Shown here: one piece after another, positions 1-64,000 of the stretch
Layout of the letters: the number at the start of each line of letters is the position of its first letter
Position numbering within the stretch: the stretch's first letter is position 1
Assembly: GCA_028292265.1 (NCBI GenBank)
Contig: JAQGMR010000052.1
Location: forward strand, 1-64,000
Direction: 5' to 3'
DNA from: Herminiimonas sp.
Lineage (GTDB): Bacteria; Pseudomonadota; Gammaproteobacteria; Burkholderiales; Burkholderiaceae_D
Length of the DNA stretch: 64,000 bases
Position numbers and translations under genes: made by a program
Notes under the pieces: generated by a model
Databases searched by the model: none
The model's input: only the letters and a program-made list of their open reading frames with translations
Told to the model about the DNA's origin: nothing

Positions 1-498
1 TGTCGGCCCATATCGAACTACGTCCAGGCCGCTGCACTGAAGAGGGCCGTCTAAACCAAATGTCGCGACGATGACGTGTCCACCGGGCCTGACCGCGCTT
101 TTGACTTGCCGAACATATGCTGCACGCTGCTCGGGGTCGGTCAGAAAATGAAAGACCGCACGGTCATGCCAAACGCCGAATCCGTTTGCAGGAAGGGGAA
201 TCGAGGTGATGTCTCCCGCTATCCATTTGACAGCGGCACTACGGGCGCCAAGGCGGGAGCGCGCTACACATAGCGCAGCCTCAGATATGTCCAGGACGCT
301 CACATCCGAATAGCCATGGTCGAGCAAATCGTCAACAAGCGTGGATTCCCCGCCACCGACGTCGATGATACTGGCGTTCTTGGGAGGGGCGGCCTGCTCC
401 ACCAAAGATAGGGACCGGTATAAATGAGGGGCGTACCAGCTTAATTGGTCAGGACGTTTAGTTTCATAAATCCGATTCCAATGTTCGTGAGCAGGCAT
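1..498 (-). CDS. Class I SAM-dependent methyltransferase (3' end cut by window)
   Basis: The reverse strand reads 166 codons from ATG at 498 to the window edge without a stop. GGAGG lies four bases upstream of the ATG. The N-terminus HWNRIYETKRPDQLSWY is typical of small class I methyltransferases. Motif I is IIDVGGGES (residues about 44-52), followed by an acidic strand end (LDIS) and a later WHDRAVFHFL segment and RPGGHVIVATF, which match motifs II-V of the Rossmann fold. Such proteins transfer a methyl group from SAM to a small molecule or thiol/metalloid; the substrate cannot be told. The C-terminus lies outside the window. Confidence 0.8.
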   Translation of the reverse strand, partial: MPAHEHWNRIYETKRPDQLSWYAPHLYRSLSLVEQAAPPKNASIIDVGGGESTLVDDLLDHGYSDVSVLDISEAALCVARSRLGARSAAVKWIAGDITSIPLPANGFGVWHDRAVFHFLTDPEQRAAYVRQVKSAVRPGGHVIVATFGLDGPLQCSGLDVVRYGPT

Positions 499-705
499 AT
501 CGCCTCCACATCGATAATGTTGGGAAGATACCCATTATTATCATGCTCTATTTACGCGGAGCAGTCATGTACCGCGTGAGAAAACCCGATGTCGTGCCGT
601 GCCGTGCCGCGCCGGCGCAAGTGCTTTGCTACGTACTCCCGGGGCCTCGCAAGATGAAAAAGCGCTTTCCGCATCCACCGACTCGATGAATGTCGAGCAG
701 CGCCG

Positions 706-801
706 CTACGCACGGCGCTTGAAGCCGAGCAAACGTAAACCATTGAAGACCGCTAGAAATGACGCGTCGACGTCTGCAAACACCGCCATCCAAAGCGTCG
801 C
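706..801 (-). pseudogene. Remnant of heavy-metal P1B-type ATPase C-terminus
   Basis: A reverse-strand reading ends in about 30 residues (ATLWMAVFADVDASFLAVFN, then GLRLLGFKRRA and stop) that match the last transmembrane helix of Cd/Zn/Pb P1B ATPases (pattern LWxAxxADxGAxxLVxxNxLRLL). Nothing upstream in this frame resembles the rest of the pump and no start is evident. I read it as the tail of a deleted metal ATPase gene. The match is from memory of the family. Confidence 0.4.
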
Positions 802-893
802 CACATTGGTTTCGATTAGTTTGCCCTGGGCTGCTCGCGTGAGGGCGCCGCCCAGTTGCTCGCATTCTCGATACCGGGCGGCGGATACAACGA

Positions 894-1388
894 GTGAGCG
901 CATCGTTCGAGTCTTGCCTGGCACGGCATGGGATTGATTCGTCGCTCATAGAAATCGAACTGACCGAGTCGGCGGCCATCGACCGTAGCGAGAACGTCTC
1001 AAGGGAGTTGGCGGCCCTACGTAAGCTCGGGATAAAGCTAATTATTGATGACTTTGGAACCGGCTATTCGTCATTAGCGCAACTGCAGAGGCTTGATGTC
1101 GACGGCCTGAAAGTTGACCAGGCTTTTACGAAGGCACTATGCAACGGCAAGGGAGCGGAGATACTTTTCCAGGCAATCGTCTCAATGGCGGGCGCCCTTC
1201 ACATTTGCGTGACAGCGGAGGGTGTGGAAACCTCGGACCAGCCGACCGTCTTGCGCAGGCTCGCTTGTGACGAAATCCAAGGGTTTTTTATATCAGAAGC
1301 GGTAGTGGCCAGCGACATGAAGCGACTCCTCCTCCAACGATTCCTTTTGCCACAGCCGGGTTCTGGCAGAGCTGCCATCAGTACCTAA
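894..1388 (+). pseudogene. 5'-truncated EAL domain (c-di-GMP phosphodiesterase fragment)
   Basis: The 164-residue reading frame, opened by GTG, holds only the C-terminal two-thirds of an EAL domain: IEIELTES, DDFGTGYSS (residues about 53-61), AEGVET and QGF. The catalytic EAL signature and first strands expected about 90 residues earlier are missing, and no homologous sequence appears upstream, where a different remnant (metal ATPase tail) lies. Full EAL domains hydrolyse c-di-GMP to pGpG; this fragment lacks one metal-binding glutamate and is probably inactive. It may be expressed as a degenerate protein, but I favour a remnant created by deletion. Confidence 0.7.
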
Positions 1389-1431
1389 AAGACGCCGACT
1401 TCCGATGACACCCACGATGCCGGCGAGAGTC

Positions 1432-2574
1432 TCACGTTCGCAACTCGACCTTCAAAGGAAGAACCACCCTAAAATTGGTGCCGTCATTCGCATTCGACGT
1501 GACGGTAATGCTGCCGCCGTGTGCCTCTGCAATCTCTCTGGCTATGAACAGGCCGAGTCCGAGACTCGTGCGCGGCCGCCGGTCTTCTTCAGTGCCCTCG
1601 TCAAGTTGCACCAGTGGCTTGAAGATGGACATTTTGGCCTCCTCAGGAATGACGGCGCCGTAGTTGATTGTCTCGACTACGATGCTCTGGCCCTGGCGCC
1701 GGGCGTTTATTGTGACCGGCTTGCCTTTCTCGCCATACTGGGCAGCGTTTACCAATAAGTTGGTAAAAAGCTGATGGAGCCGGACGTGGTCGAACTCACC
1801 ATGCAGTTCCCCTTCCGTATTTAGCCGATATTCTGTTCCAGGATGCACTGCGCTGGCGTTCGCAATTGCACTGTTGCATGCGGCTTCAATACTAGTTTGA
1901 GAAAGTGTGACTGGAATGCCGCTTCTAAGTTGGGTCCCCGTATAGCCCAACAAATCTTCAATCATCACCGACATGACCAACGCGCTACGACGTACTCGCG
2001 CCCCAACCATGTTGGCGGCTTCGACAGTAACATCCGAGCGAGTCAAAATCTCACCGGCCATGCTCATCGTCGCAATCGGCGCGCGCAGGTCATGGCCTAA
2101 AATCGCGAGAAACAGGTCTTTGGTACGCTCAGCTTGCGCAGAGAAGGTAACTATCGACTCTGCGAGTGCCTGGTCAATCGATTCGTTGAAGCGCGTAATC
2201 TCAGCGACGGTGTCTGCTGACATTGTCGAAACGTGAGGCAGCCATAACCGCAACACAGAGGCGCGAAGCGCGCGATACTCTGCGCTCAGCTGCAAAAGGG
2301 TAAACGCGCTTGCTTGACGAAGGGACCCGTGGAGGGAAGCTGCGCTGCGCTCGGGGTGGTCACCGGGGCTATGGCCAAGAGATTTCTTACGCTGCTCTGC
2401 CGCGCTCTGGCTGGTTTGAATGTCCAAGGCAATGGCGCGCAAGATTTCTTTGGCATGGTCACGTAATGCAAGCAACGTCATTGAATCCGCAGCCGGACTC
2501 AACGTTTGCGCAAATGTGTCCCACTCGTCAAGGATGGCGTCGACGTGATTGTCGAGGAAAAAATGCAGTTTCAT
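1432..2574 (-). CDS. Sensor histidine kinase with RsbRD-like N-terminal domain
   Basis: 380 residues with no transmembrane segment, so probably cytosolic. Residues 1-150 form a helical region beginning MKLHFFLDNHVDAILDEWD, which resembles the N-terminal sensor domain of RsbR-type proteins. HisKA follows, with phosphoacceptor His in LGHDLRAPI (about 160). The HATPase domain shows NLLVNAAQYG (N box) and SLGLGLFIAREIAEAHGG (G2 region). No receiver is fused and no response regulator is adjacent. It is a paralogue of the kinase at 9255-10391 (same N-terminal start pattern, FNESIDQALAES linker). Divergent from the hybrid kinase starting at 2679, with a roughly 100-bp shared promoter region. Signal and partner unknown. 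Confidence 0.85.
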   Translation of the reverse strand: MKLHFFLDNHVDAILDEWDTFAQTLSPAADSMTLLALRDHAKEILRAIALDIQTSQSAAEQRKKSLGHSPGDHPERSAASLHGSLRQASAFTLLQLSAEYRALRASVLRLWLPHVSTMSADTVAEITRFNESIDQALAESIVTFSAQAERTKDLFLAILGHDLRAPIATMSMAGEILTRSDVTVEAANMVGARVRRSALVMSVMIEDLLGYTGTQLRSGIPVTLSQTSIEAACNSAIANASAVHPGTEYRLNTEGELHGEFDHVRLHQLFTNLLVNAAQYGEKGKPVTINARRQGQSIVVETINYGAVIPEEAKMSIFKPLVQLDEGTEEDRRPRTSLGLGLFIAREIAEAHGGSITVTSNANDGTNFRVVLPLKVELRT

Positions 2575-2678
2575 AGCTCAGACTAGAAAAGAGATGCACG
2601 GTGGAACGGGCTCAAAAAGTATAATTCGACGAAGCCGAGCGAGTAAACTAGGCCAATCAACTATATACCGGCTTTCTG

Positions 2679-5348
2679 ATGTTTTTGCCTACGGATAAAG
2701 ACAACAACCGCAACGCCGTCGCGGCCCTAATTAGGGCGCGCGACTGGTCAACGTCCCCGCTTGGGACTCCGTCGAGTTGGTCTTTCGAACTGCAAGCGGC
2801 CGTACGTTTGATGCTGGCCTCGCCGTTGCCGACTTTCATCGCATGGGGCCCCGAACTGGGCTGCATTTATAACGATGCGTACGTCCCAATTCTCGATGCG
2901 AAACACCCAGCCGCGCTAGGCGGCCGTTTCGAAGATGTGTGGGCCGAAATCTGGGCCGATGTTGGCCCTTTGGCCGGCCAGGCGCTGGCGGGCAATCCGA
3001 CGTTCGCCGAGGATTTTCCCCTTGTTATCCAGCGCAACGGCGGCCTGGAGCAGGCTTGGTTTACATTCGCCTATTCTCCGATACATACCGCCGATGGCGA
3101 TGTCGGTGGCATCTATTGCTCCGTGACTGAGACAACGTCCCGTGTGCTGCAACAGCGCCAGCAGGCGTTCCAACTTAAAATTTCGGACAGTCTGCGGCCG
3201 GTCCTCTCGCCTGAACGCGTGCTTGAGACGACGACTCGTCTGATAGGCGAACACCTAGGAGTGGCCCGGGTTGGTTACGTGTACGTCGACGGGTCAAGGA
3301 AGGTCACCGTCGCAGGCGATTGGACTAATGGGACGATTCCTAGTCTGGCCGGTCAATCGTTCTCGCTCGAGCGCTTCGATTCCAAACTGATGGACGAGCT
3401 AAGAAGCGGCAAGACGCAGCAAATCGACGATATCGCCAAGGACGAGCGTTCCGCGTCTTTCGCCGCTAGTTTCATCCAAGCGGGCGTGCGGGCGACGGTT
3501 ATCGTTCCGCTCGTGGGCGCAGAGCGGTTTACTGCTGCGCTTTACCTGCAAGACGTGCGGCCGCGCGAATGGACAACCGATGAAGTGGCCTGCGCTGAAG
3601 ACGTGGCCCGCCGAACGTGGGAGGCCGTGGTACGCGCCCATGTCGATGAGTCGTTGCGCGATGAGACACGCATCCTGGAGTTGTTGCACCGGACCGGGAA
3701 AATTGTCTCGTCGACGTTGGACCTGCAAGACCTTGTACAGTCTATTACCGATACCGCGACCCACCTTAGCGGGGCTTCCTTCGGCGCATTTTTCTACACC
3801 GTGACCGACGACCAGGGCGAGGCCATGCAGTTGTACACACTGTCGGGCGCCCCACGCGAAGCGTTTGCAAAGTTTGGCCTTCCGAGACCCACAGCGTTGT
3901 TCGGGCCTACGTTCGCCGGCGCGCCGACGGTCCGTAGCGGCGACATCACCAAGGACCCTCGCTATGGGCGTTCAGCGCCACACCACGGGATGCCGGCTGG
4001 TCACCTGGCTGTACGCAGCTACCTGGCGACGCCGGTCATCTCGCGTACAGGCAAAACCCTCGGCGGTCTATTCTTCGGGCACCCAGCACCCGACATGTTC
4101 AGCGAGCGCACCGAGCGCATAGTAGTCGGAGTGGCGGCCCAGGCAGCCATTGCAATCGACAACGCCCAGTTGTACGAAACCGCGCAGAAGGCGCGCGAAG
4201 AAGCAGAGCGCCTGGCGCTGGCAAAAGACGAGTTTTTGTCCATGCTCGCGCACGAACTGCGGAACCCACTGGCGCCGATTAGCAGTGCGGCGAAACTAAT
4301 CGATTTAGACGGCGGTGTCGGACCGTTGGTGCAGCAGGCTGGAAGCATTATTAGCAGGCAGGTGACGCACATGAAGCACCTGTTAGACGACATGCTCGAC
4401 GTCTCGAGTGTGAGTCACGGGCTGGTCACGCTGAGTGACGCCGTAGTCGACGTCAAGGAGGTCATTTCCGATGCTATTGACCAGGTGCGCCCCCTTATCG
4501 ACGAAAAAGAGCAAGACCTGTCGCTGTACATGCCGGACGAGCCGGTATCGGTGCGAGGCGACCACGTCCGGCTGGTTCAGATTGTCGCTAACGTCCTAAA
4601 CAACGCGGCGAAATACTCTTACCGAGGCGGGGCGCTCAGCATGACGCTCGCGACGACTAGCGAGTGGCTTGAATTAGCCGTTGTGGACAACGGCTCTGGC
4701 ATCTCGTCGGAGTTGCTGCCCAATGTATTCGACCTTTTCACGCAGGGTAAGCGCAGCTTGGCGAGGTCTCAGGGCGGACTAGGGCTTGGCTTGGCGCTGG
4801 TAAGGAAGCTTGCAGAACTTCATGGCGGTACAGTCACGGCACACAGCGACGGCATCGACAGGGGCAGTCAGTTCGTGATTCGTTTGCCCATCCATCAAGC
4901 CGCTGAGGCGACCTCGCTGCTCGCGGATGAGGACCTGTCATCGCTGGACAAACCGGCTGCTTCTTGGGCCGGCGTCGCTCAACACGTGATGGTCGTTGAC
5001 GACAACAAGGACGCTGCGGATGCGTTGGCCGCGTTACTCGAGGCTTACGGATTCAAGGTGTCAGTCGCGTATACGGCGGAGAGCGCACTTGAGCAGGCCA
5101 TCAGAGCCACTCCTAACGCGTTTTTGCTCGACATTGGACTGCCCGACATGGACGGGTATGAACTGGCGGGATGCCTGCAGCGCATCCCTAAGTTAAAACG
5201 GAGTGTGCTGATTGCCGTGACGGGCTATGGTGAAAAGCGTGACCGGGAGCGTGCCACCGCCGCCGGCTTCGAGCGTCATCTGGTCAAGCCGGTGAAGTTC
5301 CAAACGATTTTGGATGCGCTTTCTGAAACAGCGGCCTTGCCTCAGTAG
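2679..5348 (+). CDS. Hybrid sensor histidine kinase, PAS-GAF-GAF-HisKA-HATPase-REC
   Basis: 889 residues, soluble. Residues 1-155 are a PAS-like domain (RDWSTSPLG..., YNDAYVPILDAKHPAALG) of the type common in orphan hybrid kinases. GAF domains follow at about 165-325 and 335-505. HisKA holds MLAHELRNPLAPISS (His about 525). HATPase motifs are NVLNNAAKYS and GGLGLGLALVRKLAELHGG. A C-terminal receiver (about 770-885) has VVDDN, phosphoacceptor LLDIGLPDMDG and VKPV lysine. The N-terminus is paralogous to that of the kinase at 11472-13889. Autophosphorylation then phosphotransfer to its own receiver is expected; a downstream phosphotransfer protein is not visible nearby. The ATG at 2679 starts the only long reading frame. 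Confidence 0.9.
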   Translation: MFLPTDKDNNRNAVAALIRARDWSTSPLGTPSSWSFELQAAVRLMLASPLPTFIAWGPELGCIYNDAYVPILDAKHPAALGGRFEDVWAEIWADVGPLAGQALAGNPTFAEDFPLVIQRNGGLEQAWFTFAYSPIHTADGDVGGIYCSVTETTSRVLQQRQQAFQLKISDSLRPVLSPERVLETTTRLIGEHLGVARVGYVYVDGSRKVTVAGDWTNGTIPSLAGQSFSLERFDSKLMDELRSGKTQQIDDIAKDERSASFAASFIQAGVRATVIVPLVGAERFTAALYLQDVRPREWTTDEVACAEDVARRTWEAVVRAHVDESLRDETRILELLHRTGKIVSSTLDLQDLVQSITDTATHLSGASFGAFFYTVTDDQGEAMQLYTLSGAPREAFAKFGLPRPTALFGPTFAGAPTVRSGDITKDPRYGRSAPHHGMPAGHLAVRSYLATPVISRTGKTLGGLFFGHPAPDMFSERTERIVVGVAAQAAIAIDNAQLYETAQKAREEAERLALAKDEFLSMLAHELRNPLAPISSAAKLIDLDGGVGPLVQQAGSIISRQVTHMKHLLDDMLDVSSVSHGLVTLSDAVVDVKEVISDAIDQVRPLIDEKEQDLSLYMPDEPVSVRGDHVRLVQIVANVLNNAAKYSYRGGALSMTLATTSEWLELAVVDNGSGISSELLPNVFDLFTQGKRSLARSQGGLGLGLALVRKLAELHGGTVTAHSDGIDRGSQFVIRLPIHQAAEATSLLADEDLSSLDKPAASWAGVAQHVMVVDDNKDAADALAALLEAYGFKVSVAYTAESALEQAIRATPNAFLLDIGLPDMDGYELAGCLQRIPKLKRSVLIAVTGYGEKRDRERATAAGFERHLVKPVKFQTILDALSETAALPQ

Positions 5349-5563
5349 AGCTTCTCTCGTACTCCATCGTGCGAGGCGGCACTACTGTTGCTGCGGTTCA
5401 AGCATTGAGACATCGGTCCGGTCTATCTGCCAATCGAAGCAATGTAATACAGAAGTTCCGAAGCGCAAATGGCGTAAGATGCGTCGGGCAATCCATGTGT
5501 GTATCACCTCGACATACAGGTAACGATTCGCAGCTTTCCGGCTTAGCCGGGCGAGGTGTTCAA

Positions 5564-6709
5564 ATGATGCACGAATTTCTAGCGCACAACCGAGAAGAGC
5601 TCGTCGCACGCTGCACTGAAAAAGTCGCAAAGAGGCCGAAGCGCAACGCTACGCCACAGCAGCTGAAAAACGGCATTCCTCTGTTCCTGGAGCAGCTCAG
5701 GCGAACGCTCCAAGCGGAGCAAGAGGGCTACCGGAGTGACGCGCTTAGAATTTCCGGAGCATCGGGCGGAATTGGCTCGGCCTTATCGGAGATGGGAGTA
5801 AGCGCCGCCGCCCATGGCAAAGAACTGCTGGCGCTGGCCTACAATGTTAATCAGGTCGTCCATGATTACGGGGACCTTTGCCAGGCAATAACCGATTTGG
5901 CTTTCGAGCGCGATGCGCCTTTTTCGGTTGACGAGTTCCGCACGCTTAACCGCTGCCTTGATAATTCTATCGCTGATGCGGTCACGGAGTTCAGCTTCCA
6001 ACGTGACACGGTCATCGCTGAACAGCAATCGATAGACATGAATGAGCGGCTCGGTTTCCTCATGCACGAGCTGCGCAATTCACTTACCTCCGCTACCTTG
6101 GCGGTGGACGCCATCGAGCTGGGGAACCTCAGTTTAAGCGGTGCAACGGGGGCGGTGTTGAAGCGCAGCCTTAGTGGGATGGACAAGCTTATTGTCCGCT
6201 CCCTGTCGGAGGTACGGGTTAAAGGCTCGACACCTGAAACGCACCAGATGTTTTCGCTTGCAGCTTTCATTGCCGAGGCTGCCGGCGCCGCGCAATTGGA
6301 TGCGAATACGCGGGGCTGCGTTTTCACGGTCGCTGATGTCAGTCCGCTACTAGGTATGGTAGCCAACCGAGACCTGATGTCGGGTGCTCTGGCCAATCTT
6401 TTGCATAACGCTTTTAAGTTCACGCATCACCATACCGAGGTCAAGCTGAACGCCTATCCTTTAGGTGACCGCGTCCTCATCGAGGTAGCCGACAATTGCG
6501 GAGGACTCCCCCATGGCGATGCGGAGAAGATGTTCTCTCCTTTTACCCAGCGTAACAATGACAAAACTGGGCTTGGACTTGGTTTGTCCATTGCACGGCA
6601 GAGCGTGGCCGAGTACGGGGGGTTCCTGACGGTCATGGACACGCCCGGAGTGGGGTGCACCTTCACGATTAGCCTCCCGCGTTACACGTTCATCCCGGCG
6701 CCAAATTAG
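5564..6709 (+). CDS. Sensor histidine kinase with helical N-terminal domain
   Basis: 381 residues from ATG 5564, chosen because GAGG lies 7 bases upstream; the frame stays open further 5' but that part is not protein-like. Residues 1-160 are an alpha-helical sensor region (MMHEFLAHNREELVARCTE) resembling RsbRD-type N-termini. HisKA carries LMHELRNSLTSATLAVD (His about 168). The HATPase domain has NLLHNAFKFTHH, VADNCGGLP and TGLGLGLSIARQSVAEYGG. No receiver domain. Lies about 215 bp after the hybrid kinase and before another one on the same strand, so the three may be co-transcribed. Ligand unknown. Confidence 0.85.
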   Translation: MMHEFLAHNREELVARCTEKVAKRPKRNATPQQLKNGIPLFLEQLRRTLQAEQEGYRSDALRISGASGGIGSALSEMGVSAAAHGKELLALAYNVNQVVHDYGDLCQAITDLAFERDAPFSVDEFRTLNRCLDNSIADAVTEFSFQRDTVIAEQQSIDMNERLGFLMHELRNSLTSATLAVDAIELGNLSLSGATGAVLKRSLSGMDKLIVRSLSEVRVKGSTPETHQMFSLAAFIAEAAGAAQLDANTRGCVFTVADVSPLLGMVANRDLMSGALANLLHNAFKFTHHHTEVKLNAYPLGDRVLIEVADNCGGLPHGDAEKMFSPFTQRNNDKTGLGLGLSIARQSVAEYGGFLTVMDTPGVGCTFTISLPRYTFIPAPN

Positions 6710-6910
6710 GCGTCCTCACCGAAGTGTTTAACGCCAGGGCCGTTCCGGCCCCATGCACGTCGGACTGCGGGCTTAGACCGCTTCACACGCGGGAATACTT
6801 TCGGCACAGTGCTACCGCTGCGCCTCTCTTGACCGCATTCGTGGTCGACCCTGCCCGCACATGCTGGCTTTTAATGTCGACGCAGGAGCGGCTACATCAT
6901 CAAAGGACCA

Positions 6911-8713
6911 ATGAAAGACAATCGACAGAACCCGAGTAATGAGACTGTGCACGCACTTTTTCGGCAACAGGACGTGCTCGCAAAGTTTGCCGAGCTCGCG
7001 CTCCGCTCGAACAGTCTCGATAACATCCTTCATGAAGCGTGCCGACTTGTGGGTGAGGCACTAGGCACCGACCTCGCAAAGGTGATGGAGCTGCAGGAGG
7101 ACGGAATGACTTTGCTGGTCCGCGCTGGAGCCGGCTGGAAGCCTGGCGTCGTCGGGGTGGTAAAGGTTAAAGCGGACATAAACACCTCGGAAGGATACGC
7201 GTTACGGTCCGGGAAACCGGCTATCTCGGCCGATATCGAGAACGAGACGCGATTTAAATATGATGACTTCTTGCTGGACAATGGTGTCAAAGCCCTTATC
7301 AACGTACCCATTATTGGAACAACGAATCAAGCGGCCTATGGCATTTTGCAGGTCGACAGTCGCACGCCGAGAGAATTCGGTGAGGCCGATATCTTATTTT
7401 TGCGCGGGTATGCCAATCTGCTCGCCAGCACCGTCGAACGACTCCGCATACACAGTGCGATGCAGGAGCTGAACGAAACGCTTGAACGCCGCGTAGCAGA
7501 CCGGACGCGGTCGCTCGAGAAGGCGCAGCAAGACAAGGACATCGCCGAAGAACAGCTACGTCAGAGCCAAAAGGTGGAGGCCATCGGCCAGTTGACTGGC
7601 GGTATAGCCCACGACTTCAACAATATGCTTGCCGGTATCATGGGCAACCTCGAGTTACTCAAGATGCGGGTAGAGGCTGGCAAAACCGACGACCTGGTGC
7701 GCTATGTCGATGGCGCCCTGAGTGTCACGAACCGCGCGGCTGCCCTGACACACCGGCTATTGGCCTTCTCCCGCAGACAAACGCTGGACCCCAAGCCAGT
7801 GCACGTGAATCGACTTGTGCTATCGATGCAGGACCTGTTTCAGCGCACTCTCGGCCCGACCACATCCTTGCGCACCCAGCTCGATGAAGACCTTTGGACC
7901 GCCATCTGCGACCCAAATCAATTGGAAAGTGCACTACTTAATCTAGCGATTAACAGCCGGGACGCCATGCCGGCCGGCGGGCTGCTTACAATCCAAACCA
8001 GCAATCGCGACATTGACGTCGCCGAGTCGACTGGATTTCCGGAAGTCGCTGCGGGGAAATACGTTCAAATCGACATCAACGACACCGGCGTTGGCATGTC
8101 TTCCCAAGTCTTGGGTCGGGCGGTAGACCCGTTCTACACGACGAAGCCTTTGGGTAAAGGAACGGGTCTCGGGCTCTCGATGATTTACGGCTTCGTGCAA
8201 CAATCGCGAGGCTATCTCCACATCGAATCTCAGCCAGAAATCGGCACCTCAGTTCATATCCTTCTACCTAGCTACGTTGGCAAAGACGGAGATGAAATCG
8301 AAGACGAATCGGTGAAGCGGCCTCCGGAGTTTTCCCGTGCTCTCCCTGACCGCACTGTCTTATTCGTTGATGATGAGGAGTCACTTCGCAATCTGGGTTC
8401 TGAGGTACTGCGCGACTTGGGCTACACCGTCATCGTTGCCTCGGACGCGAAGGAGGCTCTAAAAACATTGGAGTCTCCTCGCCATATCGACCTTCTGGTT
8501 TCCGACGTGGGCCTGCCGAATGGAATGAACGGCAGACAGCTTGCGGATGCGGCGCGGGTTTGGCGACCGCAACTGAAGGTTTTGTTCGTCACTGGATTCG
8601 CAGAGAATGCCGCTGTTGGAAACGGCATGCTAGAGCCCGGAATGCAGGTCATGACCAAGCCATTCTCGATGATGGTATTTGCCGGCAAAGTCAAAGATAT
8701 GATTGACGCGTGA
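6911..8713 (+). CDS. Hybrid sensor histidine kinase, GAF-HisKA-HATPase-REC
   Basis: 600 residues, soluble. An N-terminal GAF domain (about 15-180) is followed by a coiled coil (ERRVADRTRSLEKAQQDKD). HisKA has the GGIAHDFNNMLAGIMGN signature (His about 237) that marks the HisKA subfamily found in hybrid kinases acting with free receivers. HATPase shows NLAINSRDAM, DTGVGM and GTGLGLSMIYGFVQQSRG. The C-terminal receiver has FVDDEE, phosphoacceptor LLVSDVGLPNGMNG and TKPF. ATG at 6911; the previous in-frame sequence is not protein-like. Third of three same-strand kinase genes. Confidence 0.9.
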   Translation: MKDNRQNPSNETVHALFRQQDVLAKFAELALRSNSLDNILHEACRLVGEALGTDLAKVMELQEDGMTLLVRAGAGWKPGVVGVVKVKADINTSEGYALRSGKPAISADIENETRFKYDDFLLDNGVKALINVPIIGTTNQAAYGILQVDSRTPREFGEADILFLRGYANLLASTVERLRIHSAMQELNETLERRVADRTRSLEKAQQDKDIAEEQLRQSQKVEAIGQLTGGIAHDFNNMLAGIMGNLELLKMRVEAGKTDDLVRYVDGALSVTNRAAALTHRLLAFSRRQTLDPKPVHVNRLVLSMQDLFQRTLGPTTSLRTQLDEDLWTAICDPNQLESALLNLAINSRDAMPAGGLLTIQTSNRDIDVAESTGFPEVAAGKYVQIDINDTGVGMSSQVLGRAVDPFYTTKPLGKGTGLGLSMIYGFVQQSRGYLHIESQPEIGTSVHILLPSYVGKDGDEIEDESVKRPPEFSRALPDRTVLFVDDEESLRNLGSEVLRDLGYTVIVASDAKEALKTLESPRHIDLLVSDVGLPNGMNGRQLADAARVWRPQLKVLFVTGFAENAAVGNGMLEPGMQVMTKPFSMMVFAGKVKDMIDA

Positions 8714-9254
8714 CTACGGTGCAGATAACTAGACGACGAGCGATTACTGTGGCGTGGCGGCCACGCTTCCCTCATAGCTAGTTACTGCCGTAAGCAGAAA
8801 CCTCGGAACATAAGCGGACGGCCAGCTTCCGGCCAGCTCCCACTCCGGCCGACATGGATGATTTCTTCTTATCGTCCTGTAGAGGTTCGTCCTGATGCCT
8901 CGGCAGCTTTCCTGAGCATCCGGCCGGATGCTCCCGCTCGTTACGACCCTCAAGATTTTTTACGCTTGAGACAACGGGGCCCCAGGCAAACCATCACCTG
9001 CAGCTACTGCGCGACTGGAATTGTCTCCTACTCCACGGTATTAACCTTCTCCACAAGCTTCAGGACGGCGTCCTGCGTGGATTCAATGTGAGACCTGTGT
9101 GGGTGCAAGAGACGGACGGTATGGACGTCAACGGACACCGCTACAAGGCAGCGGCTTTGCCGCCGCCGGCCGTTGGCTCGGGTGAAAGAGCCGGATATAC
9201 TTATTTTTTGATGAAAACGACAACGATTGCTAATGTCCATCAATCAGGTGCGCA
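8714..9254. other. Intergenic, no gene recognised
   Basis: 540 bp between two kinase genes. Short frames on both strands have no ribosome binding site or protein-like composition. An A+T-rich stretch at 9200-9235 just before the kinase at 9255 may hold its promoter, but I cannot assign -35/-10 boxes with confidence. Confidence 0.5.
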
Positions 9255-10391
9255 ATGAAGCTCTCACGCTTTATCAATGACAATACCGAGCAAATCGTGG
9301 CGGAGTGGGATTCGTTCGCCCGCACCCACGTTCCAGCAGCGAAGGGCATGTCGGAGCTGGCACTTCGTGACCATGCTGCCCAAATCCTAGCGACGGCAGC
9401 GAGGGACATCGACACGGAGCAAAGCAAACAGCAGCAAGCGGAGAAGTCGAAGGGCGACGCTCCAGACGACATATACAGCGCGGCATCTAGGCATGGAACA
9501 CTGCGCCATGGCAGTGGCTTTACCTTGGTGCAGCTTGTGGCCGAATTCAGAGCGCTTCGGGCAACTGTAATTCGTCTCTGGCAGGCGCAAGTTAGAAACT
9601 TCGACGCTGACACGACTAACGATATGGTCCGGTTCAATGAAAGCATTGACCAGGCGCTAGCAGAATCTGCAGAGACGTTTTCCCTCCGAACCACACGGAC
9701 CCGAGACACCTTTCTCGGAATTCTTGGGCACGACTTGAGAGGGCCCCTCGCTGCTCTCTCCTTGGCCGGCGACTATCTTGTCATGGCAGGACCCCGTTCC
9801 GAACGTTCTGCAGAAATCGGTGCCACGGTTCAGCGAGTTACGGTTCACATGAGCGGAATGGTCAATGACTTGCTTGAGTACTCTCGCACGCAGCTCGGCG
9901 ACGGCATCCCGGTTATCCGTAAGTCTGCAGATTTGGGGCACATCTGCGAGGCTGCGCTACATGATGCCCGTGCAACGCATCCCGGCCGCCTGTTCGATTT
10001 CGTCACATCGGGCAACCTGTCTTGTTCGGTCGACGGCCCTCGTCTGCAGCAGGTATTGACTAATCTGCTTACCAACGCCGCTCTATACGGAGCAAAAGAC
10101 CACCCGGTCAAGCTGCTGGTCCAAGGCGAGGTAGACACGCTAGTCCTGCAAGTCGAGAACCAAGGGATGCCGATTCCCGCTGAGTCGCTGGAAGCCATCT
10201 TTAGTCCCTTGGTGCAGCTTTCCGTAGGGGGGCAGGGAGACGGTCGAGCATCGACCAGCCTCGGACTAGGGTTGTTTATAGCGCGTGAAATTACGGAAGC
10301 GCACGGCGGGAAAATAACAGCGAAATCAAACGAACAGTTGGGTACAGTATTCACGGTTGAGATTCCCAGGAAGGCGCCAAACGGGTCATAA
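9255..10391 (+). CDS. Sensor histidine kinase with RsbRD-like N-terminal domain (paralogue)
   Basis: 378 residues, cytosolic. It begins MKLSRFINDNTEQIVAEWD, matching the kinase on the opposite strand at 1432-2574 through the whole protein, including VRFNESIDQALAES before HisKA, phosphoacceptor LGHDLRGPLAALS (His about 160) and SLGLGLFIAREITEAHGG. The ATP lid and N box (NLLTNAALYG) are intact. AGG lies about 8 bases before the ATG. The two paralogues probably arose by duplication and divergence within the island and may sense related stress cues. The nearest receiver is the convergent stand-alone REC gene at 10516-11010, a plausible partner by position only. Confidence 0.87.
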   Translation: MKLSRFINDNTEQIVAEWDSFARTHVPAAKGMSELALRDHAAQILATAARDIDTEQSKQQQAEKSKGDAPDDIYSAASRHGTLRHGSGFTLVQLVAEFRALRATVIRLWQAQVRNFDADTTNDMVRFNESIDQALAESAETFSLRTTRTRDTFLGILGHDLRGPLAALSLAGDYLVMAGPRSERSAEIGATVQRVTVHMSGMVNDLLEYSRTQLGDGIPVIRKSADLGHICEAALHDARATHPGRLFDFVTSGNLSCSVDGPRLQQVLTNLLTNAALYGAKDHPVKLLVQGEVDTLVLQVENQGMPIPAESLEAIFSPLVQLSVGGQGDGRASTSLGLGLFIAREITEAHGGKITAKSNEQLGTVFTVEIPRKAPNGS

Positions 10392-10515
10392 ACTTCTAGC
10401 GCCTACTTAATTAAACGCTTCCCGATACACGTCCTTCCAAGGCCGACTTCGGCTAAACCTTTGTGTCCCGCCTCACGCCCATCGGACGCGGTAGAGCGCA
10501 GGGGCGAAGTCCTCT

Positions 10516-11010
10516 TTAGTTTGGCTTGGCGAGCAATTTCAGGATGTCTGAGAACCTGTACGGTTTTTTTACGAAGTCAAAGTCGTTGATTGTCCCTTGG
10601 CCGGTGTGGACTGTTATCGACGTGTAACCAGACACCAGAATTATTTTTATTCCAGGCACCATTCTTCGCGCTTGGTGGCCAAGCTGAATGCCGCTCATCC
10701 TCGGCATCACGACATCGCTGAAAAGCACCTCGATGTCGGGTGTGCGGCGCAGGACTTCCATGGCCTCCTCTCCGTCCGTGGCTCGGAGGACTTCAAAACC
10801 ATGTTGCTCAAACAACTGGGCGGCTGCCTCGAGCAACTCAAGATTGTCATCCACAACGAGCGCCAGGTGTCGTCCAGCGTCCTCCTGACCGCCCGGCTCA
10901 TCCATAGCAAGGATGCTGCGGAGGATGTCACGCCGGCCAATCCGCGATGCCACGGAAGGACCGGCCCCCAATGCTGAGTCGCTTGTCATGTAGAGTCGGA
11001 CAGAGAGCAT
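10516..11010 (-). CDS. Stand-alone receiver-domain response regulator
   Basis: 164 residues. The N-terminal about 45 residues are not conserved-looking. A single receiver domain follows: LVVDDNLE (acid pocket), VLFSDVVMPRMSG (phosphoacceptor Asp), VSGYTS and FVKKPYR (lysine). No output domain. It is convergent with the kinase at 9255-10391, separated by 125 bp, which suggests a phosphorelay with one of the orphan kinases nearby. The start could also be the in-frame ATG at 10989; neither has a clear ribosome binding site. Confidence 0.8.
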   Translation of the reverse strand: MLSVRLYMTSDSALGAGPSVASRIGRRDILRSILAMDEPGGQEDAGRHLALVVDDNLELLEAAAQLFEQHGFEVLRATDGEEAMEVLRRTPDIEVLFSDVVMPRMSGIQLGHQARRMVPGIKIILVSGYTSITVHTGQGTINDFDFVKKPYRFSDILKLLAKPN

Positions 11011-11100
11011 GTCGCTTTGGTAATGGATAAATTTTACCGCGGTTGACGCATCAGATTGGTAAAAACGACTGGAACAAACGCATAAACGTTGGACTCATTT

Positions 11101-11352
11101 ATGGCCTCATTCATTTACAGAAACATACTTGCTGCAGCCACCATTATTTTTATCGGAGGAATACCTCGGGCATCTCAAGGCGCTGACCCCAAGCGCCAGG
11201 CGCAAGTTGCTGAACGCGGCAAGGACGTAATGCCGTTTAACGTTGAGGAGACAACTCACATCTTCACAACGACCCCCAGTGGCGGGCTCGAGAGGTCGCT
11301 CGTCAAGCCTGAAGCGATGATTGCGGGGGAACGCCTGCCCGGAGGCCGCTAA
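11101..11352 (+). CDS. Small secreted protein, possibly truncated
   Basis: 83 residues from ATG 11101 (a TTG four codons upstream is also in frame). Residues 1-28 form a signal peptide ending near ASQG-AD. The mature part RQAQVAERGKDVMPFNVEET followed by THIFTTTPSGG resembles a widespread small exported proteobacterial family in which VMPF, THxFT and GGVQRVV are conserved, usually followed by about 40 more residues. Here the frame ends soon after GGLERSLVKPEA, so the C-terminus looks lost or frameshifted. Function unknown. Confidence 0.5.
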   Translation: MASFIYRNILAAATIIFIGGIPRASQGADPKRQAQVAERGKDVMPFNVEETTHIFTTTPSGGLERSLVKPEAMIAGERLPGGR

Positions 11353-11471
11353 TGCAGAAAATTCTGGAGAAAGCCGAACAACACGCCTGTTGCAATCGCC
11401 CATGAGAGATGTAAACAGGTTCGATGACGTCACATGCCTCTCCACCTTCGGCAATTGGGTGGCGCGGCGGA

Positions 11472-13889
11472 TTAAACGTCTGCTAAAAGTCGCAATAGCA
11501 GCGCAAGAGTGGCCGGCTTCACGAGGTAAGAATCGAAGCCCGCTGCGATGGCTGCGTCTTTGTCGGATTGTTGACCATACCCAGACACCGCAACCAAAGT
11601 TAGGCCTGCTCCTTGGCGCATCGCTCGGATACGCCGTGCAACTTCGTAGCCGTCCAGCTCGGGCATGCCAATGTCGAGCAGACAGGCGTCGAACGAGCCT
11701 GTCCGTATCTGCTCCAACGCCGCCGTCGGGTCGTTTTCGATGACTACGTGATGGCCCGCCGATTCAAGCAACATTCCCATGGCGTTGGCTGCGTCAATGT
11801 TGTCGTCCACCACAAGCAATCTCAACCGTCGAACCGGGGACACCGACCTCGGGATTTCGGAACGTTCTAAATGGCCACCGCCGGCAGCACGATGTATCGG
11901 TAGGAAGATGGTGAAATTGCAGCCCTTGCCCAACCCGTTACTCTCCGCCGCGACTCGACCGCCATGGAGTTCTACTAGGTTTTTTACAAGCGCAAGACCT
12001 AGCCCAAGGCCGCCCTGTGCTCTGTCGGAAGTTCGTTTCGCTTGTGTAAAAAGGTCGAAGACATGGGGAAGGAGATAGCCTTCGATGCCGATGCCGTTAT
12101 CTGCGACTGATATAACGATTTCTTGCCCAAGCTCTTCAGCCCGCAATACGATGGTCCCTCCGTCCGGAGTGAACTTAGCCGCGTTTTGCAATAGGTTCGT
12201 AATCGCCTGGACCAAACGTTTTAAGTCGCCGACGATTTGAACCGGACGAAGCAGCACCTGTACGTTAAAGGCGTGCTGCCGACTTTTTATCGAGGGCGTG
12301 GCTTGTTCGACGGATTGTGAGATTACTTCTGTTATGTCAAAAGTGTCCTCATGTAGCGATACACGACCGGTAGTAACGCGGGCCACGTCGAGCAATTCTT
12401 CGATTAGATTGGACATCGTGTCGACTTGACGAGCGATGATTTGGGCCGTCTTCGTGATGCGCGGCTCAGTAGACTCCATCAGATTTAAGACTTCTGCAGC
12501 GGAGCTAATGGGAGCCAAAGGATTTCGCAGCTCATGCGCCAACATAGCGAGGAATTCGTTCTTCCTGCGGTCCGCTTCCAGCAGTTTTTCCTCTGCCACT
12601 TTGCGTGCGCTGATATCGAGCGTTATGCCACGAATCGCGACGGCGTTGCCGCCTTCGTCGCAGATAACCTTTCCCGATAATTGCGTCCACACGATATTGC
12701 CATCGTCGGGTCGAATGAATCGAACTTCGGTTCGGTATTCACCGCATTCCGCCATGGCCGCCTGACGGGCGCTATCCAGACGTTCGAAATCTTCGGGGTG
12801 AACGCATGCCCACGCTTCCTGTATCGTCCCCCATACTGCGCCGAGTACGGTTGCCGCGTTTTCTGAGAATGTCATCTGTCCCGTCAAAACATTCCAGTTC
12901 CACACGGTCATCCGCGCTGCATCGAGACCCTCCTGCAGTCGCTGCTGGCTCGCGGTAAGCGCCTGCTGTGCTAGGTAACGCTCGGTTGCATCGAAGCCCT
13001 CTACGAAGATGCCGGTGACTGCACCGATACCATCCAACATGGGCTGATACACAAAGTCAATGTAAGTGTGGGTCTTGTCCGATGAGCCTGGGTTTTGCAA
13101 AACGACGAGTACGTTATTCGCTAAGTAGGGCCTTCCAGTGGAGTGGACCAGGTCAAGCAACTCAAAGTATCCCTGACCTTCGACTTCAGGGAACGCGTCT
13201 CTAACCGCGAGCCCAATCAATCGCCGACCTCCAGCAAACTTGGAATAAGCGGCATTAACGAACTCGAAAACGTGTTTTGGACCACGCATGATGGCCATGA
13301 AGCCGGGGGCCTGCGCGAAGAGAGAAGGTAGCCGCTGCTCCAATCGTTCTCTATGCTCAATCTCCGCCTTCAACTGGGCGTTGACCCGCTCCAGGTTTTT
13401 TTTAGCGAGATGCTCCGCAGTGATGTCGTTGCAGACCACCAGTACGCCCTCTACACCCGCGTTTCCTTGTATGGGGCTATATCCATAAGTCCACCAAACG
13501 TCCTCACGCCGCCCGTGGCGCGTAACCGGAACAAGTTGGTCCACGTGCCAAGTAGCCGGCCCGCCGTCCATCACTGATGCGATTTGAGGGCCGATAATGT
13601 CCCAAATCTCTCCCCAGCACTCCTTGCCAAAGCCGCCGAGCGCCTCCGGGTGGCGTTCTGGCCCCATCGTTTTTCGGTAAGCATCGTTATAAAACTGGAT
13701 TAGGTGTGGGCCCCACCAGATGAACATCGGATGATTTGACGTCAGCACTAAGCGCAAAGTCGATTTGAGGATTTCCGGCCACGCCTCCGGCGGACCCAAG
13801 GGCGTTCTCGCCCAGTCTCGCTCCCGCATTAGCTGACCAAGCTCACCACCGTGAGACAGGAAATCAGCGCTCAGAAAGTGCTTCCTCAT
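11472..13889 (-). CDS. Hybrid sensor histidine kinase, PAS-PAS-PAS-HisKA-HATPase-REC
   Basis: 805 residues starting at ATG 13889, which has GGAGGAG five bases upstream; the frame extends 73 codons further but without ribosome binding site. The first PAS-like domain (RERDWARTPLGPP, FYNDAYRKTMGPERHPEALG) is paralogous to that of the kinase at 2679. PAS 2 starts LFAQAPGFMAIMRGP and PAS 3 ends GITLDISARKVAEEK. HisKA holds MLAHELRNPLAPISSAAEV; HATPase NLLQNAAKFTPDGG and GGLGLGLALVKNLVELHGG; receiver LLVVDDNIDAA, CLLDIGMPELDG, LVKPA. Soluble. Convergent with the small secreted gene at 11101. Orphan by context. Confidence 0.9.
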   Translation of the reverse strand: MRKHFLSADFLSHGGELGQLMRERDWARTPLGPPEAWPEILKSTLRLVLTSNHPMFIWWGPHLIQFYNDAYRKTMGPERHPEALGGFGKECWGEIWDIIGPQIASVMDGGPATWHVDQLVPVTRHGRREDVWWTYGYSPIQGNAGVEGVLVVCNDITAEHLAKKNLERVNAQLKAEIEHRERLEQRLPSLFAQAPGFMAIMRGPKHVFEFVNAAYSKFAGGRRLIGLAVRDAFPEVEGQGYFELLDLVHSTGRPYLANNVLVVLQNPGSSDKTHTYIDFVYQPMLDGIGAVTGIFVEGFDATERYLAQQALTASQQRLQEGLDAARMTVWNWNVLTGQMTFSENAATVLGAVWGTIQEAWACVHPEDFERLDSARQAAMAECGEYRTEVRFIRPDDGNIVWTQLSGKVICDEGGNAVAIRGITLDISARKVAEEKLLEADRRKNEFLAMLAHELRNPLAPISSAAEVLNLMESTEPRITKTAQIIARQVDTMSNLIEELLDVARVTTGRVSLHEDTFDITEVISQSVEQATPSIKSRQHAFNVQVLLRPVQIVGDLKRLVQAITNLLQNAAKFTPDGGTIVLRAEELGQEIVISVADNGIGIEGYLLPHVFDLFTQAKRTSDRAQGGLGLGLALVKNLVELHGGRVAAESNGLGKGCNFTIFLPIHRAAGGGHLERSEIPRSVSPVRRLRLLVVDDNIDAANAMGMLLESAGHHVVIENDPTAALEQIRTGSFDACLLDIGMPELDGYEVARRIRAMRQGAGLTLVAVSGYGQQSDKDAAIAAGFDSYLVKPATLALLLRLLADV

Positions 13890-14464
13890 AACTCCTCCGC
13901 TCAGCCTGCAGCGCATGCCTACCGGCCAACTTGCAACGCGGGGCCGGACCGCAACATTGCCCGTCGGGAGTGTAATTGTCAATTTTGCATTGTCTAATCG
14001 CAGGGTTGGCCGAATCGGCGCCATTGTTCCGCAATGCTTAGCGTAGGCCGCACTCTTTGTAAGCCGTTGAGCCGGCACATATCGCCGGCTTTTAGATTTT
14101 TGTCCCAAATACCCTTGGACGAAGAGAGAAGACCAGGCAAGAGCCGTTGGCTCGCGCCGACAGCTCTCTCTAAACTACAACTCGCCGAACAACACGTTCC
14201 CGGAAGTGCCAGCCGCACTCCGGAAAGGGATGCCGCCCTGCGCGACCGGTCTGGACGACTACTATCTTGGCCCGCTTCAACGGCCCGACGCCCCGTTTAG
14301 GCTGTTCCTATGACGTCGCGCAAAAGGAACTCGTTGTGGCAGCTGCGCCGCCTAGGAATGCGAGAGCGTGGCTCCTAACCTTCAAGCCTTGACCCGAAAA
14401 AAGCCGAGCGTAGCCCTCTAACCGGATGGCCACGTTCGCTGCCATTTCAAAGTAAAGGAATGCG
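13890..14464. other. Intergenic between kinase and lipoprotein gene
   Basis: About 570 bp holding the divergent promoters of the kinase (reverse) and the lipoprotein (forward). The frames here are extensions of the kinase or unsupported. An AAGGAATGCG leader precedes the lipoprotein ATG. No other gene recognised. Confidence 0.5.
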
Positions 14465-15010
14465 ATGAATACGAAGAATGTTAAGACGGCGGTTTATGCG
14501 GCTTCGCTCGCAATCGGGACTCTGGGAGTGCTTGGCGGTTGCGCCTCAGAAGGAGCTAGCACAACGACGCGAGGGGCGCCCAACAGCGCGGCGATGCAAA
14601 GGGCAACCGAAGGGGCTGCCGTCTGGAACAGCCACAATTTGGACGCCATATCGCAGCGGTTTCAACCCTCTGCAACGTTTTCAAGTCCCATCACCGGCGG
14701 AGCAGTTCCGGTCGCACGGATGCTCACATCCCTTCAAGGCCTGTTTGCAGCGGTTCCAGACGCCAGAGTGCAAGTGGCGAGCGTAGCAACCCCAGACGAA
14801 GAAACAATGGTGCAGCAGTGGGTGGTTAACGGAACTTGGACGGCTCCTTTTTCGTCAGGTGTATTAGCCGGCGTTCCTCCGACCGGTAAGAGCTTCACCG
14901 TGCCGGGCGCATCGTTCATCAAATTTAAAGACGGAAAAATCATCTCGGAAACGCAGTACTACGACCAGTTGGCCTACATTGCTCAGCTCGGCGTTCTTCA
15001 AAAGCGGTAG
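14465..15010 (+). CDS. SnoaL-like lipoprotein, copy 1
   Basis: 181 residues. A signal peptide ends in lipobox LGGC (Cys about 26), so the protein is probably anchored in a membrane facing the periplasm. The mature part is about 135 residues: AAVWNSHNLDAISQRF, FQPSATFSSPITGG, a central DARVQVASVATPDEETMVQQ segment and C-terminal FIKFKDGKIISETQYYDQ. This is the SnoaL/NTF2-like alpha+beta barrel pattern used by ester cyclases and related hydrolases; the substrate is unknown. A nearly identical gene of exactly the same length lies inverted at 19980-20525. AAGGA lies about 7 bases upstream of the ATG. Confidence 0.8.
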   Translation: MNTKNVKTAVYAASLAIGTLGVLGGCASEGASTTTRGAPNSAAMQRATEGAAVWNSHNLDAISQRFQPSATFSSPITGGAVPVARMLTSLQGLFAAVPDARVQVASVATPDEETMVQQWVVNGTWTAPFSSGVLAGVPPTGKSFTVPGASFIKFKDGKIISETQYYDQLAYIAQLGVLQKR

Positions 15011-15263
15011 CTGTTGCAGTACGCCGTTGCGAGCAACGCTAGGATTGTTCTCGAGGCGGAATGCGCAGTGGGGTATTCCGTAGTGAGGCCTTTCATTGGT
15101 AGTGCTTCGGGATGGGCACGACCAACGGTTACACGAATTGGAACTGGCCTTCTGAACCAAACGGGGTGGGCAAGCGGTAGGTCACGATTAAAACGGCATG
15201 CAAGCCGCCCCAAAACAGGGGCCGTTCGGATTCGGGCTTATCTCCTGACAGCAATCCGATGCG

Positions 15264-15877
15264 CTACGCCGGCCGGCCTATCCAGCTTCCGGTTTTTGCC
15301 CATTTCAATGCATCGTCAAGTCGGTCATGTCCCCAGAACACCTCGCCATGACAACGAAAGACGGGGCGCCAAACACCCCGAGCTTTCGGGCATCCTCCGT
15401 ATTGACGTCAAATTTATGCCGACCCTCGTCTCCGTCAGCCCGCCGGATAACCGCGTCGGGGTCTTGACCGAGCACGGCAAGTATTGGATTAACAATCTCT
15501 GGAAGACCAAAATCCAGACGCTCTAAAAACCAAGCGCGGTACACGGCCCTGGTAAACGCCGGAGCCCATCCTTCGTCCGCTGCTATGGCCCCTAAGCGAT
15601 TGCATAGGCCGGACCTGTCGACTGGGTACGGTGGAATACCTCTCCACTCGAGACCAAAGAGTGCAGCACGCCGTTCAATGTCGCGCCACATGTACTGCGC
15701 CTTTACTGGCTTATCCTTGAAGGGAATGTTGTTTTGCTCTACGAAGATGCTGCGCACGTTGAACGGACGCCAATGCACTTCAATGCCGGCCTGCGCCGCT
15801 AGGCCCTCGATGCGCATGATGGTTAGGTAGCTGTAGGTGCTACCGTAGTTGAAGTAGAAATCCAATTCTTGCGCCAC
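15264..15877 (-). pseudogene. DsbA-like/2-hydroxychromene-2-carboxylate isomerase family, frameshifted
   Basis: The reverse frame from ATG 15877 gives DFYFNYGSTYSYL, MWRDIERRAALFG and LGVFGAPSFVV, the kappa-GST/HCCA isomerase fold in which a serine replaces the usual thioredoxin cysteine. After FVV the frame changes to an unrelated tail and stops at 15305. In the next frame the expected end is present: GEVFWGHDRLDDALKWAKT and stop at 15264. Restoring one base near 15348-15352 (FVV-Asp-GEVFWG) rejoins them. The gene is therefore a recent frameshift or the sequence has an error. Its intact paralogue lies 50 bp away at 15929-16522. Confidence 0.75.
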
Positions 15878-15928
15878 TACTTTCTCCTCGATTGTCAGCT
15901 ACGAGTTTTCAGCATAGGCTCGGCTTAA

Positions 15929-16522
15929 TTACTGAGGCCGAATCGACTTACACCACTCCATCGCTTCTTCCAGCCGGTCGTCTCCCCAAAAAATTTCCGT
16001 CCCGGAGACGAAGGTCGGAGCTCCGAAGATGCCGAGGCTTCGAGCGACTTCGGTTTCGTCAGCAAACTTTTGTCGAATCGGTTCGGAACTGGCTTGAGCC
16101 AGCACCGATGGTCCGTCTTTGCCCAAGCCATCTAGCACTTCAGCCAAGACTTTCTCGTCTTCGAGATTCTGGTGTCTCAGGAACCAGGCTCTGTACGCAG
16201 CCTTGGTGTACTCGGGCGCCCATCCCTCATGTGCAGCTATAACAGCTATCCGGTTCGGGACGTTCGGCCTTTCCAACGGGTAGGGGGGAACGGATGTCCA
16301 CTCGATGTCCAAACGCTTGGCGCGCCGCTCAACATCGTGCCACATGTACCCACACTTGACCGGCTTGCCGTGGAAAGGATGCTCCGTCATTACGGCGCGT
16401 CCATTGAACGGCCTCCAGTTGACCGCGACTCCTTCGCGCTCAGCTAGTTCTTCAATCCGCATTACCGTCAAATAGGTGTAGGTGCTGCCGATGAAGTAGA
16501 AGAAATCCAGATGACGCCTCAT
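15929..16522 (-). CDS. DsbA-like protein, 2-hydroxychromene-2-carboxylate isomerase family
   Basis: 197 residues, thioredoxin-like fold of the DsbA/kappa-GST clan. N-terminal DFFYFIGSTYTYLTVMRIEE carries the serine that binds glutathione in HCCA isomerases. YMWHDVERRAKRL and a helical insertion follow, then IFGAPTFVSGTEIFWGDDRL with the cis-proline loop. Family members isomerise aromatic degradation intermediates or act in glutathione chemistry; no aromatic pathway genes are nearby, so the substrate is open. It lies upstream of, and probably in one operon with, the frameshifted paralogue. No signal peptide. Confidence 0.8.
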   Translation of the reverse strand: MRRHLDFFYFIGSTYTYLTVMRIEELAEREGVAVNWRPFNGRAVMTEHPFHGKPVKCGYMWHDVERRAKRLDIEWTSVPPYPLERPNVPNRIAVIAAHEGWAPEYTKAAYRAWFLRHQNLEDEKVLAEVLDGLGKDGPSVLAQASSEPIRQKFADETEVARSLGIFGAPTFVSGTEIFWGDDRLEEAMEWCKSIRPQ

Positions 16523-17045
16523 GCGAGTCTCCCCTGTGTGCCGGTACGTTAGCCGAGGTCAGTGCCCCGGAAGTAATGATTCCGATGTCACGCACGGCAT
16601 CAGCCGTTGATGTAACCGATATTACTTTATCACTCAGGTTATCCGCCTCGATGCGATTACTTCCTAAGATGGACCGCCTGGGGGCCGGGACTACCTGAAC
16701 GAGACGTAACGGCTTCTGTCTCTGGCTAAGCATACTGAAGTGGCCTGCTGCCGATTCAGTCCGAAACGATATGGAGTCCGCAGTTAGGAGTTGGCCCGCA
16801 AATCGTATTGGCGTCACATAGCAGAGCGAACTGTGTTGACTCGATGAACCGCGGAACCCATTCGTCGCCTGCTGCCAGACCTCAATGCGACAGCATGGGT
16901 CGCAAACAAAAGCATGTTCCACTACATCTTCGGCATGCAGGACGCATCAGGCGACCGCCGGCGCGCCATAACGTCCGTTCGAAAGTGACCAAGTTTGAGC
17001 GGTTGGTATGCGCGCTCGGCCTATCTGCTTTTAACCTCTTAGTCC
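16523..17045. other. Intergenic, no gene recognised
   Basis: About 520 bp. Reading frames on both strands lack ribosome binding sites and protein-like composition. I see no convincing repeats or terminators. Confidence 0.45.
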
Positions 17046-17387
17046 TTACGTCGGGCCTGAGGTCTGCGGCTCTTTGCACGAAGGCGGCACCGGCCAACCT
17101 AACTTTTCGGCCGTACGCCGGATAATCCAACGGGCCTCCGCTTCAGACGTCCAGCGCGTTGCAATCAGTCGCGGCAGGTACTGTTCCAGGATGTCGGCCT
17201 TGGACATATGCGCCCGCTTCCCAGTGCTGGATTCGAGCGCTTTTCCTTGAAGCTTAACCGCGAGGTCATCGCATACCTCCCAGCGGCTGGCAATCTCGGG
17301 CGGCGTCCGACTGGGCTCGTAGTACCGGCCCTCGTTTTCGACCACAAAGAGCTTGTCCTGGAATCGAGATACCCCGCCGGCGTGCAC
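17046..17387 (-). CDS. Conserved-looking hypothetical protein, 113 aa
   Basis: Starts with GTG at 17387. The sequence is protein-like (SRFQDKLFVVENEGRYYEP, ILEQYLPRLIATRWTSEAEA then RWIIRRTAEKLGWPVPP) and basic, with a helical C-terminal half. I do not recognise a named domain; similar small proteins occur in Burkholderiales accessory regions as far as I recall. A degenerate copy of its C-terminal coding sequence (LGWPVPP...EPQT) appears on the same strand near 18361-18430. No good ribosome binding site was seen. Confidence 0.5.
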   Translation of the reverse strand: MHAGGVSRFQDKLFVVENEGRYYEPSRTPPEIASRWEVCDDLAVKLQGKALESSTGKRAHMSKADILEQYLPRLIATRWTSEAEARWIIRRTAEKLGWPVPPSCKEPQTSGPT

Positions 17388-17613
17388 TGGGCTCGGGAAG
17401 GCGGCGGGGACCTTGGGAAGGCGGCGTCGAAATCAATTGGAGCAAATAGTCATTTGTAGCGCCTGTCGTGTTGGGGCCGAGTGCCCTAGTTCTGCCTGCA
17501 AAAATGCCGCCGAATATCCTATGCGTATCCCGCGGCTCCGTGTATGGCAGCGTCCTCAGCCGAGTCGCAACTTTACCGCTCCGACTTTGTAAATGTTTTG
17601 TGGCGAGTTGTCA

Positions 17614-17925
17614 CTATTCACAGTGCAGCGCGAGAACGGATACCACACGGTGATAGCTTCCTGAACCCGCATCTCGTAGCACCGCCAGTATTTCTTCCTC
17701 GCTCCAACCCTGCCGACGGGCGTTTGATGAGAAAACACCGCCTAAATCTATGGCGCCACAGTCCAGCCCGATAATGTTCAACTGTACCGACTTCTCTATT
17801 GTTCGTTTTATTGGTTTCCACTGAACAGCAGACTTACTGCTGCTTCCAAGACCGTCAGACTGATGTCCCGGACTGTATAGTTCTGGCTGTTTGCGTTTAT
17901 AAGTACCTCTAGTTGCTTGCTGCAT
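17614..17925 (-). CDS. Hypothetical protein, 103 aa
   Basis: ATG at 17925 with GGGAG seven bases upstream. The N-terminal 40 residues are basic and polar; the C-terminal half, FSSNARRQGWSEEEILAVLR then DAGSGSYHRVVSVLALHCE, is a compact helical segment typical of small conserved accessory proteins. No domain name can be assigned. It lies between two intergenic stretches, transcribed in the same direction as the gene at 17046. Confidence 0.55.
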   Translation of the reverse strand: MQQATRGTYKRKQPELYSPGHQSDGLGSSSKSAVQWKPIKRTIEKSVQLNIIGLDCGAIDLGGVFSSNARRQGWSEEEILAVLRDAGSGSYHRVVSVLALHCE

Positions 17926-18972
17926 TTGTAGCTCCCGAACTGGTTGTATTTTAAAGATGGTCGGTTTTTTAGTCAGGTACTCGATGTACCGGGCTCGTCC
18001 ATACTCCTGCGTATATCACCCCTTGTTTAGCCTTTTGGAACAGATGGCGCCACACCGGATTGGACCGGTTCGTACGACCTAATGGAGCTTCTCGTTTTCA
18101 ACATCAGATTGCCGTGCCGACCGTCCGAGTTAGGTCAGGCATGTGGAGAACGGGGCGCACTCGTGCCCGTTGGCAGGGCAAGCGCAAGAAGCGATGTCAA
18201 TCCCTTCATCCGTTGAGTGTTTGCTCTTGACGTCAAATGGTCGAAGCTTCACCTTAGGTACCGTCTCTGTGGCTGGCTTCGAAGAATTTCACTGCGACCT
18301 TCGGTTGCTAAACATAATCGGCTGTTGTTAGCAACCCGCGTTCGGAATGCTGCCATTGAGTGTGACTTAGCGTCTGAGGCTCCTGCGCAGGGGGCGGCAC
18401 TGGCCAGCCCAACATTTCTACCTCGCTGCCTGACCACCAATCGGATTTCAGGCGATTTTTGCGTGCAAACTTTATGTCGAATCGGGACTGCCGCCGCACG
18501 ACAATTAGCACGGCTTACTCGGCCCAAAGCTCTGATATAGCCAAGTCTGGTATCAGGTTAAGCAACGCATTACGACCTCGAATGGCTCGCTGTCGCCAGT
18601 TCGCGCCCCGGCTCAAAGCATCGCGCCAGGCCGAGTTGAATAGGTCCGCGTGCCCGTTCTTCGAAAAGTAGTTTGCCAAGCTTGCCGCCTGCAGAAGGTG
18701 TCTCCTGAGTTGGACTCTATCGCTATCTGGCCGGTCCTCATAAACGATTAACTGGTGAACAGCAAATCGTTCCGGCGCCGGCAGGTTGACGACACAAGCG
18801 CCGCCGTTAGCGAATACACCAGGGCGCCCGGGCAGCTAAAAGGCACGGAGATTCCCAAGTCGATACAGCGAGGTCGTCCGCGACCCGTGACAATTCGCAA
18901 GCGCTTCTGAGTGGCCAAGCCTAGCTTAAGTACACCCCCCCAGGCTTTGGGTGGACCACCAAGGAGGCACCC
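17926..18972. other. Long region without a convincing gene
   Basis: About 1 kb. The one feature I can support is a degenerate duplicate at about 18361-18430 of the 3' part of the gene at 17046-17387: both encode LGWPVPP and EPQT on the reverse strand, and the nucleotide pattern (ctgcggctc/ctgaggctc, ggcggcac-ggcca) matches. The rest holds only unsupported short frames. The last 30 bp contain GGAGG at 18962 for the next gene. Confidence 0.4.
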
Positions 18973-19527
18973 GTGAAAAAAATCATTTTAGCCGCTTCGA
19001 TTCTGATGACAATTGGCGACAGCGCTATTGCTGCCCAGCCTGCCGGCAATGGCAATTCCAGCTCGGCCGCCCCCGCGGTCTTTGTCGACGGCGCTGGAAA
19101 AATTATAGGCCGGGTCGTCCCGCAGCCAGCAACTGCGAATATTGCCGGCGTGCTCGTCAGCTATCAGACGGAATCGGTGGCGTTTGCCTTGACCCTTGAC
19201 CAGGACGCCGGCACTCCTCGGTCCACCGGGTTTAAGTGGGTTCAGGGCGTTATATTCTTTGCAACGGGCGACTGTACTGGGCAAGCTTACATAATTCAGA
19301 CCAGCGCGGTAGGGCAAGGTGGGGCAAGATGGGCTATGGCGTTGGCGCAAGGAAACCAGTGGACGGGCTATGTCAGCTTGCCAAACGCCGCGTTTCAAAC
19401 GACAACTTTTGCCTCGGTTTTGAATGCGACAGGCTGCCATCCCACTTCCTCGGGCGGGCCCGCCCTGCCTGTGGCGGCCTCGTTTCCTTTAGATGCGCTT
19501 GGAATTCCGCCTTTCTTTATGAAGTGA
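18973..19527 (+). CDS. Secreted protein of unknown function
   Basis: 184 residues. A clear signal peptide (MKKIILAASILMTIGDSAIA, cleavage about residue 22) is followed by a mature domain beginning VFVDGAGKIIGRVVP, with ATGDCTGQAYIIQ and a second cysteine near NATGC that could form a disulfide. Predominantly beta-like. No named family recognised; such repeat-free exported domains are common in Burkholderiales. AGGAGG precedes the GTG/ATG region: the start codon GTG at 18973 has AAGGAGGC about 6 bases upstream. Confidence 0.7.
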   Translation: MKKIILAASILMTIGDSAIAAQPAGNGNSSSAAPAVFVDGAGKIIGRVVPQPATANIAGVLVSYQTESVAFALTLDQDAGTPRSTGFKWVQGVIFFATGDCTGQAYIIQTSAVGQGGARWAMALAQGNQWTGYVSLPNAAFQTTTFASVLNATGCHPTSSGGPALPVAASFPLDALGIPPFFMK

Positions 19528-19722
19528 CCGGTTGTTTGACACGGGGCGGCGCGCGGGTGTCCTCTGCCGCGATGCCCTGTCGGCAGGTGAAGTGTTCGGA
19601 GCCGTCAAACAGTATCGGTGCAGGACGCTTGCCGCGCGGGGGGAGCCTGTCTTTCTTGTTTGGCGCGCTCCCTGCTATTCCCCATGGAGGAGAGGACTCT
19701 AACGCCTAACAGGAGAACGGAA

Positions 19723-20007
19723 ATGGCAACAATCACCATAAAAGACCCGCTGCAAGACCAGGAGCTTGACCGCGAAGCGATGGCGGCGGTGAAAGGCGGA
19801 CTCTATTTCGCGAGCCGATTGACGCCCGGTGAGCCAATCCGAGTGTTCACACCAGGCGAGCCTGTCCGGGTGTTTACGCCTACCGACCCAATCCAGCCCA
19901 CCGACCCAATTCATCCTGCTGCACTGAACCCGGGGCACCTGCTGGCGCCATTCCGAGGGCAAGGCAGCCGCAATTGCCGCTATTTTTTTTGGAGAACGCC
20001 AAGCTGA
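19723..20007 (+). CDS. Small protein with double-glycine-type leader and TP-x-(E/D)-P repeats
   Basis: 94 residues from ATG 19723, with AGGAGA 7 bases upstream. Residues 1-26 (MATITIKDPLQDQELDREAM then AAVKGG) match the leader shape of double-glycine peptides: polar N-terminus, conserved ELDRxAMxxVxGG, then a GG cleavage site. The rest has a proline-rich tandem motif, TPGEPIRVF / TPGEPVRVF / TPTDPIQP / TDPIHP. No cysteine-rich core. It may be exported by a peptidase-containing ABC transporter, but none is in the window. Its last 28 bases overlap the convergent lipoprotein gene. Confidence 0.6.
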   Translation: MATITIKDPLQDQELDREAMAAVKGGLYFASRLTPGEPIRVFTPGEPVRVFTPTDPIQPTDPIHPAALNPGHLLAPFRGQGSRNCRYFFWRTPS

Positions 20008-20525
20008 GCCATGTACGCCAACTGGTCGTAGTACTGTGTCTCCGAAATGATTTTTCCATCCTTGAATTTGATGAACGAAGCGCCCGGCACGGTGAAGGTC
20101 TTACCGGTCGGAGGAACGCCGGCTAATACCCCGGACGAAAATGGAGCCGTCCAAGTCCCGTTAACCACCCACTGCTGCACCATTGTTTCTTCGTCGGGGG
20201 TTGCTACGCTCGCCACTTGCACTCTGGCGTCTGGAACCGCTGCGAACAGGCCTTGCAGGGACGTGAGCATCCGTGCAACCGGAACTGCTCCGCCGGTGAT
20301 GGGACTTGAGAACGTTGCAGAGGGTTGAAACCGCTGTGCAATGGCGTCCAAATTGTGGCTGTTCCAGACGGCAGCCCCTTCGTTTGCCCTTAGCATCGCC
20401 GCGTTGGGGGACGCTCCTCTCGTCGCTGTGCTAGGACCTTCCGACGCGCAACCCCCAAGCGCTCCGAGAGTTGCGATTGCGAGCAAAGGGGTATAGAGCA
20501 GGGTCTTTATATTTGTGGCATTCAT
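19980..20525 (-). CDS. SnoaL-like lipoprotein, copy 2 (inverted)
   Basis: 181 residues from ATG 20525, chosen because it aligns with copy 1 at 14465 (both MNxxNxKT) and has AGGAAATGCG just upstream; the frame extends 22 codons further. The lipobox is LGGC. From AAVWNSHNLDAI onward the protein is almost identical to copy 1 and the DNA is about 93 percent identical by eye, while the signal peptides differ. The two copies face each other across 5 kb and form an imperfect inverted repeat. Role as for copy 1: probable periplasmic SnoaL/NTF2-fold enzyme. Confidence 0.8.
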   Translation of the reverse strand: MNATNIKTLLYTPLLAIATLGALGGCASEGPSTATRGASPNAAMLRANEGAAVWNSHNLDAIAQRFQPSATFSSPITGGAVPVARMLTSLQGLFAAVPDARVQVASVATPDEETMVQQWVVNGTWTAPFSSGVLAGVPPTGKTFTVPGASFIKFKDGKIISETQYYDQLAYMAQLGVLQKK

Positions 20526-20657
20526 CGCATTTCCTAGTTCGGAATCGAAGCTCCCTATCGGAGCGAATACTGGGATAGTCCCCTTCATCAACCTATCCTT
20601 CCGGGCCTCGCGGCGTGCCGATTCTCTAATCTGACGGAGTACCCGGAATTACCTCCG

Positions 20658-21368
20658 CTATTTCGTGTTTCGCGGCACAGGGCCAAAGGGATTCGCCCGT
20701 GGGTTTATATTTTGTGCCGCCGGAGTCGCAGACATTTTTTGTTGTCCTACAGTATTAACAGACGGCAAATAGGAGAAATTAACTTGTACCGAGTACATTG
20801 TTGCTCCGCCGTAGCCGTCATCGTTGATATCTATTATTAACGTCTGGCCGTTTGTGGATGACGGTATTTGAGCAATAGACACGGTCGGCGATTGGCCGGC
20901 GACCACTTCGCGGGCTTGCAAAGCAATCAGAGACACCGACATGTCGGTCACTGGCATTAATACGGACTGGGCAACATATTGGTCTGACAGGTCGCCAGAC
21001 GCAGGATTAAGAGCCGAAAAGACTGGCTGCCACTGCAGATTAGTTAATGCTGGCGCGCCGTTCACCGTCGTAGACAAGGTTGTAAGTGTAGTCGGGCAAT
21101 CATCCCGCACCGCGCCCACTGGGGAGTTTGAGAAATATCGCCAAGCAGCTGTATCTCCCTTGATTATCAAAGAATCCCTACCATCAACACATGCCGTTAC
21201 TGTAAGGGTCCTTTCCTCCGCCAAAATTTTTGTGGATGTTAGACCTAATAGGACTAACAATAGAATCATCGGACACTTAGTTATATACCATCTCTTTCCT
21301 TTAGTAGAAGCTAGCTTACTGCATTTTAAAATGGCCCCAGTCAGATGTTTTTCATACGCATGTTTCAT
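20658..21368 (-). CDS. Secreted protein of unknown function, 236 aa
   Basis: Start at ATG 21368 with AGGA about 8 bases upstream. A hydrophobic segment at about residues 34-50 (MILLLVLLGLTS) is a signal anchor or late signal peptide; the protein has an unusually long basic N-terminus before it, so the ATG just before it may be the real start. The mature part has two cysteines (TACVDG, DDCP) and a beta-rich composition, ending with Pro/Asn-rich residues. The gene and its upstream region are more A+T-rich than their surroundings, which suggests a separate origin. No family recognised. Confidence 0.6.
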   Translation of the reverse strand: MKHAYEKHLTGAILKCSKLASTKGKRWYITKCPMILLLVLLGLTSTKILAEERTLTVTACVDGRDSLIIKGDTAAWRYFSNSPVGAVRDDCPTTLTTLSTTVNGAPALTNLQWQPVFSALNPASGDLSDQYVAQSVLMPVTDMSVSLIALQAREVVAGQSPTVSIAQIPSSTNGQTLIIDINDDGYGGATMYSVQVNFSYLPSVNTVGQQKMSATPAAQNINPRANPFGPVPRNTK

Positions 21369-21996
21369 AGTGATTCCTAGCATTTGCGGTTATTTGACTA
21401 CTTGGCTCGTGCGCCGCTTTAACTATAGTCGTAACACCATTGAACACAAGATTTTTATGGTCTCAACTGAGATATTTCCGCATTTTTCCAATCTTGTTAT
21501 CTGCTTGTGCAGCGTTCGGCTACTGCATAACGTGTCAACAATCTTCGTAAGGTCCTACCTTGCAAGTAAAGTCGCCCCGGTGGCCAAGTTTTCGATATAC
21601 AGCTAAATGCTATACAAGCATTACCCGCGGACGCTAAATCGAGCCGCTGACTAGGACTGCGGACGCGCAGTCGTGGTCTCTGGCACAAAACCGTGGGGGT
21701 CCGCAGAGTGCCGAATTGAACTCATCAATGTATATCCCGCAGCGTAGGCGACCCTTGGACCAGTTTTAACCAGGCGTGCTGTGCGGCCGTCCCTCGTCGT
21801 ATTCGCCTCGCTGAGACTTCATTCGGTGCACTTGACCGCATCGGCCGGAAGGCTGAAATCCCGAATAAGTAGGCCCGACACGTCGGGAACTCCCCGGGCC
21901 TATCTACACCCGATTGGGGTGACGATGTTGCAGGTTATGTCGACCTCTCAGTAGCTCATTGCAACCGGCATATCAACTACTTGGCCACGGCTATCT
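21369..21996. other. A+T-rich intergenic region
   Basis: About 630 bp upstream of the secreted-protein gene. The first half is A+T-rich and could carry its promoter. The forward frame covering 20941-21606 is antisense to the real gene. No RNA gene or repeat recognised. Confidence 0.45.
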
Positions 21997-22245
21997 CTAC
22001 TGCGGCGTGTCACTGGCCGATGGCATGGCGATGGTATGACGCGTCCGCGGGTTCGCCCAGTGCATGCACCCCTTAGGAACCTCCTCGACAGTAACCCGCA
22101 CCTCGTCAACGGTAATCCCCCTGGCCCAAGATTCCGCATATTGCAGCGCGCTGTGCAAGATGGCGCAAAGTGCATGGTCCGTGTCCGGGTGTTCTGTGAT
22201 TGCATTACCAAAAGCCGTGAGAAGGCTCTTTTGCTTTTCGTTCAT
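21997..22245 (-). CDS. Small hypothetical protein, 82 aa
   Basis: ATG at 22245 with GGAGAATCAC directly upstream. The first 60 residues are helical and acidic (LLTAFGNAITEHPDTDHALC, LQYAESWARGITVDEV); the tail is irregular. No domain recognised. Together with the gene at 22377 it forms a pair of small cytosolic genes on the reverse strand upstream of the helicase module. Confidence 0.6.
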   Translation of the reverse strand: MNEKQKSLLTAFGNAITEHPDTDHALCAILHSALQYAESWARGITVDEVRVTVEEVPKGCMHWANPRTRHTIAMPSASDTPQ

Positions 22246-22376
22246 TGTGATTCTCCATTGAGTTATTAAGGTCGTTCAATATGTCCTGTCCACTCGCATG
22301 TCCGGCTGGTAAGGCGCTGCGGGTTTCCTTTTCAATCTAGCGAGCCGATTTATATTTTCCCGCCACGGGTGTCGAT

Positions 22377-22742
22377 TCATTTCGACTCATCGCTTGATGG
22401 GTTGTCACGTCCGGACGGACCAAACCGCAGGGTTATTTTTTCTATCAGCGCGACGATTGCGCGGTGTTTCGGACTACCGGTTCGAATGCGACCAACTTTC
22501 TGGTCAGCCGCGCCCCAACTGCTAGACGAACGTGCGAACTCCTCAGCCTCGAGCGTAGGTTTTAACTCAAACCATTCCGCTCGTTCCGTAATGCCGATGC
22601 GTCCGTGCCTGCGCCACCCTTCCCAGCTCGACGTGATGAAGTACGAGAGGCCGTGACAGGCCAGCAGCTGCTTGAAAAGAATAACGGTGTCGACGCCAGA
22701 CAATGAGTCAAGCGGCGTATTTGCGCGAGTGATGTCGTCCAT
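22377..22742 (-). CDS. Hypothetical protein, SPKHRA family member 1
   Basis: 121 residues from ATG 22742; the longer frame upstream has no ribosome binding site. Related to the gene at 51767-52084: both have LFxxLLxxxxLxYxIT, then W...RRHG.I, and end with GRxxxGSPKHRAxxAL. A cytosolic protein with no catalytic signature I know. Two divergent members at opposite ends of one island suggest an island-specific family rather than a chance frame. Confidence 0.6.
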   Translation of the reverse strand: MDDITRANTPLDSLSGVDTVILFKQLLACHGLSYFITSSWEGWRRHGRIGITERAEWFELKPTLEAEEFARSSSSWGAADQKVGRIRTGSPKHRAIVALIEKITLRFGPSGRDNPSSDESK

Positions 22743-23742
22743 TTTGCAACCCCGCTCAGAAGCCGCGTGCAGCGGAGAAAACCGGGGCAGCGCGCATCTG
22801 CTCATCCGATTGCAAGCTGTTGAGCTCGGAGACATGCCTTGGCTCGAGGGCGACCGTCTCGGTTAAAACACCGTTTTCATGCCTGAACATCGTTGTGCCG
22901 CTATACAAAAACTGAATGCTCAGAGTGGACGACCGGTGCCGTAAGACCGGAATTTGTGGACCTTGGTATTCATAATTTTTATCCAGGTTAGTGGCCGCGC
23001 AATTGCTGCCTATCCCCTATAGCGAGCAAAATCGCGACAACGCGCGCTAGACCGTGAAAAGGTCGCTTTGCCTTGGCTTTTCGCGATTGGTGAGTAGGAA
23101 AACGCGAGGAATTTCTTCGTTAATTTGCTATGGAAATAAAGTGCTCGATTGTCGGACGAAGCTCCGCAACCCGACGACTTGGAGTTGGGGCAGGCGCGGT
23201 TGGCGCTGGCGCGCTGACTTTGGACGTGGTCGGCGGGATAGCGGCTACTGAAGCTACCGTCGCGGGTCAGTGGCAACGGTTCAGGGCCGGTATGACGGCA
23301 GGCGGAAACCGCATCTGGGAAGTTTTCTATGCCAGGTCCATATCGTCCATAAGATAAATACTCGCTTACGAAATGACTCCAGCCGCCCCGCTCCAGCCAC
23401 GCCCACTGCTAGGGATTTTTTCGAAAGAATATAAATTCTCCGGCCTATACCTTCGGACGGTATGACTCTTATCGGCACCGTGCGGTTTTCCCGTCCTGCA
23501 CATGACATTTTGCGTCGCTGATAAGAACCGAGGAGAGACCTTGAAAGACGAGCTATTGGACCTGAACGAGCCGAGCGCCCTACCCTGCGCCAGCTCTAAA
23601 AACCATCAAGAAGGACCCGAAGGAAAGCGGCTGTCGAAGCCGCCGCAGCTGCGCAGACTACGGCTAAGACTGCTGCGCCGTGGTCAAGTCGACGTTATCG
23701 CGTCCCTTGGCGTTCCAGTCAACCAAGTCGGGGGGGCTCGCA
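22743..23742. other. Region upstream of helicase, at most one doubtful small gene
   Basis: 1 kb. A forward frame at 23502-23759 (85 aa) ends overlapping the helicase start and could be translationally coupled, but its sequence is low in complexity and it has no clear ribosome binding site. A second frame at 23130-23357 is Gly/Ala-rich and unsupported. Nothing else recognised. Confidence 0.35.
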
Positions 23743-25059
23743 ATGACCGCACGCTTTGAACCGCATCAATACGCCACGAGGCTTAAAGCTTCAGGCGACC
23801 ATGCCGTTGACGGCGGCCTTATCCATACATGGACTGGCACCTATTGGTCCGTGACAGACGATGAAGTCGCCTGTAAACACGCATACCGTTGGCTAGTTAA
23901 AGCGGACCCGAGCAATACCACTGCCGAAAACGCCAAGAAAGCCGTCAATTGCGCGAAGCTCTGGCTGCCGGAATTGGTGAAGGAATCCACGGATATCGTG
24001 ATTCCCTGCGCGAACGGTTATATTCGAGTCAACGATGGCGCTCTAACGCTGATTCCCGCCGATAAGTCGTTCGGGCTTAAGCATGCTCTTGACTGCAACT
24101 TCGAGCCGGAATGCGGGCCGGCGACCCAATTTGAGAAGTTCTTGAAAACGGTTTTACCGGACCAGGCAGTGCGGTCGCGCGTGCAGGAATATATCGGCTA
24201 TACGCTAATGGCCGACGCCAGATACCAGAAGGCGCAGCTGTGGCTGGGCAGCGGCGCAAACGGCAAAGGCGTGCTGGCCAACATCGTTCAGAAATTGCAT
24301 GGTAATACTGCCGCAATTTCGCTGGATGCGCTCGACGGCTTCAAGTTGTCCGTCCTCATCGGCGCTAGCCTCATCTATGTCGATGAAATTCCGAGGGCAC
24401 GAATCAACGAGCACATCCTCAAGAGCCTGATTGCCGGCGAAAAGGTGCAAATCGACCGGAAACACGAAACGCCTCTAAGCATTCATGTGCGTGGCAAATG
24501 GCTGGTACTGGGAAATCACCTTCCTGCCATTACCGACCACAGCATCGGCTTCTGGCGCCGCTGGGATATTGTGCCTTTTAACGTCACGGTTAAGGAACAT
24601 GACCGTGACCCGCTCTTGGCGGACAACATCATCCGTTCCGAGATGCCAGGGGTTCTCAACTGGGCGCTGGCAGGCTTGTTGCGCTTGCAGCACCGCGGAG
24701 CTTTTGAGCCGTCCTTGCCGCTCGCAATGCAAGATATCTTGAGCGACGCCAAACGGGAAACCAATTCGGTACAGGCGTGGGTCGAAGAAAACGACATTAC
24801 GGAATCTGAGCCGCTCCGTTCGAAGAAAGATGACGTGTATTCGCATTACCGCGAATGGTGCTTGCGAAACGGCATGGCTGCGATGGCGTCGCCGCGCTTT
24901 TGGAAAACGATTCGCAGCATCCTCGCCTTTGAGGAAGGGCGCAAGCGGGAGGGAACCGAGCAGGTCCGCTACTGCAACGTGTTCCTTCCAAGCGATAGGC
25001 AAAGGTCCGACTTCTCACTGAGCTGCGCCGAAACCGTCGTTCCTGCCCGGCTGATGTGA
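23743..25059 (+). CDS. SF3 helicase, phage P4/D5-type replication protein
   Basis: 438 residues from ATG 23743 (a G-rich tract lies 6-12 bases upstream; the frame extends 21 codons further). Residues 20-130 resemble the D5 N-terminal region. Walker A is LGSGANGKG (169-176), Walker B IYVDEIPR and motif C WLVLGNHLPAITD, all characteristic of superfamily 3 helicases in the phage/plasmid primase family. C-terminal about 90 residues form a winged-helix-like segment (VYSHYREWCLRNGM). The archaeo-eukaryotic primase domain found in the full P4 alpha protein is absent. It probably unwinds the element's own origin during excised replication. A palindrome follows 30 bp after the stop. Confidence 0.85.
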   Translation: MTARFEPHQYATRLKASGDHAVDGGLIHTWTGTYWSVTDDEVACKHAYRWLVKADPSNTTAENAKKAVNCAKLWLPELVKESTDIVIPCANGYIRVNDGALTLIPADKSFGLKHALDCNFEPECGPATQFEKFLKTVLPDQAVRSRVQEYIGYTLMADARYQKAQLWLGSGANGKGVLANIVQKLHGNTAAISLDALDGFKLSVLIGASLIYVDEIPRARINEHILKSLIAGEKVQIDRKHETPLSIHVRGKWLVLGNHLPAITDHSIGFWRRWDIVPFNVTVKEHDRDPLLADNIIRSEMPGVLNWALAGLLRLQHRGAFEPSLPLAMQDILSDAKRETNSVQAWVEENDITESEPLRSKKDDVYSHYREWCLRNGMAAMASPRFWKTIRSILAFEEGRKREGTEQVRYCNVFLPSDRQRSDFSLSCAETVVPARLM

Positions 25060-25088
25060 GAGGTCCTCTGGAACATGATTAAAGCAGC

Positions 25089-25112
25089 GAACGCCCGTCA
25101 TGACGGGCGTTC
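25089..25112. terminator. Perfect 24-bp palindrome after helicase gene
   Basis: GAACGCCCGTCA is followed at once by its exact complement. As RNA it forms a 10-bp hairpin with a 4-base loop 30 bp after the helicase stop. The downstream bases TCGTCATTGT are only weakly T-rich, so it may be a terminator or a protein binding site. Confidence 0.5.
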
Positions 25113-25928
25113 GTCATTGTGTCAGGTGTGCCGGGCTACATTCGTAAACTGTTCTATCCGCATGCGCCGTATGCGCGAACTATTTTAGTCGCCCGCGTAC
25201 TACTTTCAGAAAAATACCCGGCACACTCAGCACACTGACTTGCGAGTTGGCCAAAGAAGGGTTCCGAGGTCAACTATCATTCAAATGTCTGACAAGCCCG
25301 TCTTGCCACCCGAGTGTGCACACGAATGCGACTCGGTTTCCCCATGGCGCTTTTGGCACTGCTTCAAAGATAACCGCTGCTGAAGCATTGCCTATATCAC
25401 GGGTCGGCCAATGACGGGAAAGTGTGAATGTGCGTTTCAATATGGCGAGGCAAAGCGCTGCACGTGAGTGTTCGAATGCCTCTTCCTAAGTTCGACGAAA
25501 TATTCGTGCTTCGGAAGTTCGAGTCTTACGTTCGGGGCAGCGCCACAATCGGGCAGCACTCATTGGAGCAGGCGCCGCAAACTTCGGGTTACGGTCACGA
25601 CGTTGGTAAGCTTGCTTTTAGGCTCCGTCGAAGCGGAGCGTAAGAGCCGAAGCGAGGGAGGGGACGCATCCCCACACTCTGAAGCGTCTAACGATTGAAC
25701 TAGCGTCAACGAGAATGCCTCGCCAGCCCTCCGACCGGACAACGAATTTGATGGCCACGACAGCCATTGTTCCGGCGAACCTGGCAACTTACGTTGGTCT
25801 GCAAGGCAAGGTGCAAACCCTCTCCCCACCACAACGTCGCGGCCAGGTCTTGCTGGCTTACGGACCTTAATCTGGCGTGGATGGGCGCTGAGCCGCCGCC
25901 GGCAAAGCAAGCTATTGGCGACGCGTCC
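25113..25928. other. Region without a convincing gene
   Basis: About 800 bp between the helicase terminator-like palindrome and small membrane ORFs. Short frames on both strands (for example 25428-25643) lack ribosome binding sites. Nothing recognised. Confidence 0.4.
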
Positions 25929-26048
25929 TTATTCGTCACTAGGCGCGAACCGAAATGCTAAGGCTTCGATAGAGTACGCGGCGACAGCCAGCACCATTAA
26001 CGCGGCAACGACGACCGAACACCATGCCTGCCGACTTTTCGTACTCTT
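25929..26048 (-). pseudogene. Degenerate copy of small membrane protein gene
   Basis: The reverse frame encodes SRQAWCSVVVAALMVLAVAA then YSIEALAFRFAPSDE and stop. This aligns with the transmembrane protein at 26139-26297 (AQGWFLVGAAVVVVLAAAAYCIESV). It opens after a TAG with no ATG, GTG or TTG before the membrane helix, so it probably cannot be translated normally. Seen directly in the sequence; interpretation as a decayed duplicate is inference. Confidence 0.45.
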
Positions 26049-26072
26049 CTAGCTGAAGTCTGCTGATTTGTG

Positions 26073-26100
26073 AAAAATCCCCCCGCTTACGCGGAGGGAT
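26073..26100 (-). terminator. Rho-independent terminator for small membrane protein gene
   Basis: Reading the reverse strand: CCCTCCGC, loop GTAA, GCGGGGGG, then ATTTTT. An 8-bp stem (one G-T pair) followed by a T run, 40 bp after the stop of the gene at 26139. Confidence 0.75.
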
Positions 26101-26138
26101 GTCTGCCAAGGTGCCGAGAAGGGATGCGTTGGCAGGAA

Positions 26139-26297
26139 TTACTCCCGGGACTTTTGCAGTTTCTTCCTCCCCCTATATCGTCGCAGGGCCGCTACAAAAA
26201 TCACGACGCTCTCGATGCAGTATGCGGCGGCGGCCAGCACCACGACAACGGCCGCGCCGACCAAGAACCACCCTTGGGCCTTGTCCACGCAATCCAT
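26139..26297 (-). CDS. Small single-pass membrane protein, 52 aa
   Basis: Start at ATG 26297, with AAAAGGAGAAGAAA directly upstream. The sequence is MDCVDKAQGWF, a hydrophobic helix of about 25 residues (Val/Ala-rich), then a basic tail RRYRGRKKLQKSRE, so N-out/C-in topology is likely. It has its own terminator at 26073-26100 and a decayed duplicate just beyond. Small membrane proteins of this size can be toxins, holins or regulators; none of these can be shown here. Confidence 0.65.
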   Translation of the reverse strand: MDCVDKAQGWFLVGAAVVVVLAAAAYCIESVVIFVAALRRYRGRKKLQKSRE

Positions 26298-26408
26298 TTT
26301 CTTCTCCTTTTGAACGGTTGACCTAATCGGTATAGGCAACGGCGCCGAAACGCAGGCGCGCCGCGGTTGCTATACGACGAAGACACATTTTTTTTGGAGG
26401 TCGATGGA

Positions 26409-26540
26409 ATGAACGATGAACAGGACAAGAACTGCGCTCAGCCAATGGATGCAGCGGCTCCCTTGGTGCTGCAGATTTGCGCGGAAGCTATTTTGGTACG
26501 TGATGCGAAGGCCGTCCTGCCGGAGCTAACGAGCTCATAA
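26409..26540 (+). CDS. Candidate small protein, 43 aa
   Basis: ATG at 26409 preceded by GGAGG at 26396-26400 (8-base spacing), one of the strongest ribosome binding sites in this part of the window. The frame encodes MNDEQDKNCAQPMDAAAPLV then LQICAEAILVRDAKAVLPEL and ends TSS. It is divergent from the small membrane gene and precedes the parA operon. No homologue known to me. Confidence 0.4.
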   Translation: MNDEQDKNCAQPMDAAAPLVLQICAEAILVRDAKAVLPELTSS

Positions 26541-26647
26541 AGCCGGTGACTCTTCCCGCCGGCCGTATATACCGCTGTCGCGGCACGACGATGTCCACGA
26601 ATCTGCGACTGCTCGACAAACTGCCGAGCTCACGAGCCAACTGACCC

Positions 26648-26663
26648 AACGATATAACGATAT
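26648..26663. promoter_or_regulatory. Tandem 8-bp repeat upstream of parA (possible operator)
   Basis: Two exact copies of AACGATAT in tandem, about 90 bp before the parA ATG, followed by CTATACGG. The unit ATAACGAT differs by one base from the ATAACGGT unit of the array at 28033-28072, so the same partner protein may bind both and repress its own operon. Confidence 0.45.
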
Positions 26664-26753
26664 GCGCTATACGGTTTGCAGGCCGATTTCGGCATGCAGG
26701 TGCGCACGTATATGGCACTTTCAACTATGCACAGGCACACTACAGAGGCATAT

Positions 26754-27413
26754 ATGACAACACGCACGGTCACGTTCTTCAACTACAAAGGGGGCAGCGG
26801 AAAAACTTTGGGTTCCGCAGCGCTTGCCGCCGAATTTTCCCTACGAGGGCACCGTACGCTGCTTGTAGACGGCGACAAACAAGGTTCGGCGACCCAGTGT
26901 GCGCTTGCCGCCGCAGATGACGCGCCCTTCCCTGCGATGGTGCTCAACTTTTCGCAGTTCGGGGATAAATTGCATCGTGAGCTTGCACGACATCTCGAGA
27001 ATTACGATTACATAATTATCGACACGCCGGCTGCGGCCGATTCTGCCATCACTCAATCAGCGCTCTTATTAGCCGACTTGGCCATCATCCCGGTCAAGAC
27101 GTCCCCACCTGACATCTGGGCGAGCCGTGTCGCCGTCTTGTCCATCGAGGAGGCTCGACGCATCAACCGAAAACTGAAGGCTGTAGTGCTAGCAAATGCG
27201 GTCGACCGCACCACTATATCTCGGGTCGTGGTCGAACAACTTCCATCCCTCGGGCTACCAGTGCTGAAGTCTTGCTTGCATAACCGCGTGGCTTATCAGG
27301 AGGCGATTGCAACCGGTTCGCACGTCTCCCTGGGCGGCCGGGGCGCCCGCAAGGCCGCTGCTGAAATGGCCAGCCTGGCGGACGAAATACTTAACATGCT
27401 GGAGGAAGAATGA
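26754..27413 (+). CDS. parA: ParA-family partition ATPase
   Basis: 219 residues from ATG 26754, which has AGAGG 7 bases upstream (the frame opens 26 codons earlier). The deviant Walker A motif is NYKGGSGKTLGSA (residues about 10-22), with signature lysine KGG. Walker A' is LLVDGDKQGSAT and Walker B YIIIDTPAAADSAI. No N-terminal DNA-binding domain, so it belongs to the short type Ib ParA group that pairs with small ribbon-helix-helix partners. It overlaps the next gene by 4 bases (ATGA). Such pairs segregate plasmids or stabilise excised integrative elements. Confidence 0.9.
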   Translation: MTTRTVTFFNYKGGSGKTLGSAALAAEFSLRGHRTLLVDGDKQGSATQCALAAADDAPFPAMVLNFSQFGDKLHRELARHLENYDYIIIDTPAAADSAITQSALLLADLAIIPVKTSPPDIWASRVAVLSIEEARRINRKLKAVVLANAVDRTTISRVVVEQLPSLGLPVLKSCLHNRVAYQEAIATGSHVSLGGRGARKAAAEMASLADEILNMLEEE

Positions 27414-27745
27414 AAACGAAAGAGCAATTGAACGAAGGCATCACACGCGGTGACGACCGCTCCAAAGCAAATGTTGCGGAGCACGTAGCTGCGCCGGAGC
27501 CGACTGTGGAGGTAACAGAGCGGAAGTCACAAGTGGTGCGCATTGGTGCATCCATGCCGTCGTCTGACCGTGCCGTCTTGAAGGCCCTAGAGGCAAGAGT
27601 CCGCCCGTTGAAATTGAGCGCCAAGACCACAACGGTCTCCGACTTGGTAAGGGCTGGCATCTACGCCCTTTCAGGCTTGCCTGACAAAGACCTCGTGTCT
27701 ATAATCTCGCGGCTGGAGCATATTAAGCCTGGGCCAAAGAAGTAG
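27410..27745 (+). CDS. Probable ParB-like centromere-binding protein (ribbon-helix-helix)
   Basis: 111 residues, start overlapping the parA stop. The N-terminal 40 residues are polar and unstructured, as in ParG-type partners, where this arm stimulates ParA. Residues about 45-100 (RIGASMPSSDRAVLKALEAR, TTTVSDLVRAGIYALSGLPD) fit a ribbon-helix-helix dimer: a beta strand then two helices. Followed by a strong terminator and two 8-bp repeat arrays that are likely binding sites. Assigned from context plus fold pattern, not from a recognised family. Confidence 0.65.
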   Translation: MKTKEQLNEGITRGDDRSKANVAEHVAAPEPTVEVTERKSQVVRIGASMPSSDRAVLKALEARVRPLKLSAKTTTVSDLVRAGIYALSGLPDKDLVSIISRLEHIKPGPKK

Positions 27746-27756
27746 CCATTCGTTAA

Positions 27757-27790
27757 AAAAGCGGCGCCTCTAAAAAAGGCGCCGCTTTTT
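27757..27790 (+). terminator. Strong rho-independent terminator of the par operon
   Basis: AAAA-GCGGCGCCT, a 7-base A-rich loop, AGGCGCCGC and TTTTT. The 9-bp G+C-rich stem is flanked by an A tract and a T tract, so it can act in both directions. Confidence 0.9.
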
Positions 27791-27874
27791 ATCATGAAAA
27801 CAAAAAAATCGTCTGACAGGCATGTCATGGGATATAGATGTTGTTAACCCTTTGGGCCGCGGGACGAAATTATA

Positions 27875-27930
27875 ATTCAACCATTCAACCATTCAACGAT
27901 TCAACGATTCAACGATTCAACGATTCAACG
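27875..27930. repeat. Array 1: seven tandem 8-bp repeats ATTCAAC(C/G)
   Basis: Seven units without interruption, the first two ending in C, the next five in G, followed by imperfect forms (ATTGGATG, TTAACGAT). The period is 8 bp. It lies 130 bp after the par operon. Short-period direct repeats beside a ParA/RHH pair are the usual form of a type Ib centromere (parC/parH). Replication iterons are normally longer (17-22 bp). Confidence 0.75.
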
Positions 27931-28032
27931 ATTGGATGACTTAACGATTTCAATCGTTGCTGCATTTAATGTTCGCTCGTGTCGGACGAAAGTACAAACC
28001 TAGTGGTTGACTGGCTCAACGGTACGCCGTGA

Positions 28033-28072
28033 TAACCGTCTAACCGTATAACGGTATAACGGTATAACGGCA
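28033..28072. repeat. Array 2: five tandem 8-bp repeats TAAC(C/G)G(T/C)(A/C)
   Basis: Units are TAACCGTC, TAACCGTA, TAACGGTA, TAACGGTA, TAACGGCA, again with period 8. It is 100 bp from array 1 and shares its CAAC/TAAC core. Likely a second cluster of the same partition complex. Confidence 0.7.
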
Positions 28073-28106
28073 CCATCAGCGGACCGTTTGTCTCCACGTG
28101 CTTAAT

Positions 28107-28460
28107 TTAAAACATATCCGGACTGTGCCATGTCTCCGTCTCAAAAACCGGGAAACTGCTGTCACAGGCGCTGAACGAGTCGACGTTGTTCCACGGGTCG
28201 GAGTTATGTAACGAGTCAAACTGGTGCGATAGGTCACTCCCAAAAGGATTCCCGCCGACGTCGAAAATTTCGTCCATCATGGGGAGCCCGCTTGCGGGAT
28301 TTACCATGAAATGAGGCGTCGTGTCGGAGCTCTCCCAGCATGCAGTCGAGATGTCTGGTGTCGAGCTAATATCTATTGGGGCGCAATAGGCGTCGGACGC
28401 AGCGTCATTAGCGCAGTGCGGCGAAAACACCGAATCGAAAATTTTTAAAAGAAATACCAT
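28107..28460 (-). CDS. Hypothetical protein, acidic and aromatic, 117 aa
   Basis: ATG at 28460 with AAGGATAAGC upstream. The sequence starts MVFLLKIFDSVFSPHC; a central NPASGLPMMDEIFDVGGNPFG and a repeat-like Ser/Asp/Phe tail (SHQFDSLHNSDPWNNVDSFS) follow. I recall similar small NPxTGLPM...GGNPxG proteins in accessory regions of proteobacteria, of unknown function. Probably cytosolic and largely disordered. Convergent with the repeat arrays. Confidence 0.6.
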   Translation of the reverse strand: MVFLLKIFDSVFSPHCANDAASDAYCAPIDISSTPDISTACWESSDTTPHFMVNPASGLPMMDEIFDVGGNPFGSDLSHQFDSLHNSDPWNNVDSFSACDSSFPVFETETWHSPDMF

Positions 28461-28654
28461 GCTTATCCTTGTTTTGTTTTACTGGGGAAGTCATTATATC
28501 GCGCGCAGCACCTACCCTTTTAGCTATTTTCTATGATTGAATAAAAGAACTCCTTCTTTTGGTCGATTTTTTGGTCATTCGCCACGTCGCGTCTTTTTAG
28601 AGGTCTGTCGCTATACGTGTAGCAGCAATACGCTGTGCCACCGAGGACAACACC

Positions 28655-28888
28655 ATGAGATTCAAAGAACCGTTCTTTTCGATGATTAATAAAGGCGAAA
28701 CTTTGGCAGTTATTCAGGCGCCTGATAAAGCGACGGCCCGCGCCCGTGCGAAGTTGATTCGCCACATTGTGATGATTCCTGACGGGTGCACGGTTAAGCG
28801 TGCTAAACGGACGGCGTGTAGAAGCGCTGTTTTTTTCGAGGGCCATTTCAGAGCGTTGGAAGACATGTTTGACGAGGCCGGCGTTTGA
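28655..28888 (+). CDS. Small hypothetical protein, 77 aa
   Basis: ATG at 28655. The sequence has a beta-alpha-beta look (FSMINKGETLAVIQAPDKAT then ARARAKLIRH) with a basic C-terminal half. Its stop overlaps the TTG start of the next gene, so the two are probably co-translated. No family recognised. Confidence 0.55.
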   Translation: MRFKEPFFSMINKGETLAVIQAPDKATARARAKLIRHIVMIPDGCTVKRAKRTACRSAVFFEGHFRALEDMFDEAGV

Positions 28889-29205
28889 CGACCGTGCCCC
28901 TCGGGGCGTCCTGTGTAGAAGTCGACCTGGACGAAATCATCAATCGGTTGCTTCGCATGGTTATAGACGACCCGATGCTTGCTCAAGCGACGGACGGTGA
29001 CCACGATTTGCCAGTGGACGCCGTGCCCTATTTGGTTGAAAAACTGGACCACGCATTTGCGATATGCGGCGTCGGTGATGAACAGACCGCAGCTGCAGGG
29101 TTTAGAGAGCTGGCGCACTGGATAGATAGGTCTGCCCGGTTCTATCGCGCGCGGTGTGCGGTCGAACTGCTGACTCAAGATGTAGTGCCGCACTCGGTGC
29201 ACTGA
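28885..29205 (+). CDS. Small hypothetical protein, 106 aa
   Basis: TTG start at 28885 inside the stop of the preceding gene, with GAGG 7 bases upstream. Acidic helical protein (EVDLDEIINRLLRMVIDDPM, YLVEKLDHAFAICGV). No known motif. Overlapping arrangement suggests it is the second gene of a two-gene unit. Confidence 0.5.
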   Translation: MTTVPLGASCVEVDLDEIINRLLRMVIDDPMLAQATDGDHDLPVDAVPYLVEKLDHAFAICGVGDEQTAAAGFRELAHWIDRSARFYRARCAVELLTQDVVPHSVH

Positions 29206-29270
29206 GTTTCTGCGTGATGGTGACTACACTGTACTGACAGAGTGTTCTGTCGCCTCAAAGGACATTTGAT

Positions 29271-29726
29271 ATGCAAACTCAGGACCTGTTGTATCTCGAC
29301 TTCTCTCGCAACGCTGCCGGCGCCGTAATCGGAAATCTAACGCTTGGCGACGAGCCACTGCTTTCAACGTCGCATCCTGCCACGCTGGCCGCGGCGGTAT
29401 ATGCGATGGGAGCGTCGGCTATAACAATGAAGACGGCGGACGGCGAATGCAAGATTCCGTTCCCGTTGACGTACGTGACAGTGTTCGGACGGGAAGCCAA
29501 CCTTGCGGAGGATGAGATTGTCTTTTTACGTGCGTTCGGCACGTTCTCACATATCGCATTTGACGCTCCAGAGGATTTTGATATTTACAGTGAGGACCAC
29601 CTTAGAGCTACTGTCGAGCACCTGCCACGGCAGTTAGTGGTCATTCGTCCCAAGACGCCTGAACCAAAGGGGTGGGCAAAGATTTTTAAGGCCAAAAATT
29701 CGTTTATTTATTACCCTTTTTGCTAA
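29271..29726 (+). CDS. Hypothetical protein, 151 aa
   Basis: ATG at 29271, AAAGGACATT just upstream. Mixed alpha/beta protein with LYLDFSRNAAGAVIGNLTLG, FPLTYVTVFGREANLAEDEI and a basic C-terminus (PKGWAKIFKAKNSF). No named family. It is followed within 8 bp by a good terminator, which supports it as a real transcription unit. Confidence 0.6.
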   Translation: MQTQDLLYLDFSRNAAGAVIGNLTLGDEPLLSTSHPATLAAAVYAMGASAITMKTADGECKIPFPLTYVTVFGREANLAEDEIVFLRAFGTFSHIAFDAPEDFDIYSEDHLRATVEHLPRQLVVIRPKTPEPKGWAKIFKAKNSFIYYPFC

Positions 29727-29733
29727 GGGACCT

Positions 29734-29767
29734 AACCGCGGGGGCGCAAGCTGCCGCGGTTTTTTTC
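29734..29767 (+). terminator. Rho-independent terminator
   Basis: AACCGCGG, a 12-base loop, CCGCGGTT and TTTTTT immediately after the stop of the 151-residue protein gene. Confidence 0.85.
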
Positions 29768-30126
29768 TTGTGCCTCAGCTCGGTGGTAAGGGCCCTACAG
29801 AACGCATTAAAGCATGCAGTCCGACTGCTCGGATGTAGACGAGAATCTGACAGCGCTCCGCGCCCACGGAGTTATAGGGCTTTTGGAACTCCTCCGACTG
29901 CCGGGTTTTATCTGCGTCGCACTGTGCTTGGCATTCTTAAGCGCCAACTCGAAAGGCACCAACCGTCGGATATAAAACTTTTACCGAAGAGCCGATGTGA
30001 GGGTCGGCTTTTTGCGATGCGAAGGGTGTTATTAAGCAGATGGCCCGAACCCTTTGGAACCAAGGGGTTAGGCCTCTTTTACTGCGCCGCAGCATAACAA
30101 TTACGCTGCAGGCTCCGTGACGTTAC

Positions 30127-30141
30127 CGTGAGTTACTCACG
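30127..30141. promoter_or_regulatory. Inverted repeat A (operator-like)
   Basis: CGTGAGT-T-ACTCACG, a perfect 7-bp dyad, followed by ATATATG. It resembles inverted repeat B 140 bp downstream (CGTGAA...TTCACG then ATATG). Confidence 0.5.
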
Positions 30142-30277
30142 ATATATGCGCTTACGTCTGGACATGTCTGTTAATGCTTCGCGGGACGGTGTGGCGCGGG
30201 CACATGGTGCACTTCCAAATCGTCGAACATGCGACCCGTTCCAGTACCTCCTAATTGCCTCGAGCTTGTGGAAACGA

Positions 30278-30302
30278 CATATCGTGAACACTTCACGATA
30301 TG
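30278..30302. promoter_or_regulatory. Inverted repeat B (operator-like)
   Basis: CATATCGTGAA-CAC-TTCACGATATG, a perfect 11-bp dyad with a 3-base centre, 90 bp before the small gene pair at 30391-30908. Together with repeat A it has the look of a regulator's binding sites. Confidence 0.55.
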
Positions 30303-30390
30303 CTAAAGCGACCGCGGACCAACGGAGGGCCGTACCCGTCGGGCGTGGCACTTCTCCACTTGGCAGAATGATTGAACGTTGGAGAGAACG

Positions 30391-30633
30391 ATGATGGGTC
30401 GCCCCAAGATGCAGGTTAAGCCCGACGACGCGGAATTCCTCTACCTGGATGTCCACATGCGATTTAGCCGGCATGGCCGCGAATTCCTTAAAAGTCACGT
30501 AAAGATGTTCGAGGCGAAGGAGGCTTTGGAAAAGGTGGATTGTCATAGCCGGCCGGCGACGCACGAGGAAAAAACTGCTCTAGCGCAAGTCCTACATGAG
30601 TGGCTAGTGACCTATGTGAGCGATGATGGATGA
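30391..30633 (+). CDS. Small hypothetical protein, 80 aa
   Basis: ATG at 30391 with GGAGAG 5 bases upstream; a TTG 12 bases earlier is in frame but poorer. Polar, helical protein (MFEAKEALEKVDCHSRPATH, LAQVLHEWLVTYV). Overlaps the next gene by 4 bases. Two operator-like inverted repeats lie upstream. Size and layout would fit a toxin-antitoxin or regulator pair, but no known family matches. Confidence 0.55.
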   Translation: MMGRPKMQVKPDDAEFLYLDVHMRFSRHGREFLKSHVKMFEAKEALEKVDCHSRPATHEEKTALAQVLHEWLVTYVSDDG

Positions 30634-30908
30634 CGAGGATGTTGGCTACAAGGCGTCAGCAAACCGCCAAAGCCAAAAGCAAACTGACCCACGTTCCAAT
30701 GTCTAGGACCGCAGCACGAAACTTCGCGCATTTCGCCAAAAAACTAGGCGTCGACCGGAGGAAAGTGTTCGAGACGCTTGGGGAGTGGATAACGACCTTT
30801 GAAGGCTCACGCGCTGTGAACCTAGCCTATGCGCAAGCGCAGTCGGCACAATCAGCCCTTAGCGCACCGGGGGCGCCGGCAAGCACAAGCGGTCGCCGGG
30901 CTACTTAA
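30630..30908 (+). CDS. Small basic hypothetical protein, 92 aa
   Basis: Starts inside the stop of the previous gene (ATGA). The N-terminal half is Lys/Arg-rich (MTRMLATRRQQTAKAKSKLT), followed by a helical core (ARNFAHFAKKLGVDRRKVFE) and an Ala/Gln/Ser-rich tail. Possibly nucleic-acid binding because of its charge, but this is only inference. Confidence 0.5.
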   Translation: MTRMLATRRQQTAKAKSKLTHVPMSRTAARNFAHFAKKLGVDRRKVFETLGEWITTFEGSRAVNLAYAQAQSAQSALSAPGAPASTSGRRAT

Positions 30909-30981
30909 TTCCCGGGTCGCAGTCCCCTCGAACGGCGGCTGGACCAAGATGAAGTACTAGCCGCGGTGTCGTTTCCGCACC

Positions 30982-31422
30982 CTAATGACACCCGCCACCG
31001 TGCGCTCCTAGGTTGGCTGGCGCTCCGCCCTCTGCGTTAGCGAGCGTCTGCAAAATTTCGCAGTCCTTGACGGCTTGCGTGGACCGACACAGGCTCCGCA
31101 GCCTTTTGAGCTGCTTTTGCAGCCCTTGCAGCTCGTCGATTCGCTGGGCCACATGGTCAATATGCTTGTCGAGTAGGTCGTTGACGGCAGAGCAGCTCGC
31201 CTCCGGCGCATCCTGGAACGCCTGAAGACTGCGAATTTCGTCCAACGTCATGTCGAGCGACCTGCAGTGCCGGACAAATTGCAGCCGTTCGAGGTGCCGT
31301 TGGCCATACAGCCGATAGTTACCTTCGGAGCGCGCCGGCGCGGGCAGCAAGCCCTCCCGCTCGTAGTAGCGAATTGTCTCTACCTGGGCGCCTGTGCGCT
31401 CCGCTAACTCTCCAATCTTCAT
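30982..31422 (-). CDS. cadR: MerR-family Cd(II)/Pb(II)-responsive regulator
   Basis: 146 residues from ATG 31422 (MKIGELAERT; a second in-frame ATG lies 15 bases upstream). The N-terminal winged helix (VETIRYYEREGLLP, NYRLYGQRHLERLQF) is typical of MerR. Metal-site cysteines fall at about 77, 112 and 121, close to the C77/C112/C119 set of CadR/PbrR. The C-terminus GAHGGGCH adds further His/Cys. It should bind the dyad in the divergent promoter and switch on the adjacent transporter on Cd or Pb binding. Divergent from the CDF gene at 31528. Confidence 0.85.
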   Translation of the reverse strand: MKIGELAERTGAQVETIRYYEREGLLPAPARSEGNYRLYGQRHLERLQFVRHCRSLDMTLDEIRSLQAFQDAPEASCSAVNDLLDKHIDHVAQRIDELQGLQKQLKRLRSLCRSTQAVKDCEILQTLANAEGGAPANLGAHGGGCH

Positions 31423-31470
31423 CTGTTCGGTGTCCATGGTGTGCCTCGTCTTTATTGTGCGCGAATCCTC

Positions 31471-31501
31471 TTGACCTTGTAGTGGCTACAGGGTTTTAAA
31501 T
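31471..31501 (+). promoter_or_regulatory. MerR-type promoter with operator dyad
   Basis: TTGACC (-35, 31471-31476), a 19-bp spacer, TTAAAT (-10, 31496-31501). The overlong spacer contains ACCTTGTAG-TGG-CTACAGGGT, an operator dyad with one mismatch. This is the classic layout activated by MerR-family regulators through DNA untwisting. Confidence 0.85.
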
Positions 31502-31527
31502 AGCACTATACCGAACAAGGAACCCCA

Positions 31528-32190
31528 ATGTCTGATTGCTGCTCCGGAGGGTGCGCCTCCGACAAACCGCCTGTCGACACAAAATACCGCCTCATCCTGT
31601 GGATAGCCCTCGTGGTGAACCTGAGCATGTTTGGCGTGGAAATCATAAGCGGTTGGCGGTCCGGCTCCTCGGCCCTGCTTGCAGACGCCGTTGACTTCAT
31701 GGGCGACTCTCTCAACTACCTGACATCGCTCGTAGTCCTCGGGATGCCCTTGCTCTGGCGCTCCAGAACCGCGTTGGTCAAGGGCGCCACGATGGGCGCC
31801 TACGGTCTATTTGTACTTGGTGCCACCGCCTGGCACTTTGCAACCGCGACTGTTCCCAAGGCTGAAACTATGGGAGCGGTCGCCTTATTGGCGTTCGCCG
31901 CCAACGGCGTGGTTGCCCTGCTCCTTTTCGCCTATCGAAACGGCGACTCGAATATGCGGGCAGTCTGGCTCTGCACGCGGAACGACGTGATTGGGAATTT
32001 TGCAGTGATGCTGGCGGCGCTCGGCGTGGCTGGAACGGGGTCCGGTTGGCCAGACATTGCCGTGGCGTCTGTGATGGGCGTCTTAGGCCTGACGGCGGCA
32101 CGTTCTGTGATTGTCCATGCCAGGACCGAGCTGGCGGCCGCTACGCCTAGTACGGATAGGCCCTTGACTGTCGAATTTAAGCGGCGTTAG
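31528..32190 (+). CDS. CDF-like divalent metal cation transporter
   Basis: 220 residues with about six transmembrane helices. It starts MSDCCSGGCASDKPP, a Cys-rich arm likely to bind soft metals. Helix 2 has SSALLADAVDFMGDSLNYL, the CDF metal-site pattern, and helix 5 NDVIGNFAVMLAA. The long C-terminal cytoplasmic domain of typical CDF proteins is missing, as in the short CzcD-like transporters paired with CadR regulators. Probably exports Cd, Pb or Zn from the cytosol using the proton gradient. Transcribed from the MerR-type promoter 27 bp upstream. Confidence 0.8.
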   Translation: MSDCCSGGCASDKPPVDTKYRLILWIALVVNLSMFGVEIISGWRSGSSALLADAVDFMGDSLNYLTSLVVLGMPLLWRSRTALVKGATMGAYGLFVLGATAWHFATATVPKAETMGAVALLAFAANGVVALLLFAYRNGDSNMRAVWLCTRNDVIGNFAVMLAALGVAGTGSGWPDIAVASVMGVLGLTAARSVIVHARTELAAATPSTDRPLTVEFKRR

Positions 32191-32249
32191 AGCTTGCCCA
32201 AACGCGGCCAGCACATACCTACGACTTAATGCCGAGGCCTTGTCTGTTT

Positions 32250-33752
32250 TTACGACATTGTCGCCTTTGAAGCGGACACCTTCGTCTCAAGGCTCGCATC
32301 AATCAGCACAATGTCTTCTCGGGCGAGAAGGTCAAGCCTAGTTAATATCGCAATCACCCGACTCCTTTCGGCTTCAGTAAAAAACAAGATTACCTTTATG
32401 GCGGGGCACTGCGCGTTAGCGTTTCGGTAAATCTTTACCTGATGCTGGAGATTTTTCTCTAAGCCGGTATTTTTTGCTAACTTAAACTCCACGAGACACG
32501 CATCGGACCTCCCCTTAGAAATCTTGTAATCAACAGGCCCCCGGCCATTGTTTACTTCGGCATTGACATCTAAATCGGTATGCGACCACGTAAGTCTATA
32601 CATAACATGGACATCGGCCTCTCGTTGAACCGGCTTTCCATCAATGTAGAATATGCGATGCGCACCATTGTCTTCGATAGCATGTTTCAAAAAATGCACC
32701 CGAGCTAAACTCTCCGCGTAAGAGTTGCCTGGCGAATAGAAGTCGCTTTTAAGAAGATACCCGTCGATAAGCTGTTTAACGTTTTCAATAAATTGCTCTT
32801 CCGTTTCTCGAACCTTAATGTCACTCTGTGTATGGGCGCTGGCCCCGGTCGATTCTTTCAGCAGAATATACTGGTCAAGCAGTTCGTGAAACTTCTCGAA
32901 AGTGCTCAGGGCCGCCGCCCGGTACTCCTTGGCAGTACTTTCCTCATCAATCTGCGCGTAGAGGTGCTCGTTAATTTGCTGTCGAAGCATGCCATCAGGA
33001 ATAGCCGCGCAGACCGTGTCAAATTGCTCGACCATATCTCCCTGATTTATCCAAGCATCGTCACGAGTCAATATCGCCTTTGGCGTCAGCAACACGAAGT
33101 CTCCGTTGATGTACGGAAGATTGAAAGTCCCGCTTTTCCAACGTCTTAAGTCGTAATCAAAGGTCACTCGGTCTATCTTGCATTGCCTTCGATTTGCTGG
33201 GTCGAGGTGCGCTATTGCGAAGCTTTCCGTGTATTGAAGGAGGAAAGCCTTAATAAGGTTTGTAGTGAAGTCGCTTAAGTGGTCCCGGCCCACGCCGCCG
33301 CTTAGCAGGCCGAGCTTTTCGAGATGGCTACCATTTGAAACGGTTTCGTCGCCGAAATTTCGGAAAGCAGTGGTGAAATTTCGAGCGAGAGATTTTGCAA
33401 AATCAGGACCAAGGCCGGTTCCGCTGTTACCGGACTTACTGAATCCAAGCCAGTTCTGCCTAACCTCCTTAAAAAGCAACCAATGAGACACATTTGCGGC
33501 CGTAAGCTCAGAGGCGATTGCTCGGTCACGAATGAAGCGCAAATACCTAATTATCTCGATATGCAAAACACGATATTGTTCGTCCGCGCTGTCGAATAAT
33601 AAAAACGGGTCAATAAACAACGGCAAGTCATTTATTAGTGCGATATTGAACGCACCGTATTCATCAAGGGTCTTCGGTTCGACTTTGAAGAAATCGGAGA
33701 AATAAACTCTGTGCTCGTAAATGCGCGGCGTCGTCGGTTGGACAGAGGTCAT
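32250..33752 (-). CDS. Type I R-M associated protein with PD-(D/E)XK-like C-terminus
   Basis: 500 residues. Starts 3 bp after the hsdR stop, so it is translationally linked to the restriction operon. N-terminal part has LINDLPLFIDPFLLFD and HIEIIRYLRFIRDRA, then a long helical middle. The C-terminal about 130 residues show GRGPVDYKISKGRSDACLVE-FKLAKN and LQHQVKIY: an Asp, then E-x-K, then a Gln-containing helix, the layout of the PD-(D/E)XK nuclease fold. I know similar proteins from defence neighbourhoods but no name for them. It may be an extra effector or a partner of HsdR. Confidence 0.65.
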   Translation of the reverse strand: MTSVQPTTPRIYEHRVYFSDFFKVEPKTLDEYGAFNIALINDLPLFIDPFLLFDSADEQYRVLHIEIIRYLRFIRDRAIASELTAANVSHWLLFKEVRQNWLGFSKSGNSGTGLGPDFAKSLARNFTTAFRNFGDETVSNGSHLEKLGLLSGGVGRDHLSDFTTNLIKAFLLQYTESFAIAHLDPANRRQCKIDRVTFDYDLRRWKSGTFNLPYINGDFVLLTPKAILTRDDAWINQGDMVEQFDTVCAAIPDGMLRQQINEHLYAQIDEESTAKEYRAAALSTFEKFHELLDQYILLKESTGASAHTQSDIKVRETEEQFIENVKQLIDGYLLKSDFYSPGNSYAESLARVHFLKHAIEDNGAHRIFYIDGKPVQREADVHVMYRLTWSHTDLDVNAEVNNGRGPVDYKISKGRSDACLVEFKLAKNTGLEKNLQHQVKIYRNANAQCPAIKVILFFTEAERSRVIAILTRLDLLAREDIVLIDASLETKVSASKATMS

Positions 33753-33754
33753 TC

Positions 33755-36700
33755 TTATCCCGGCGCCCGCGTGGCGTGAAAGGCTTTATAGACCGCGGAT
33801 GCCATCATCCCTTGCATCGCCGCGAAGATTCGCTCGTCGGATAACAGCTGTTTCGCAATGGAGTTGTGGGCGTCCATTCCGTCAACAACCGTGTCAGCGA
33901 AAATCGCCTTGAAATCTCCCAGGCTGAACTGCTCCTCCGTATTGTTGGCGGCCTGTTCAGCCAAGGCGCCGCTCTCGAGTAGTTTGCTTTCCATCGTCTT
34001 CACATAGCCGATAAAATCGGCCTCGGTTAGCTCTCCCGCAAACAAGTCATTCATCTTCGAGACTATCTCGGAAAGTCGTTTTTCTTCGTCGGTCTTACTC
34101 TGCCCGCTACCTGTCTCGCCGGCCGGCGCCAAACGCTCGATTTCGCCCTTCTCTAGGTCGAGCTTTTGTTCGCCCAACTTCTGTAGACGATAGTGAGTGA
34201 GTCGGACATCTGAGTCGAGCTCCAAGATACTCGAAGAGCTATGCTCCGCAATTCGCGGCATAAGGTTTTTGCCGAAGACGTAGAGCTTTTCTAGCTCGTC
34301 ATCGTTGTAGGGGATTATCTGGGACAGAAAGTCGTACAAGCGCAGGAATGACCCGAGGTCCTTCCGGAACTGATGCGCATCTTCTTCTTCAAGGTGCTGC
34401 CACCTATCGGCGGCCAGCTTCAGGTAAGTATGCAGGGCGGACTGCTGGCGCTTCGGGTTGAAGAAGGCATCCCCAAAAAGCTCTACCTCAGACCAAAGAT
34501 AAACGCCTGCTTTTGATAGCTTTGTCTGCAGTTCGTGCACCAGGTTCGGGTCCGTCACGCCAGACAGCTCCGCTGTCCGGTAATAGGGCTTGAAACTCGC
34601 TAGAATCTCTTCGGGCTCGTTAACAAAGTCCAATACGAACGTGTCTTCCTTGTCCGGCCTAGTCCGGTTCAGACGAGACAGGGTTTGTACCGCCAGGACA
34701 CCAGATAAACGCTTGTCGACATACATCGTGTGAAGCAGCGGCTGGTCAAAGCCTGTTTGGTACTTATTGGCGACCAGAAGAACCCGGTATTCGTCATCCT
34801 TGAACGCTTCGGACGGCTCGCGACCATTAAGGCCAGGGTTCATGCTGGCTTCGCTGAATTCATTCGGTCCTGAATCTGCATCGGCGACTTTCCCGGAGAA
34901 AGCGACCAATGCCTGCAGGTCAGTGTACCCGCGGTCTTTGATGTATTTGTCGAACGCCAGTTTGTAGCGTACGGCTGCTTTCCGGCTGTCAGTCACGACC
35001 ATTGCCTTGGCCTTGCCGCCAATCTTGTGTGCCACTTTCTCGCGGAAGTGCTCGACGATAACGACCACTTTCTGGGCGATGTTGTGGGGGTGTAGCCGGG
35101 CATACCGTCCAAGTGCCTTGGCGGCCTTCCCAGACGGCACCAGCTTCTCGTCCGCAGTCGCTCCTAGCTTGTAGAACATCTGGTAGCTGCAGTAGTTCTC
35201 CAGCACGTCCAAGATGAAACCTTCCTCAATTGCCTGGCGCATGGAATAGACGTGGAACGCTTCTGGCAGGCCGCTAGGCCCCGGCCGCCCGAACAGCTCC
35301 AAAGTTTTCGACTTCGGCGTCGCGGTGAAGGCGAAATAGCTGACGTTGGTTGGTCGAGCACGGGACGCCATTACTTCGTTAATCACGTCCTCTGCAGTGA
35401 CGTCGTCAGGGTCAATCTCGACATCCACCTCAACTTCCACCGCCTGGCCATCCAGCTCGACAGTCACAAACTGCTTCTTCTTGACCGAGGTAAGTGCTTT
35501 CCTAACCTTCTGGGCCGCTGCCCCAGACTGGCTGGAATGCGCTTCGTCGACAATCAGTCCAAAGCGCTTGTCCTTCATTCCCTGGACCTTTTCAAGGATG
35601 AACGGGAATTTTTGAATGGTTGTTACGATGATGGGCGCACCGGCCGTAAGCGCCTCGGCTAGCTGTGTGCTGTTCTGGTCAATATTTTGGACGACACCTG
35701 CCTTCTGCTCGAACTGGGCGATGGTTTCCTGCAGCTGCTTGTCGAGCACCTTCCGGTCCGTGATAACAATGACAGAGTCAAAGACCTTTTTTCCATCCGC
35801 GCTGTGCAGCGATGCCGCGCGATGGGCCGTCCAAGCAATCGAGTTGGACTTGCCGGAGCCCGCCGAGTGCTGAACTAGATAGCAGTGCCCGGCACCTTCC
35901 TCGGCCGCCGCCTTAACTAGTCGGAGAACCACGTCAAGCTGGTGGAAGCGAGGGAAAATAAGCGTCTCCCGAGTCTCCTTCTTGCCCTTTACCTCGACAT
36001 CCTTCACTTCTAGGTGCAAGAAGTTGCCGAGAATGTCGAGCCACACGTCTTTGGACCATACAAGCTCCCACAGGTACCAGGTGGGGTAGCCCTTACCTCT
36101 GATTGCGGGTGGGTTGCCGGCGCCGGCGCCGCCGAGGCCATCAGGCTTTCCCAGGTTGAAGGGCAGGAAGAACGTGTTCTCCCCTTCGAGCTTGGTCGCC
36201 ATGAAAACTTCGTCGGTCGATACGGCAAAGTGGACGAGAGCGCGCGTTTTGAACTGCAGCAGCGCTTCGATGTCCTTCGTCTTCGCGTCTCTTGGCAGCC
36301 GGTCTTTCTTGTACTGGGTGATGGCGTCGCGAATGTTCTGGGTCAGGTCCGTCTTCAGTTCGGCAGTAGCGACCGGAAGGCCATTCACGAATAGAACGAC
36401 GTCTATGCTTTTCTCGTTCGACAGGCTGTAGTGGAGCTGGCGGATGGCCGTCAGGCGGTTCTGCTCGTAGAGCGCTGAAAGGTCCGGATTCTTGTCATGC
36501 GCCGGCCGGAACTGGCATAGCTGGAACTTGGCATCGCGGTCCTTGAAGCCGTTGCGCAGTAATTGCAGTGTGCCGTGCCTGTCCAGCTGCTCAGCGACGC
36601 GTTTGACGAAAATCTTCTCGGATTCGCCGTTGTGCCAACGCTTGAATTTTGCCCACTCAACGGGCTGGGTAACCTGCACAAAGGCGAGCAGGTCTTCTGG

Positions 36701-36835
36701 AAATAACGCTAGCGCACGGTCATAAGTTTTCGCGTCCTGCAAATGGGTCCGGACGGACCAGCCGTTGGCCGCTAAGTGAGCGCAAAGTTCGTCCTCAAAT
36801 ACCTTCTCGGTATGGACGTTGGAGAGTTGAGGCAT
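33755..36835 (-). CDS. hsdR: Type I restriction endonuclease subunit R
   Basis: 1026 residues, full length for HsdR. The N-terminal nuclease has LFVNGLPVATAELKTDLTQ (D...ExK). Walker A HSAGSGKSNSIAW is followed by DEAH-type VDEAHSSQSG and further SF2 translocase motifs (FAFTATPKSKTLELFG, VANKYQTGFDQPLLHTMYVD, QTLSRLNRTRPDKE). The C-terminal helical domain contacts the methylase. AAGGGA precedes the ATG. Acts with HsdM and HsdS to translocate DNA and cleave unmodified foreign DNA. The gene looks intact, while hsdM of the same operon is frameshifted. Confidence 0.95.
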   Translation of the reverse strand: MPQLSNVHTEKVFEDELCAHLAANGWSVRTHLQDAKTYDRALALFPEDLLAFVQVTQPVEWAKFKRWHNGESEKIFVKRVAEQLDRHGTLQLLRNGFKDRDAKFQLCQFRPAHDKNPDLSALYEQNRLTAIRQLHYSLSNEKSIDVVLFVNGLPVATAELKTDLTQNIRDAITQYKKDRLPRDAKTKDIEALLQFKTRALVHFAVSTDEVFMATKLEGENTFFLPFNLGKPDGLGGAGAGNPPAIRGKGYPTWYLWELVWSKDVWLDILGNFLHLEVKDVEVKGKKETRETLIFPRFHQLDVVLRLVKAAAEEGAGHCYLVQHSAGSGKSNSIAWTAHRAASLHSADGKKVFDSVIVITDRKVLDKQLQETIAQFEQKAGVVQNIDQNSTQLAEALTAGAPIIVTTIQKFPFILEKVQGMKDKRFGLIVDEAHSSQSGAAAQKVRKALTSVKKKQFVTVELDGQAVEVEVDVEIDPDDVTAEDVINEVMASRARPTNVSYFAFTATPKSKTLELFGRPGPSGLPEAFHVYSMRQAIEEGFILDVLENYCSYQMFYKLGATADEKLVPSGKAAKALGRYARLHPHNIAQKVVVIVEHFREKVAHKIGGKAKAMVVTDSRKAAVRYKLAFDKYIKDRGYTDLQALVAFSGKVADADSGPNEFSEASMNPGLNGREPSEAFKDDEYRVLLVANKYQTGFDQPLLHTMYVDKRLSGVLAVQTLSRLNRTRPDKEDTFVLDFVNEPEEILASFKPYYRTAELSGVTDPNLVHELQTKLSKAGVYLWSEVELFGDAFFNPKRQQSALHTYLKLAADRWQHLEEEDAHQFRKDLGSFLRLYDFLSQIIPYNDDELEKLYVFGKNLMPRIAEHSSSSILELDSDVRLTHYRLQKLGEQKLDLEKGEIERLAPAGETGSGQSKTDEEKRLSEIVSKMNDLFAGELTEADFIGYVKTMESKLLESGALAEQAANNTEEQFSLGDFKAIFADTVVDGMDAHNSIAKQLLSDERIFAAMQGMMASAVYKAFHATRAPG

Positions 36836-36880
36836 GGCATCCCTTAAGTATTTTTATAATTTGTCGGGTTTTCCGCTGCT

Positions 36881-37906
36881 CTAGGTCTGCGGAGGCGGTT
36901 CTTTTGTATAGAGCACTTCGATATAGGCGCCGTCGACAATCGGTCGATAATTCAACCCAAACGCAGTCATCAACAATACGCAGGGCGGAATCAACTGTTT
37001 GAGCTCGAGGACCGAGTCCCAGTGGGGGCGCTTCTGGTCAAGGGCTTCAAGTGCTGCAAAACACGCGTCCCACGCGAGGAGTAGGTCGAACTTTATCAAG
37101 CAAGATTCAAGGGTGCTGGAATGCTCTTTAAGTGTTGCGCCGGTCGCAGCCAAAGTGCCCATCGCGTAGCCAAAGCATTGAGCAATAAATCGAACCTTTG
37201 CCTCCGCGACGGAGCGTAACGCAGCGAGGTCGTGGCTAACGCGATACGTCAGAATGGCCGCTATAACGTCTGCCCGTATCGTCGGAATCACCTCGCAAAG
37301 AAAGTCAGAATATTGATGAATATCGGTCCAGGGGCCGCACGAATATTTGTTTGCAAAATACTCATCCCAGAGCGATTCAGCTATGGGCAGAAAATAGCTT
37401 CCAAAGCCGGCTATCCCTTTGGCGTCGGGGTGCTTCTCCATAAGCCCGAGCTTCAAGTCAAAGTCATGAACATGACAAAGCTCATGCCGCAGAGCGTTAA
37501 CAGCCAAATCCCGATGCTTTTCAACTTCTGACAGAAGTCCCTTTGCTATGGCCTCGTCCATAACTAGTTTCACGCCATCGCCGCTTCGAAACACCATTCC
37601 AATGCTTAGTCCGCCCGCCTCTTTCGTCGGAGCCGGAGAGAGTGGACGGTCTGCTGATGCGTCTCGAATTCCCTGCTCATAGTCGTGGTGAAAGATGACT
37701 TGACGCAGCCTTGCGAAATTCATCCACGGGTGGGTGTCGCGTAGTAGTAAGGCTTGAATACGAACCTGCAAGGCAACTCGTTCCGCCATGTCTTGGTCCA
37801 AGCTCCCGACAAACGATATAAAACAGCTTAGCGGCGGATTTTTCTCAAGCTGTTCTATTACCCACTCGACCGTTGCTTCGGCATCGAGCGCCGGGCCGTC
37901 AGTCAT
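36881..37906 (-). CDS. HExxH metallopeptidase-like protein inside the R-M operon
   Basis: 341 residues. NALRHELCHVHDFDLKLG contains HExxH at about 141-145, and SLWDEYFANKYS about 40 residues later supplies a candidate third zinc ligand (Glu 182), like the ImmA/IrrE-type gluzincin layout. No signal peptide or membrane helix, so cytosolic. The start overlaps the hsdS stop by 4 bases, and hsdR begins 45 bp after its end, so it is part of the operon. A protease in this position might control the restriction subunit or be an independent effector; both ideas are inference. Confidence 0.7.
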   Translation of the reverse strand: MTDGPALDAEATVEWVIEQLEKNPPLSCFISFVGSLDQDMAERVALQVRIQALLLRDTHPWMNFARLRQVIFHHDYEQGIRDASADRPLSPAPTKEAGGLSIGMVFRSGDGVKLVMDEAIAKGLLSEVEKHRDLAVNALRHELCHVHDFDLKLGLMEKHPDAKGIAGFGSYFLPIAESLWDEYFANKYSCGPWTDIHQYSDFLCEVIPTIRADVIAAILTYRVSHDLAALRSVAEAKVRFIAQCFGYAMGTLAATGATLKEHSSTLESCLIKFDLLLAWDACFAALEALDQKRPHWDSVLELKQLIPPCVLLMTAFGLNYRPIVDGAYIEVLYTKEPPPQT

Positions 37907-39204
37907 GCGGCCTCCTCGAGTACCCCAACATCCACTTGGCCCGTGACCGTGGCCGAAATGAGGGACGAGCGGTATTCGCGAAGGCGGTCAATATGCTGTT
38001 TGACGTGGTTGAGCAAATTGGCGGTGGCCGCAGCTGAGCGACGTACTTCTACGAGTATGGCAAGCCGTTCCTCCTCCGGCGGCAGCGGCACGGGCAACTC
38101 CCGAACATTTGACTGATTTATCGACGCCAAATTGGTACTTTGCTTCGACCGGAGGAAGAAATATGACCTTGCGGCGTCAGTCGAAGTGAAGCGGGCGACC
38201 CATTCAGCCAGCGAGACGTCGAACAGGCGAACAGCGAAAACGTGGTTCTGATGTATGCAAGGGTCAATCTGTTCCTCCCAGACTGTGCCGCGCCCTAGTT
38301 TGTCGTTGTCGCCGCCCTCGTTCATTAATACATCACCTTTCTTGAGCAAGTAGCGGGCTGCTTCGCAGGGCGCCACTTCAATCTCGAGCACTTCGGTCAG
38401 GTCTACGTAGCCGTCTTGAACATTGGCTACCCGCAGATAGGGCAATGAGATGGTGTCGGTTTCCCCATGGTCTTTGCCCTTTGCGACTCCGGAGCGCACG
38501 TCCCCAAGAAATTTGAGCCGTTTTACAGCCCATTGTTTTGGAATCGACCCTAGCTCGGGAAAGCTCGTCTGCTGAAACTCCACGCCGGACGTCATCCCTT
38601 TTGTCATTAGCTTGGACGCATAGCTGTACTGGTACTCGGATAGGCGCTGGATTAACCGCTCCTTCTCTACAATCAAAGCATCGACCCGCGCCGTCTTTTC
38701 GTCGAGGAAGCTGGCGATGCAGTGCTGCACGCGCGGCGGAGGTATCACTATAGGGAGGCGCCTCAAATCCCCGTATTTCATGGACTGGCGCAGGCCTCCG
38801 CCCATGCGATAGAAAAGTTTGGCAAGGTCGTAGCCACGTAGCAGATAATGCGCAAAGCGCGGGTTGAGGTTTGAGGATGCGGTAACGGTAATGTATGCCG
38901 ACGTAATAATTCCACGCTCCGTTACGCGTCCGGTGCGGAGGCTTCGCTGGTCGTTTTGCAAGTCGGTCAGTCGCATTACGATGTCATCCGGTTCTACGAT
39001 GTTGTAGCCTTCAAACGAAGCCGGTAACAATCCGTAGTTGCTTTCTACATCTCTCTTAACAATACGGCCGTAGCTAAGCGATAGGACACGGTTCTCCTGC
39101 AAACCAACGTTGGGTCGCACTCGCTCGCTGAAAACAGAGAAGAATGGCTTTAATCGCCACTCCGTAGGCAAAGGCGGTAGCCAGTCCGCAAGAGCTTCGC
39201 TCAT
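37903..39204 (-). CDS. hsdS: Type I restriction-modification specificity subunit S
   Basis: 433 residues with two target recognition domains. TRD1 starts LPTEWRLKPFFSVFSERV, and its conserved helix is HCIASFLDEKTARVDALIVE. TRD2 starts LGSIPKQWAVKRLKFLGDV and ends with ERLAILVEVRRSAAATANLL. These repeats are standard for HsdS, which selects the bipartite DNA target and docks HsdM and HsdR. The ATG overlaps the hsdM stop (ATGA). The target sequence cannot be read from the protein. Confidence 0.93.
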   Translation of the reverse strand: MSEALADWLPPLPTEWRLKPFFSVFSERVRPNVGLQENRVLSLSYGRIVKRDVESNYGLLPASFEGYNIVEPDDIVMRLTDLQNDQRSLRTGRVTERGIITSAYITVTASSNLNPRFAHYLLRGYDLAKLFYRMGGGLRQSMKYGDLRRLPIVIPPPRVQHCIASFLDEKTARVDALIVEKERLIQRLSEYQYSYASKLMTKGMTSGVEFQQTSFPELGSIPKQWAVKRLKFLGDVRSGVAKGKDHGETDTISLPYLRVANVQDGYVDLTEVLEIEVAPCEAARYLLKKGDVLMNEGGDNDKLGRGTVWEEQIDPCIHQNHVFAVRLFDVSLAEWVARFTSTDAARSYFFLRSKQSTNLASINQSNVRELPVPLPPEEERLAILVEVRRSAAATANLLNHVKQHIDRLREYRSSLISATVTGQVDVGVLEEAA

Positions 39205-41008
39205 GCAACCACTCCTTTCATTAGTCCAAGGAACCGCTTTTCCATCTCCCGAATATCTCCGGCGATTACGTGGGGCGGCCGCGGCGCTTTGTAGACGTAG
39301 AAGTACCGGTTGAAGTTAATTTCATATCCTACTTTACCGACCTGACCGTCCTTCTCGTCAGTTATGCCTTTATTGACCCAGGCATCCGGCACGTGCGGTA
39401 GCACCTCCCGCTTCACATAATCTACAATCGATTCAACCATTGGAATACTTTCGGTATCGCGCAAATCTTTATCGAAGGGCTTTTCCCCTTTTTTGAATTT
39501 GACCGTTGTGCCTGCGGCAGGCGGTCGGTCAATCGTGACTTTGCGATAGCCGAAAAATGTTGTTCTGAAAATCTTGCTCACTATCCGAGCGGGTTCCACC
39601 TCTGCGGCGACACCTTGTTTTAGCCGTTCTTTGAACTCATTCTCAAAGCTGGTTTCCTCTTTGAAGCCAGCATAAGTGGCGACAATCTCAGTAATTTGCG
39701 GGTCCGTAATTTCAACACGCTTGCTACCGAGCGATTTTTGCTTCTTGCCATACATCCGGGTAGCGTCGATAAGCTGCACCTTGCCTTTGCGGGCGCCGGC
39801 TTTTGCGTTATCGAGAATCCAAACATAGGTGGCGATACCGGTGTTGTAGAAAAGGTCGTTCGGTAGCGCGATAATAGTTTCAAGCATGTCATTTTCGAGC
39901 AGCCAACGACGGATTTCCGATTCGCCGGAGCCGGCGTCGCCCGTAAACAATGGCGAGCCATTCAGGACTATGCCAATACGGCTACCCCCTTCGCTTGACG
40001 GCCGCATCTTTGACACCAAGTGCATTAGGAACAGCAATGAGCCGTCTGATATGCGGGGCAGGCCAGGGCCGAAACGGCCGGCAAAGCCTTTCTTTTCATG
40101 CTCCGATTTAACGACGTACTGTGCCTTCTTCCAGTCGACGCCAAACGGTGGGTTCGACAGCATGTAGTCGAATTTTTCGTTGGGAAATTTGTCATCGGAG
40201 AGCGTATTGCCGCGCTTTATGCGGGCAGGGTCCTGGCCCTTAATCAGCATGTCCGCCTTGCAGATGGCATACGACTCGGGATTCAGCTCTTGGCCGAACA
40301 TTCGGAGGCGCGCCGAGGGATTCAGCTGTGCCATTGTCTGTTCGCCAATCGACAGCATGCCTCCTGTGCCGGCGGTAGGGTCGTACATCGAGCGTACGAT
40401 GCCTACTTGCTTAGTGCCTCATCGTCGCCGGCGAACAAGATATGAACCATCAGCTTAATGACTTCCCGAGGAGTGAAGTGCTCACCGGCGGTTTCATTGG
40501 ATGTCTCGGCAAAGCGGCGAATCAGCTCCTCGAAGGCGTAGCCCATCGTTTCGTTTGGCACTACATCGGGGTGCAGGTCGATGGCCGCAAACTTCTGAAC
40601 CAACATGAAAAGGAGACCTTTTTCGTCCAGGTCGGTCAGCCGCTCGGAAAACTGGAATCGCTCGAAGACATCGCGGGCCTCGGCAGAAAAGTCGCCAAGG
40701 TAGGCAGTCAAGTTCTGACGGATGTGCTTCGGGTCGTCAAGGAGGCTTGGCAACGTGAACTTGCTGATGTTGTAGAACGCCTGTTTGCTTTTGCGTTGGA
40801 GGAAGATATCGAGTTGAACCCCTTCGTCCTTGCGCTTAGCGTATTCAGCCAGTACGGCGTCCTTGGTCGATTCTAGGACGCAGTCCAGGCGGCGCAGTAG
40901 CGCAAAAGGCATGATGATTTTGCCGTAGTCGGCTTGTTTGTAATCCCCACGAAGCAGGTCTGCGACAGACCATAGAAAATTCGCGATTTCGTTAAAGTTT
41001 TGTGACAT
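39201..41008 (-). pseudogene. hsdM: Type I DNA methyltransferase subunit M, frameshifted
   Basis: Two reading frames make one HsdM. Residues 1-201 (41008-40403) run from NEIANFLWSVADLLRGDYKQ to EHFTPREVIKLM and GDDEALSK, then stop. The rest, in the next frame, reads GIVRSMYDPTAGTGGML (SAM motif I), SNPPFGVDWKKA (motif IV) and the C-terminus to 39201. Joining them needs one extra base at about 40403-40408, within the normally unbroken link between FTPREV and motif I. Together they equal a normal HsdM of about 600 residues. Modification should be lost unless frameshifting, split-protein function or a sequence error explains it. Confidence 0.85.
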
Positions 41009-41448
41009 GAGGAATGTAGGGTTGAAGTGCGCACAGTTAGGCCGCGAAGTCCGTCCGAGCCTAAAGGTCCTGTAGCGTCACGAGTTTATATTGCTTCGTA
41101 AGAACTTCACCAGTTCATTTATGAAGAAGCAAACCTTTAGGCCGCAGCCGCGCTCCGCCCCCCCAACATAGCGGCTTCGCAGCTGTCTGTCTGCACAGTC
41201 GGTACACTCGTCGAATGCCTTTGCGAAGACGAGAACCGCGTCCGGAAGGCTTCCACCGCCCCGCTGGCAACCCCTCCCGATACATGGCCGTACCGGCGAG
41301 TTGCTAAACATTTTGTTGAAATGTTTAGCAACCGGTCTCCGCCATACTTAGTCCAGTCTCGGCTGGTGGCCGGGTAGCAAAGCAAAGGCGCTCCAGTATT
41401 CGCAGCTTGAACGGGGCCGGCGCTCGACCATAGGACGACATAGTCGCC
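41009..41448. other. Divergent intergenic region between hsdM and LexA-like gene
   Basis: 440 bp carrying the promoters of both operons and a perfect inverted repeat at 41300-41332. A reverse frame at 41078-41311 is unsupported. Confidence 0.5.
41300..41332. promoter_or_regulatory. Perfect 14-bp inverted repeat
   Basis: GTTGCTAAACATTT, loop TGTTG, AAATGTTTAGCAAC, with outer ACCGG/CCGGT arms separated by a 3-base bulge. It sits between two divergent genes, where no terminator is needed and no T run follows, so it is more likely an operator or a structured leader element. Confidence 0.6.
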
Positions 41449-41477
41449 TTGACAACTGTATGGACATACAGTATCTT
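41449..41477 (+). promoter_or_regulatory. SOS-box promoter of the LexA-like gene
   Basis: TTGACA (41449-41454), 17-bp spacer, TATCTT (41472-41477). The spacer contains CTGTATGGACATACAG (41456-41471), a LexA box of the CTGT-N8-ACAG type. LexA bound there would cover the promoter, so the gene is expected to be DNA-damage inducible and probably self-regulated. Confidence 0.85.
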
Positions 41478-41511
41478 GACTTAATCGAACGCTTATTCGA
41501 TGGAGCGAAAG

Positions 41512-42087
41512 ATGGATGACACACTGTACCTGGCAGCCTTGCGTACCTATTGGAAACGAAATCAGACGTTCCCGTCGATGGCGAGGCTTTGCGATGTGGT
41601 CGGCCTCTCCTCGACGTCCTCCGTATTTGCCCTTATAGGACGTCTGGCCGCCGCCGGCTACCTCGACAGGGTGGAAGGTCGCATCGCTCCTACAAAGGCC
41701 TTCTTCGCCCGTCCAATCGTGAACACGGTCCGCGCCGGCCTGCCTCAACCGGCAAGCCAAGATGCTGTCGAGCTCATCACCATCGACGACTACCTGATTG
41801 ATGACCCGAACCGCACGGTGCTGTGCCGGGTACGTGGTGAGAGCATGAAGGATGCAGGGCTCCTCGACGGCGATATCGTCACGGTCGAGAAGAACAGCGC
41901 CACGCGTGCCGGGGACATTGTCGTTGCCATCGTCGACGACGAATACACCATTAAGACGCTCAGGCTCGACGCTCGGCATCGTTACTACCTCGAGCCGGCA
42001 AACCCAGCTTTCAGCGACATCCACCCAGTAGGCAGCCTGGAGATATTTGGCGTGGTCACCGGAAGTTTTAGGCGACTACGACGATGA
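41512..42087 (+). CDS. LexA-like self-cleaving repressor (S24 family)
   Basis: 191 residues from ATG 41512, which has GGAG 6 bases upstream; an in-frame ATG at 41500 is also possible. The N-terminal winged helix (PSMARLCDVVGLSSTSSVFA) differs from canonical LexA spacing but is of that type. Cleavage site Ala75-Gly76 in VRAGLP, nucleophile Ser111 in RGESMKDAGLLDGD, and Lys148 in EYTIKTL make the serine/lysine dyad. It probably represses itself through the SOS box and may control island genes, coupling them to RecA activation. Likely an accessory copy besides the chromosomal lexA. Confidence 0.85.
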   Translation: MDDTLYLAALRTYWKRNQTFPSMARLCDVVGLSSTSSVFALIGRLAAAGYLDRVEGRIAPTKAFFARPIVNTVRAGLPQPASQDAVELITIDDYLIDDPNRTVLCRVRGESMKDAGLLDGDIVTVEKNSATRAGDIVVAIVDDEYTIKTLRLDARHRYYLEPANPAFSDIHPVGSLEIFGVVTGSFRRLRR

Positions 42088-42121
42088 CGCCCCGCTAACC
42101 GCTCTTCCCCCACTCCCCTAA

Positions 42122-42180
42122 AAATGCGTGCCGCGATGAGGCAGGGGCTAACTTTACCTGGAGGTTTAATGAACAACGAT
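42122..42180 (+). repeat. Duplicated 58-bp leader element, copy 1
   Basis: ATGCGTGCCGCGATGAGGCA, then GGGGCT, then ACCTGGAGGTTTAATGAACA. About 50 of 58 positions match copy 2 at 44052-44109. It contains a small TGCC...GGCA hairpin and a strong Shine-Dalgarno (TGGAGGT) before an ATG. Confidence 0.6.
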
Positions 42181-42225
42181 AAAACTGACTTCAACGCCTT
42201 GTTTGCCAAGGTCCCGACCCATTAA
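42169..42225 (+). CDS. Candidate 18-residue peptide
   Basis: ATG at 42169 with GGAGGT 4-9 bases upstream encodes MNNDKTDFNALFAKVPTH and stop. It lies in the duplicated leader element. In the second copy the ATG is ATA, and a related stretch (TDFQGLFPVFPTN) lies about 100 bp further on, so this may be the head of a decayed gene or a leader peptide. Confidence 0.3.
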   Translation: MNNDKTDFNALFAKVPTH

Positions 42226-42376
42226 CCATGCGGCGTACCGGCTTCGCTTTGGGGCGATGCCGTCTATGTCAATACCTCCTCGGCGTTACCGGCTGCAGAA
42301 ATATTCCGCCAGTCCTCCGCCCATGCCGAGGGTCCTACTAACAAGCACAGGCCAATGCAATGACGCTCTTCATCGA

Positions 42377-42802
42377 CTACCTCTTGTGAGGGGCGTAGCG
42401 GGCGCAGACGACCCACAACGCCTTCTCACCAAATGTATCCGGCGCCGAGGGCGTGAATGCTATGGAATGAACTGGAGTAGTCTCGCTGTAGATTCTCGCT
42501 CCCTCCCCGTTTTTGCCCTCGTAAAAGATGCCGGAACGGTGACCGCTTTCCTGCGCCGCGCAGTCGAAATACATTAGTGAAATCATGGACTGGTACGTTT
42601 TGCCCCCTACGGTTTGGGGAGTTACATAGTTGAGCTTTGTCCAAGCCTGCGGGTAGTCAGAAACCCGCGCGATGCTGGTCACGTCTAGGAAAAACTCTTC
42701 GATAGAACTGCCGCCTAAGGAGCGCCAATCCGCCGCGGAAGCCGTTGAAGCCACTAACAAGCACAAGCACAAGCACAAGCTCAATGCGATTCGGCTTTTC
42801 AT
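42377..42802 (-). CDS. Secreted protein, surface-adhesin-E-like, paralogue 3
   Basis: 141 residues, signal peptide ending STASA-AD. The mature domain is DWRSLGGSS, FFLDVTSIARVSDYPQAW, YQSMISLMYFDCAAQES and CARYAPHKR. The pattern (WxxLG, acidic D strand, YPQAWxK, DCA) matches small exported proteins of the surface-adhesin E type. One of three tandem paralogues on this strand; the Cys in FDCA and the one near the end could form a disulfide. Function unknown; likely periplasmic or surface. Clusters of (ACAAGC)n-like repeats encode part of its signal peptide (CLCLCL). Confidence 0.6.
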   Translation of the reverse strand: MKSRIALSLCLCLCLLVASTASAADWRSLGGSSIEEFFLDVTSIARVSDYPQAWTKLNYVTPQTVGGKTYQSMISLMYFDCAAQESGHRSGIFYEGKNGEGARIYSETTPVHSIAFTPSAPDTFGEKALWVVCARYAPHKR

Positions 42803-42805
42803 CGG

Positions 42806-43195
42806 CTATCGCTTCTTACCGGGGAAGCGAGCGCAGACGATACGCATCGCTGCCTCGCCAACAGTGCCCGGCCCATGAGGTGCGAAGCGCATTTCTTCCA
42901 CCGGCGTTGAGATTGTGAGAACCACGCGTCCCCCTGGTTCGGGCAGCTCATACCAAATTGCGGTACGGATGGCGCTCTCCTGCGTAGCGCAGTTGTAGTA
43001 GGCGAGCGATACGCCGGCGCGGTAGGATTGGCCGTTATACATTTTCCCTTCCGGGTACGTTGTTTTGTCCCACGCCTGCGGGTAGGTGCCAAGCCAAGCC
43101 AAGCTGCTCATGTCGAGGTAGAACCCGCCACCGTCACTTGATGCCAAATCGCGCCATTCGGGCGCCGCCGCAGCAAGGCTGCATGTCGCCGCCAA
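42806..43195 (-). CDS. Secreted protein, surface-adhesin-E-like, paralogue 2 (short signal)
   Basis: 129 residues from a TTG at 43195. The mature part EWRDLASSDGGGFYLDMSSL and YNCATQESAIRTAIWYELPE align with both neighbours. The signal peptide is only about 11 residues (LAATCSLAAAA), and the TTG has no ribosome binding site. The gene begins 2 bp after the stop of paralogue 1. It looks as if a deletion fused the tail of one copy to the head of the next; export may be impaired. Confidence 0.5.
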   Translation of the reverse strand: MAATCSLAAAAPEWRDLASSDGGGFYLDMSSLAWLGTYPQAWDKTTYPEGKMYNGQSYRAGVSLAYYNCATQESAIRTAIWYELPEPGGRVVLTISTPVEEMRFAPHGPGTVGEAAMRIVCARFPGKKR

Positions 43196-43197
43196 AG

Positions 43198-43596
43198 CTA
43201 CCGGGTGCAGACGATGAGCATTCCAACGTCGCCGAAGCTGTCGGGCGCAGCGGGCGTGAACCGTAGGTCTTTTACCGGCGTCAGATAGTCGAAAACTTTG
43301 TCGCCCTCACCGTCCAATCGCTCGTAAAGGATTGCTATTCGGTGAGCGCTTTCCTTCGCAGCGCGGTTATAAAAAGTCAGCGATACAAGGGACCGATAGC
43401 CTTTGCCCTCCAAGATTTTAGTAGCGGCATAGTTCATCTTGAGCCAAGCCTGCGGATAGTCGCCAATCTGAGAGACGCTTGCAATATCAATGTAAGCGGC
43501 TTCCTTATCGTTGGCCCCAAGACTGCGCCAGTCTGACGCGGCCATGGCCGTCGCGCAGCTCGCTATCAGAGCCGCTGCCATTATTGTCTTTTTCAT
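43198..43596 (-). CDS. Secreted protein, surface-adhesin-E-like, paralogue 1
   Basis: 132 residues from ATG 43596 (MKKTIMAAALIASCATAMAA signal peptide; GGAGGGAATATG is the leader). Mature part SDWRSLGANDKEAAYIDIAS and YPQAWLKMNYAATK. It ends at IVCTR, lacking the basic tail seen in the other two (PGKKR, APHKR), and the DCA cysteine is changed to NRA. First gene of the three-gene tandem set. Confidence 0.6.
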   Translation of the reverse strand: MKKTIMAAALIASCATAMAASDWRSLGANDKEAAYIDIASVSQIGDYPQAWLKMNYAATKILEGKGYRSLVSLTFYNRAAKESAHRIAILYERLDGEGDKVFDYLTPVKDLRFTPAAPDSFGDVGMLIVCTR

Positions 43597-43704
43597 ATTC
43601 CCTCCCGCCACGATACTAACCGATGATTCGGCGTGTTTATCTCTTTTTGCAGCAGCCGGCTAACCGTCCTGTCTATACGAAGCACACACGACAGGAGCTT
43701 TTCC

Positions 43705-44031
43705 ATGCAAACCCAACACCCCGACGAACACCAGGGCGTCATCTACAAGCGGCTGCTCGCCGTCTACGCCGATGAGATAGCGGCCGCCCAAGCACTTGTG
43801 CGCAAGCCACCGACCCTGTCGCAAATTGCCGCGCCGTACCGCGCCCCATCCTGGCATTACCAAGAAAACGCGGCCGGCCAATCCGTGGTCCCGCTGTGCC
43901 ACGCTAAGTCGTCCGATGGCTCGAGTTGGGCGCGCGGCTACTACACCCAAGACCCGGCGCGCGTGACCTGCAAGCGCTGCCTCAGAAGGCAGGCGAAAGC
44001 ACTCAACGCTCCTACCCGGAAAACAGAATGA
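43705..44031 (+). CDS. Hypothetical protein, 108 aa
   Basis: ATG at 43705 with AGGAGC 8 bases upstream. The sequence (GVIYKRLLAVYADEIAAAQA, APYRAPSWHYQENAAGQSVV) ends with a basic region holding two cysteines (VTCKRCLRRQ) and an earlier LCHAKS, which could form a zinc site. No family recognised. Divergent from the three secreted paralogues. Confidence 0.55.
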   Translation: MQTQHPDEHQGVIYKRLLAVYADEIAAAQALVRKPPTLSQIAAPYRAPSWHYQENAAGQSVVPLCHAKSSDGSSWARGYYTQDPARVTCKRCLRRQAKALNAPTRKTE

Positions 44032-44051
44032 AACTTTCAACCGAATGCCGG

Positions 44052-44109
44052 GAATGCCTGCCGCGATAAGGCAGGGGCTCACTTTGCCTGGAGGTTTAAT
44101 AGACAACGA
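44052..44109 (+). repeat. Duplicated 58-bp leader element, copy 2
   Basis: ATGCCTGCCGCGATAAGGCA, then GGGGCT, then GCCTGGAGGTTTAATAGACA. The Shine-Dalgarno is kept but the ATG of copy 1 is ATA here. About 250 bp of downstream sequence holds no supported gene. Confidence 0.55.
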
Positions 44110-44364
44110 CGAATCGACGAGAGCCGAGAGGGTCGTGTGGACCACTACGCGGTCCCGGCGGATTCCCACGGCCGCTTCATATGGTCGGTGGCCGGCGCCC
44201 AGCTGAAGTTCTTTGCGACCGATTTTCAGGGCCTCTTTCCCGTGTTCCCGACCAACCGCATGAGTTGCACGAGCGATGGAGATACTCGAAGAGTTGCTAC
44301 AACACTTTGCGACAAAATAACGCGAGGTCGAAGCGGGGAAGCGCTGTCATAAACCGAGTTTACG

Positions 44365-45291
44365 TTACAGGGCCCGCAATTTGAACTGTTCGGCTGTCCA
44401 CAGAGACGTAGCCGCAGCCAAATCGCCCGGGCGGCGCTCGCTCGATGCGATTTCACCGATAGCTTTTGGCGCATCACCGTACACCTTAATACGCGTCATC
44501 TTCGGCAGATGAAAACCTATAATTTCTTTCAAGTTGCGAAGTTCACCGTCCCGCCCTGCCCCCGGCGCAAGCTGAGCAAAGTTTTGCCCCTGCCATTTCC
44601 TTTTTACTCGTCCCCAGTGCGTGTCGGCGTGCCGATGAACCGCAATTACATGGTTCCGTACACCCGAAAATAGTGGCCGCTCCCGCTGACAAGCGAGTAT
44701 GCCCAAGACTCCCCATGGGCGCCGGCCGTTGCCTCCTTCGTCGCCATACTCAAGGTTTGCAACAGCCCGTTCAAGGGACGCTTTCACTTCATTAAGTGCA
44801 GCATCGGTAAGTTTCCAGGTCCAGGTCGAGCGGTCCTTCAATACCAGTTTTTCCCTTCCCGTTTTAGCGTCAGTTAGCTTCCTTGCGTCCTTCTTATGCG
44901 CGTAAAGCAGGACGTAATCGGTGAAAAAAATGTGACCGTCCGACGCCATTGCGTTCTTCGCCATGTGCGCATCTGGGCTCGCCGGGTCGTTCAATCCACA
45001 CTTCCCTTCGTCGGATAAAAGCCACCATGCGACGTTATTCTCCCCTACCGGAAAGACCACCAAATGTACCGCTGCACGACCGCGAATTCGGTCATAGGCG
45101 CGTCCGCGCGTCGGTCGAGTTATCCGGTACCGGGAAGCCATCTTCGCGGCAAAGGCGGCCAATCGCGATGGCTTAATGATGCCGCCGCACCACCAGTAAT
45201 GGTGACGAACAACCAGCAACTGCAGGTGCTGCATTAGGGCGGTTTTGTTGCGTGGGACTTTGAGTTGAAGGGCTGCATCGGAGGCTTTCAT
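44365..45291 (-). CDS. Hypothetical protein, 308 aa
   Basis: Start taken at ATG 45291 (MKASDAALQLKVPRNKTALM); the frame is open 67 codons further but that part is not protein-like. Features: LLVVRHHYWWCGGIIKPSRL, VHLVVFPVGENNVAWWLLSD, HIFFTDYVLLYAHKKDARKL, and a basic stretch HWGRVKRKWQGQNFAQ. Predicted cytosolic, mixed alpha/beta. I believe similar replication-region proteins of unknown function occur on plasmids and integrative elements, but cannot name the family. It ends beside a structured RNA region. Confidence 0.65.
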   Translation of the reverse strand: MKASDAALQLKVPRNKTALMQHLQLLVVRHHYWWCGGIIKPSRLAAFAAKMASRYRITRPTRGRAYDRIRGRAAVHLVVFPVGENNVAWWLLSDEGKCGLNDPASPDAHMAKNAMASDGHIFFTDYVLLYAHKKDARKLTDAKTGREKLVLKDRSTWTWKLTDAALNEVKASLERAVANLEYGDEGGNGRRPWGVLGILACQRERPLFSGVRNHVIAVHRHADTHWGRVKRKWQGQNFAQLAPGAGRDGELRNLKEIIGFHLPKMTRIKVYGDAPKAIGEIASSERRPGDLAAATSLWTAEQFKLRAL

Positions 45292-45649
45292 AGTTGATAG
45301 GGCGTCGTGCCGGAGGTTGTTGGTACGACGTATAGCGAGCGGCGTCGAAAGCCCGCATGGGCCGTGTACCGACGCGAAGTCGGTTGCAGACAATGAACCC
45401 ATTGCGTTTTTTCGCGACATGTCGCTATACATGTGCGAGGTCAACACGCGACTTTGCATCGCACTGGACCACTGGCGCGCCAACGCCAGCACTACCGAAC
45501 ATACGCATCACCATGCTCGCAGTGCTGACCGGTCGCCAACCGTTCAGCACTGCATTGTCAACTTTTCATTCGGCATAAACCAGGTTAGCCGCCTGGTGCC
45601 ACAGCGCGTAGTGCATCCCAAAAAGGTGCCTGCTACGTGTCGGAAGGGG

Positions 45650-46737
45650 CGCGGGGAGTAATACCTCCTGAGGAGGAGTAATCCCCCGCGTCTACTTCAT
45701 ACCGATGTGCATGGCCGAGCATGGCCATGCATCAAAACGACGCACATTTTGGTACACAAGTACTGTGCGTGAATCCGTGCGATTGGGACACAGACATTGA
45801 TTCTTTCAATGGGGCGCAAGCCTGTGACCACTGACCTTGTCCGTCGGTGCGAGCTCTTGATATGCGAAATGACAGTAAAGCCTGTCCGCCGGCGTGCCAC
45901 CTCTTCGGCAGGAAGAGACGCACGACGGAAAGCCCACGCGTAGTCAGACCGGGTGAGTCGAGGCGCGCAAGCGTCGTAGACCACGGGCATACACGAAACC
46001 GACTGGAATCGGTAGAGGGGTATGCACAGCAGCAAAGGATGAACCGGGTCGCGCCGGGAAGTCCTTTGCGTTGTCTGGAGCAAAAGCGTGTAAGTGCCCG
46101 CGAGGGCATTGGGAGAATAAGAACCAGCTAGGGCCTGCAGTGCCTGGAATTCTTGGAATTGAACTGGGAACATCACGATGAGTAGCCGCCCGCTTAATGG
46201 GGTCGGGGCGATGAAATCGGGGAAAGCGCCTGAAAGTGATGCAGCTCGAGAGAGACTGGTGGTCTGTTCGTAAAGCTTTGCGTATCTAACCAAAACAAAA
46301 TGGACCGCGGTGCGGGGGTTTTCTGGCTCCCCGCAAACCAAGGTCTATAAGCCGATTGCTGTCGTAGCGCCGGAATATCGGTGCCTAAGGGCGGGGGTCA
46401 TTCCCTGGACAAGACGTTTCCCTGAGTATGCAGTCGAGTGGCCGGCGAGAGCCGAGTCGTTTGAAAAGTTGATGAGCGTAGTGAAACCAGAATCCCTTGG
46501 CGGGGGTTCATGGGAATGGAGGCCTTGACGGGCATCCACCGACTTCTGTAGCAGCTTCAAACGCAAGCCCGGGTTGGCGCCCGGGTGAGCGATGCTGACA
46601 AACAGATTGGCTGGGAAGCGCTGGCGGGAGTCAGCAGCTTAACCAGCAGCGAAGGTGAGAGAATTGAGTCGTCAGCTGGCCAAGTTATGCTTGCCATCTG
46701 ATTTCTGTTTAAGGCTGCCGACTATGTCGGCAGCCTT
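45650..46737 (+). ncRNA. Candidate large structured non-coding RNA
   Basis: At least a dozen strong hairpins follow each other with no supported gene. Examples: 45650-45690 (CGCGGGG/CCCCGCG enclosing CCTCC/GGAGG); 45708-45731 (TGCATGGCC/GGCCATGCA); 45789-45826, a closed three-way unit (CACAG/CTGTG around CATTGA/TCAATG and a GC-GCAA-GC loop); 45962-45975 (GGCGC-GCAA-GCGTC); 45998-46013; 46032-46069 (GCAAAGGA/TCCTTTGC); 46094-46109 (GTGCCC-GCGA-GGGCAT); 46312-46334; 46567-46584; 46711-46737 (12-bp stem). Several loops are GNRA tetraloops, a hallmark of folded RNA. Strand inferred from those loops. No group II intron domain V or RT was found. Confidence 0.6.
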
Positions 46738-46796
46738 CCCGACAAGACGAAGAGGTGGCGAGCAGACTGCCTTCCACTGGGGCGCGTCCGCCATGA

Positions 46797-46997
46797 GCAG
46801 ACGATGCCATCAACCGGCAGAAACGTGCACTCATCGATGGCGCCGACATTCCGCATCGATGGCATGCCGAGCTTAATTTGAAGACGCTCGGCACGGTTGT
46901 GAACAAGGCGTTGCCTGTATTCGGTCCGGAGCGGACGGCCTTGAGTATGTTGAGACAGAGCGGCGAATCAGACTTGGCGGGCCAGAACAACGGGTAG
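46797..46997 (+). pseudogene. Protein fragment without start codon
   Basis: The frame reads DDAINRQKRALIDGADIPHR, WHAELNLKTLGTVVNKALPV then FGPERTALSMLRQSGESDLA before a stop. It is amphipathic and protein-like but opens directly after a TGA with no ATG, and nothing upstream continues it. Probably the remaining C-terminus of a deleted gene. Family not recognised. Confidence 0.35.
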
Positions 46998-47115
46998 CAG
47001 CACGGGCATGAGCTGATTCATAGTCGGATTTGGGCTGAACTGTATCGAATTCAAAGGTCAGAAATCGACGAAAGTCCTAGTAACTCAACAGCCGCTTTAA
47101 AGCTATGCTTGCGAT

Positions 47116-50100
47116 ATGAATATCGACCTGCGACGGACCTTTTCACAGCACACAGACGCCGCGACTGACAGCGATGACTCGGACTGGAGCCAATTCCTAG
47201 ACCAACGACAAGGCCGCAGCACATGGACGGACCTTCACGATAAGCCGCTCCTTGTTGTTCTTGGTGAGGCGGGCATTGGCAAGACCATCGAGTTTCAGAG
47301 CGAAGTTGGAAGACTGCGGGAGGCCGGTCAACTAGCCTTCTTCATCCCGCTGAACCAGCTATCTGACTCCGAGTCCTGGAGACTTGTACTCACCGGACAT
47401 GACGCAGAATTCGACGCTTGGGCTGCATCGGATGGGCCCGGCTACTTTTTCCTCGATGCAGTGGACGAAGCTCGCCTCAAATCGCATGCCGACTTCGAAA
47501 AAGCACTCGCAGTCGTTCAGCGAGCGCTCGGCTCGAACTTGGCCAGAGCGCGTATTGCCATCTCTTCACGGGTCACGGACTGGTCAACACCCGGGGTTCG
47601 GTCAGCAGTCGACGCCCGCCTCGCGAAGCCCATTGAGCGCGCCCTCGCGGCCAGAACAGCTGCTGAAGCTCCGCTACCCTTGCCTGATTCGTCCACCGTT
47701 GCTGTCCCTGCGTTAGGCGCGGCGCCCTCCGTGGAGGCATTTGTCGTCGGTCTGGACCCATTGTCGAACTCCGAGGCTCACCGATGCGCCGCTGCATTTG
47801 GCCTTCATGGTGAAGACCAATTTTGGACAGCAGTAGCGGACGGGGACTACGAGTTCATGGCGACACGTCCGCTGGACTTGCGGTGGATGGTCGTGCTTTG
47901 GAACCAGCGCAGGAGCTTGGGTACGTACCGCGAGCTCATCGAGGCGAACATCTCCAACCGGCTGTGTGAGTTCAACGAAAACTACGAGGCCGCGGGTGAG
48001 GTCGTATCAGTCGACCAGCTTCGCGCGGGGGCTATGGAACTGGCAGCAGCCGCGGAGTTTGGGGGCTGTGCGTTCTTCAGCCTGGACCCTGGCATGACCC
48101 CGACGGTTAGCGAACTGGCTCCGCATACCGTCCTTGCTGATTGGCCTCCGACATCTGTCCGGCGGCTTCTGGCCACCGCTTTGTTCGACGAAGCCAGCTT
48201 TGGGCGTGTCAAGTTCCACCACCGTTCTATTCGCGAGTTCTTGGCGGCCCAGTGGGTAGCTAAGCAACTGGCCATCGGTGTGCCGCTCCTGCGCCTGCAA
48301 CGACTCTTTGCAGGGTGCCCCTTCGGCCCGGCTGTGCTAATCCCTGCGCGCAGAGCGGCGCTTAGCTGGTTGGCGGCAATCAACGTCACGGCTCGCGAGT
48401 GGGTGGTGCGCGAGTTCCCGGAAACCCTTTTTTTCGAAGGTGACCCCCAAGCTTGGGACGGGATTTCAGCAGACAAAGCGTTTGCGAATTTCATCGAAGC
48501 GACGAAGCGCGGCCTCGAGGTGAGCTTGTTCAGGAGCGCCAGCGAGTACATGCGTGTGGGGCGCGCCCTGCGTCCCGGTAAGGTCGCCGAAGCACTGGCC
48601 GATGTCAGCATGCCGACACAAGTCAGGACCATGTGCTTCCATATTGCGCGGCATGCAAAGCTTGCCGATTGTGCACTGATTTCGTTCGCGACCTATAGGG
48701 ACCCCGCCGCGCCGTCTTGGGAGCGCTCGCTTGCGCTCGACGTTCTTGAGCACGTGGGAACGGCGGACCAGCGGCAGCAAGTTCTGGCCGACTTGAAGGC
48801 CGGTCTGGTGGGCACAAACGAGCTCATCGCCCATGCCCTGCCTGTTGCGGACTGGAAGCACCTCACCGAAGCTGAGCTGTCAGCCGTCTTCGACACGACC
48901 TACGGCGAGGCGGAGTACGGCTCAGGGCCGTTAGTTAGAGTAGTCAAGAACGAGTTTCTTCAAGCGGCTGACCTGCCGGCCACATTACTGCTACTTGGGG
49001 CGGTCATGACGTCCTTGCCGCGCCCAGTCCTCGGCGAGCGTTTTGCTCGGTTCCCGGAATCCGACCAACCGGAGAGAGCGTGGCTGCTCGAGGTCCTACC
49101 TGCCTGCTACGAGCGCGCGCTTGCATCGCTACCGTCGACGGTTGACTCCTACCCTGCGGTTTGCGTAAAAGCTGCGGAGCGAATCGAAGCTCAGCGCGAC
49201 TCAGGGTTCACTGACCGAGACGAGTTCAATCGACTAGACGAGGCTATCGCACGGCATACAGAACTACGTTGGAATGTAGCCCTAGCCATTGCTCAGTCCG
49301 AAGACATCAGTGCGTCGGTCAGCCGGCTGACATGGAGGGCCAACTGCCTTGTGAACTTTGGTGCGGCGGACCTGCCTGAGCTCTCTAGGCGAGCGAACGA
49401 CCCGGCACGACCTGCCGATGAGCGGGACATTTGGTTTGCCGTGGCTATGGCAGTTGCATTCTCCCGACAACATCGTCGGGAGCGTGCTAACGCACTCCGG
49501 GAGATTGGTCTGGGAAGCGCAGGGTCGGCGCGAGCCCTCCTCGTTGGAGCCGAATACAATCGATGGCGCAAGGGTGCAAACCAACGGCGTGAATGGACGG
49601 GTTTGGAACGCGAGAGGAAGACGGTCGCCAAGCAGACAATCGAAGACTACAAGTCGCAGCTACTTGCGAACTTGGCGCATATTCGCGACGGAACCTATGC
49701 GGGCTCACTGCAAGGTTTGCTTCAATACTCTTTTGGGCGCTTGGGGCAACGCACCTACTCGGACCTGGACTTCGACGCGATTGCGATGAGCCTAAGCCCT
49801 GAAATCGCCGCGGCGTTTGAGGATGGCCTGAAGGCGTACTGGCCCACCGTGACCCCGCCGAACCCTTCGGCCTACACCAACGGCAATATCCCTTGGATTG
49901 CGCTCATTGCACTTGCAGGGATTGGCAGGTCCCTTCGAGACGCAGGTTCAATTTCAGCGCTATCGACGACGAATGCTGCGAAAGCTGCGCAGTTTGCCGT
50001 GTGGGAGCTGAACGGTCCGCCACCTTGGTTCGAGGCGCTTGCTCGCTTGCACCGGACGGACGTGGAAGCGTCTCTGACGTCTTGGGTGGTCGCCGACGCT

Positions 50101-51372
50101 CAAGCGGCTTCACGAGGCAACGGCGTGCAAGGTGCCCTCGAAATGGCGCTGCGCTGCCCGCCGGATGTTCGCCGAGGCCTCTTGGTGCAACTGCTGCCCT
50201 TGGTCGCTTCCGGCCAAATCAGCCAACGCGAGACCCTCAAGGCGGTCATCATTGCTTTGCGAGAGGATGGCCTCCTGCCCCCGACAACGGTCGGTGCTCT
50301 GTGCCTAACCAAGCTCACGTCGTCCATTGGCTCCAACGGCCGTATTGGCGAAATGGCATGGCTTCGCATCTGGATGGACGACGACTCACCCGCTGCCTGG
50401 CGGTGGTTCCTCATACACGTAAATAGCATCGAAGTTGAAGTGGAGCCCGAGGTAAGTGCGTTTGCTGAGATAGCGGGAGACCTAAAGTGGTTGCAGGCCA
50501 CGTTGAGCCACGAGGCTGCCGATGTGCTGCTTAGCATACATGCGCTGCTAAGTGCTCATCCACCTAACGCGCCCATCCCAGAGGAGGTCGGCGACAACCA
50601 CATCTTTGGGCCGCCGTCAAAGCGCATGCGCGAACGGATTCCAAACGTGTTTCTTGGCGCCCGGGGGCAGATTGGGCACGACTCGTTAGTTGCCTTGGTG
50701 GCCACCCTTACCGACCCGACCGAGCTGAACTGGGTCAGGGGACGGGTAACCGAGCATGCTGCTCTCGATGCGGCGCAAGCTGCGAATCAGACTTCCACAA
50801 ATCTTAAGTCCCTTGGTTCGTCGTTCTTGTCGGACCCGCGCACTGAGGCACAGCTGTACGAACAGGTGATTGCCCGCCTCGAGGAAATTCGGAAGAACCT
50901 CGAAGAAGGCCCCTTCAGCGAACGTGACCTTTTCAAGCCAGGGATGCCTGAGGCATTTTTGCAGCGATGGCTAGCAGCGAAGTTTCGAGACACACAAAAC
51001 CTTCGCTTCAGCGTTCACAGGGAGGAGGAAGTTGACGACGACAACATGACCGATATTCAGCTGAGCTGCACTGCTGGCAACGTGTGCGTGGAAATCAAGC
51101 CCGTTGATGCCAGCCGAAACTACTCTGCGAATTCGCTCACCGACACGCTGGGAACCCAAATAGTAGGGCAGTACCTGCGAGGAACCAACAGCTCCAGAGG
51201 CATTTTGGTCTTGATGCAACTCGACAACAAGACCTGGAGCATTCCAGGAGGCTCTGCAGGACAGCCCTTCGCTTCCTTGATTGACTATCTCCAGAGCCAG
51301 GCCGAAGCCATACAGCGCAGCTCTGCTGGCGTGAACGAGCTTGCCGTCTTCGGAATCCGATGTGTAGTCTAA
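47116..51372 (+). CDS. STAND/NACHT-like ATPase with C-terminal nuclease-like domain
   Basis: 1418 residues, soluble. A P-loop NTPase near the N-terminus has Walker A LGEAGIGKT (50-57) and Walker B YFFLDAVDEARL (110-120), the DExxDEA form of NACHT/STAND ATPases, then arginine-rich sensor motifs and HHRSIREFLAAQWVA, typical of the domain's winged-helix end. A long helical repeat region follows (about 450-1250). The last 130 residues have DIQLSCTAGNVCVEIKPVDA and TLGTQIVGQYLRGTNSSRG: Asp, E-x-K and Gln, a PD-(D/E)XK layout. This matches bacterial NLR-like antiphage sensors (Avs, bNACHT), where target binding drives assembly and an effector. The nuclease is C-terminal here. Confidence 0.75.
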   Translation: MNIDLRRTFSQHTDAATDSDDSDWSQFLDQRQGRSTWTDLHDKPLLVVLGEAGIGKTIEFQSEVGRLREAGQLAFFIPLNQLSDSESWRLVLTGHDAEFDAWAASDGPGYFFLDAVDEARLKSHADFEKALAVVQRALGSNLARARIAISSRVTDWSTPGVRSAVDARLAKPIERALAARTAAEAPLPLPDSSTVAVPALGAAPSVEAFVVGLDPLSNSEAHRCAAAFGLHGEDQFWTAVADGDYEFMATRPLDLRWMVVLWNQRRSLGTYRELIEANISNRLCEFNENYEAAGEVVSVDQLRAGAMELAAAAEFGGCAFFSLDPGMTPTVSELAPHTVLADWPPTSVRRLLATALFDEASFGRVKFHHRSIREFLAAQWVAKQLAIGVPLLRLQRLFAGCPFGPAVLIPARRAALSWLAAINVTAREWVVREFPETLFFEGDPQAWDGISADKAFANFIEATKRGLEVSLFRSASEYMRVGRALRPGKVAEALADVSMPTQVRTMCFHIARHAKLADCALISFATYRDPAAPSWERSLALDVLEHVGTADQRQQVLADLKAGLVGTNELIAHALPVADWKHLTEAELSAVFDTTYGEAEYGSGPLVRVVKNEFLQAADLPATLLLLGAVMTSLPRPVLGERFARFPESDQPERAWLLEVLPACYERALASLPSTVDSYPAVCVKAAERIEAQRDSGFTDRDEFNRLDEAIARHTELRWNVALAIAQSEDISASVSRLTWRANCLVNFGAADLPELSRRANDPARPADERDIWFAVAMAVAFSRQHRRERANALREIGLGSAGSARALLVGAEYNRWRKGANQRREWTGLERERKTVAKQTIEDYKSQLLANLAHIRDGTYAGSLQGLLQYSFGRLGQRTYSDLDFDAIAMSLSPEIAAAFEDGLKAYWPTVTPPNPSAYTNGNIPWIALIALAGIGRSLRDAGSISALSTTNAAKAAQFAVWELNGPPPWFEALARLHRTDVEASLTSWVVADAQAASRGNGVQGALEMALRCPPDVRRGLLVQLLPLVASGQISQRETLKAVIIALREDGLLPPTTVGALCLTKLTSSIGSNGRIGEMAWLRIWMDDDSPAAWRWFLIHVNSIEVEVEPEVSAFAEIAGDLKWLQATLSHEAADVLLSIHALLSAHPPNAPIPEEVGDNHIFGPPSKRMRERIPNVFLGARGQIGHDSLVALVATLTDPTELNWVRGRVTEHAALDAAQAANQTSTNLKSLGSSFLSDPRTEAQLYEQVIARLEEIRKNLEEGPFSERDLFKPGMPEAFLQRWLAAKFRDTQNLRFSVHREEEVDDDNMTDIQLSCTAGNVCVEIKPVDASRNYSANSLTDTLGTQIVGQYLRGTNSSRGILVLMQLDNKTWSIPGGSAGQPFASLIDYLQSQAEAIQRSSAGVNELAVFGIRCVV

Positions 51373-51590
51373 AGTTGCACCTTAGACGCTGAACGCCGGG
51401 CCTGAAGAGGCGACACTTTCCAGACCCCGTCGGCTTTGGGCATTCGCCCGCGTGCCCATTCTTCCAGGCCGAATTGCGTGCAAATCAAAGAGGCGTAGGT
51501 CAAATAAAAATCGGTCAAATTGAATTCTGATATGAGGGATTTATCTATGCCGTTCCGCTGACCGAAAGCTCTCTTCTCGAGCGTTTTCAA
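51369..51590 (-). CDS. Hypothetical protein; frame open further upstream without a normal start
   Basis: From the first usable codon (TTG 51590) it encodes 73 residues, KTLEKRAFGQRNGIDKSLIS and FYLTYASLICTQFGLEEWA. The same frame is open back to 51766 and stays protein-like (RLLRWLASSLAPERQRQLPP, CYVTTADAQGRPKRGYTNKA), but it contains no ATG, GTG or TTG there. The upstream end directly follows the stop of the gene at 51767. Its end overlaps the ATPase gene by 4 bases on the other strand. Either a rare start (ATT) is used, or a frameshift joins it to the preceding gene. Confidence 0.5.
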   Translation of the reverse strand: MKTLEKRAFGQRNGIDKSLISEFNLTDFYLTYASLICTQFGLEEWARGRMPKADGVWKVSPLQARRSASKVQL

Positions 51591-51766
51591 GCATCGCTTG
51601 TAGGTGACTTCCTTGGCCTTGTTGGTGTACCCGCGCTTTGGCCTGCCTTGCGCGTCCGCAGTGGTGACGTAGCAAAGGCGCTCGGGCGGTAGCTGCCTTT
51701 GCCTCTCCGGCGCAAGTGAACTGGCGAGCCAGCGTAATAAGCGAATAAGTCGAACAGATACTTACC

Positions 51767-52084
51767 TCACGCCGACCGCGCCTGGAGTCTTGCGACCAGC
51801 GCCCTTACTGCGCGGTGCTTGGGCGACCCGGAGTGCATCCGGCCCAACACCCGGTCGCTCTCCTCCCATAGCTGCGTGTTGCGCTCAAAAGCCTCGCTTT
51901 CGACCACGCCGTCGCAGGGCCCGAAGCTGACGTCATAAACCTCGATGATGCCGTGACGGCATCGCCGTTGCCAGCGCCAAGTGATGCCGTAGTCTAGGTT
52001 GTTCTTGAAGAGCAGTGCATTGAAGAGCGAGAGGCTTTCTGAGGGCGGCTCTTGCGTGGTGCAAGTTGCTAACGCTGTACTCAT
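51767..52084 (-). CDS. Hypothetical protein, SPKHRA family member 2
   Basis: 105 residues from ATG 52084, preceded by AGGAGACA. It matches the gene at 22377-22742: LFNALLFKNNLDYGITWRW then QRRCRHGIIEV, and the C-terminal GRMHSGSPKHRAVRALV. Cytosolic; no known motif. Sits between the integrase-side small gene and the frame at 51369. Confidence 0.6.
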   Translation of the reverse strand: MSTALATCTTQEPPSESLSLFNALLFKNNLDYGITWRWQRRCRHGIIEVYDVSFGPCDGVVESEAFERNTQLWEESDRVLGRMHSGSPKHRAVRALVARLQARSA

Positions 52085-52131
52085 TTTTGTCTCCTATGTA
52101 GGACGGGCCGACCTTGCCGGCAATTTCGTTT

Positions 52132-52389
52132 TTAGCCGGCTTTGCGGTCGCTGCTCAATCCGAGCCGGTGCAGGCGGTCGGTGATATATCCGATGTAAGC
52201 CTCATCGATTGCACGTCGCGAGCACTTGAAAAACTTGTAGCCGTTCTCAACCATTGCATCGCAATAGGCCCCGATTTCAGCTTCCCATCTCTCTGTATCC
52301 ATGATTTTCGGGAGGAAGTCCGCATGGACCTCGATGTTGTCGATGAAGGCCGGCAGCAAGCGCTCACGGGGATATTTGGTGTTTTGCAT
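52132..52389 (-). CDS. Small hypothetical protein, 85 aa
   Basis: Start at ATG 52389 (MQNTKYPRERLLPAFIDNIE), with GGAG 8 bases upstream; a second in-frame ATG lies 12 bases earlier. Helical, with IMDTERWEAEIGAYCDAMVE and FFKCSRRAIDEAYIGYITDR. Same strand as the next gene, 47 bp apart, so probably one operon. No family recognised. Confidence 0.6.
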   Translation of the reverse strand: MQNTKYPRERLLPAFIDNIEVHADFLPKIMDTERWEAEIGAYCDAMVENGYKFFKCSRRAIDEAYIGYITDRLHRLGLSSDRKAG

Positions 52390-52401
52390 TTGAAGCTCCA
52401 C

Positions 52402-52801
52402 GTTTTAGAAAAATTTGGCAGCAACCATTGCTGTCAAATGTGTAGCTACCAAAATCCAGAAAACTCCAGAAAATTTGTTAAACAATGCAAATTCGTTCGA
52501 AGGACGCCAGAAAAGCTAGGGATTTGCTCATCAAATTATTTTTCGTAGCCCACTTTGAGCGCCGTCCAAGGCGGAACCGCTCAAGCAACGACGCAGGCCA
52601 AATTGAATGCGGTGCCACCGGCCTTGCTGGCGGCGGATGCGGACGGATGCATTGGCAGGCATTGACCGCGTGACGTCCGAGTGAGCAGGTCAGAAAAATG
52701 GCGCGGCCGCGACGATGAAAGTCGGCGACTGAACCGGTGATGAAGTTGACAGGTATTGAGTAAGCAGTTGGACCGAGGCGCTAGCGAACTGGGGAAGTGA
52801 T
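52402..52801. other. Intergenic region next to the integrase
   Basis: 400 bp with no supported gene. It contains a short repeat (CCAGAAAA twice near 52456-52470) and A+T-rich sequence upstream of the gene at 52389. No RNA gene recognised. Confidence 0.45.
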
Positions 52802-52829
52802 AGCCCGCCGGTGTCAAAGGCGGCGGGCT
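52802..52829 (-). terminator. Hairpin after the integrase gene
   Basis: AGCCCGCCG, 10-base loop, CGGCGGGCT, 15 bp after the integrase stop. The stem is strong but no T run follows, so a terminator is likely though not of the classic form. Confidence 0.5.
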
Positions 52830-52844
52830 GCCTGGCGCGGAGGA

Positions 52845-54590
52845 CTAGCGGGTAAAGAGTTCCGGTACCACGCCCTCCAAGGGGCTCGCAACATACAGGC
52901 GCGACAGGTCAAGTTCCGCATAGCGCAGCGTGCGCATCGCGTTGCAGAGCGCCACGAAGTTGTACTGCCGGTTCGCACTTCTCATGTATGCTTTTCCGGA
53001 TTTATCCTTTGTCAGCCAGTGCCCAACGAGCGCATCACGAACTTCATCGTCAACGCCGCACTGGGTGAGGCGCTGCTTGAAGTTGTATCTGAACGCGTGA
53101 TAGTCGAGCTGTCCTGACGCCATACCCATCTTTTTGAGGAAGCGGCCAAACCACTTTCCGAGTTCGTTGGACCACCTTCTATACCTGTTCTCGCATTTCA
53201 GCGACGGAAACAACCGCTTTTCGCCCCGACGCTTGAGGTCGCATACGTACTGCAAAAACCCCAGCTTAATTAGCTCATCGTGGATAGGTATTCGACGGAA
53301 GCTGTTTGGCGTTTTCAAGGCTTGTGTCTCCTTATCAAGGTCGCAGATACGCAGCGTCCAGATACCATTGATGATTTCTATGTCGACTAGGCGCATCTGT
53401 GCGATTTCCTCTATGCGAGCGCCGACAAACGGCGCCATCAGGGTTGCCCAGTAGCCGGCTTCCTTCACCTGCCCTTTAGGCACGTGTCGTTCGATAAAAA
53501 ACGGTGTGGAATAAAGGGTATTCAGCTCCGACATTTCGAAGGCGCGACGGTCTTTCACGGCGCGTTGGTGCTGCCCCTTGTCGTTCACACGAATGTTGTG
53601 AAAGGGATTTACGGTGCCCTCGATATGCATTTCTTCGAAATAGTTGTTCACCACGGCTCGCAACAATCCCAAGCGATTACGGATGGTTGCGGCCGATAAC
53701 TGCTGCGCCATCAACTTGTCCCGAAATTTTTTGACAAGTTCTTTTGAAATGAGAGAGGCAGGCGTATCGCCCATGAGTGAGCACCACATTTGGACCATTC
53801 GCGACGTCGTCTCGAGCGTTTTAAGCGGGCGCACCTTTGCACTCGCCCACACGGCGAGGTAGTCGGGTAGCTTGGGTTGTAACCGTATCGGTAGGGACGT
53901 GCTAGGCGTGGGCTGCTTCTTGCCGTCAAGCCTCGCACGCTGCTCGCGCAGAATCGCGACTTCCGCTTCTAACAGTTTTTCACAAAACTCGGTATGGACT
54001 GGCGACCCTGCACGTGATTTCAGACCCTCCCCTGCCAGAAGCTGGCGTCCGGTCTCTTCGACCGCGGATGTATCACTGCAGGTGAGCGCCGCTTCATAGT
54101 ACTGGAGCATTTCGTCGGCATCCGCCTTGCGCCTGACCATTTCCGCCGCGACGGGATTCCGCATTTCGCGCAGTTCCTGTTCCTCGCGCTCAAGCATATG
54201 GACGTAGTAACGCTGGACCAGCGCGGGAACCATGTCTTCACTGAGCTCTACGACATTGGACGGAGGCGCAGTCGTAAGTCCTTCGCTGGCCATCCGCAAC
54301 CGGACGGTCGTCACCCGCAGTTCAAAAGCGGCCACTTCCTTAGCCAGTACCCAGCATGCCCGCGCAAAATCGGTTGTGTCGAGCGACTTCCAGATTTGTG
54401 ACTGCCCCCCCAACTCACGGACCAGGGAGCCGGGCACCTTGCGCTTGAAGTAATAGACTCCCTTGCGCTGCGCCAGATACTTTGGAAAATTTGGGGTAGT
54501 ACCGCGAACGGGGGACGGGTTTTGTCGGGCTTCGGCTGCGGCCAAACGAAATGGGGATTGTTGTGAAAGAAAGGAAATCGCGGTGGCCAT
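52845..54590 (-). CDS. Tyrosine recombinase (island integrase)
   Basis: 581 residues. The N-terminal arm (YYFKRKVPGSLVRELGGQSQ, WKSLDTTDFARA) is the Arm-DNA-binding form of large phage-type integrases. The core-binding helices precede the catalytic domain, in which I see Arg in VGARIEEIAQMRL, HxxR as YHAFRYNFK, GHW and the nucleophile Tyr in KAYMRS. It excises and integrates the island through the 3' end of the neighbouring tRNA-Ser gene, 200 bp away. GGAG lies about 10 bases before the ATG. Chromosome genes start directly beyond the tRNA. Confidence 0.93.
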   Translation of the reverse strand: MATAISFLSQQSPFRLAAAEARQNPSPVRGTTPNFPKYLAQRKGVYYFKRKVPGSLVRELGGQSQIWKSLDTTDFARACWVLAKEVAAFELRVTTVRLRMASEGLTTAPPSNVVELSEDMVPALVQRYYVHMLEREEQELREMRNPVAAEMVRRKADADEMLQYYEAALTCSDTSAVEETGRQLLAGEGLKSRAGSPVHTEFCEKLLEAEVAILREQRARLDGKKQPTPSTSLPIRLQPKLPDYLAVWASAKVRPLKTLETTSRMVQMWCSLMGDTPASLISKELVKKFRDKLMAQQLSAATIRNRLGLLRAVVNNYFEEMHIEGTVNPFHNIRVNDKGQHQRAVKDRRAFEMSELNTLYSTPFFIERHVPKGQVKEAGYWATLMAPFVGARIEEIAQMRLVDIEIINGIWTLRICDLDKETQALKTPNSFRRIPIHDELIKLGFLQYVCDLKRRGEKRLFPSLKCENRYRRWSNELGKWFGRFLKKMGMASGQLDYHAFRYNFKQRLTQCGVDDEVRDALVGHWLTKDKSGKAYMRSANRQYNFVALCNAMRTLRYAELDLSRLYVASPLEGVVPELFTR

Positions 54591-54724
54591 CTCTATACTC
54601 CGGAACGATGTGAATGAACCGAGTAAAGCGATGTGGTTTAGCCTTTTTTAAAAAATCTTTTGTTAAACAGGCGTCGCTACACCAAATCTACTCGAGGTAG
54701 CACCGCGACAGGCTTGGGGTAGCG

Positions 54725-54760
54725 CAGAAAAAGAAAAAGACCCTCAAAAAGGGCCTTTTA
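54725..54760 (-). terminator. Rho-independent terminator of tRNA-Ser
   Basis: On the reverse strand GGCCCT, short T-rich loop, AGGGTC, then TTTTTCTTTTT. It follows the tRNA 3' end by 30 bp and lies on the island side of the junction. Confidence 0.7.
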
Positions 54761-54791
54761 ATCAACGATTTACGCTCACCCCTGTTAGGGG

Positions 54792-54885
54792 TGGCGGAGA
54801 CGGTGGGAGTCGAACCCACGATACAGGTTTAAGCCCATATGCTTCCTTAGCAGGGAAGTGCCTTCGACCACTCGGCCACGTCTCC
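54792..54885 (-). tRNA. tRNA-Ser (anticodon GCU), island attachment site
   Basis: 94 nt on the reverse strand. The acceptor stem is GGAGACG/CGTCTCC, discriminator G and encoded CCA. The anticodon loop is CTGCTAA (GCT) and there is a long variable arm, as expected of class II tRNA-Ser. The T loop is GGTTCGAATCC. Its 3' end points to the integrase, so the core att site most likely lies in the T-arm/acceptor region. I did not find a second copy of this 3' end in the window, so the other att site is outside. Confidence 0.95.
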
Positions 54886-54989
54886 CGTACCGGGCGAACG
54901 TTACTGCTCCGCCACAGGGAAGTCCAGAATCATATCTGCTGAGCGGGACTTGGTCAATGCAAGTTGCCATGCATAAGGGCATTACAACC

Positions 54990-56240
54990 TCACGCTTTAT
55001 CAAGATCAAATGCCTTGTGTAAAGCCCGCACGGCCAGCTCCATGTATTTCTCGTTGATCAGAACGGAAATCTTGATTTCGGAGGTGGAGATCATCAGGAT
55101 ATTGATGCCCTCTTCCGACAAGGTCTGGAACATGCGTGATGCGATGCCGACATGGCTACGCATGCCGACGCCAACCACGGAGACTTTGGAGACCTTGGCG
55201 TCGCCGACGATATTCCCTGATCCGATATGCGCTTTCACGCTGGCATCAAGGACGTCCATCGCCTTGTTGTACTCGGCGCGCGGTACCGTGAAGGTGAAGT
55301 CGGTCTTGCCGTCCACCGATTGATTCTGGATGATCATGTCGACTTCGATGTTCGCATCGGCGACCGGGCCCAGGATCTGGTACGCGATGCCGGGCTTGTC
55401 GGGTACTGACATGACGGTAATCTTGGCTTCGTCGCGATTGAACGCGATGCCGGTGATGGTGGCTTGTTCCATGTGGCTGTCTCCCTCAAACGAAATCAGT
55501 GTGCCCGAATTGGCTTCTTCCTCGAGCGGCATCAGGGGGTCTGTCAGCGACGACAGAACGCGCGTGGGCATGCGGTAGTTTCCGGCGAATTCCACGGAGC
55601 GAATCTGCAGGACTTTGGAGCCGAGCGATGCCATCTCCAGCATCTCTTCGAAGGTCACGGTCTTCAAGCGGCGGGCATCGGATACAACGCGCGGGTCAGT
55701 CGTGTATACGCCGTCGACGTCGGTGTAAATGAGGCATTCGGAAGCCTTGAGTGCAGCCGCTACGGCGACTGCCGACGTATCCGAACCGCCACGGCCGAGC
55801 GTCGAAATATTGCCGTCTTCATCCATGCCCTGAAAACCCGTGATGATGACCACGCGGCCAGCATCAAGGTCCTTGCGAACCTTGCTGTCGTCGATCGAGC
55901 GGATGCGCGCCTTGGTGAAGGCGGAGTCGGTCATGATGGGGACTTGCCAGCCCGCGTAGGAGACGGCTTCCTTGCCGATTGCATGCAGCGCAATGGCCAG
56001 CAGCGCAACGGACACCTGCTCGCCGGTGGAGGCGATCATGTCGAGTTCGCGCGGGTCGGGGTCGTTGCTGATCTCCTTTGCGAGGCCGAGCAGGCGGTTG
56101 GTTTCACCAGACATTGCAGACGGTACGACGACGATCTGATGGCCCGCGTCATGCCACTTTGCGATGCGCCGTGCGACGTTCTTGATGCGCTCGGTAGAGC
56201 CCATCGAAGTGCCGCCGTATTTGTGAACGAATAAAGCCAT
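54990..56240 (-). CDS. lysC: Aspartokinase
   Basis: 416 residues from ATG 56240 (the frame opens 64 codons further). N-terminal [15 protein letters not shown] is the kinase signature, with [24 protein letters not shown] and [11 protein letters not shown] completing the amino-acid kinase domain. Two C-terminal ACT domains ([39 protein letters not shown]) bind lysine and threonine for feedback control. It phosphorylates aspartate in Lys/Thr/Met synthesis. First chromosomal gene after the tRNA, transcribed in the same direction. Confidence 0.96.
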
Positions 56241-56435
56241 GGGAGCTGGGCCGAGTCGACGGAAAGGCGACCAGGCGAGAATGGGTGACGGAACCCGCGA
56301 TTTTACATGCTGCAATGCGCAAGGACAAGAATGGCGGCAATGGCGCGACCGCCGTGCTGTGCCAAATTGCAATCGGTTTAAAGCCGGCGGCAAAACGCGT
56401 GGCTGGCAAGCTCCGGCCTGCGCGGTTGGCACGGC

Positions 56436-57884
56436 TCACGCAGTGTCGGGTTGCCACCGCAGCACAACGCCAGGGCTAGCCTGCAAGCGCCTTGCGTCCA
56501 TCCCCAAACCCGCAACAAAAACGAGCTCCGAATCGAGATAAGCCAAAGGCAACCAGGCCCGCCGCCAAGGCGCAATTTCGGCTTCCTGGAACAGGCTTTT
56601 GAGGGATTTTGAAGGCCGGTTCAAGGCGAGCTTAAGCCGCTCCTGCCCTGCCCTCGGCCTCAATGTCAGCGGCCGGTTCAGTACCGACTCCCGCGCTAAA
56701 CCAGCGCCGGAAGTCTGGTCGAAGTGCAGGCGGCCACGCCACGAGGGAACCGCGATTTCGGCCTCGCCGTGCCACTCGACATCAATCGGGTTAGACGGTG
56801 GCAAGCCCAACTTCGGATGCAACTCCAGCCGGTCGGCGATGCGGTGCAGGGTCAACTTGTCGAATTCGAAGTACGGGTGCATATCACTTTCTGCACCCAG
56901 CATTTGCCCTCGAATTTCGGCAAGACGTGCCGTGCTTGGCAAGCGGACGCCGTGACGGTGCAGCCAGTAGCGCAGCAGGTTGTCGAAGCGCGGTGGTGAC
57001 AGTTGGCGCAGGCCGCCGACGGCGAGCGCGCCGCCGGCCTCACCAAGCATGCACGAAGCGTGGTCAATCTCGGCAAGCTCCTGCAACAGAACCGTAGCCG
57101 TCTGCGCATGCACTGCTGTCCGTGAGAGCAGTGATGCAAAGCCCGGGAAATGTGCCTCAACAACAGGTGCGATCGCGTGTCGCACCGCATTGCGCCGAAT
57201 CAGCGTGTCATGGTTGGATTCGTCATGAATCAGGGGAAGGCCAGATTCGGCCAGAACGCGCTCAAGCGCGGCGCGGGTTATCTGCAGCAAGGGACGTCCG
57301 AGTGCTACGCCAGGCCCCAGCAGCTCGTGCCCGGGCTGGAAATCGGCCATGCCGGAGATGCCGCGCAAGCCAGCACCACGCACCAGTTGCAGCAGCACGG
57401 TTTCCGCCTGGTCGTCCTGATGATGCGCCGTGAGCAGCAGGCCGATGCCACCTCCGCGGCACAGCTCGCCCAAAGCGGCATAACGCGCGATGCGCGCCGC
57501 CTGCTCCATGCCATCTCCGGAGTTGCGAGGCACCGCGACCCTGCTGCTGGCGTAGTGCATGCCGGCACGGTCTGCCACCGCGGCGCAATGGGCCTCCCAG
57601 GCGTCTGCGTTGGGGCTCAGTCCATGATTGACATGAAACGCATGAAAACGCACTGGACGGCCCTGAGAGCCCTGCTCGAAGCGGCTGGCAAGGTGCAGCA
57701 GCACAGTCGAGTCCAGCCCGCCAGAGAAGGCGATGCCAACGTTCACGGGGCCGTTTGACTCGCGCATGTCCGAGCACACCGCAGAAACACAAACGCGCGC
57801 CAGGAAGCCCCTGAGCGCGCGTTCGAAGGCGCGGTGCACCTCGGCCGGATTATTCGGGGAGCGTGATTTCCTTGAATTTGCCAT
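56436..57884 (-). CDS. tilS: tRNA(Ile)-lysidine synthetase
   Basis: 482 residues. The N-type ATP pyrophosphatase PP-loop is [14 protein letters not shown] (SGGLDS at 54-59), followed by [17 protein letters not shown] and [20 protein letters not shown]. The C-terminal domain is the TilS type ([20 protein letters not shown]). Converts C34 of tRNA-Ile(CAU) to lysidine so that it reads AUA. The first 35 bases overlap accA, and translation is likely coupled; a later ATG at 57767 is a less probable start. Confidence 0.95.
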
Positions 57885-58824
57885 AGCTCATCAGCTTCTC
57901 AAGGCGGTTTGAAAGCAACTCCTTCGTCTTCATGCCCTGGAACTGGCGCACGGAATCCGCCAGCGCGCGCTTGAGCATGGCTGCCATCTGCTTGGGGTCG
58001 CGGTGCGCGCCACCCAGAGGTTCGTTGACGATCTTGTCGATCAGGTTGAGCGCCTTCAACCGGTGTGCCGTAAGGCCTAGCGCATCGGCGGCATCGGAGG
58101 CGCGCTCGGCCGTCTTCCAGAGGATGGAGGCACAACCTTCCGGGGAAATGACTGAGTAGGTAGCGTATTGCAGCATCAGCACAGCGTCGCCCACGGCGAT
58201 TGCCAGTGCGCCGCCCGAGCCACCCTCGCCGATGATGGTAGCGATTAACGGGACCTTCAGTTCCGCCATGACGTAGAGGTTGTGGCCAATTGCTTCAGAC
58301 TGGCCGCGCTCTTCCGCATCGATGCCTGGAAACGCACCGGGAGTATCGACGAATGTAAAAACCGGAATGCCGAATTTTTCCGCTAGCTTCATGAGGCGCA
58401 TCGCCTTGCGGTAGCCCTCGGGCTTGGGCATGCCGAAATTGCGCAATGCGCGCTCCTTGGTATCGCGCCCCTTCTGGTGCCCGATTACCATGCAGGCCTG
58501 GCCATTGAAACGGGCCAGGCCGCCAACGATCGAGAGATCATCAGCATAGCTGCGGTCGCCGTGCAGTTCATGAAAGTCAGTGAAAATTTCATTCACGTAA
58601 TCCATGGTGTAGGGCCGCTGCGGATGGCGCGCGATCTGCGACACCTGCCATGGCGTGAGCTTGGCGTAGATGTCCTTGGTCAGCTGCTGGCTTTTCTTGG
58701 AAAGCCGCTCAATCTCTTCCGAGATGTCGACGGCCGAATCGTCCTGCACGAAACGCAGTTCTTCTATCTTCGAGTCGAGGTCCGCGATCGGCTGCTCGAA
58801 GTTGAGGAATGTAATCTTGCTCAC
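57850..58824 (-). CDS. accA: Acetyl-CoA carboxylase carboxyltransferase, alpha subunit
   Basis: 324 residues, normal length. N-terminal coiled region ([20 protein letters not shown]), then [40 protein letters not shown], and the carboxyltransferase core [20 protein letters not shown] and [15 protein letters not shown]. With AccD it moves carboxybiotin carbon to acetyl-CoA in the first step of fatty acid synthesis. Upstream of tilS in one operon. Confidence 0.97.
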
Positions 58825-58989
58825 CGCATCTCCTTACGATTCACAGGCGCAGCGGCTACGCTGAGACAGCCTGGGCGATTCATTGTTCTTCATTATAGGA
58901 AACCACATTCCGAGCCGGCCTTTCGACGCCACTGCAGCGCGCGCGCCCTGCGCCGGCCGACTACTGGCTCTTTCAGTATTTCTCGACTA

Positions 58990-59661
58990 TCAGTATTCTA
59001 CCGGCGCCGCGTCAAGGCTGCGCCACATGTACCACGTTGCGACCGTTCGCCATGGCTCCCAATTGGCTGCCACTTCCCTTGCATCGCTGCGCGAAACCGG
59101 CTCGCCAGAGAAGTAGTTGACGCTGATGCCCTTCAACAGGCCGACATCATCAAGCGGAAGAATATTCGGTCTCAGCAGATTAAATATCAGGAACATCTCT
59201 GCCGTCCAGCGGCCAATGCCGCGAATCTGGATCAGTTCGGCAATCACCTCTTCATCCTGCATTTCGGTCCATTTTTCTACATGGACCCGCTTTTCCTTGA
59301 AGTGCTCTGCCAGATCGAGGATGTACTCGGCCTTGCGCTTCGACAAGCCGCAGCCGCTCAGGTCAACTTCACCGGCCTTGAGGATCTGCTGTGGCGTGCA
59401 CTTTGGGCAGACTGCCAGCAGTCGTTGCCAAACAGACTCGGCGGCTTTGGTGGAAATCTGTTGGCCAACAATGGATCGCGCCAATGTCGTGAACGGTTCG
59501 CTTCGACCAATAAGATGCAGGTCGCCAAAGCGCGGGATGAGCTTGCGCATGATGCGGTCCCGCTTCATCAATTCGAGCTTGGCGTCGTCCCAATAAGCCG
59601 GGACGCCGACCGTCGTAACGATCTCGACTGGTTTCGCCACGGCGCTTATGCCCTGCGCCAT
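58990..59661 (-). CDS. DNA-3-methyladenine glycosylase (HhH-GPD family)
   Basis: 223 residues. [19 protein letters not shown] is the family's DNA-binding helix; [20 protein letters not shown] is the helix-hairpin-helix, and the catalytic aspartate follows in [13 protein letters not shown]. No Fe-S cysteine cluster at the C-terminus. Removes alkylated bases in base excision repair. Its start overlaps the cysS stop, so both are one operon. Confidence 0.92.
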
Positions 59662-61040
59662 TCGGTCAGGCCACCGGGCCGGTCTTCCAGCACCACGCCC
59701 GCCGTGAGCAATTCATTGCGGATGCGGTCGGCCTCAGCGAAATTTTTTGCCCGCTTTGCCGCGGTCCGTGCTTCGATTTGCAACGCCACGTCTGCATCCG
59801 CGATACCGCCGGAGACGCCGGGCCGCCCGGCATGCATGAATTCCTGGGACGAGCGTTGCAGCAAGCCCAGCACGCCGCCAAGGGCTTTCAGCTGGCGTGC
59901 AAGAGCGGGCGAACGCTCCCGGTTGATTTCGTTGGCAAGGTCAAACAGCACGGCGACGGCTATGGGCGTGTTGAAGTCATCGTTCATGGCTTCGGCGAAG
60001 CGAAGCGCGTGCGGCTCCGACCAGTCAAGCGGCCGGGAGTCTGCAGCCACATCCTTTAGCGCCGTGTAAAGCCGGCTCAAGGCGCCGCGTGCGTCGTCGA
60101 GGTGGGCATCGGAATAATTGAGTGGGGTACGGTAATGCGCGCGCGCGATGAAGAAGCGAACAACTTCGGCGTCATACTGCTTCAGGACCTCACGAATGGT
60201 GAAAAAATTTCCGAGAGACTTCGACATCTTTTGATTGTCGATGCGAACGAAGCCGTTGTGCATCCAGTAGTTCACAAAGGGATGCTGGTTCGCGCCTTCG
60301 CTTTGCGCGATTTCGTTTTCGTGGTGCGGAAACTGCAAGTCCTGTCCGCCGCCATGGATGTCGAACTGCTCGCCGAGCAGATCGCACGCCATAGCCGAAC
60401 ATTCAATGTGCCAGCCCGGCCTGCCGCGCCCCCAAGGCGATTCCCATTTCACTTCTTCGGGTTCGGACTCACGTGACGATTTCCACAAGACGAAGTCGAG
60501 CGGGTCGCGCTTGCCGGTGTTGACATCAACCCGCTCACCGGCGCGCAGGTCATCGAGCGACTTGCCGGACAGCTTGCCGTAACCAGGGAAATCGCGGACA
60601 GAGTAATTGACATCGCCGTCGGCCGCCTTGTAGGCAAGACCATTTTTTTCGAGGCGGCCGATCATGCTCAGCATCTGCGGCACGTACGCGGTTGCGCGTG
60701 GCTCCTGGTCTGGCCGCTCCACCCCCAGCGCCTCTGCATCCTCGTTCAGTGCGGCGATGAAGCGCCCCGTCAGTTGCGAGATCGATTCCTTGTTCTCGAC
60801 AGCACGCTTGATAATCTTGTCGTCAATGTCGGTGATGTTGCGAACGTAAGTGACGTCGTAATCCTGCGAGCGCAGCCACCGCTGCACGATATCGAATACC
60901 ACCATGACGCGCGCGTGCCCAACATGGCAGTAATCGTACACGGTCATCCCGCATACATACATGCGGACTTTTCCCGGCTCAATTGGAGAAAACGCCTGCT
61001 TCTCACGCGCAAGCGTGTTATAGATCTTCAAAACACTCAT
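59646..61040 (-). CDS. cysS: Cysteinyl-tRNA synthetase
   Basis: 464 residues from ATG 61040; the longer open frame upstream is not part of the protein. [13 protein letters not shown] opens the protein; the HIGH-like motif is [14 protein letters not shown], zinc-site residues Cys/His follow ([34 protein letters not shown]), and the KMSKS loop is MSKSLGNFF. Charges tRNA-Cys. Typical length for the family. It overlaps the glycosylase gene by 16 bases. Confidence 0.97.
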
Positions 61041-61368
61041 GAATTGTTCGTCTGTCCGGGCGAGACGGCGGAGTCGTTGGAGGGCATCGGGCCTATCGAA
61101 AGAGAAGCGACCCTCCAGCCTGATCTTTGCTAAAGCTTCTTTGATAAAATGCGAATTTTCGCGGCAGTATAGCATTGATAAAATGCGCGGCAGCGCAGCA
61201 TCGCAAGCTTGCCGGGAAAGATTTTCATGCCGCACCTTCGTGTTGCAGTAATGGGAGTCGGATGCGTGAATTGGTGCACGACGCATGCACCTCTTGCGCA
61301 ATCCAGTTGACCTGCGCACTACCCTGTGCTGAGCCTGTCGGGCCTGGCGCACCACCACCGGAGACACA

Positions 61369-61935
61369 ATGCACCTGAATCGTCGTTCCCTTTTAATTTC
61401 GCTTGCCGCCACGGCGCTCTTCACCGGTTCGCCAGTCATGGCCGAAGGCAAGGATCCCCAAGTACAGCTCAAGACAAGTATGGGTAACATCGTGCTGGAA
61501 CTGTATCCCGAAAAAGCACCTAAAAGTGTGGCGAACTTTCTCGAATATGTACGCAACGGTCATTACAACGGGACCATATTTCATCGGGTCATTGAAAGCT
61601 TCATGATCCAGGGTGGCGGGTTCGATGCCAATATGGTGCAGAAGAAGACCCGCCCACCGATTGAGAACGAAGCAAGGAATGGCTTGAAGAACGATGCCTA
61701 CACGGTGGCAATGGCGCGCACTTCCGACCCTAACTCAGGGTCGGCGCAATTCTTCATTAACGTCAAGGCCAACAACTTCCTGAATTATCCTGGTCAGGAC
61801 GGCGCCGGCTATGCCGTGTTCGGCAAGGTGATCAAAGGCATGGACGTGGTCGACAAGATCAAGGCTGTGCCAACCGGCCGCATGGACGTGCCACAAGAAC
61901 CTGTCGTGATCGAATCGGCATCAATCCTGAAATAA
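61369..61935 (+). CDS. ppiA: Periplasmic peptidyl-prolyl cis-trans isomerase (cyclophilin)
   Basis: 188 residues with a signal peptide ending in SPVMA-EG. The cyclophilin core has [37 protein letters not shown] and [14 protein letters not shown], with the catalytic Arg in FHR and the substrate-binding QFF. Exported; assists folding in the periplasm. Divergent from cysS by 330 bp and followed by its cytosolic paralogue ppiB. Confidence 0.94.
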
Positions 61936-62016
61936 GCGTTTCGGGGCGAAGCGTTCGAATAATCAAAAACTGTCGACTTATCACCCTCTCCGACCAACCA
62001 ATCTCGAAGGAACATC

Positions 62017-62505
62017 ATGGCCGTACTGCTTACCACCAACCACGGAAAAATCAAGCTCGAACTCGATGAAGCGAAAGCCCCGAAGACGGTCGAAAACTTC
62101 CTCGCCTATGTGCGCGCTGGCCACTACGATGGCACCATATTCCATCGCGTCATCGACGGCTTCATGGTTCAGGGCGGTGGCTTTTCGCCCGACATGAAGC
62201 AGAAAGCAACGCGCGACCCGGTCGAAAACGAAGCGAAGAACGGCTTGAAAAACGAGCCGTATTCGGTGGCAATGGCTCGCACCTCTGATCCGCATTCCGC
62301 ATCTGCTCAATTTTTCATCAACGTCAAGAACAACGCATTCCTTGATGCCCCGGGCCAGGACGGTTGGGGTTACTGCGTTTTCGGCAAGGTGACTGAAGGC
62401 ATGGACGTCGTCGACAAGATCAAGGCAGTCAAGACTTCCCGCAGCGGCATGTTCACCGACGTGCCGGTTGAGCCGGTCGTCATCGAAAAGGCCGAAGTCG
62501 TTTAA
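62017..62505 (+). CDS. ppiB: Cytoplasmic peptidyl-prolyl cis-trans isomerase B
   Basis: 162 residues, no signal peptide. Same catalytic signatures as the preceding gene ([52 protein letters not shown]). Proline isomerisation in the cytosol. AAGGAAC precedes the ATG. 80 bp after ppiA, probably the same transcript; lpxH follows within 20 bp. Confidence 0.96.
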   Translation: MAVLLTTNHGKIKLELDEAKAPKTVENFLAYVRAGHYDGTIFHRVIDGFMVQGGGFSPDMKQKATRDPVENEAKNGLKNEPYSVAMARTSDPHSASAQFFINVKNNAFLDAPGQDGWGYCVFGKVTEGMDVVDKIKAVKTSRSGMFTDVPVEPVVIEKAEVV

Positions 62506-62524
62506 GCACAAGCGCGTCCCGGCC

Positions 62525-63358
62525 ATGGACTGCGTCGCGAAGAGCCCCGCTGCCGCCAGCAATGGAATGGACGCCCATGGCGCGCGCTGGCGGGCACTCT
62601 TCGTCTCGGATGTGCATCTGCAGCCGAACATGCTTAGGACAACCGAGGCTTTCCTGGGTTTTCTTGGCACGCATGCGCGGCGTGCTTCGGCGCTTTACCT
62701 GTTGGGCGATCTCTTCGAGTACTGGGCTGGCGACGACGATATCGACAGCCCTTACCCACGCTCCATCGTGGCGGCGATTCGTGAAGTCACCGATGCTGGA
62801 GTCGCGGTGTACTGGATAGCGGGCAACCGCGATTTCCTGGTGGGAGAACGGTTTGCTGCAGAAGCAGGTGTGACTCTGCTGCCGGACCCCTCAATAGTTA
62901 GCTTCGATGGCCAACCGGTGATCCTGTCTCACGGAGACGCCGCGTGTACCGATGACGCAGCCTATATGCAGTTCCGCGCGCTGGTTCGTTCGCCAGCCTG
63001 GCAACAGCAATTCCTTTCCATGCCACTTGACGAGCGCAAACAGGCCATCGAAGGCATGCGCTTGCAAAGCAAGGCGGCGCTGCGCAACAAGCCGGCGGAG
63101 ATCATGGATGTCAACGAGGACGAGATCGCGGTTCTGTTTGAATGTGCACAGTCTCGCATCATCATTCACGGCCATACGCACCGTCCTGCAGGCCATCTGT
63201 ACGGTGAGGGCGAAAGCAGCCGCGCACGCTACGTCCTGCCTGACTGGGACTGTGACGCGACGCCGCCACGCGGCGGATGGATTTCGATCGACTTCAGCGG
63301 CGTAGTGCGTCGTCATACGCTCGACGGCAGCGAAATCGTTCAGGAGTCCGCGCGGTGA
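62525..63358 (+). CDS. lpxH: UDP-2,3-diacylglucosamine diphosphatase
   Basis: 277 residues from ATG 62525 (a longer frame overlaps ppiB). Metallophosphoesterase motifs are all present: LFVSDVHLQ (DxH), LLGDLFEYWAGDD (GD), AGNRDFLVG (GNxD), LSHGDAACTDD (GH-like HGD) and IIHGHTHRPAGH. It removes UMP from UDP-2,3-diacylglucosamine in lipid A synthesis, peripheral at the inner membrane, using two Mn ions. Typical operon partner of ppiB in beta- and gamma-proteobacteria. Confidence 0.94.
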   Translation: MDCVAKSPAAASNGMDAHGARWRALFVSDVHLQPNMLRTTEAFLGFLGTHARRASALYLLGDLFEYWAGDDDIDSPYPRSIVAAIREVTDAGVAVYWIAGNRDFLVGERFAAEAGVTLLPDPSIVSFDGQPVILSHGDAACTDDAAYMQFRALVRSPAWQQQFLSMPLDERKQAIEGMRLQSKAALRNKPAEIMDVNEDEIAVLFECAQSRIIIHGHTHRPAGHLYGEGESSRARYVLPDWDCDATPPRGGWISIDFSGVVRRHTLDGSEIVQESAR

Positions 63359-63405
63359 AAGAACCGCGGCGCCTATGACCGCGCAGGCGCCCTACTATCC
63401 CAACT

Positions 63406-64000
63406 CTACTCAACCATCCTGTTCAGATGATCCGGATCGAATTTTTCGAGCTGCGGTAATACCTCACAACCGATCCCGGCCGCCTTGAGCGCCTGCAGGA
63501 TCCGCTCTATCTGGTGCTCCTGCGTCGCTGCGTTATTGATGACGCCATGCAGCGCCTTGGATACCGGGTCGTCGCCGTCCGGTGTCACGCCATAAGCCGC
63601 AAACATGCGTGCCGCTGCTTCCTTCGGACCACCCGCTTCCTTTTCGACGATACGAGCCGGATTGCCAACGGCAGTTGCACCGGGCGGCACTTCCTTCACG
63701 ACCACGGCATTGGAGCCAACCTTGGCGCCCTCACCCACGGTGAATGCGCCAAGCACCTTGGCGCCGGCGCCGATGATGACACCGCGTCCCAGAGTGGGAT
63801 GGCGTTTCGCCCCCTTGTGGAGTGAGGTGCCGCCGAGTGTCACGCCCTGATAGATCGTGCAGTCGTCACCGACTTCGGCGGTCTCGCCAATCACGACGCC
63901 AAAGCCATGGTCAATGAAAACACGGCTGCCGATGGTGGCGCCTGGATGGATTTCGATGCCCGTCAGTCCGCGTCCGATATGGGAAGTGAAACGGCCCAGC
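63406..64000 (-). CDS. cysE: Serine O-acetyltransferase (N-terminus outside window)
   Basis: The reverse frame is open from 64000 to the stop at 63406. [20 protein letters not shown] and [20 protein letters not shown] show the left-handed beta-helix hexapeptide repeats of CysE, with catalytic Asp/His in IDHG and a tail of glycine-rich hexads ([20 protein letters not shown]). Makes O-acetylserine for cysteine synthesis. The C-terminus is longer than in E. coli CysE. Convergent with lpxH. Confidence 0.93.

Follow-up and report, generated by a model that had tools for sequence, protein, structure and literature searches.

Organization of the locus

The window analysed here, a 64 kb stretch of Herminiimonas DNA, carries a large structured non-coding RNA of about 1.27 kb at about 45472-46737 on the + strand. 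A gene encoding a homologue of AcpG is divergent from it. The RNA lies between a type I restriction-modification locus (33758-41008) and a gene for a HyoA-like NACHT protein, on an island that also carries genes for an integrase and tRNA-Ser; the mobile-looking setting recognized in a preliminary description of this DNA was supported. A 24-nucleotide piece of the tRNA-Ser end, searched for as an att repeat with up to three mismatches allowed, did not recur in the window. The coordinates of the features are given in Table 1.

The HyoA-like protein was matched by NCBIfam NF058534 over residues 5-1414 with 704 bits, below the curated cut-off of 1200 bits, and had no Pfam match at 0.001. A homologue about 41% identical is encoded in genome G382. 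The name HyoA was not found in the literature among the matches listed. The distance from the RNA to this gene, put at about 380 bp before, was measured as 378 bp from the last hairpin to 47116, and the relation between the NACHT gene and the RNA is one of adjacency only.

On the other side of the RNA, a 57-nucleotide direct repeat (42123-42179 and 44053-44109, 89% identical, 1.93 kb apart) flanks two Adhesin_E genes (42377-43195) and a similar-looking third open reading frame (43198-43611). An hsdM-like methylase is encoded in two adjacent frames on the - strand (39201-41008; HsdM_N at 40403-41008, N6_Mtase at 39201-40388), which is either an interrupted gene or a sequencing artefact.

Table 1 Features at the RNA locus (positions in the window; R1 is the covariance model described in the text)
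Feature	Position	Strand	Basis or remark
acpG homologue, 308 amino acids, ATG at 45289-45291	44365..45291	-	Divergent from the RNA; profile E=5.1e-42
5' hairpin CUGGCG-[CGCCAA]-CGCCAG (P1/P2-type element)	45472..45489	+	Hexaloop complementary to two 3' loops
Second 5' hairpin, loop UCGCCAA	45519..45553	+	Inverted repeat I1
Domain 5 (D5): lower stem, 2-nucleotide bulge CU, 5 bp upper stem, 7-nucleotide loop CCAAAAA	45604..45641	+	R1; minimum-energy fold
Domain 6 (D6), long form, AGUAAU on both sides of inner stem	45643..45700	+	R1; alignment with relatives; fold
3' splice site (predicted), D6 end AU	45700/45701	+	Alignment and fold
Linker between reversed splice sites, predicted 76-nucleotide circle	45701..45776	+	Lies between the end of D6 and the beginning of D1
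5' splice site and start of domain 1 (D1), GUGCGAUUGGGACACAGAC; D1 extends downstream	45777..45795	+	Alignment with relatives
Conserved D1 core around AGGGCCUGCAGUGCCUG	46042..46218	+	nhmmer profile of four relatives, E=8.9e-9
3' hairpin GAAUCCC-[UUGGCG]-GGGGUUC, 7 bp stem	46490..46509	+	Loop complementary to the 5' CGCCAA loops
3' hairpin, [UUGGCG] loop, 7 bp	46567..46586	+	Fold and motif count
3'-most perfect 12 bp hairpin, possibly the RNA end	46711..46737	+	Inverted repeat I5; no T run after it
HyoA-like NACHT protein, 1418 amino acids	47116-51372		NF058534, 704 bits, nearly end to end
Integrase gene	52845-54590
tRNA-Ser	54792-54885

Folding and extent of the RNA

Folding of 45474-46737 on the + strand gave -544.6 kcal/mol against a mean of -474.0 kcal/mol for 24 dinucleotide shuffles (standard deviation of a single shuffle roughly 9); the corresponding values for the - strand were -481.6 and -438.6 kcal/mol. 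With the + strand about 70 kcal/mol below its shuffle mean, the large ornate non-coding RNA originally proposed is borne out. The two lowest-energy non-overlapping 1.05 kb stretches of the + strand in a coarse scan of the window were 46201-47250 and 45001-46050. Windows of 150 nucleotides on this strand reached z values of -3.7 to -5.8 within 45601-45800, within 45951-46100 and several times within 46501-46800. Those starting at 46051, 46101 and 46151 had z values of +2.1, +1.5 and +0.8, no better than shuffles, so that the expression 'wall-to-wall' hairpins was too strong for 46051-46300.

The interval first delimited, 45650-46740, is indeed structured RNA of the + strand, but its 5' boundary had to be moved by about 180 nucleotides: 5' hairpins are found from 45472 and D5 from 45604, and a start at 45650 cuts D6. 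Three hairpins singled out within it (45708-45731, 46032-46069 and 46711-46737) were all present in the minimum-energy fold. Both types of GNRA loop reported were also located in the sequence, as GGC-GCAA-GCC and UGCCC-GCGA-GGGCA. The longest open reading frame of the stretch (214 amino acids, - strand), which was the only one scanned, had no Pfam match, in agreement with the lack of a credible gene, and the statement that the RNA contains no reverse transcriptase was likewise supported. A promoter scan yielded no promoter-like site. The terminator scan called one site, on the - strand, below the shuffle mean, and none at 46711-46737.

Rfam 15 was searched at the gathering thresholds, and the only match in the window was a tRNA elsewhere. 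At E<=10 over 45300-47120 five weak short matches were obtained, none of them to a group II-like or comparable large RNA. GOLLD, ROOL and OLE have Rfam models.

Domain anatomy

Read along the + strand, the RNA opens with the 5' hairpins and continues with D5 and D6; then comes the 3' splice site, which a linker separates from the 5' splice site, and D1 and other domains follow. Having D5 and D6 5' of D1 is what defines circularly permuted (CP) group II RNAs, described in 2021, and the new class suggested at the outset was not supported. Domain V had been reported as missing because the interval then considered starts 3' of D5, which lies just outside it.

Published CP group II RNAs carry D5-D6 at the 5' end together with a divergent gene of about 260 amino acids, AcpG, and the divergent arrangement of acpG and RNA is described for T. 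thermophilus (Roth et al., 2021; PMC8637638). The window RNA resembles this class (T-large; PMC8637638) in having D5-D6 before D1, reversed splice sites, a bulged A in D6, a divergent acpG and 5' hairpins. Its linker of 76 nucleotides compares with predicted circles of 32, 35, 50 and 86 nucleotides for four tested members (PMC8637638). It differs from the CP RNAs in the available text of that paper in its length, the published average being about 900 nucleotides, and in the D5 bulge, given there as UN (PMC8637638).

The predicted branch point is the bulged A45694 in D6, followed by CUUCAU; the column of this A is invariant across nine relatives (alignment A3). D1 starts with GUGCG at 45777, a GUGYG-like motif 76 nucleotides behind D6. 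The long D6 with its two AGUAAU segments has the same or nearly the same letters in L054, L055, L079 and L080. The D5 triad reads CGC where AGC is expected, as it does in four of the nine aligned relatives (L054, L055, L057 and L058), and the seven-nucleotide D5 loop contrasts with the six-nucleotide loop with UAAU or UAGU of most relatives. Similarity to the relatives is low 3' of 46218 in both profile and alignment, and D2-D4 could not be told apart. An EBS1-IBS1 pairing could not be assigned in the window RNA, and none was consistent among the relatives.

Assignment to the CP group II family

A covariance model of D5-D6 (R1) was built from the nine relatives of alignment A3 with the window excluded. 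Its best match in the 64 kb, both strands included, was 45604-45700 (25.2 bits, E=5.4e-4), followed by a match of 10.5 bits (E=1.1). When R1 was run unfiltered over 3 kb (44500-47500) the same segment had E=2.5e-5 and the next best site scored 6.5 bits (E=0.39). The stems put forward in the preliminary description invited a comparison with homologues, and covariation was examined on D5-D6: all 12 pairs of D5 are kept in every one of the nine relatives and six are changed on both sides.

A nucleotide profile of four relatives (L054, L055, L079 and L080; window excluded), picked after these had been noticed to have a long D6 like that of the window, matched 46042-46218 with E=8.9e-9 and 45603-45712 with E=3.0e-7, the next match having E=4.4. 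The two matches are colinear on the same strand, with D5-D6 5' of D1. A profile of 24 relatives was too general and gave only E=0.63 and 1.8 at the two sites.

R1 matched 27 of the 30 loci given to it (nine being its training set), 26 of them at E<=7.2e-6; no match was present in L043, L090 or L062, the last a NACHT locus without acpG. L043 and L090, from Acetobacteraceae plasmids, encode acpG homologues of a long form (about 389 amino acids); in the stretches covered these either lack a CP RNA or have one that has diverged too far. In L086 (Pandoraea oxalativorans pPO70-4, 1055-2569) the CP RNA appears to be interrupted by an IS256 transposase gene (1137-2402), with R1 matches on either side of it at 2509-2569 (E=7.2e-6) and 1055-1115 (E=0.002). 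A C4 antisense RNA scoring above the gathering threshold is located some 1-1.5 kb from D5 of the CP RNA in L055 (5577-5660) and in L061 (3742-3826), and may be a sign of phage-plasmid or satellite hosts. R1 also matched plasmid pPNAP05 of P. naphthalenivorans (139-212, E=2.6e-12) and, weakly, the Thermus plasmid pTT8 (E=0.071). The family is the published one because pPNAP05 is a reported carrier of an expressed CP RNA, near its origin of replication (Roth et al., 2021; PMC8637638). The L054 RNA scored 35.6 bits (E=5.9e-5) with the Rfam group II D5-D6 model, the gathering score of which is 40. The stretch is thus almost certainly a divergent CP group II RNA, and its partner gene, acpG, is read in the opposite direction.

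The relatives were reached only via the neighbouring protein, because DNA searches gave just short chance-like pieces. Using blastn, the window RNA had no relatives among plasmids and phages, matched only its own genome in a set of 60 relatives and, in a search at E<=1 of 399 genomes from the order, gave only short scattered pieces beyond the window (best 41 nucleotides, E=5.2e-4). In being diverged beyond nucleotide search it is unlike other CP RNAs. A genome scan using R1 with strict filters (E<=1e-4) detected CP RNAs in 23 of the 399 genomes; the window copy was not among them. When 11 stretches upstream of acpG homologues were compared, window included, nine (L042 and L054-L061) shared pieces that were mostly 66-87% identical and contained well-folded parts; L043 shared no piece and the window shared a single piece of 29 bp, with L061. 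Long upstream stretches poor in open reading frames measure 2.4 kb in L054 and 2.3 kb in L060. No plasmid relatives of the L055 RNA were found.

Complementary hairpin loops

CGCCAA occurs in the window in the loops at 45478-45483 and 45533-45539, and UUGGCG in those at 46497-46502 and 46574-46579; what is seen here is complementarity only. The motif was counted in 27 RNAs, comprising 26 relatives and the window; L042 and L083, close copies from one species, were both counted, and L086 was excluded because its D1 start could not be located. On the 5' side of D1, 34 hairpins had a GCCAA-type loop; they came from 18 of the 27 RNAs, and shuffles gave 0.75. Beyond the start of D1, on its 3' side, 36 hairpins had a UUGGC hexaloop, from 19 RNAs and compared with 0.95 for shuffles. 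Swapping the ends gave 2 and 0. The motif was chosen after viewing the sequences, which makes these counts post hoc; the shuffles and the swapped ends served as controls. One loop-loop pseudoknot between P2 and D2 and one between P1 and the 3' end are described for CP RNA (Roth et al., 2021; PMC8637638). Several complementary 5' and 3' hairpins per RNA go beyond the account in the available text of that paper.

The AcpG protein

A profile of ten homologues, built without the window and pTT8 proteins, matched the window frame with the E value listed in Table 1 and the pTT8 protein at 6164-6943 with E=8.9e-13. The latter is presumably TTHC007, judging from its position and length. These two were the only matches at E<=1 among 884 frames (the window, pTT8 and 30 kb of pPNAP05). 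Like AcpG of the TTHC007 family, the window protein is matched over most of its length and has a CP RNA as partner. With its 308 amino acids it differs from close relatives by two insertions, and it has Ala at position 104, a site occupied by Asp or Glu in 25 of the 28 members aligned.

The window protein had no match in Pfam, NCBIfam, PHROGs or PADLOC, and used as a query it found no match in viral contigs. Pfam searches with the 28 members gave only matches of single members (best E=0.0068), and the best E value for the AcpG alignment against the sequences of solved structures was 0.26. AcpG was not filed as a reverse transcriptase (RT) because the [YF]xDD motif, expected as the catalytic YxDD of RTs, is present in just one of the 28 members. 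According to the available text of the 2021 study, AcpG shows no homology with other known classes of protein (Roth et al., 2021; PMC8637638); this study was the only one naming AcpG among the literature matches listed.

Predicted fold of AcpG

AlphaFold2 models were obtained for the window AcpG (pLDDT 84, pTM 0.82; alignment of 16 rows) and for that of L059 (pLDDT 88.8, pTM 0.82), which is 23% identical to it. The two models are not independent because they were built from the same 16 sequences. Among solved structures neither model had a Foldseek match at E<=0.001, and the L059 model, which was the one compared with a viral library, had none there either; E was above 0.05 throughout.

The 1000 best chains from Foldseek were structurally re-aligned with VIA-align 2, for which best Z values of 7-8 are common even without true relatives. 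Group II intron maturases/RTs headed the list for both models and were aligned over most of the protein. For the window model the first rows were 8fli (Z 8.8; 221 residues, 5.3 Å), 8t2r (8.6) and 8t2s (8.5), with G2L4 RT (8.1, twice), DRT2 (6.8) and entries containing Prp8 (6.4, 6.2 and 5.9) further down; the first unrelated row had Z 5.6. The L059 model gave 8t2r (Z 8.9; 190 residues, 4.0 Å), 8t2s (8.9) and 6me0 (8.7), then DRT9 (8.1), GsI-IIC (8.0 and 7.7), G2L4 (7.6) and DRT9 (7.3); the first unrelated row had Z 7.2 over 67 residues. Rows other than RT-like proteins (for example the Rev1 C-terminal domain with Z 7.2 over 67 residues; PheRS and CorA with Z 5.6 and lower) mostly covered the helical C-terminal part and were judged to be common helical arrangements.

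The predicted fold of AcpG is thus likened to group II maturases/RTs (8t2r, 8t2s, 8fli, 6me0 and GsI-IIC 7k9y and 6ar1) by the top rows of the two models. Unlike a group II maturase, AcpG is shorter, is encoded beside the RNA and not inside it, and has no significant sequence or Foldseek match. Six maturase frames (of nine loci), taken from this genome and its relatives, were compared with the AcpG alignment by hhalign, and the result was not significant (probability 0.1, E=0.52). In favour of the maturase match are the nature of the partner RNA, itself a group II ribozyme, and the leading place of maturases in both lists; the models suggest that AcpG is an RT-dead maturase remnant consisting of palm and thumb. 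A group II maturase domain is encoded on another contig (C31) of the own genome.

Alternative explanations

The window copy may descend from the family and have lost splicing, a decayed CP group II RNA being a less probable but appreciable sub-case of the preferred explanation. Decay would fit the unusual D5 loop and bulge, the unassigned EBS1-IBS1 pairing and the low similarity to all relatives. Against this, the D5 and D6 helices and the bulged A are preserved, as are the splice-site motifs (AU and GUGCG) and the two sets of complementary loops, and acpG is an intact frame of 308 amino acids. The unusual D5 also has a counterpart on pTT8 of T. thermophilus, where the CP copy reads with a longer D5 upper stem; the chromosomal T. 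thermophilus copy is active in vitro (Roth et al., 2021; PMC8637638), and D5 length there may therefore vary.

A new and unrelated giant RNA class of the GOLLD, ROOL or OLE kind could account for the strong folding and the lack of an Rfam match, but is very improbable in view of the colinear profile matches to CP relatives (3e-7 and 9e-9), the covariance-model match and the AcpG neighbour. The homology in D5-D6 would also suit a group II intron of the canonical kind, whole or fragmentary. Such an element is exceedingly improbable, as D5-D6 lie 5' of D1 in place of a D1-to-D6 order with outer splice sites, the stretch has no intron-encoded RT frame (the longest frame being without a Pfam match) and unfiltered R1 found no second comparable D5 site in 44500-47500. 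The RNA might also belong to the HyoA-like NACHT defence system, for example as a sensor or guide, given that the two are adjacent. This adjacency is a single one, the 17 kb around the homologue about 41% identical (L062) are without an R1 match and the stretches of acpG plasmids annotate no NACHT protein, although the last point is weak with many genes named just 'hypothetical protein'; a role in the defence system is accordingly given very little credence.

Proposed mechanism and significance

The analysis shows that the RNA and the protein belong to the family, and where D5, D6, the bulged A and the two splice-site motifs lie in the RNA. That the window copy is transcribed and catalytic, and that AcpG binds its RNA, is inferred. 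Five CP members are reported to be active in vitro (Roth et al., 2021; PMC8637638). In the mechanism expected by analogy with these, the bulged A45694 of D6 would use its 2'-OH to attack the 5' splice site (45776/45777), and the 3'-OH set free at 45776 would then attack the 3' splice site at 45700/45701. The expected products would be the 76-nucleotide circle (45701-45776) and a T-shaped branched RNA. The foremost candidate role of the branched RNA for the mobile element, though less likely than not, is that it attacks foreign RNA or DNA through the reverse reaction, as suggested by Roth et al. (2021; PMC8637638).

The CP group II RNA class is known and the window copy is a divergent new member of it; what is new, and unproven, is the resemblance of the modelled AcpG fold to maturases. 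This fold and the recurring hairpin loops go beyond the account in the available text of the 2021 paper. We lean towards the view, on the strength of the models, that AcpG is an RT-dead maturase of palm and thumb which would help the permuted ribozyme to fold in the cell. The chances appear evenly balanced for a wider proposal, in which AcpG would be the seemingly lost intron-encoded protein: its RT fold would have been cut to palm and thumb, dead and outside the intron, as a stand-alone maturase comparable to Prp8 in the spliceosome, with the CGCCAA and UUGGCG loops clamping the permuted ends. If true, CP group II RNA and AcpG would add a bacterial example, the second overall, of a group II intron made into a fixed ribonucleoprotein with no need of reverse transcription. 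The maturase role would make the permuted ribozyme a protein-assisted machine of retroelement descent, like the spliceosome. The fold comparison provides a first testable role for AcpG, that of an RT-dead maturase. The divergent window copy indicates that the CP family extends past what nucleotide searches and Rfam can reach, and that AcpG offers a way to find its members.

Occurrence of AcpG and CP RNAs

Homologues of the window AcpG were found in ten of 300 genomes of the order and in nine of 369 genomes of the class, the own genome being included in both counts. The number of plasmids with an acpG homologue was two with the window protein as the query and 28 with the Azotobacter homologue. 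Among the latter are ten E. coli plasmids of 28.6-35.4 kb, pFHI_NMBU_11_03 (L085) being one of them; D5-D6 of a CP RNA was found in L085, the one of the ten that was searched for it. The acpG homologues on these ten plasmids, annotated as hypothetical, are 34-35% identical to the Azotobacter protein.
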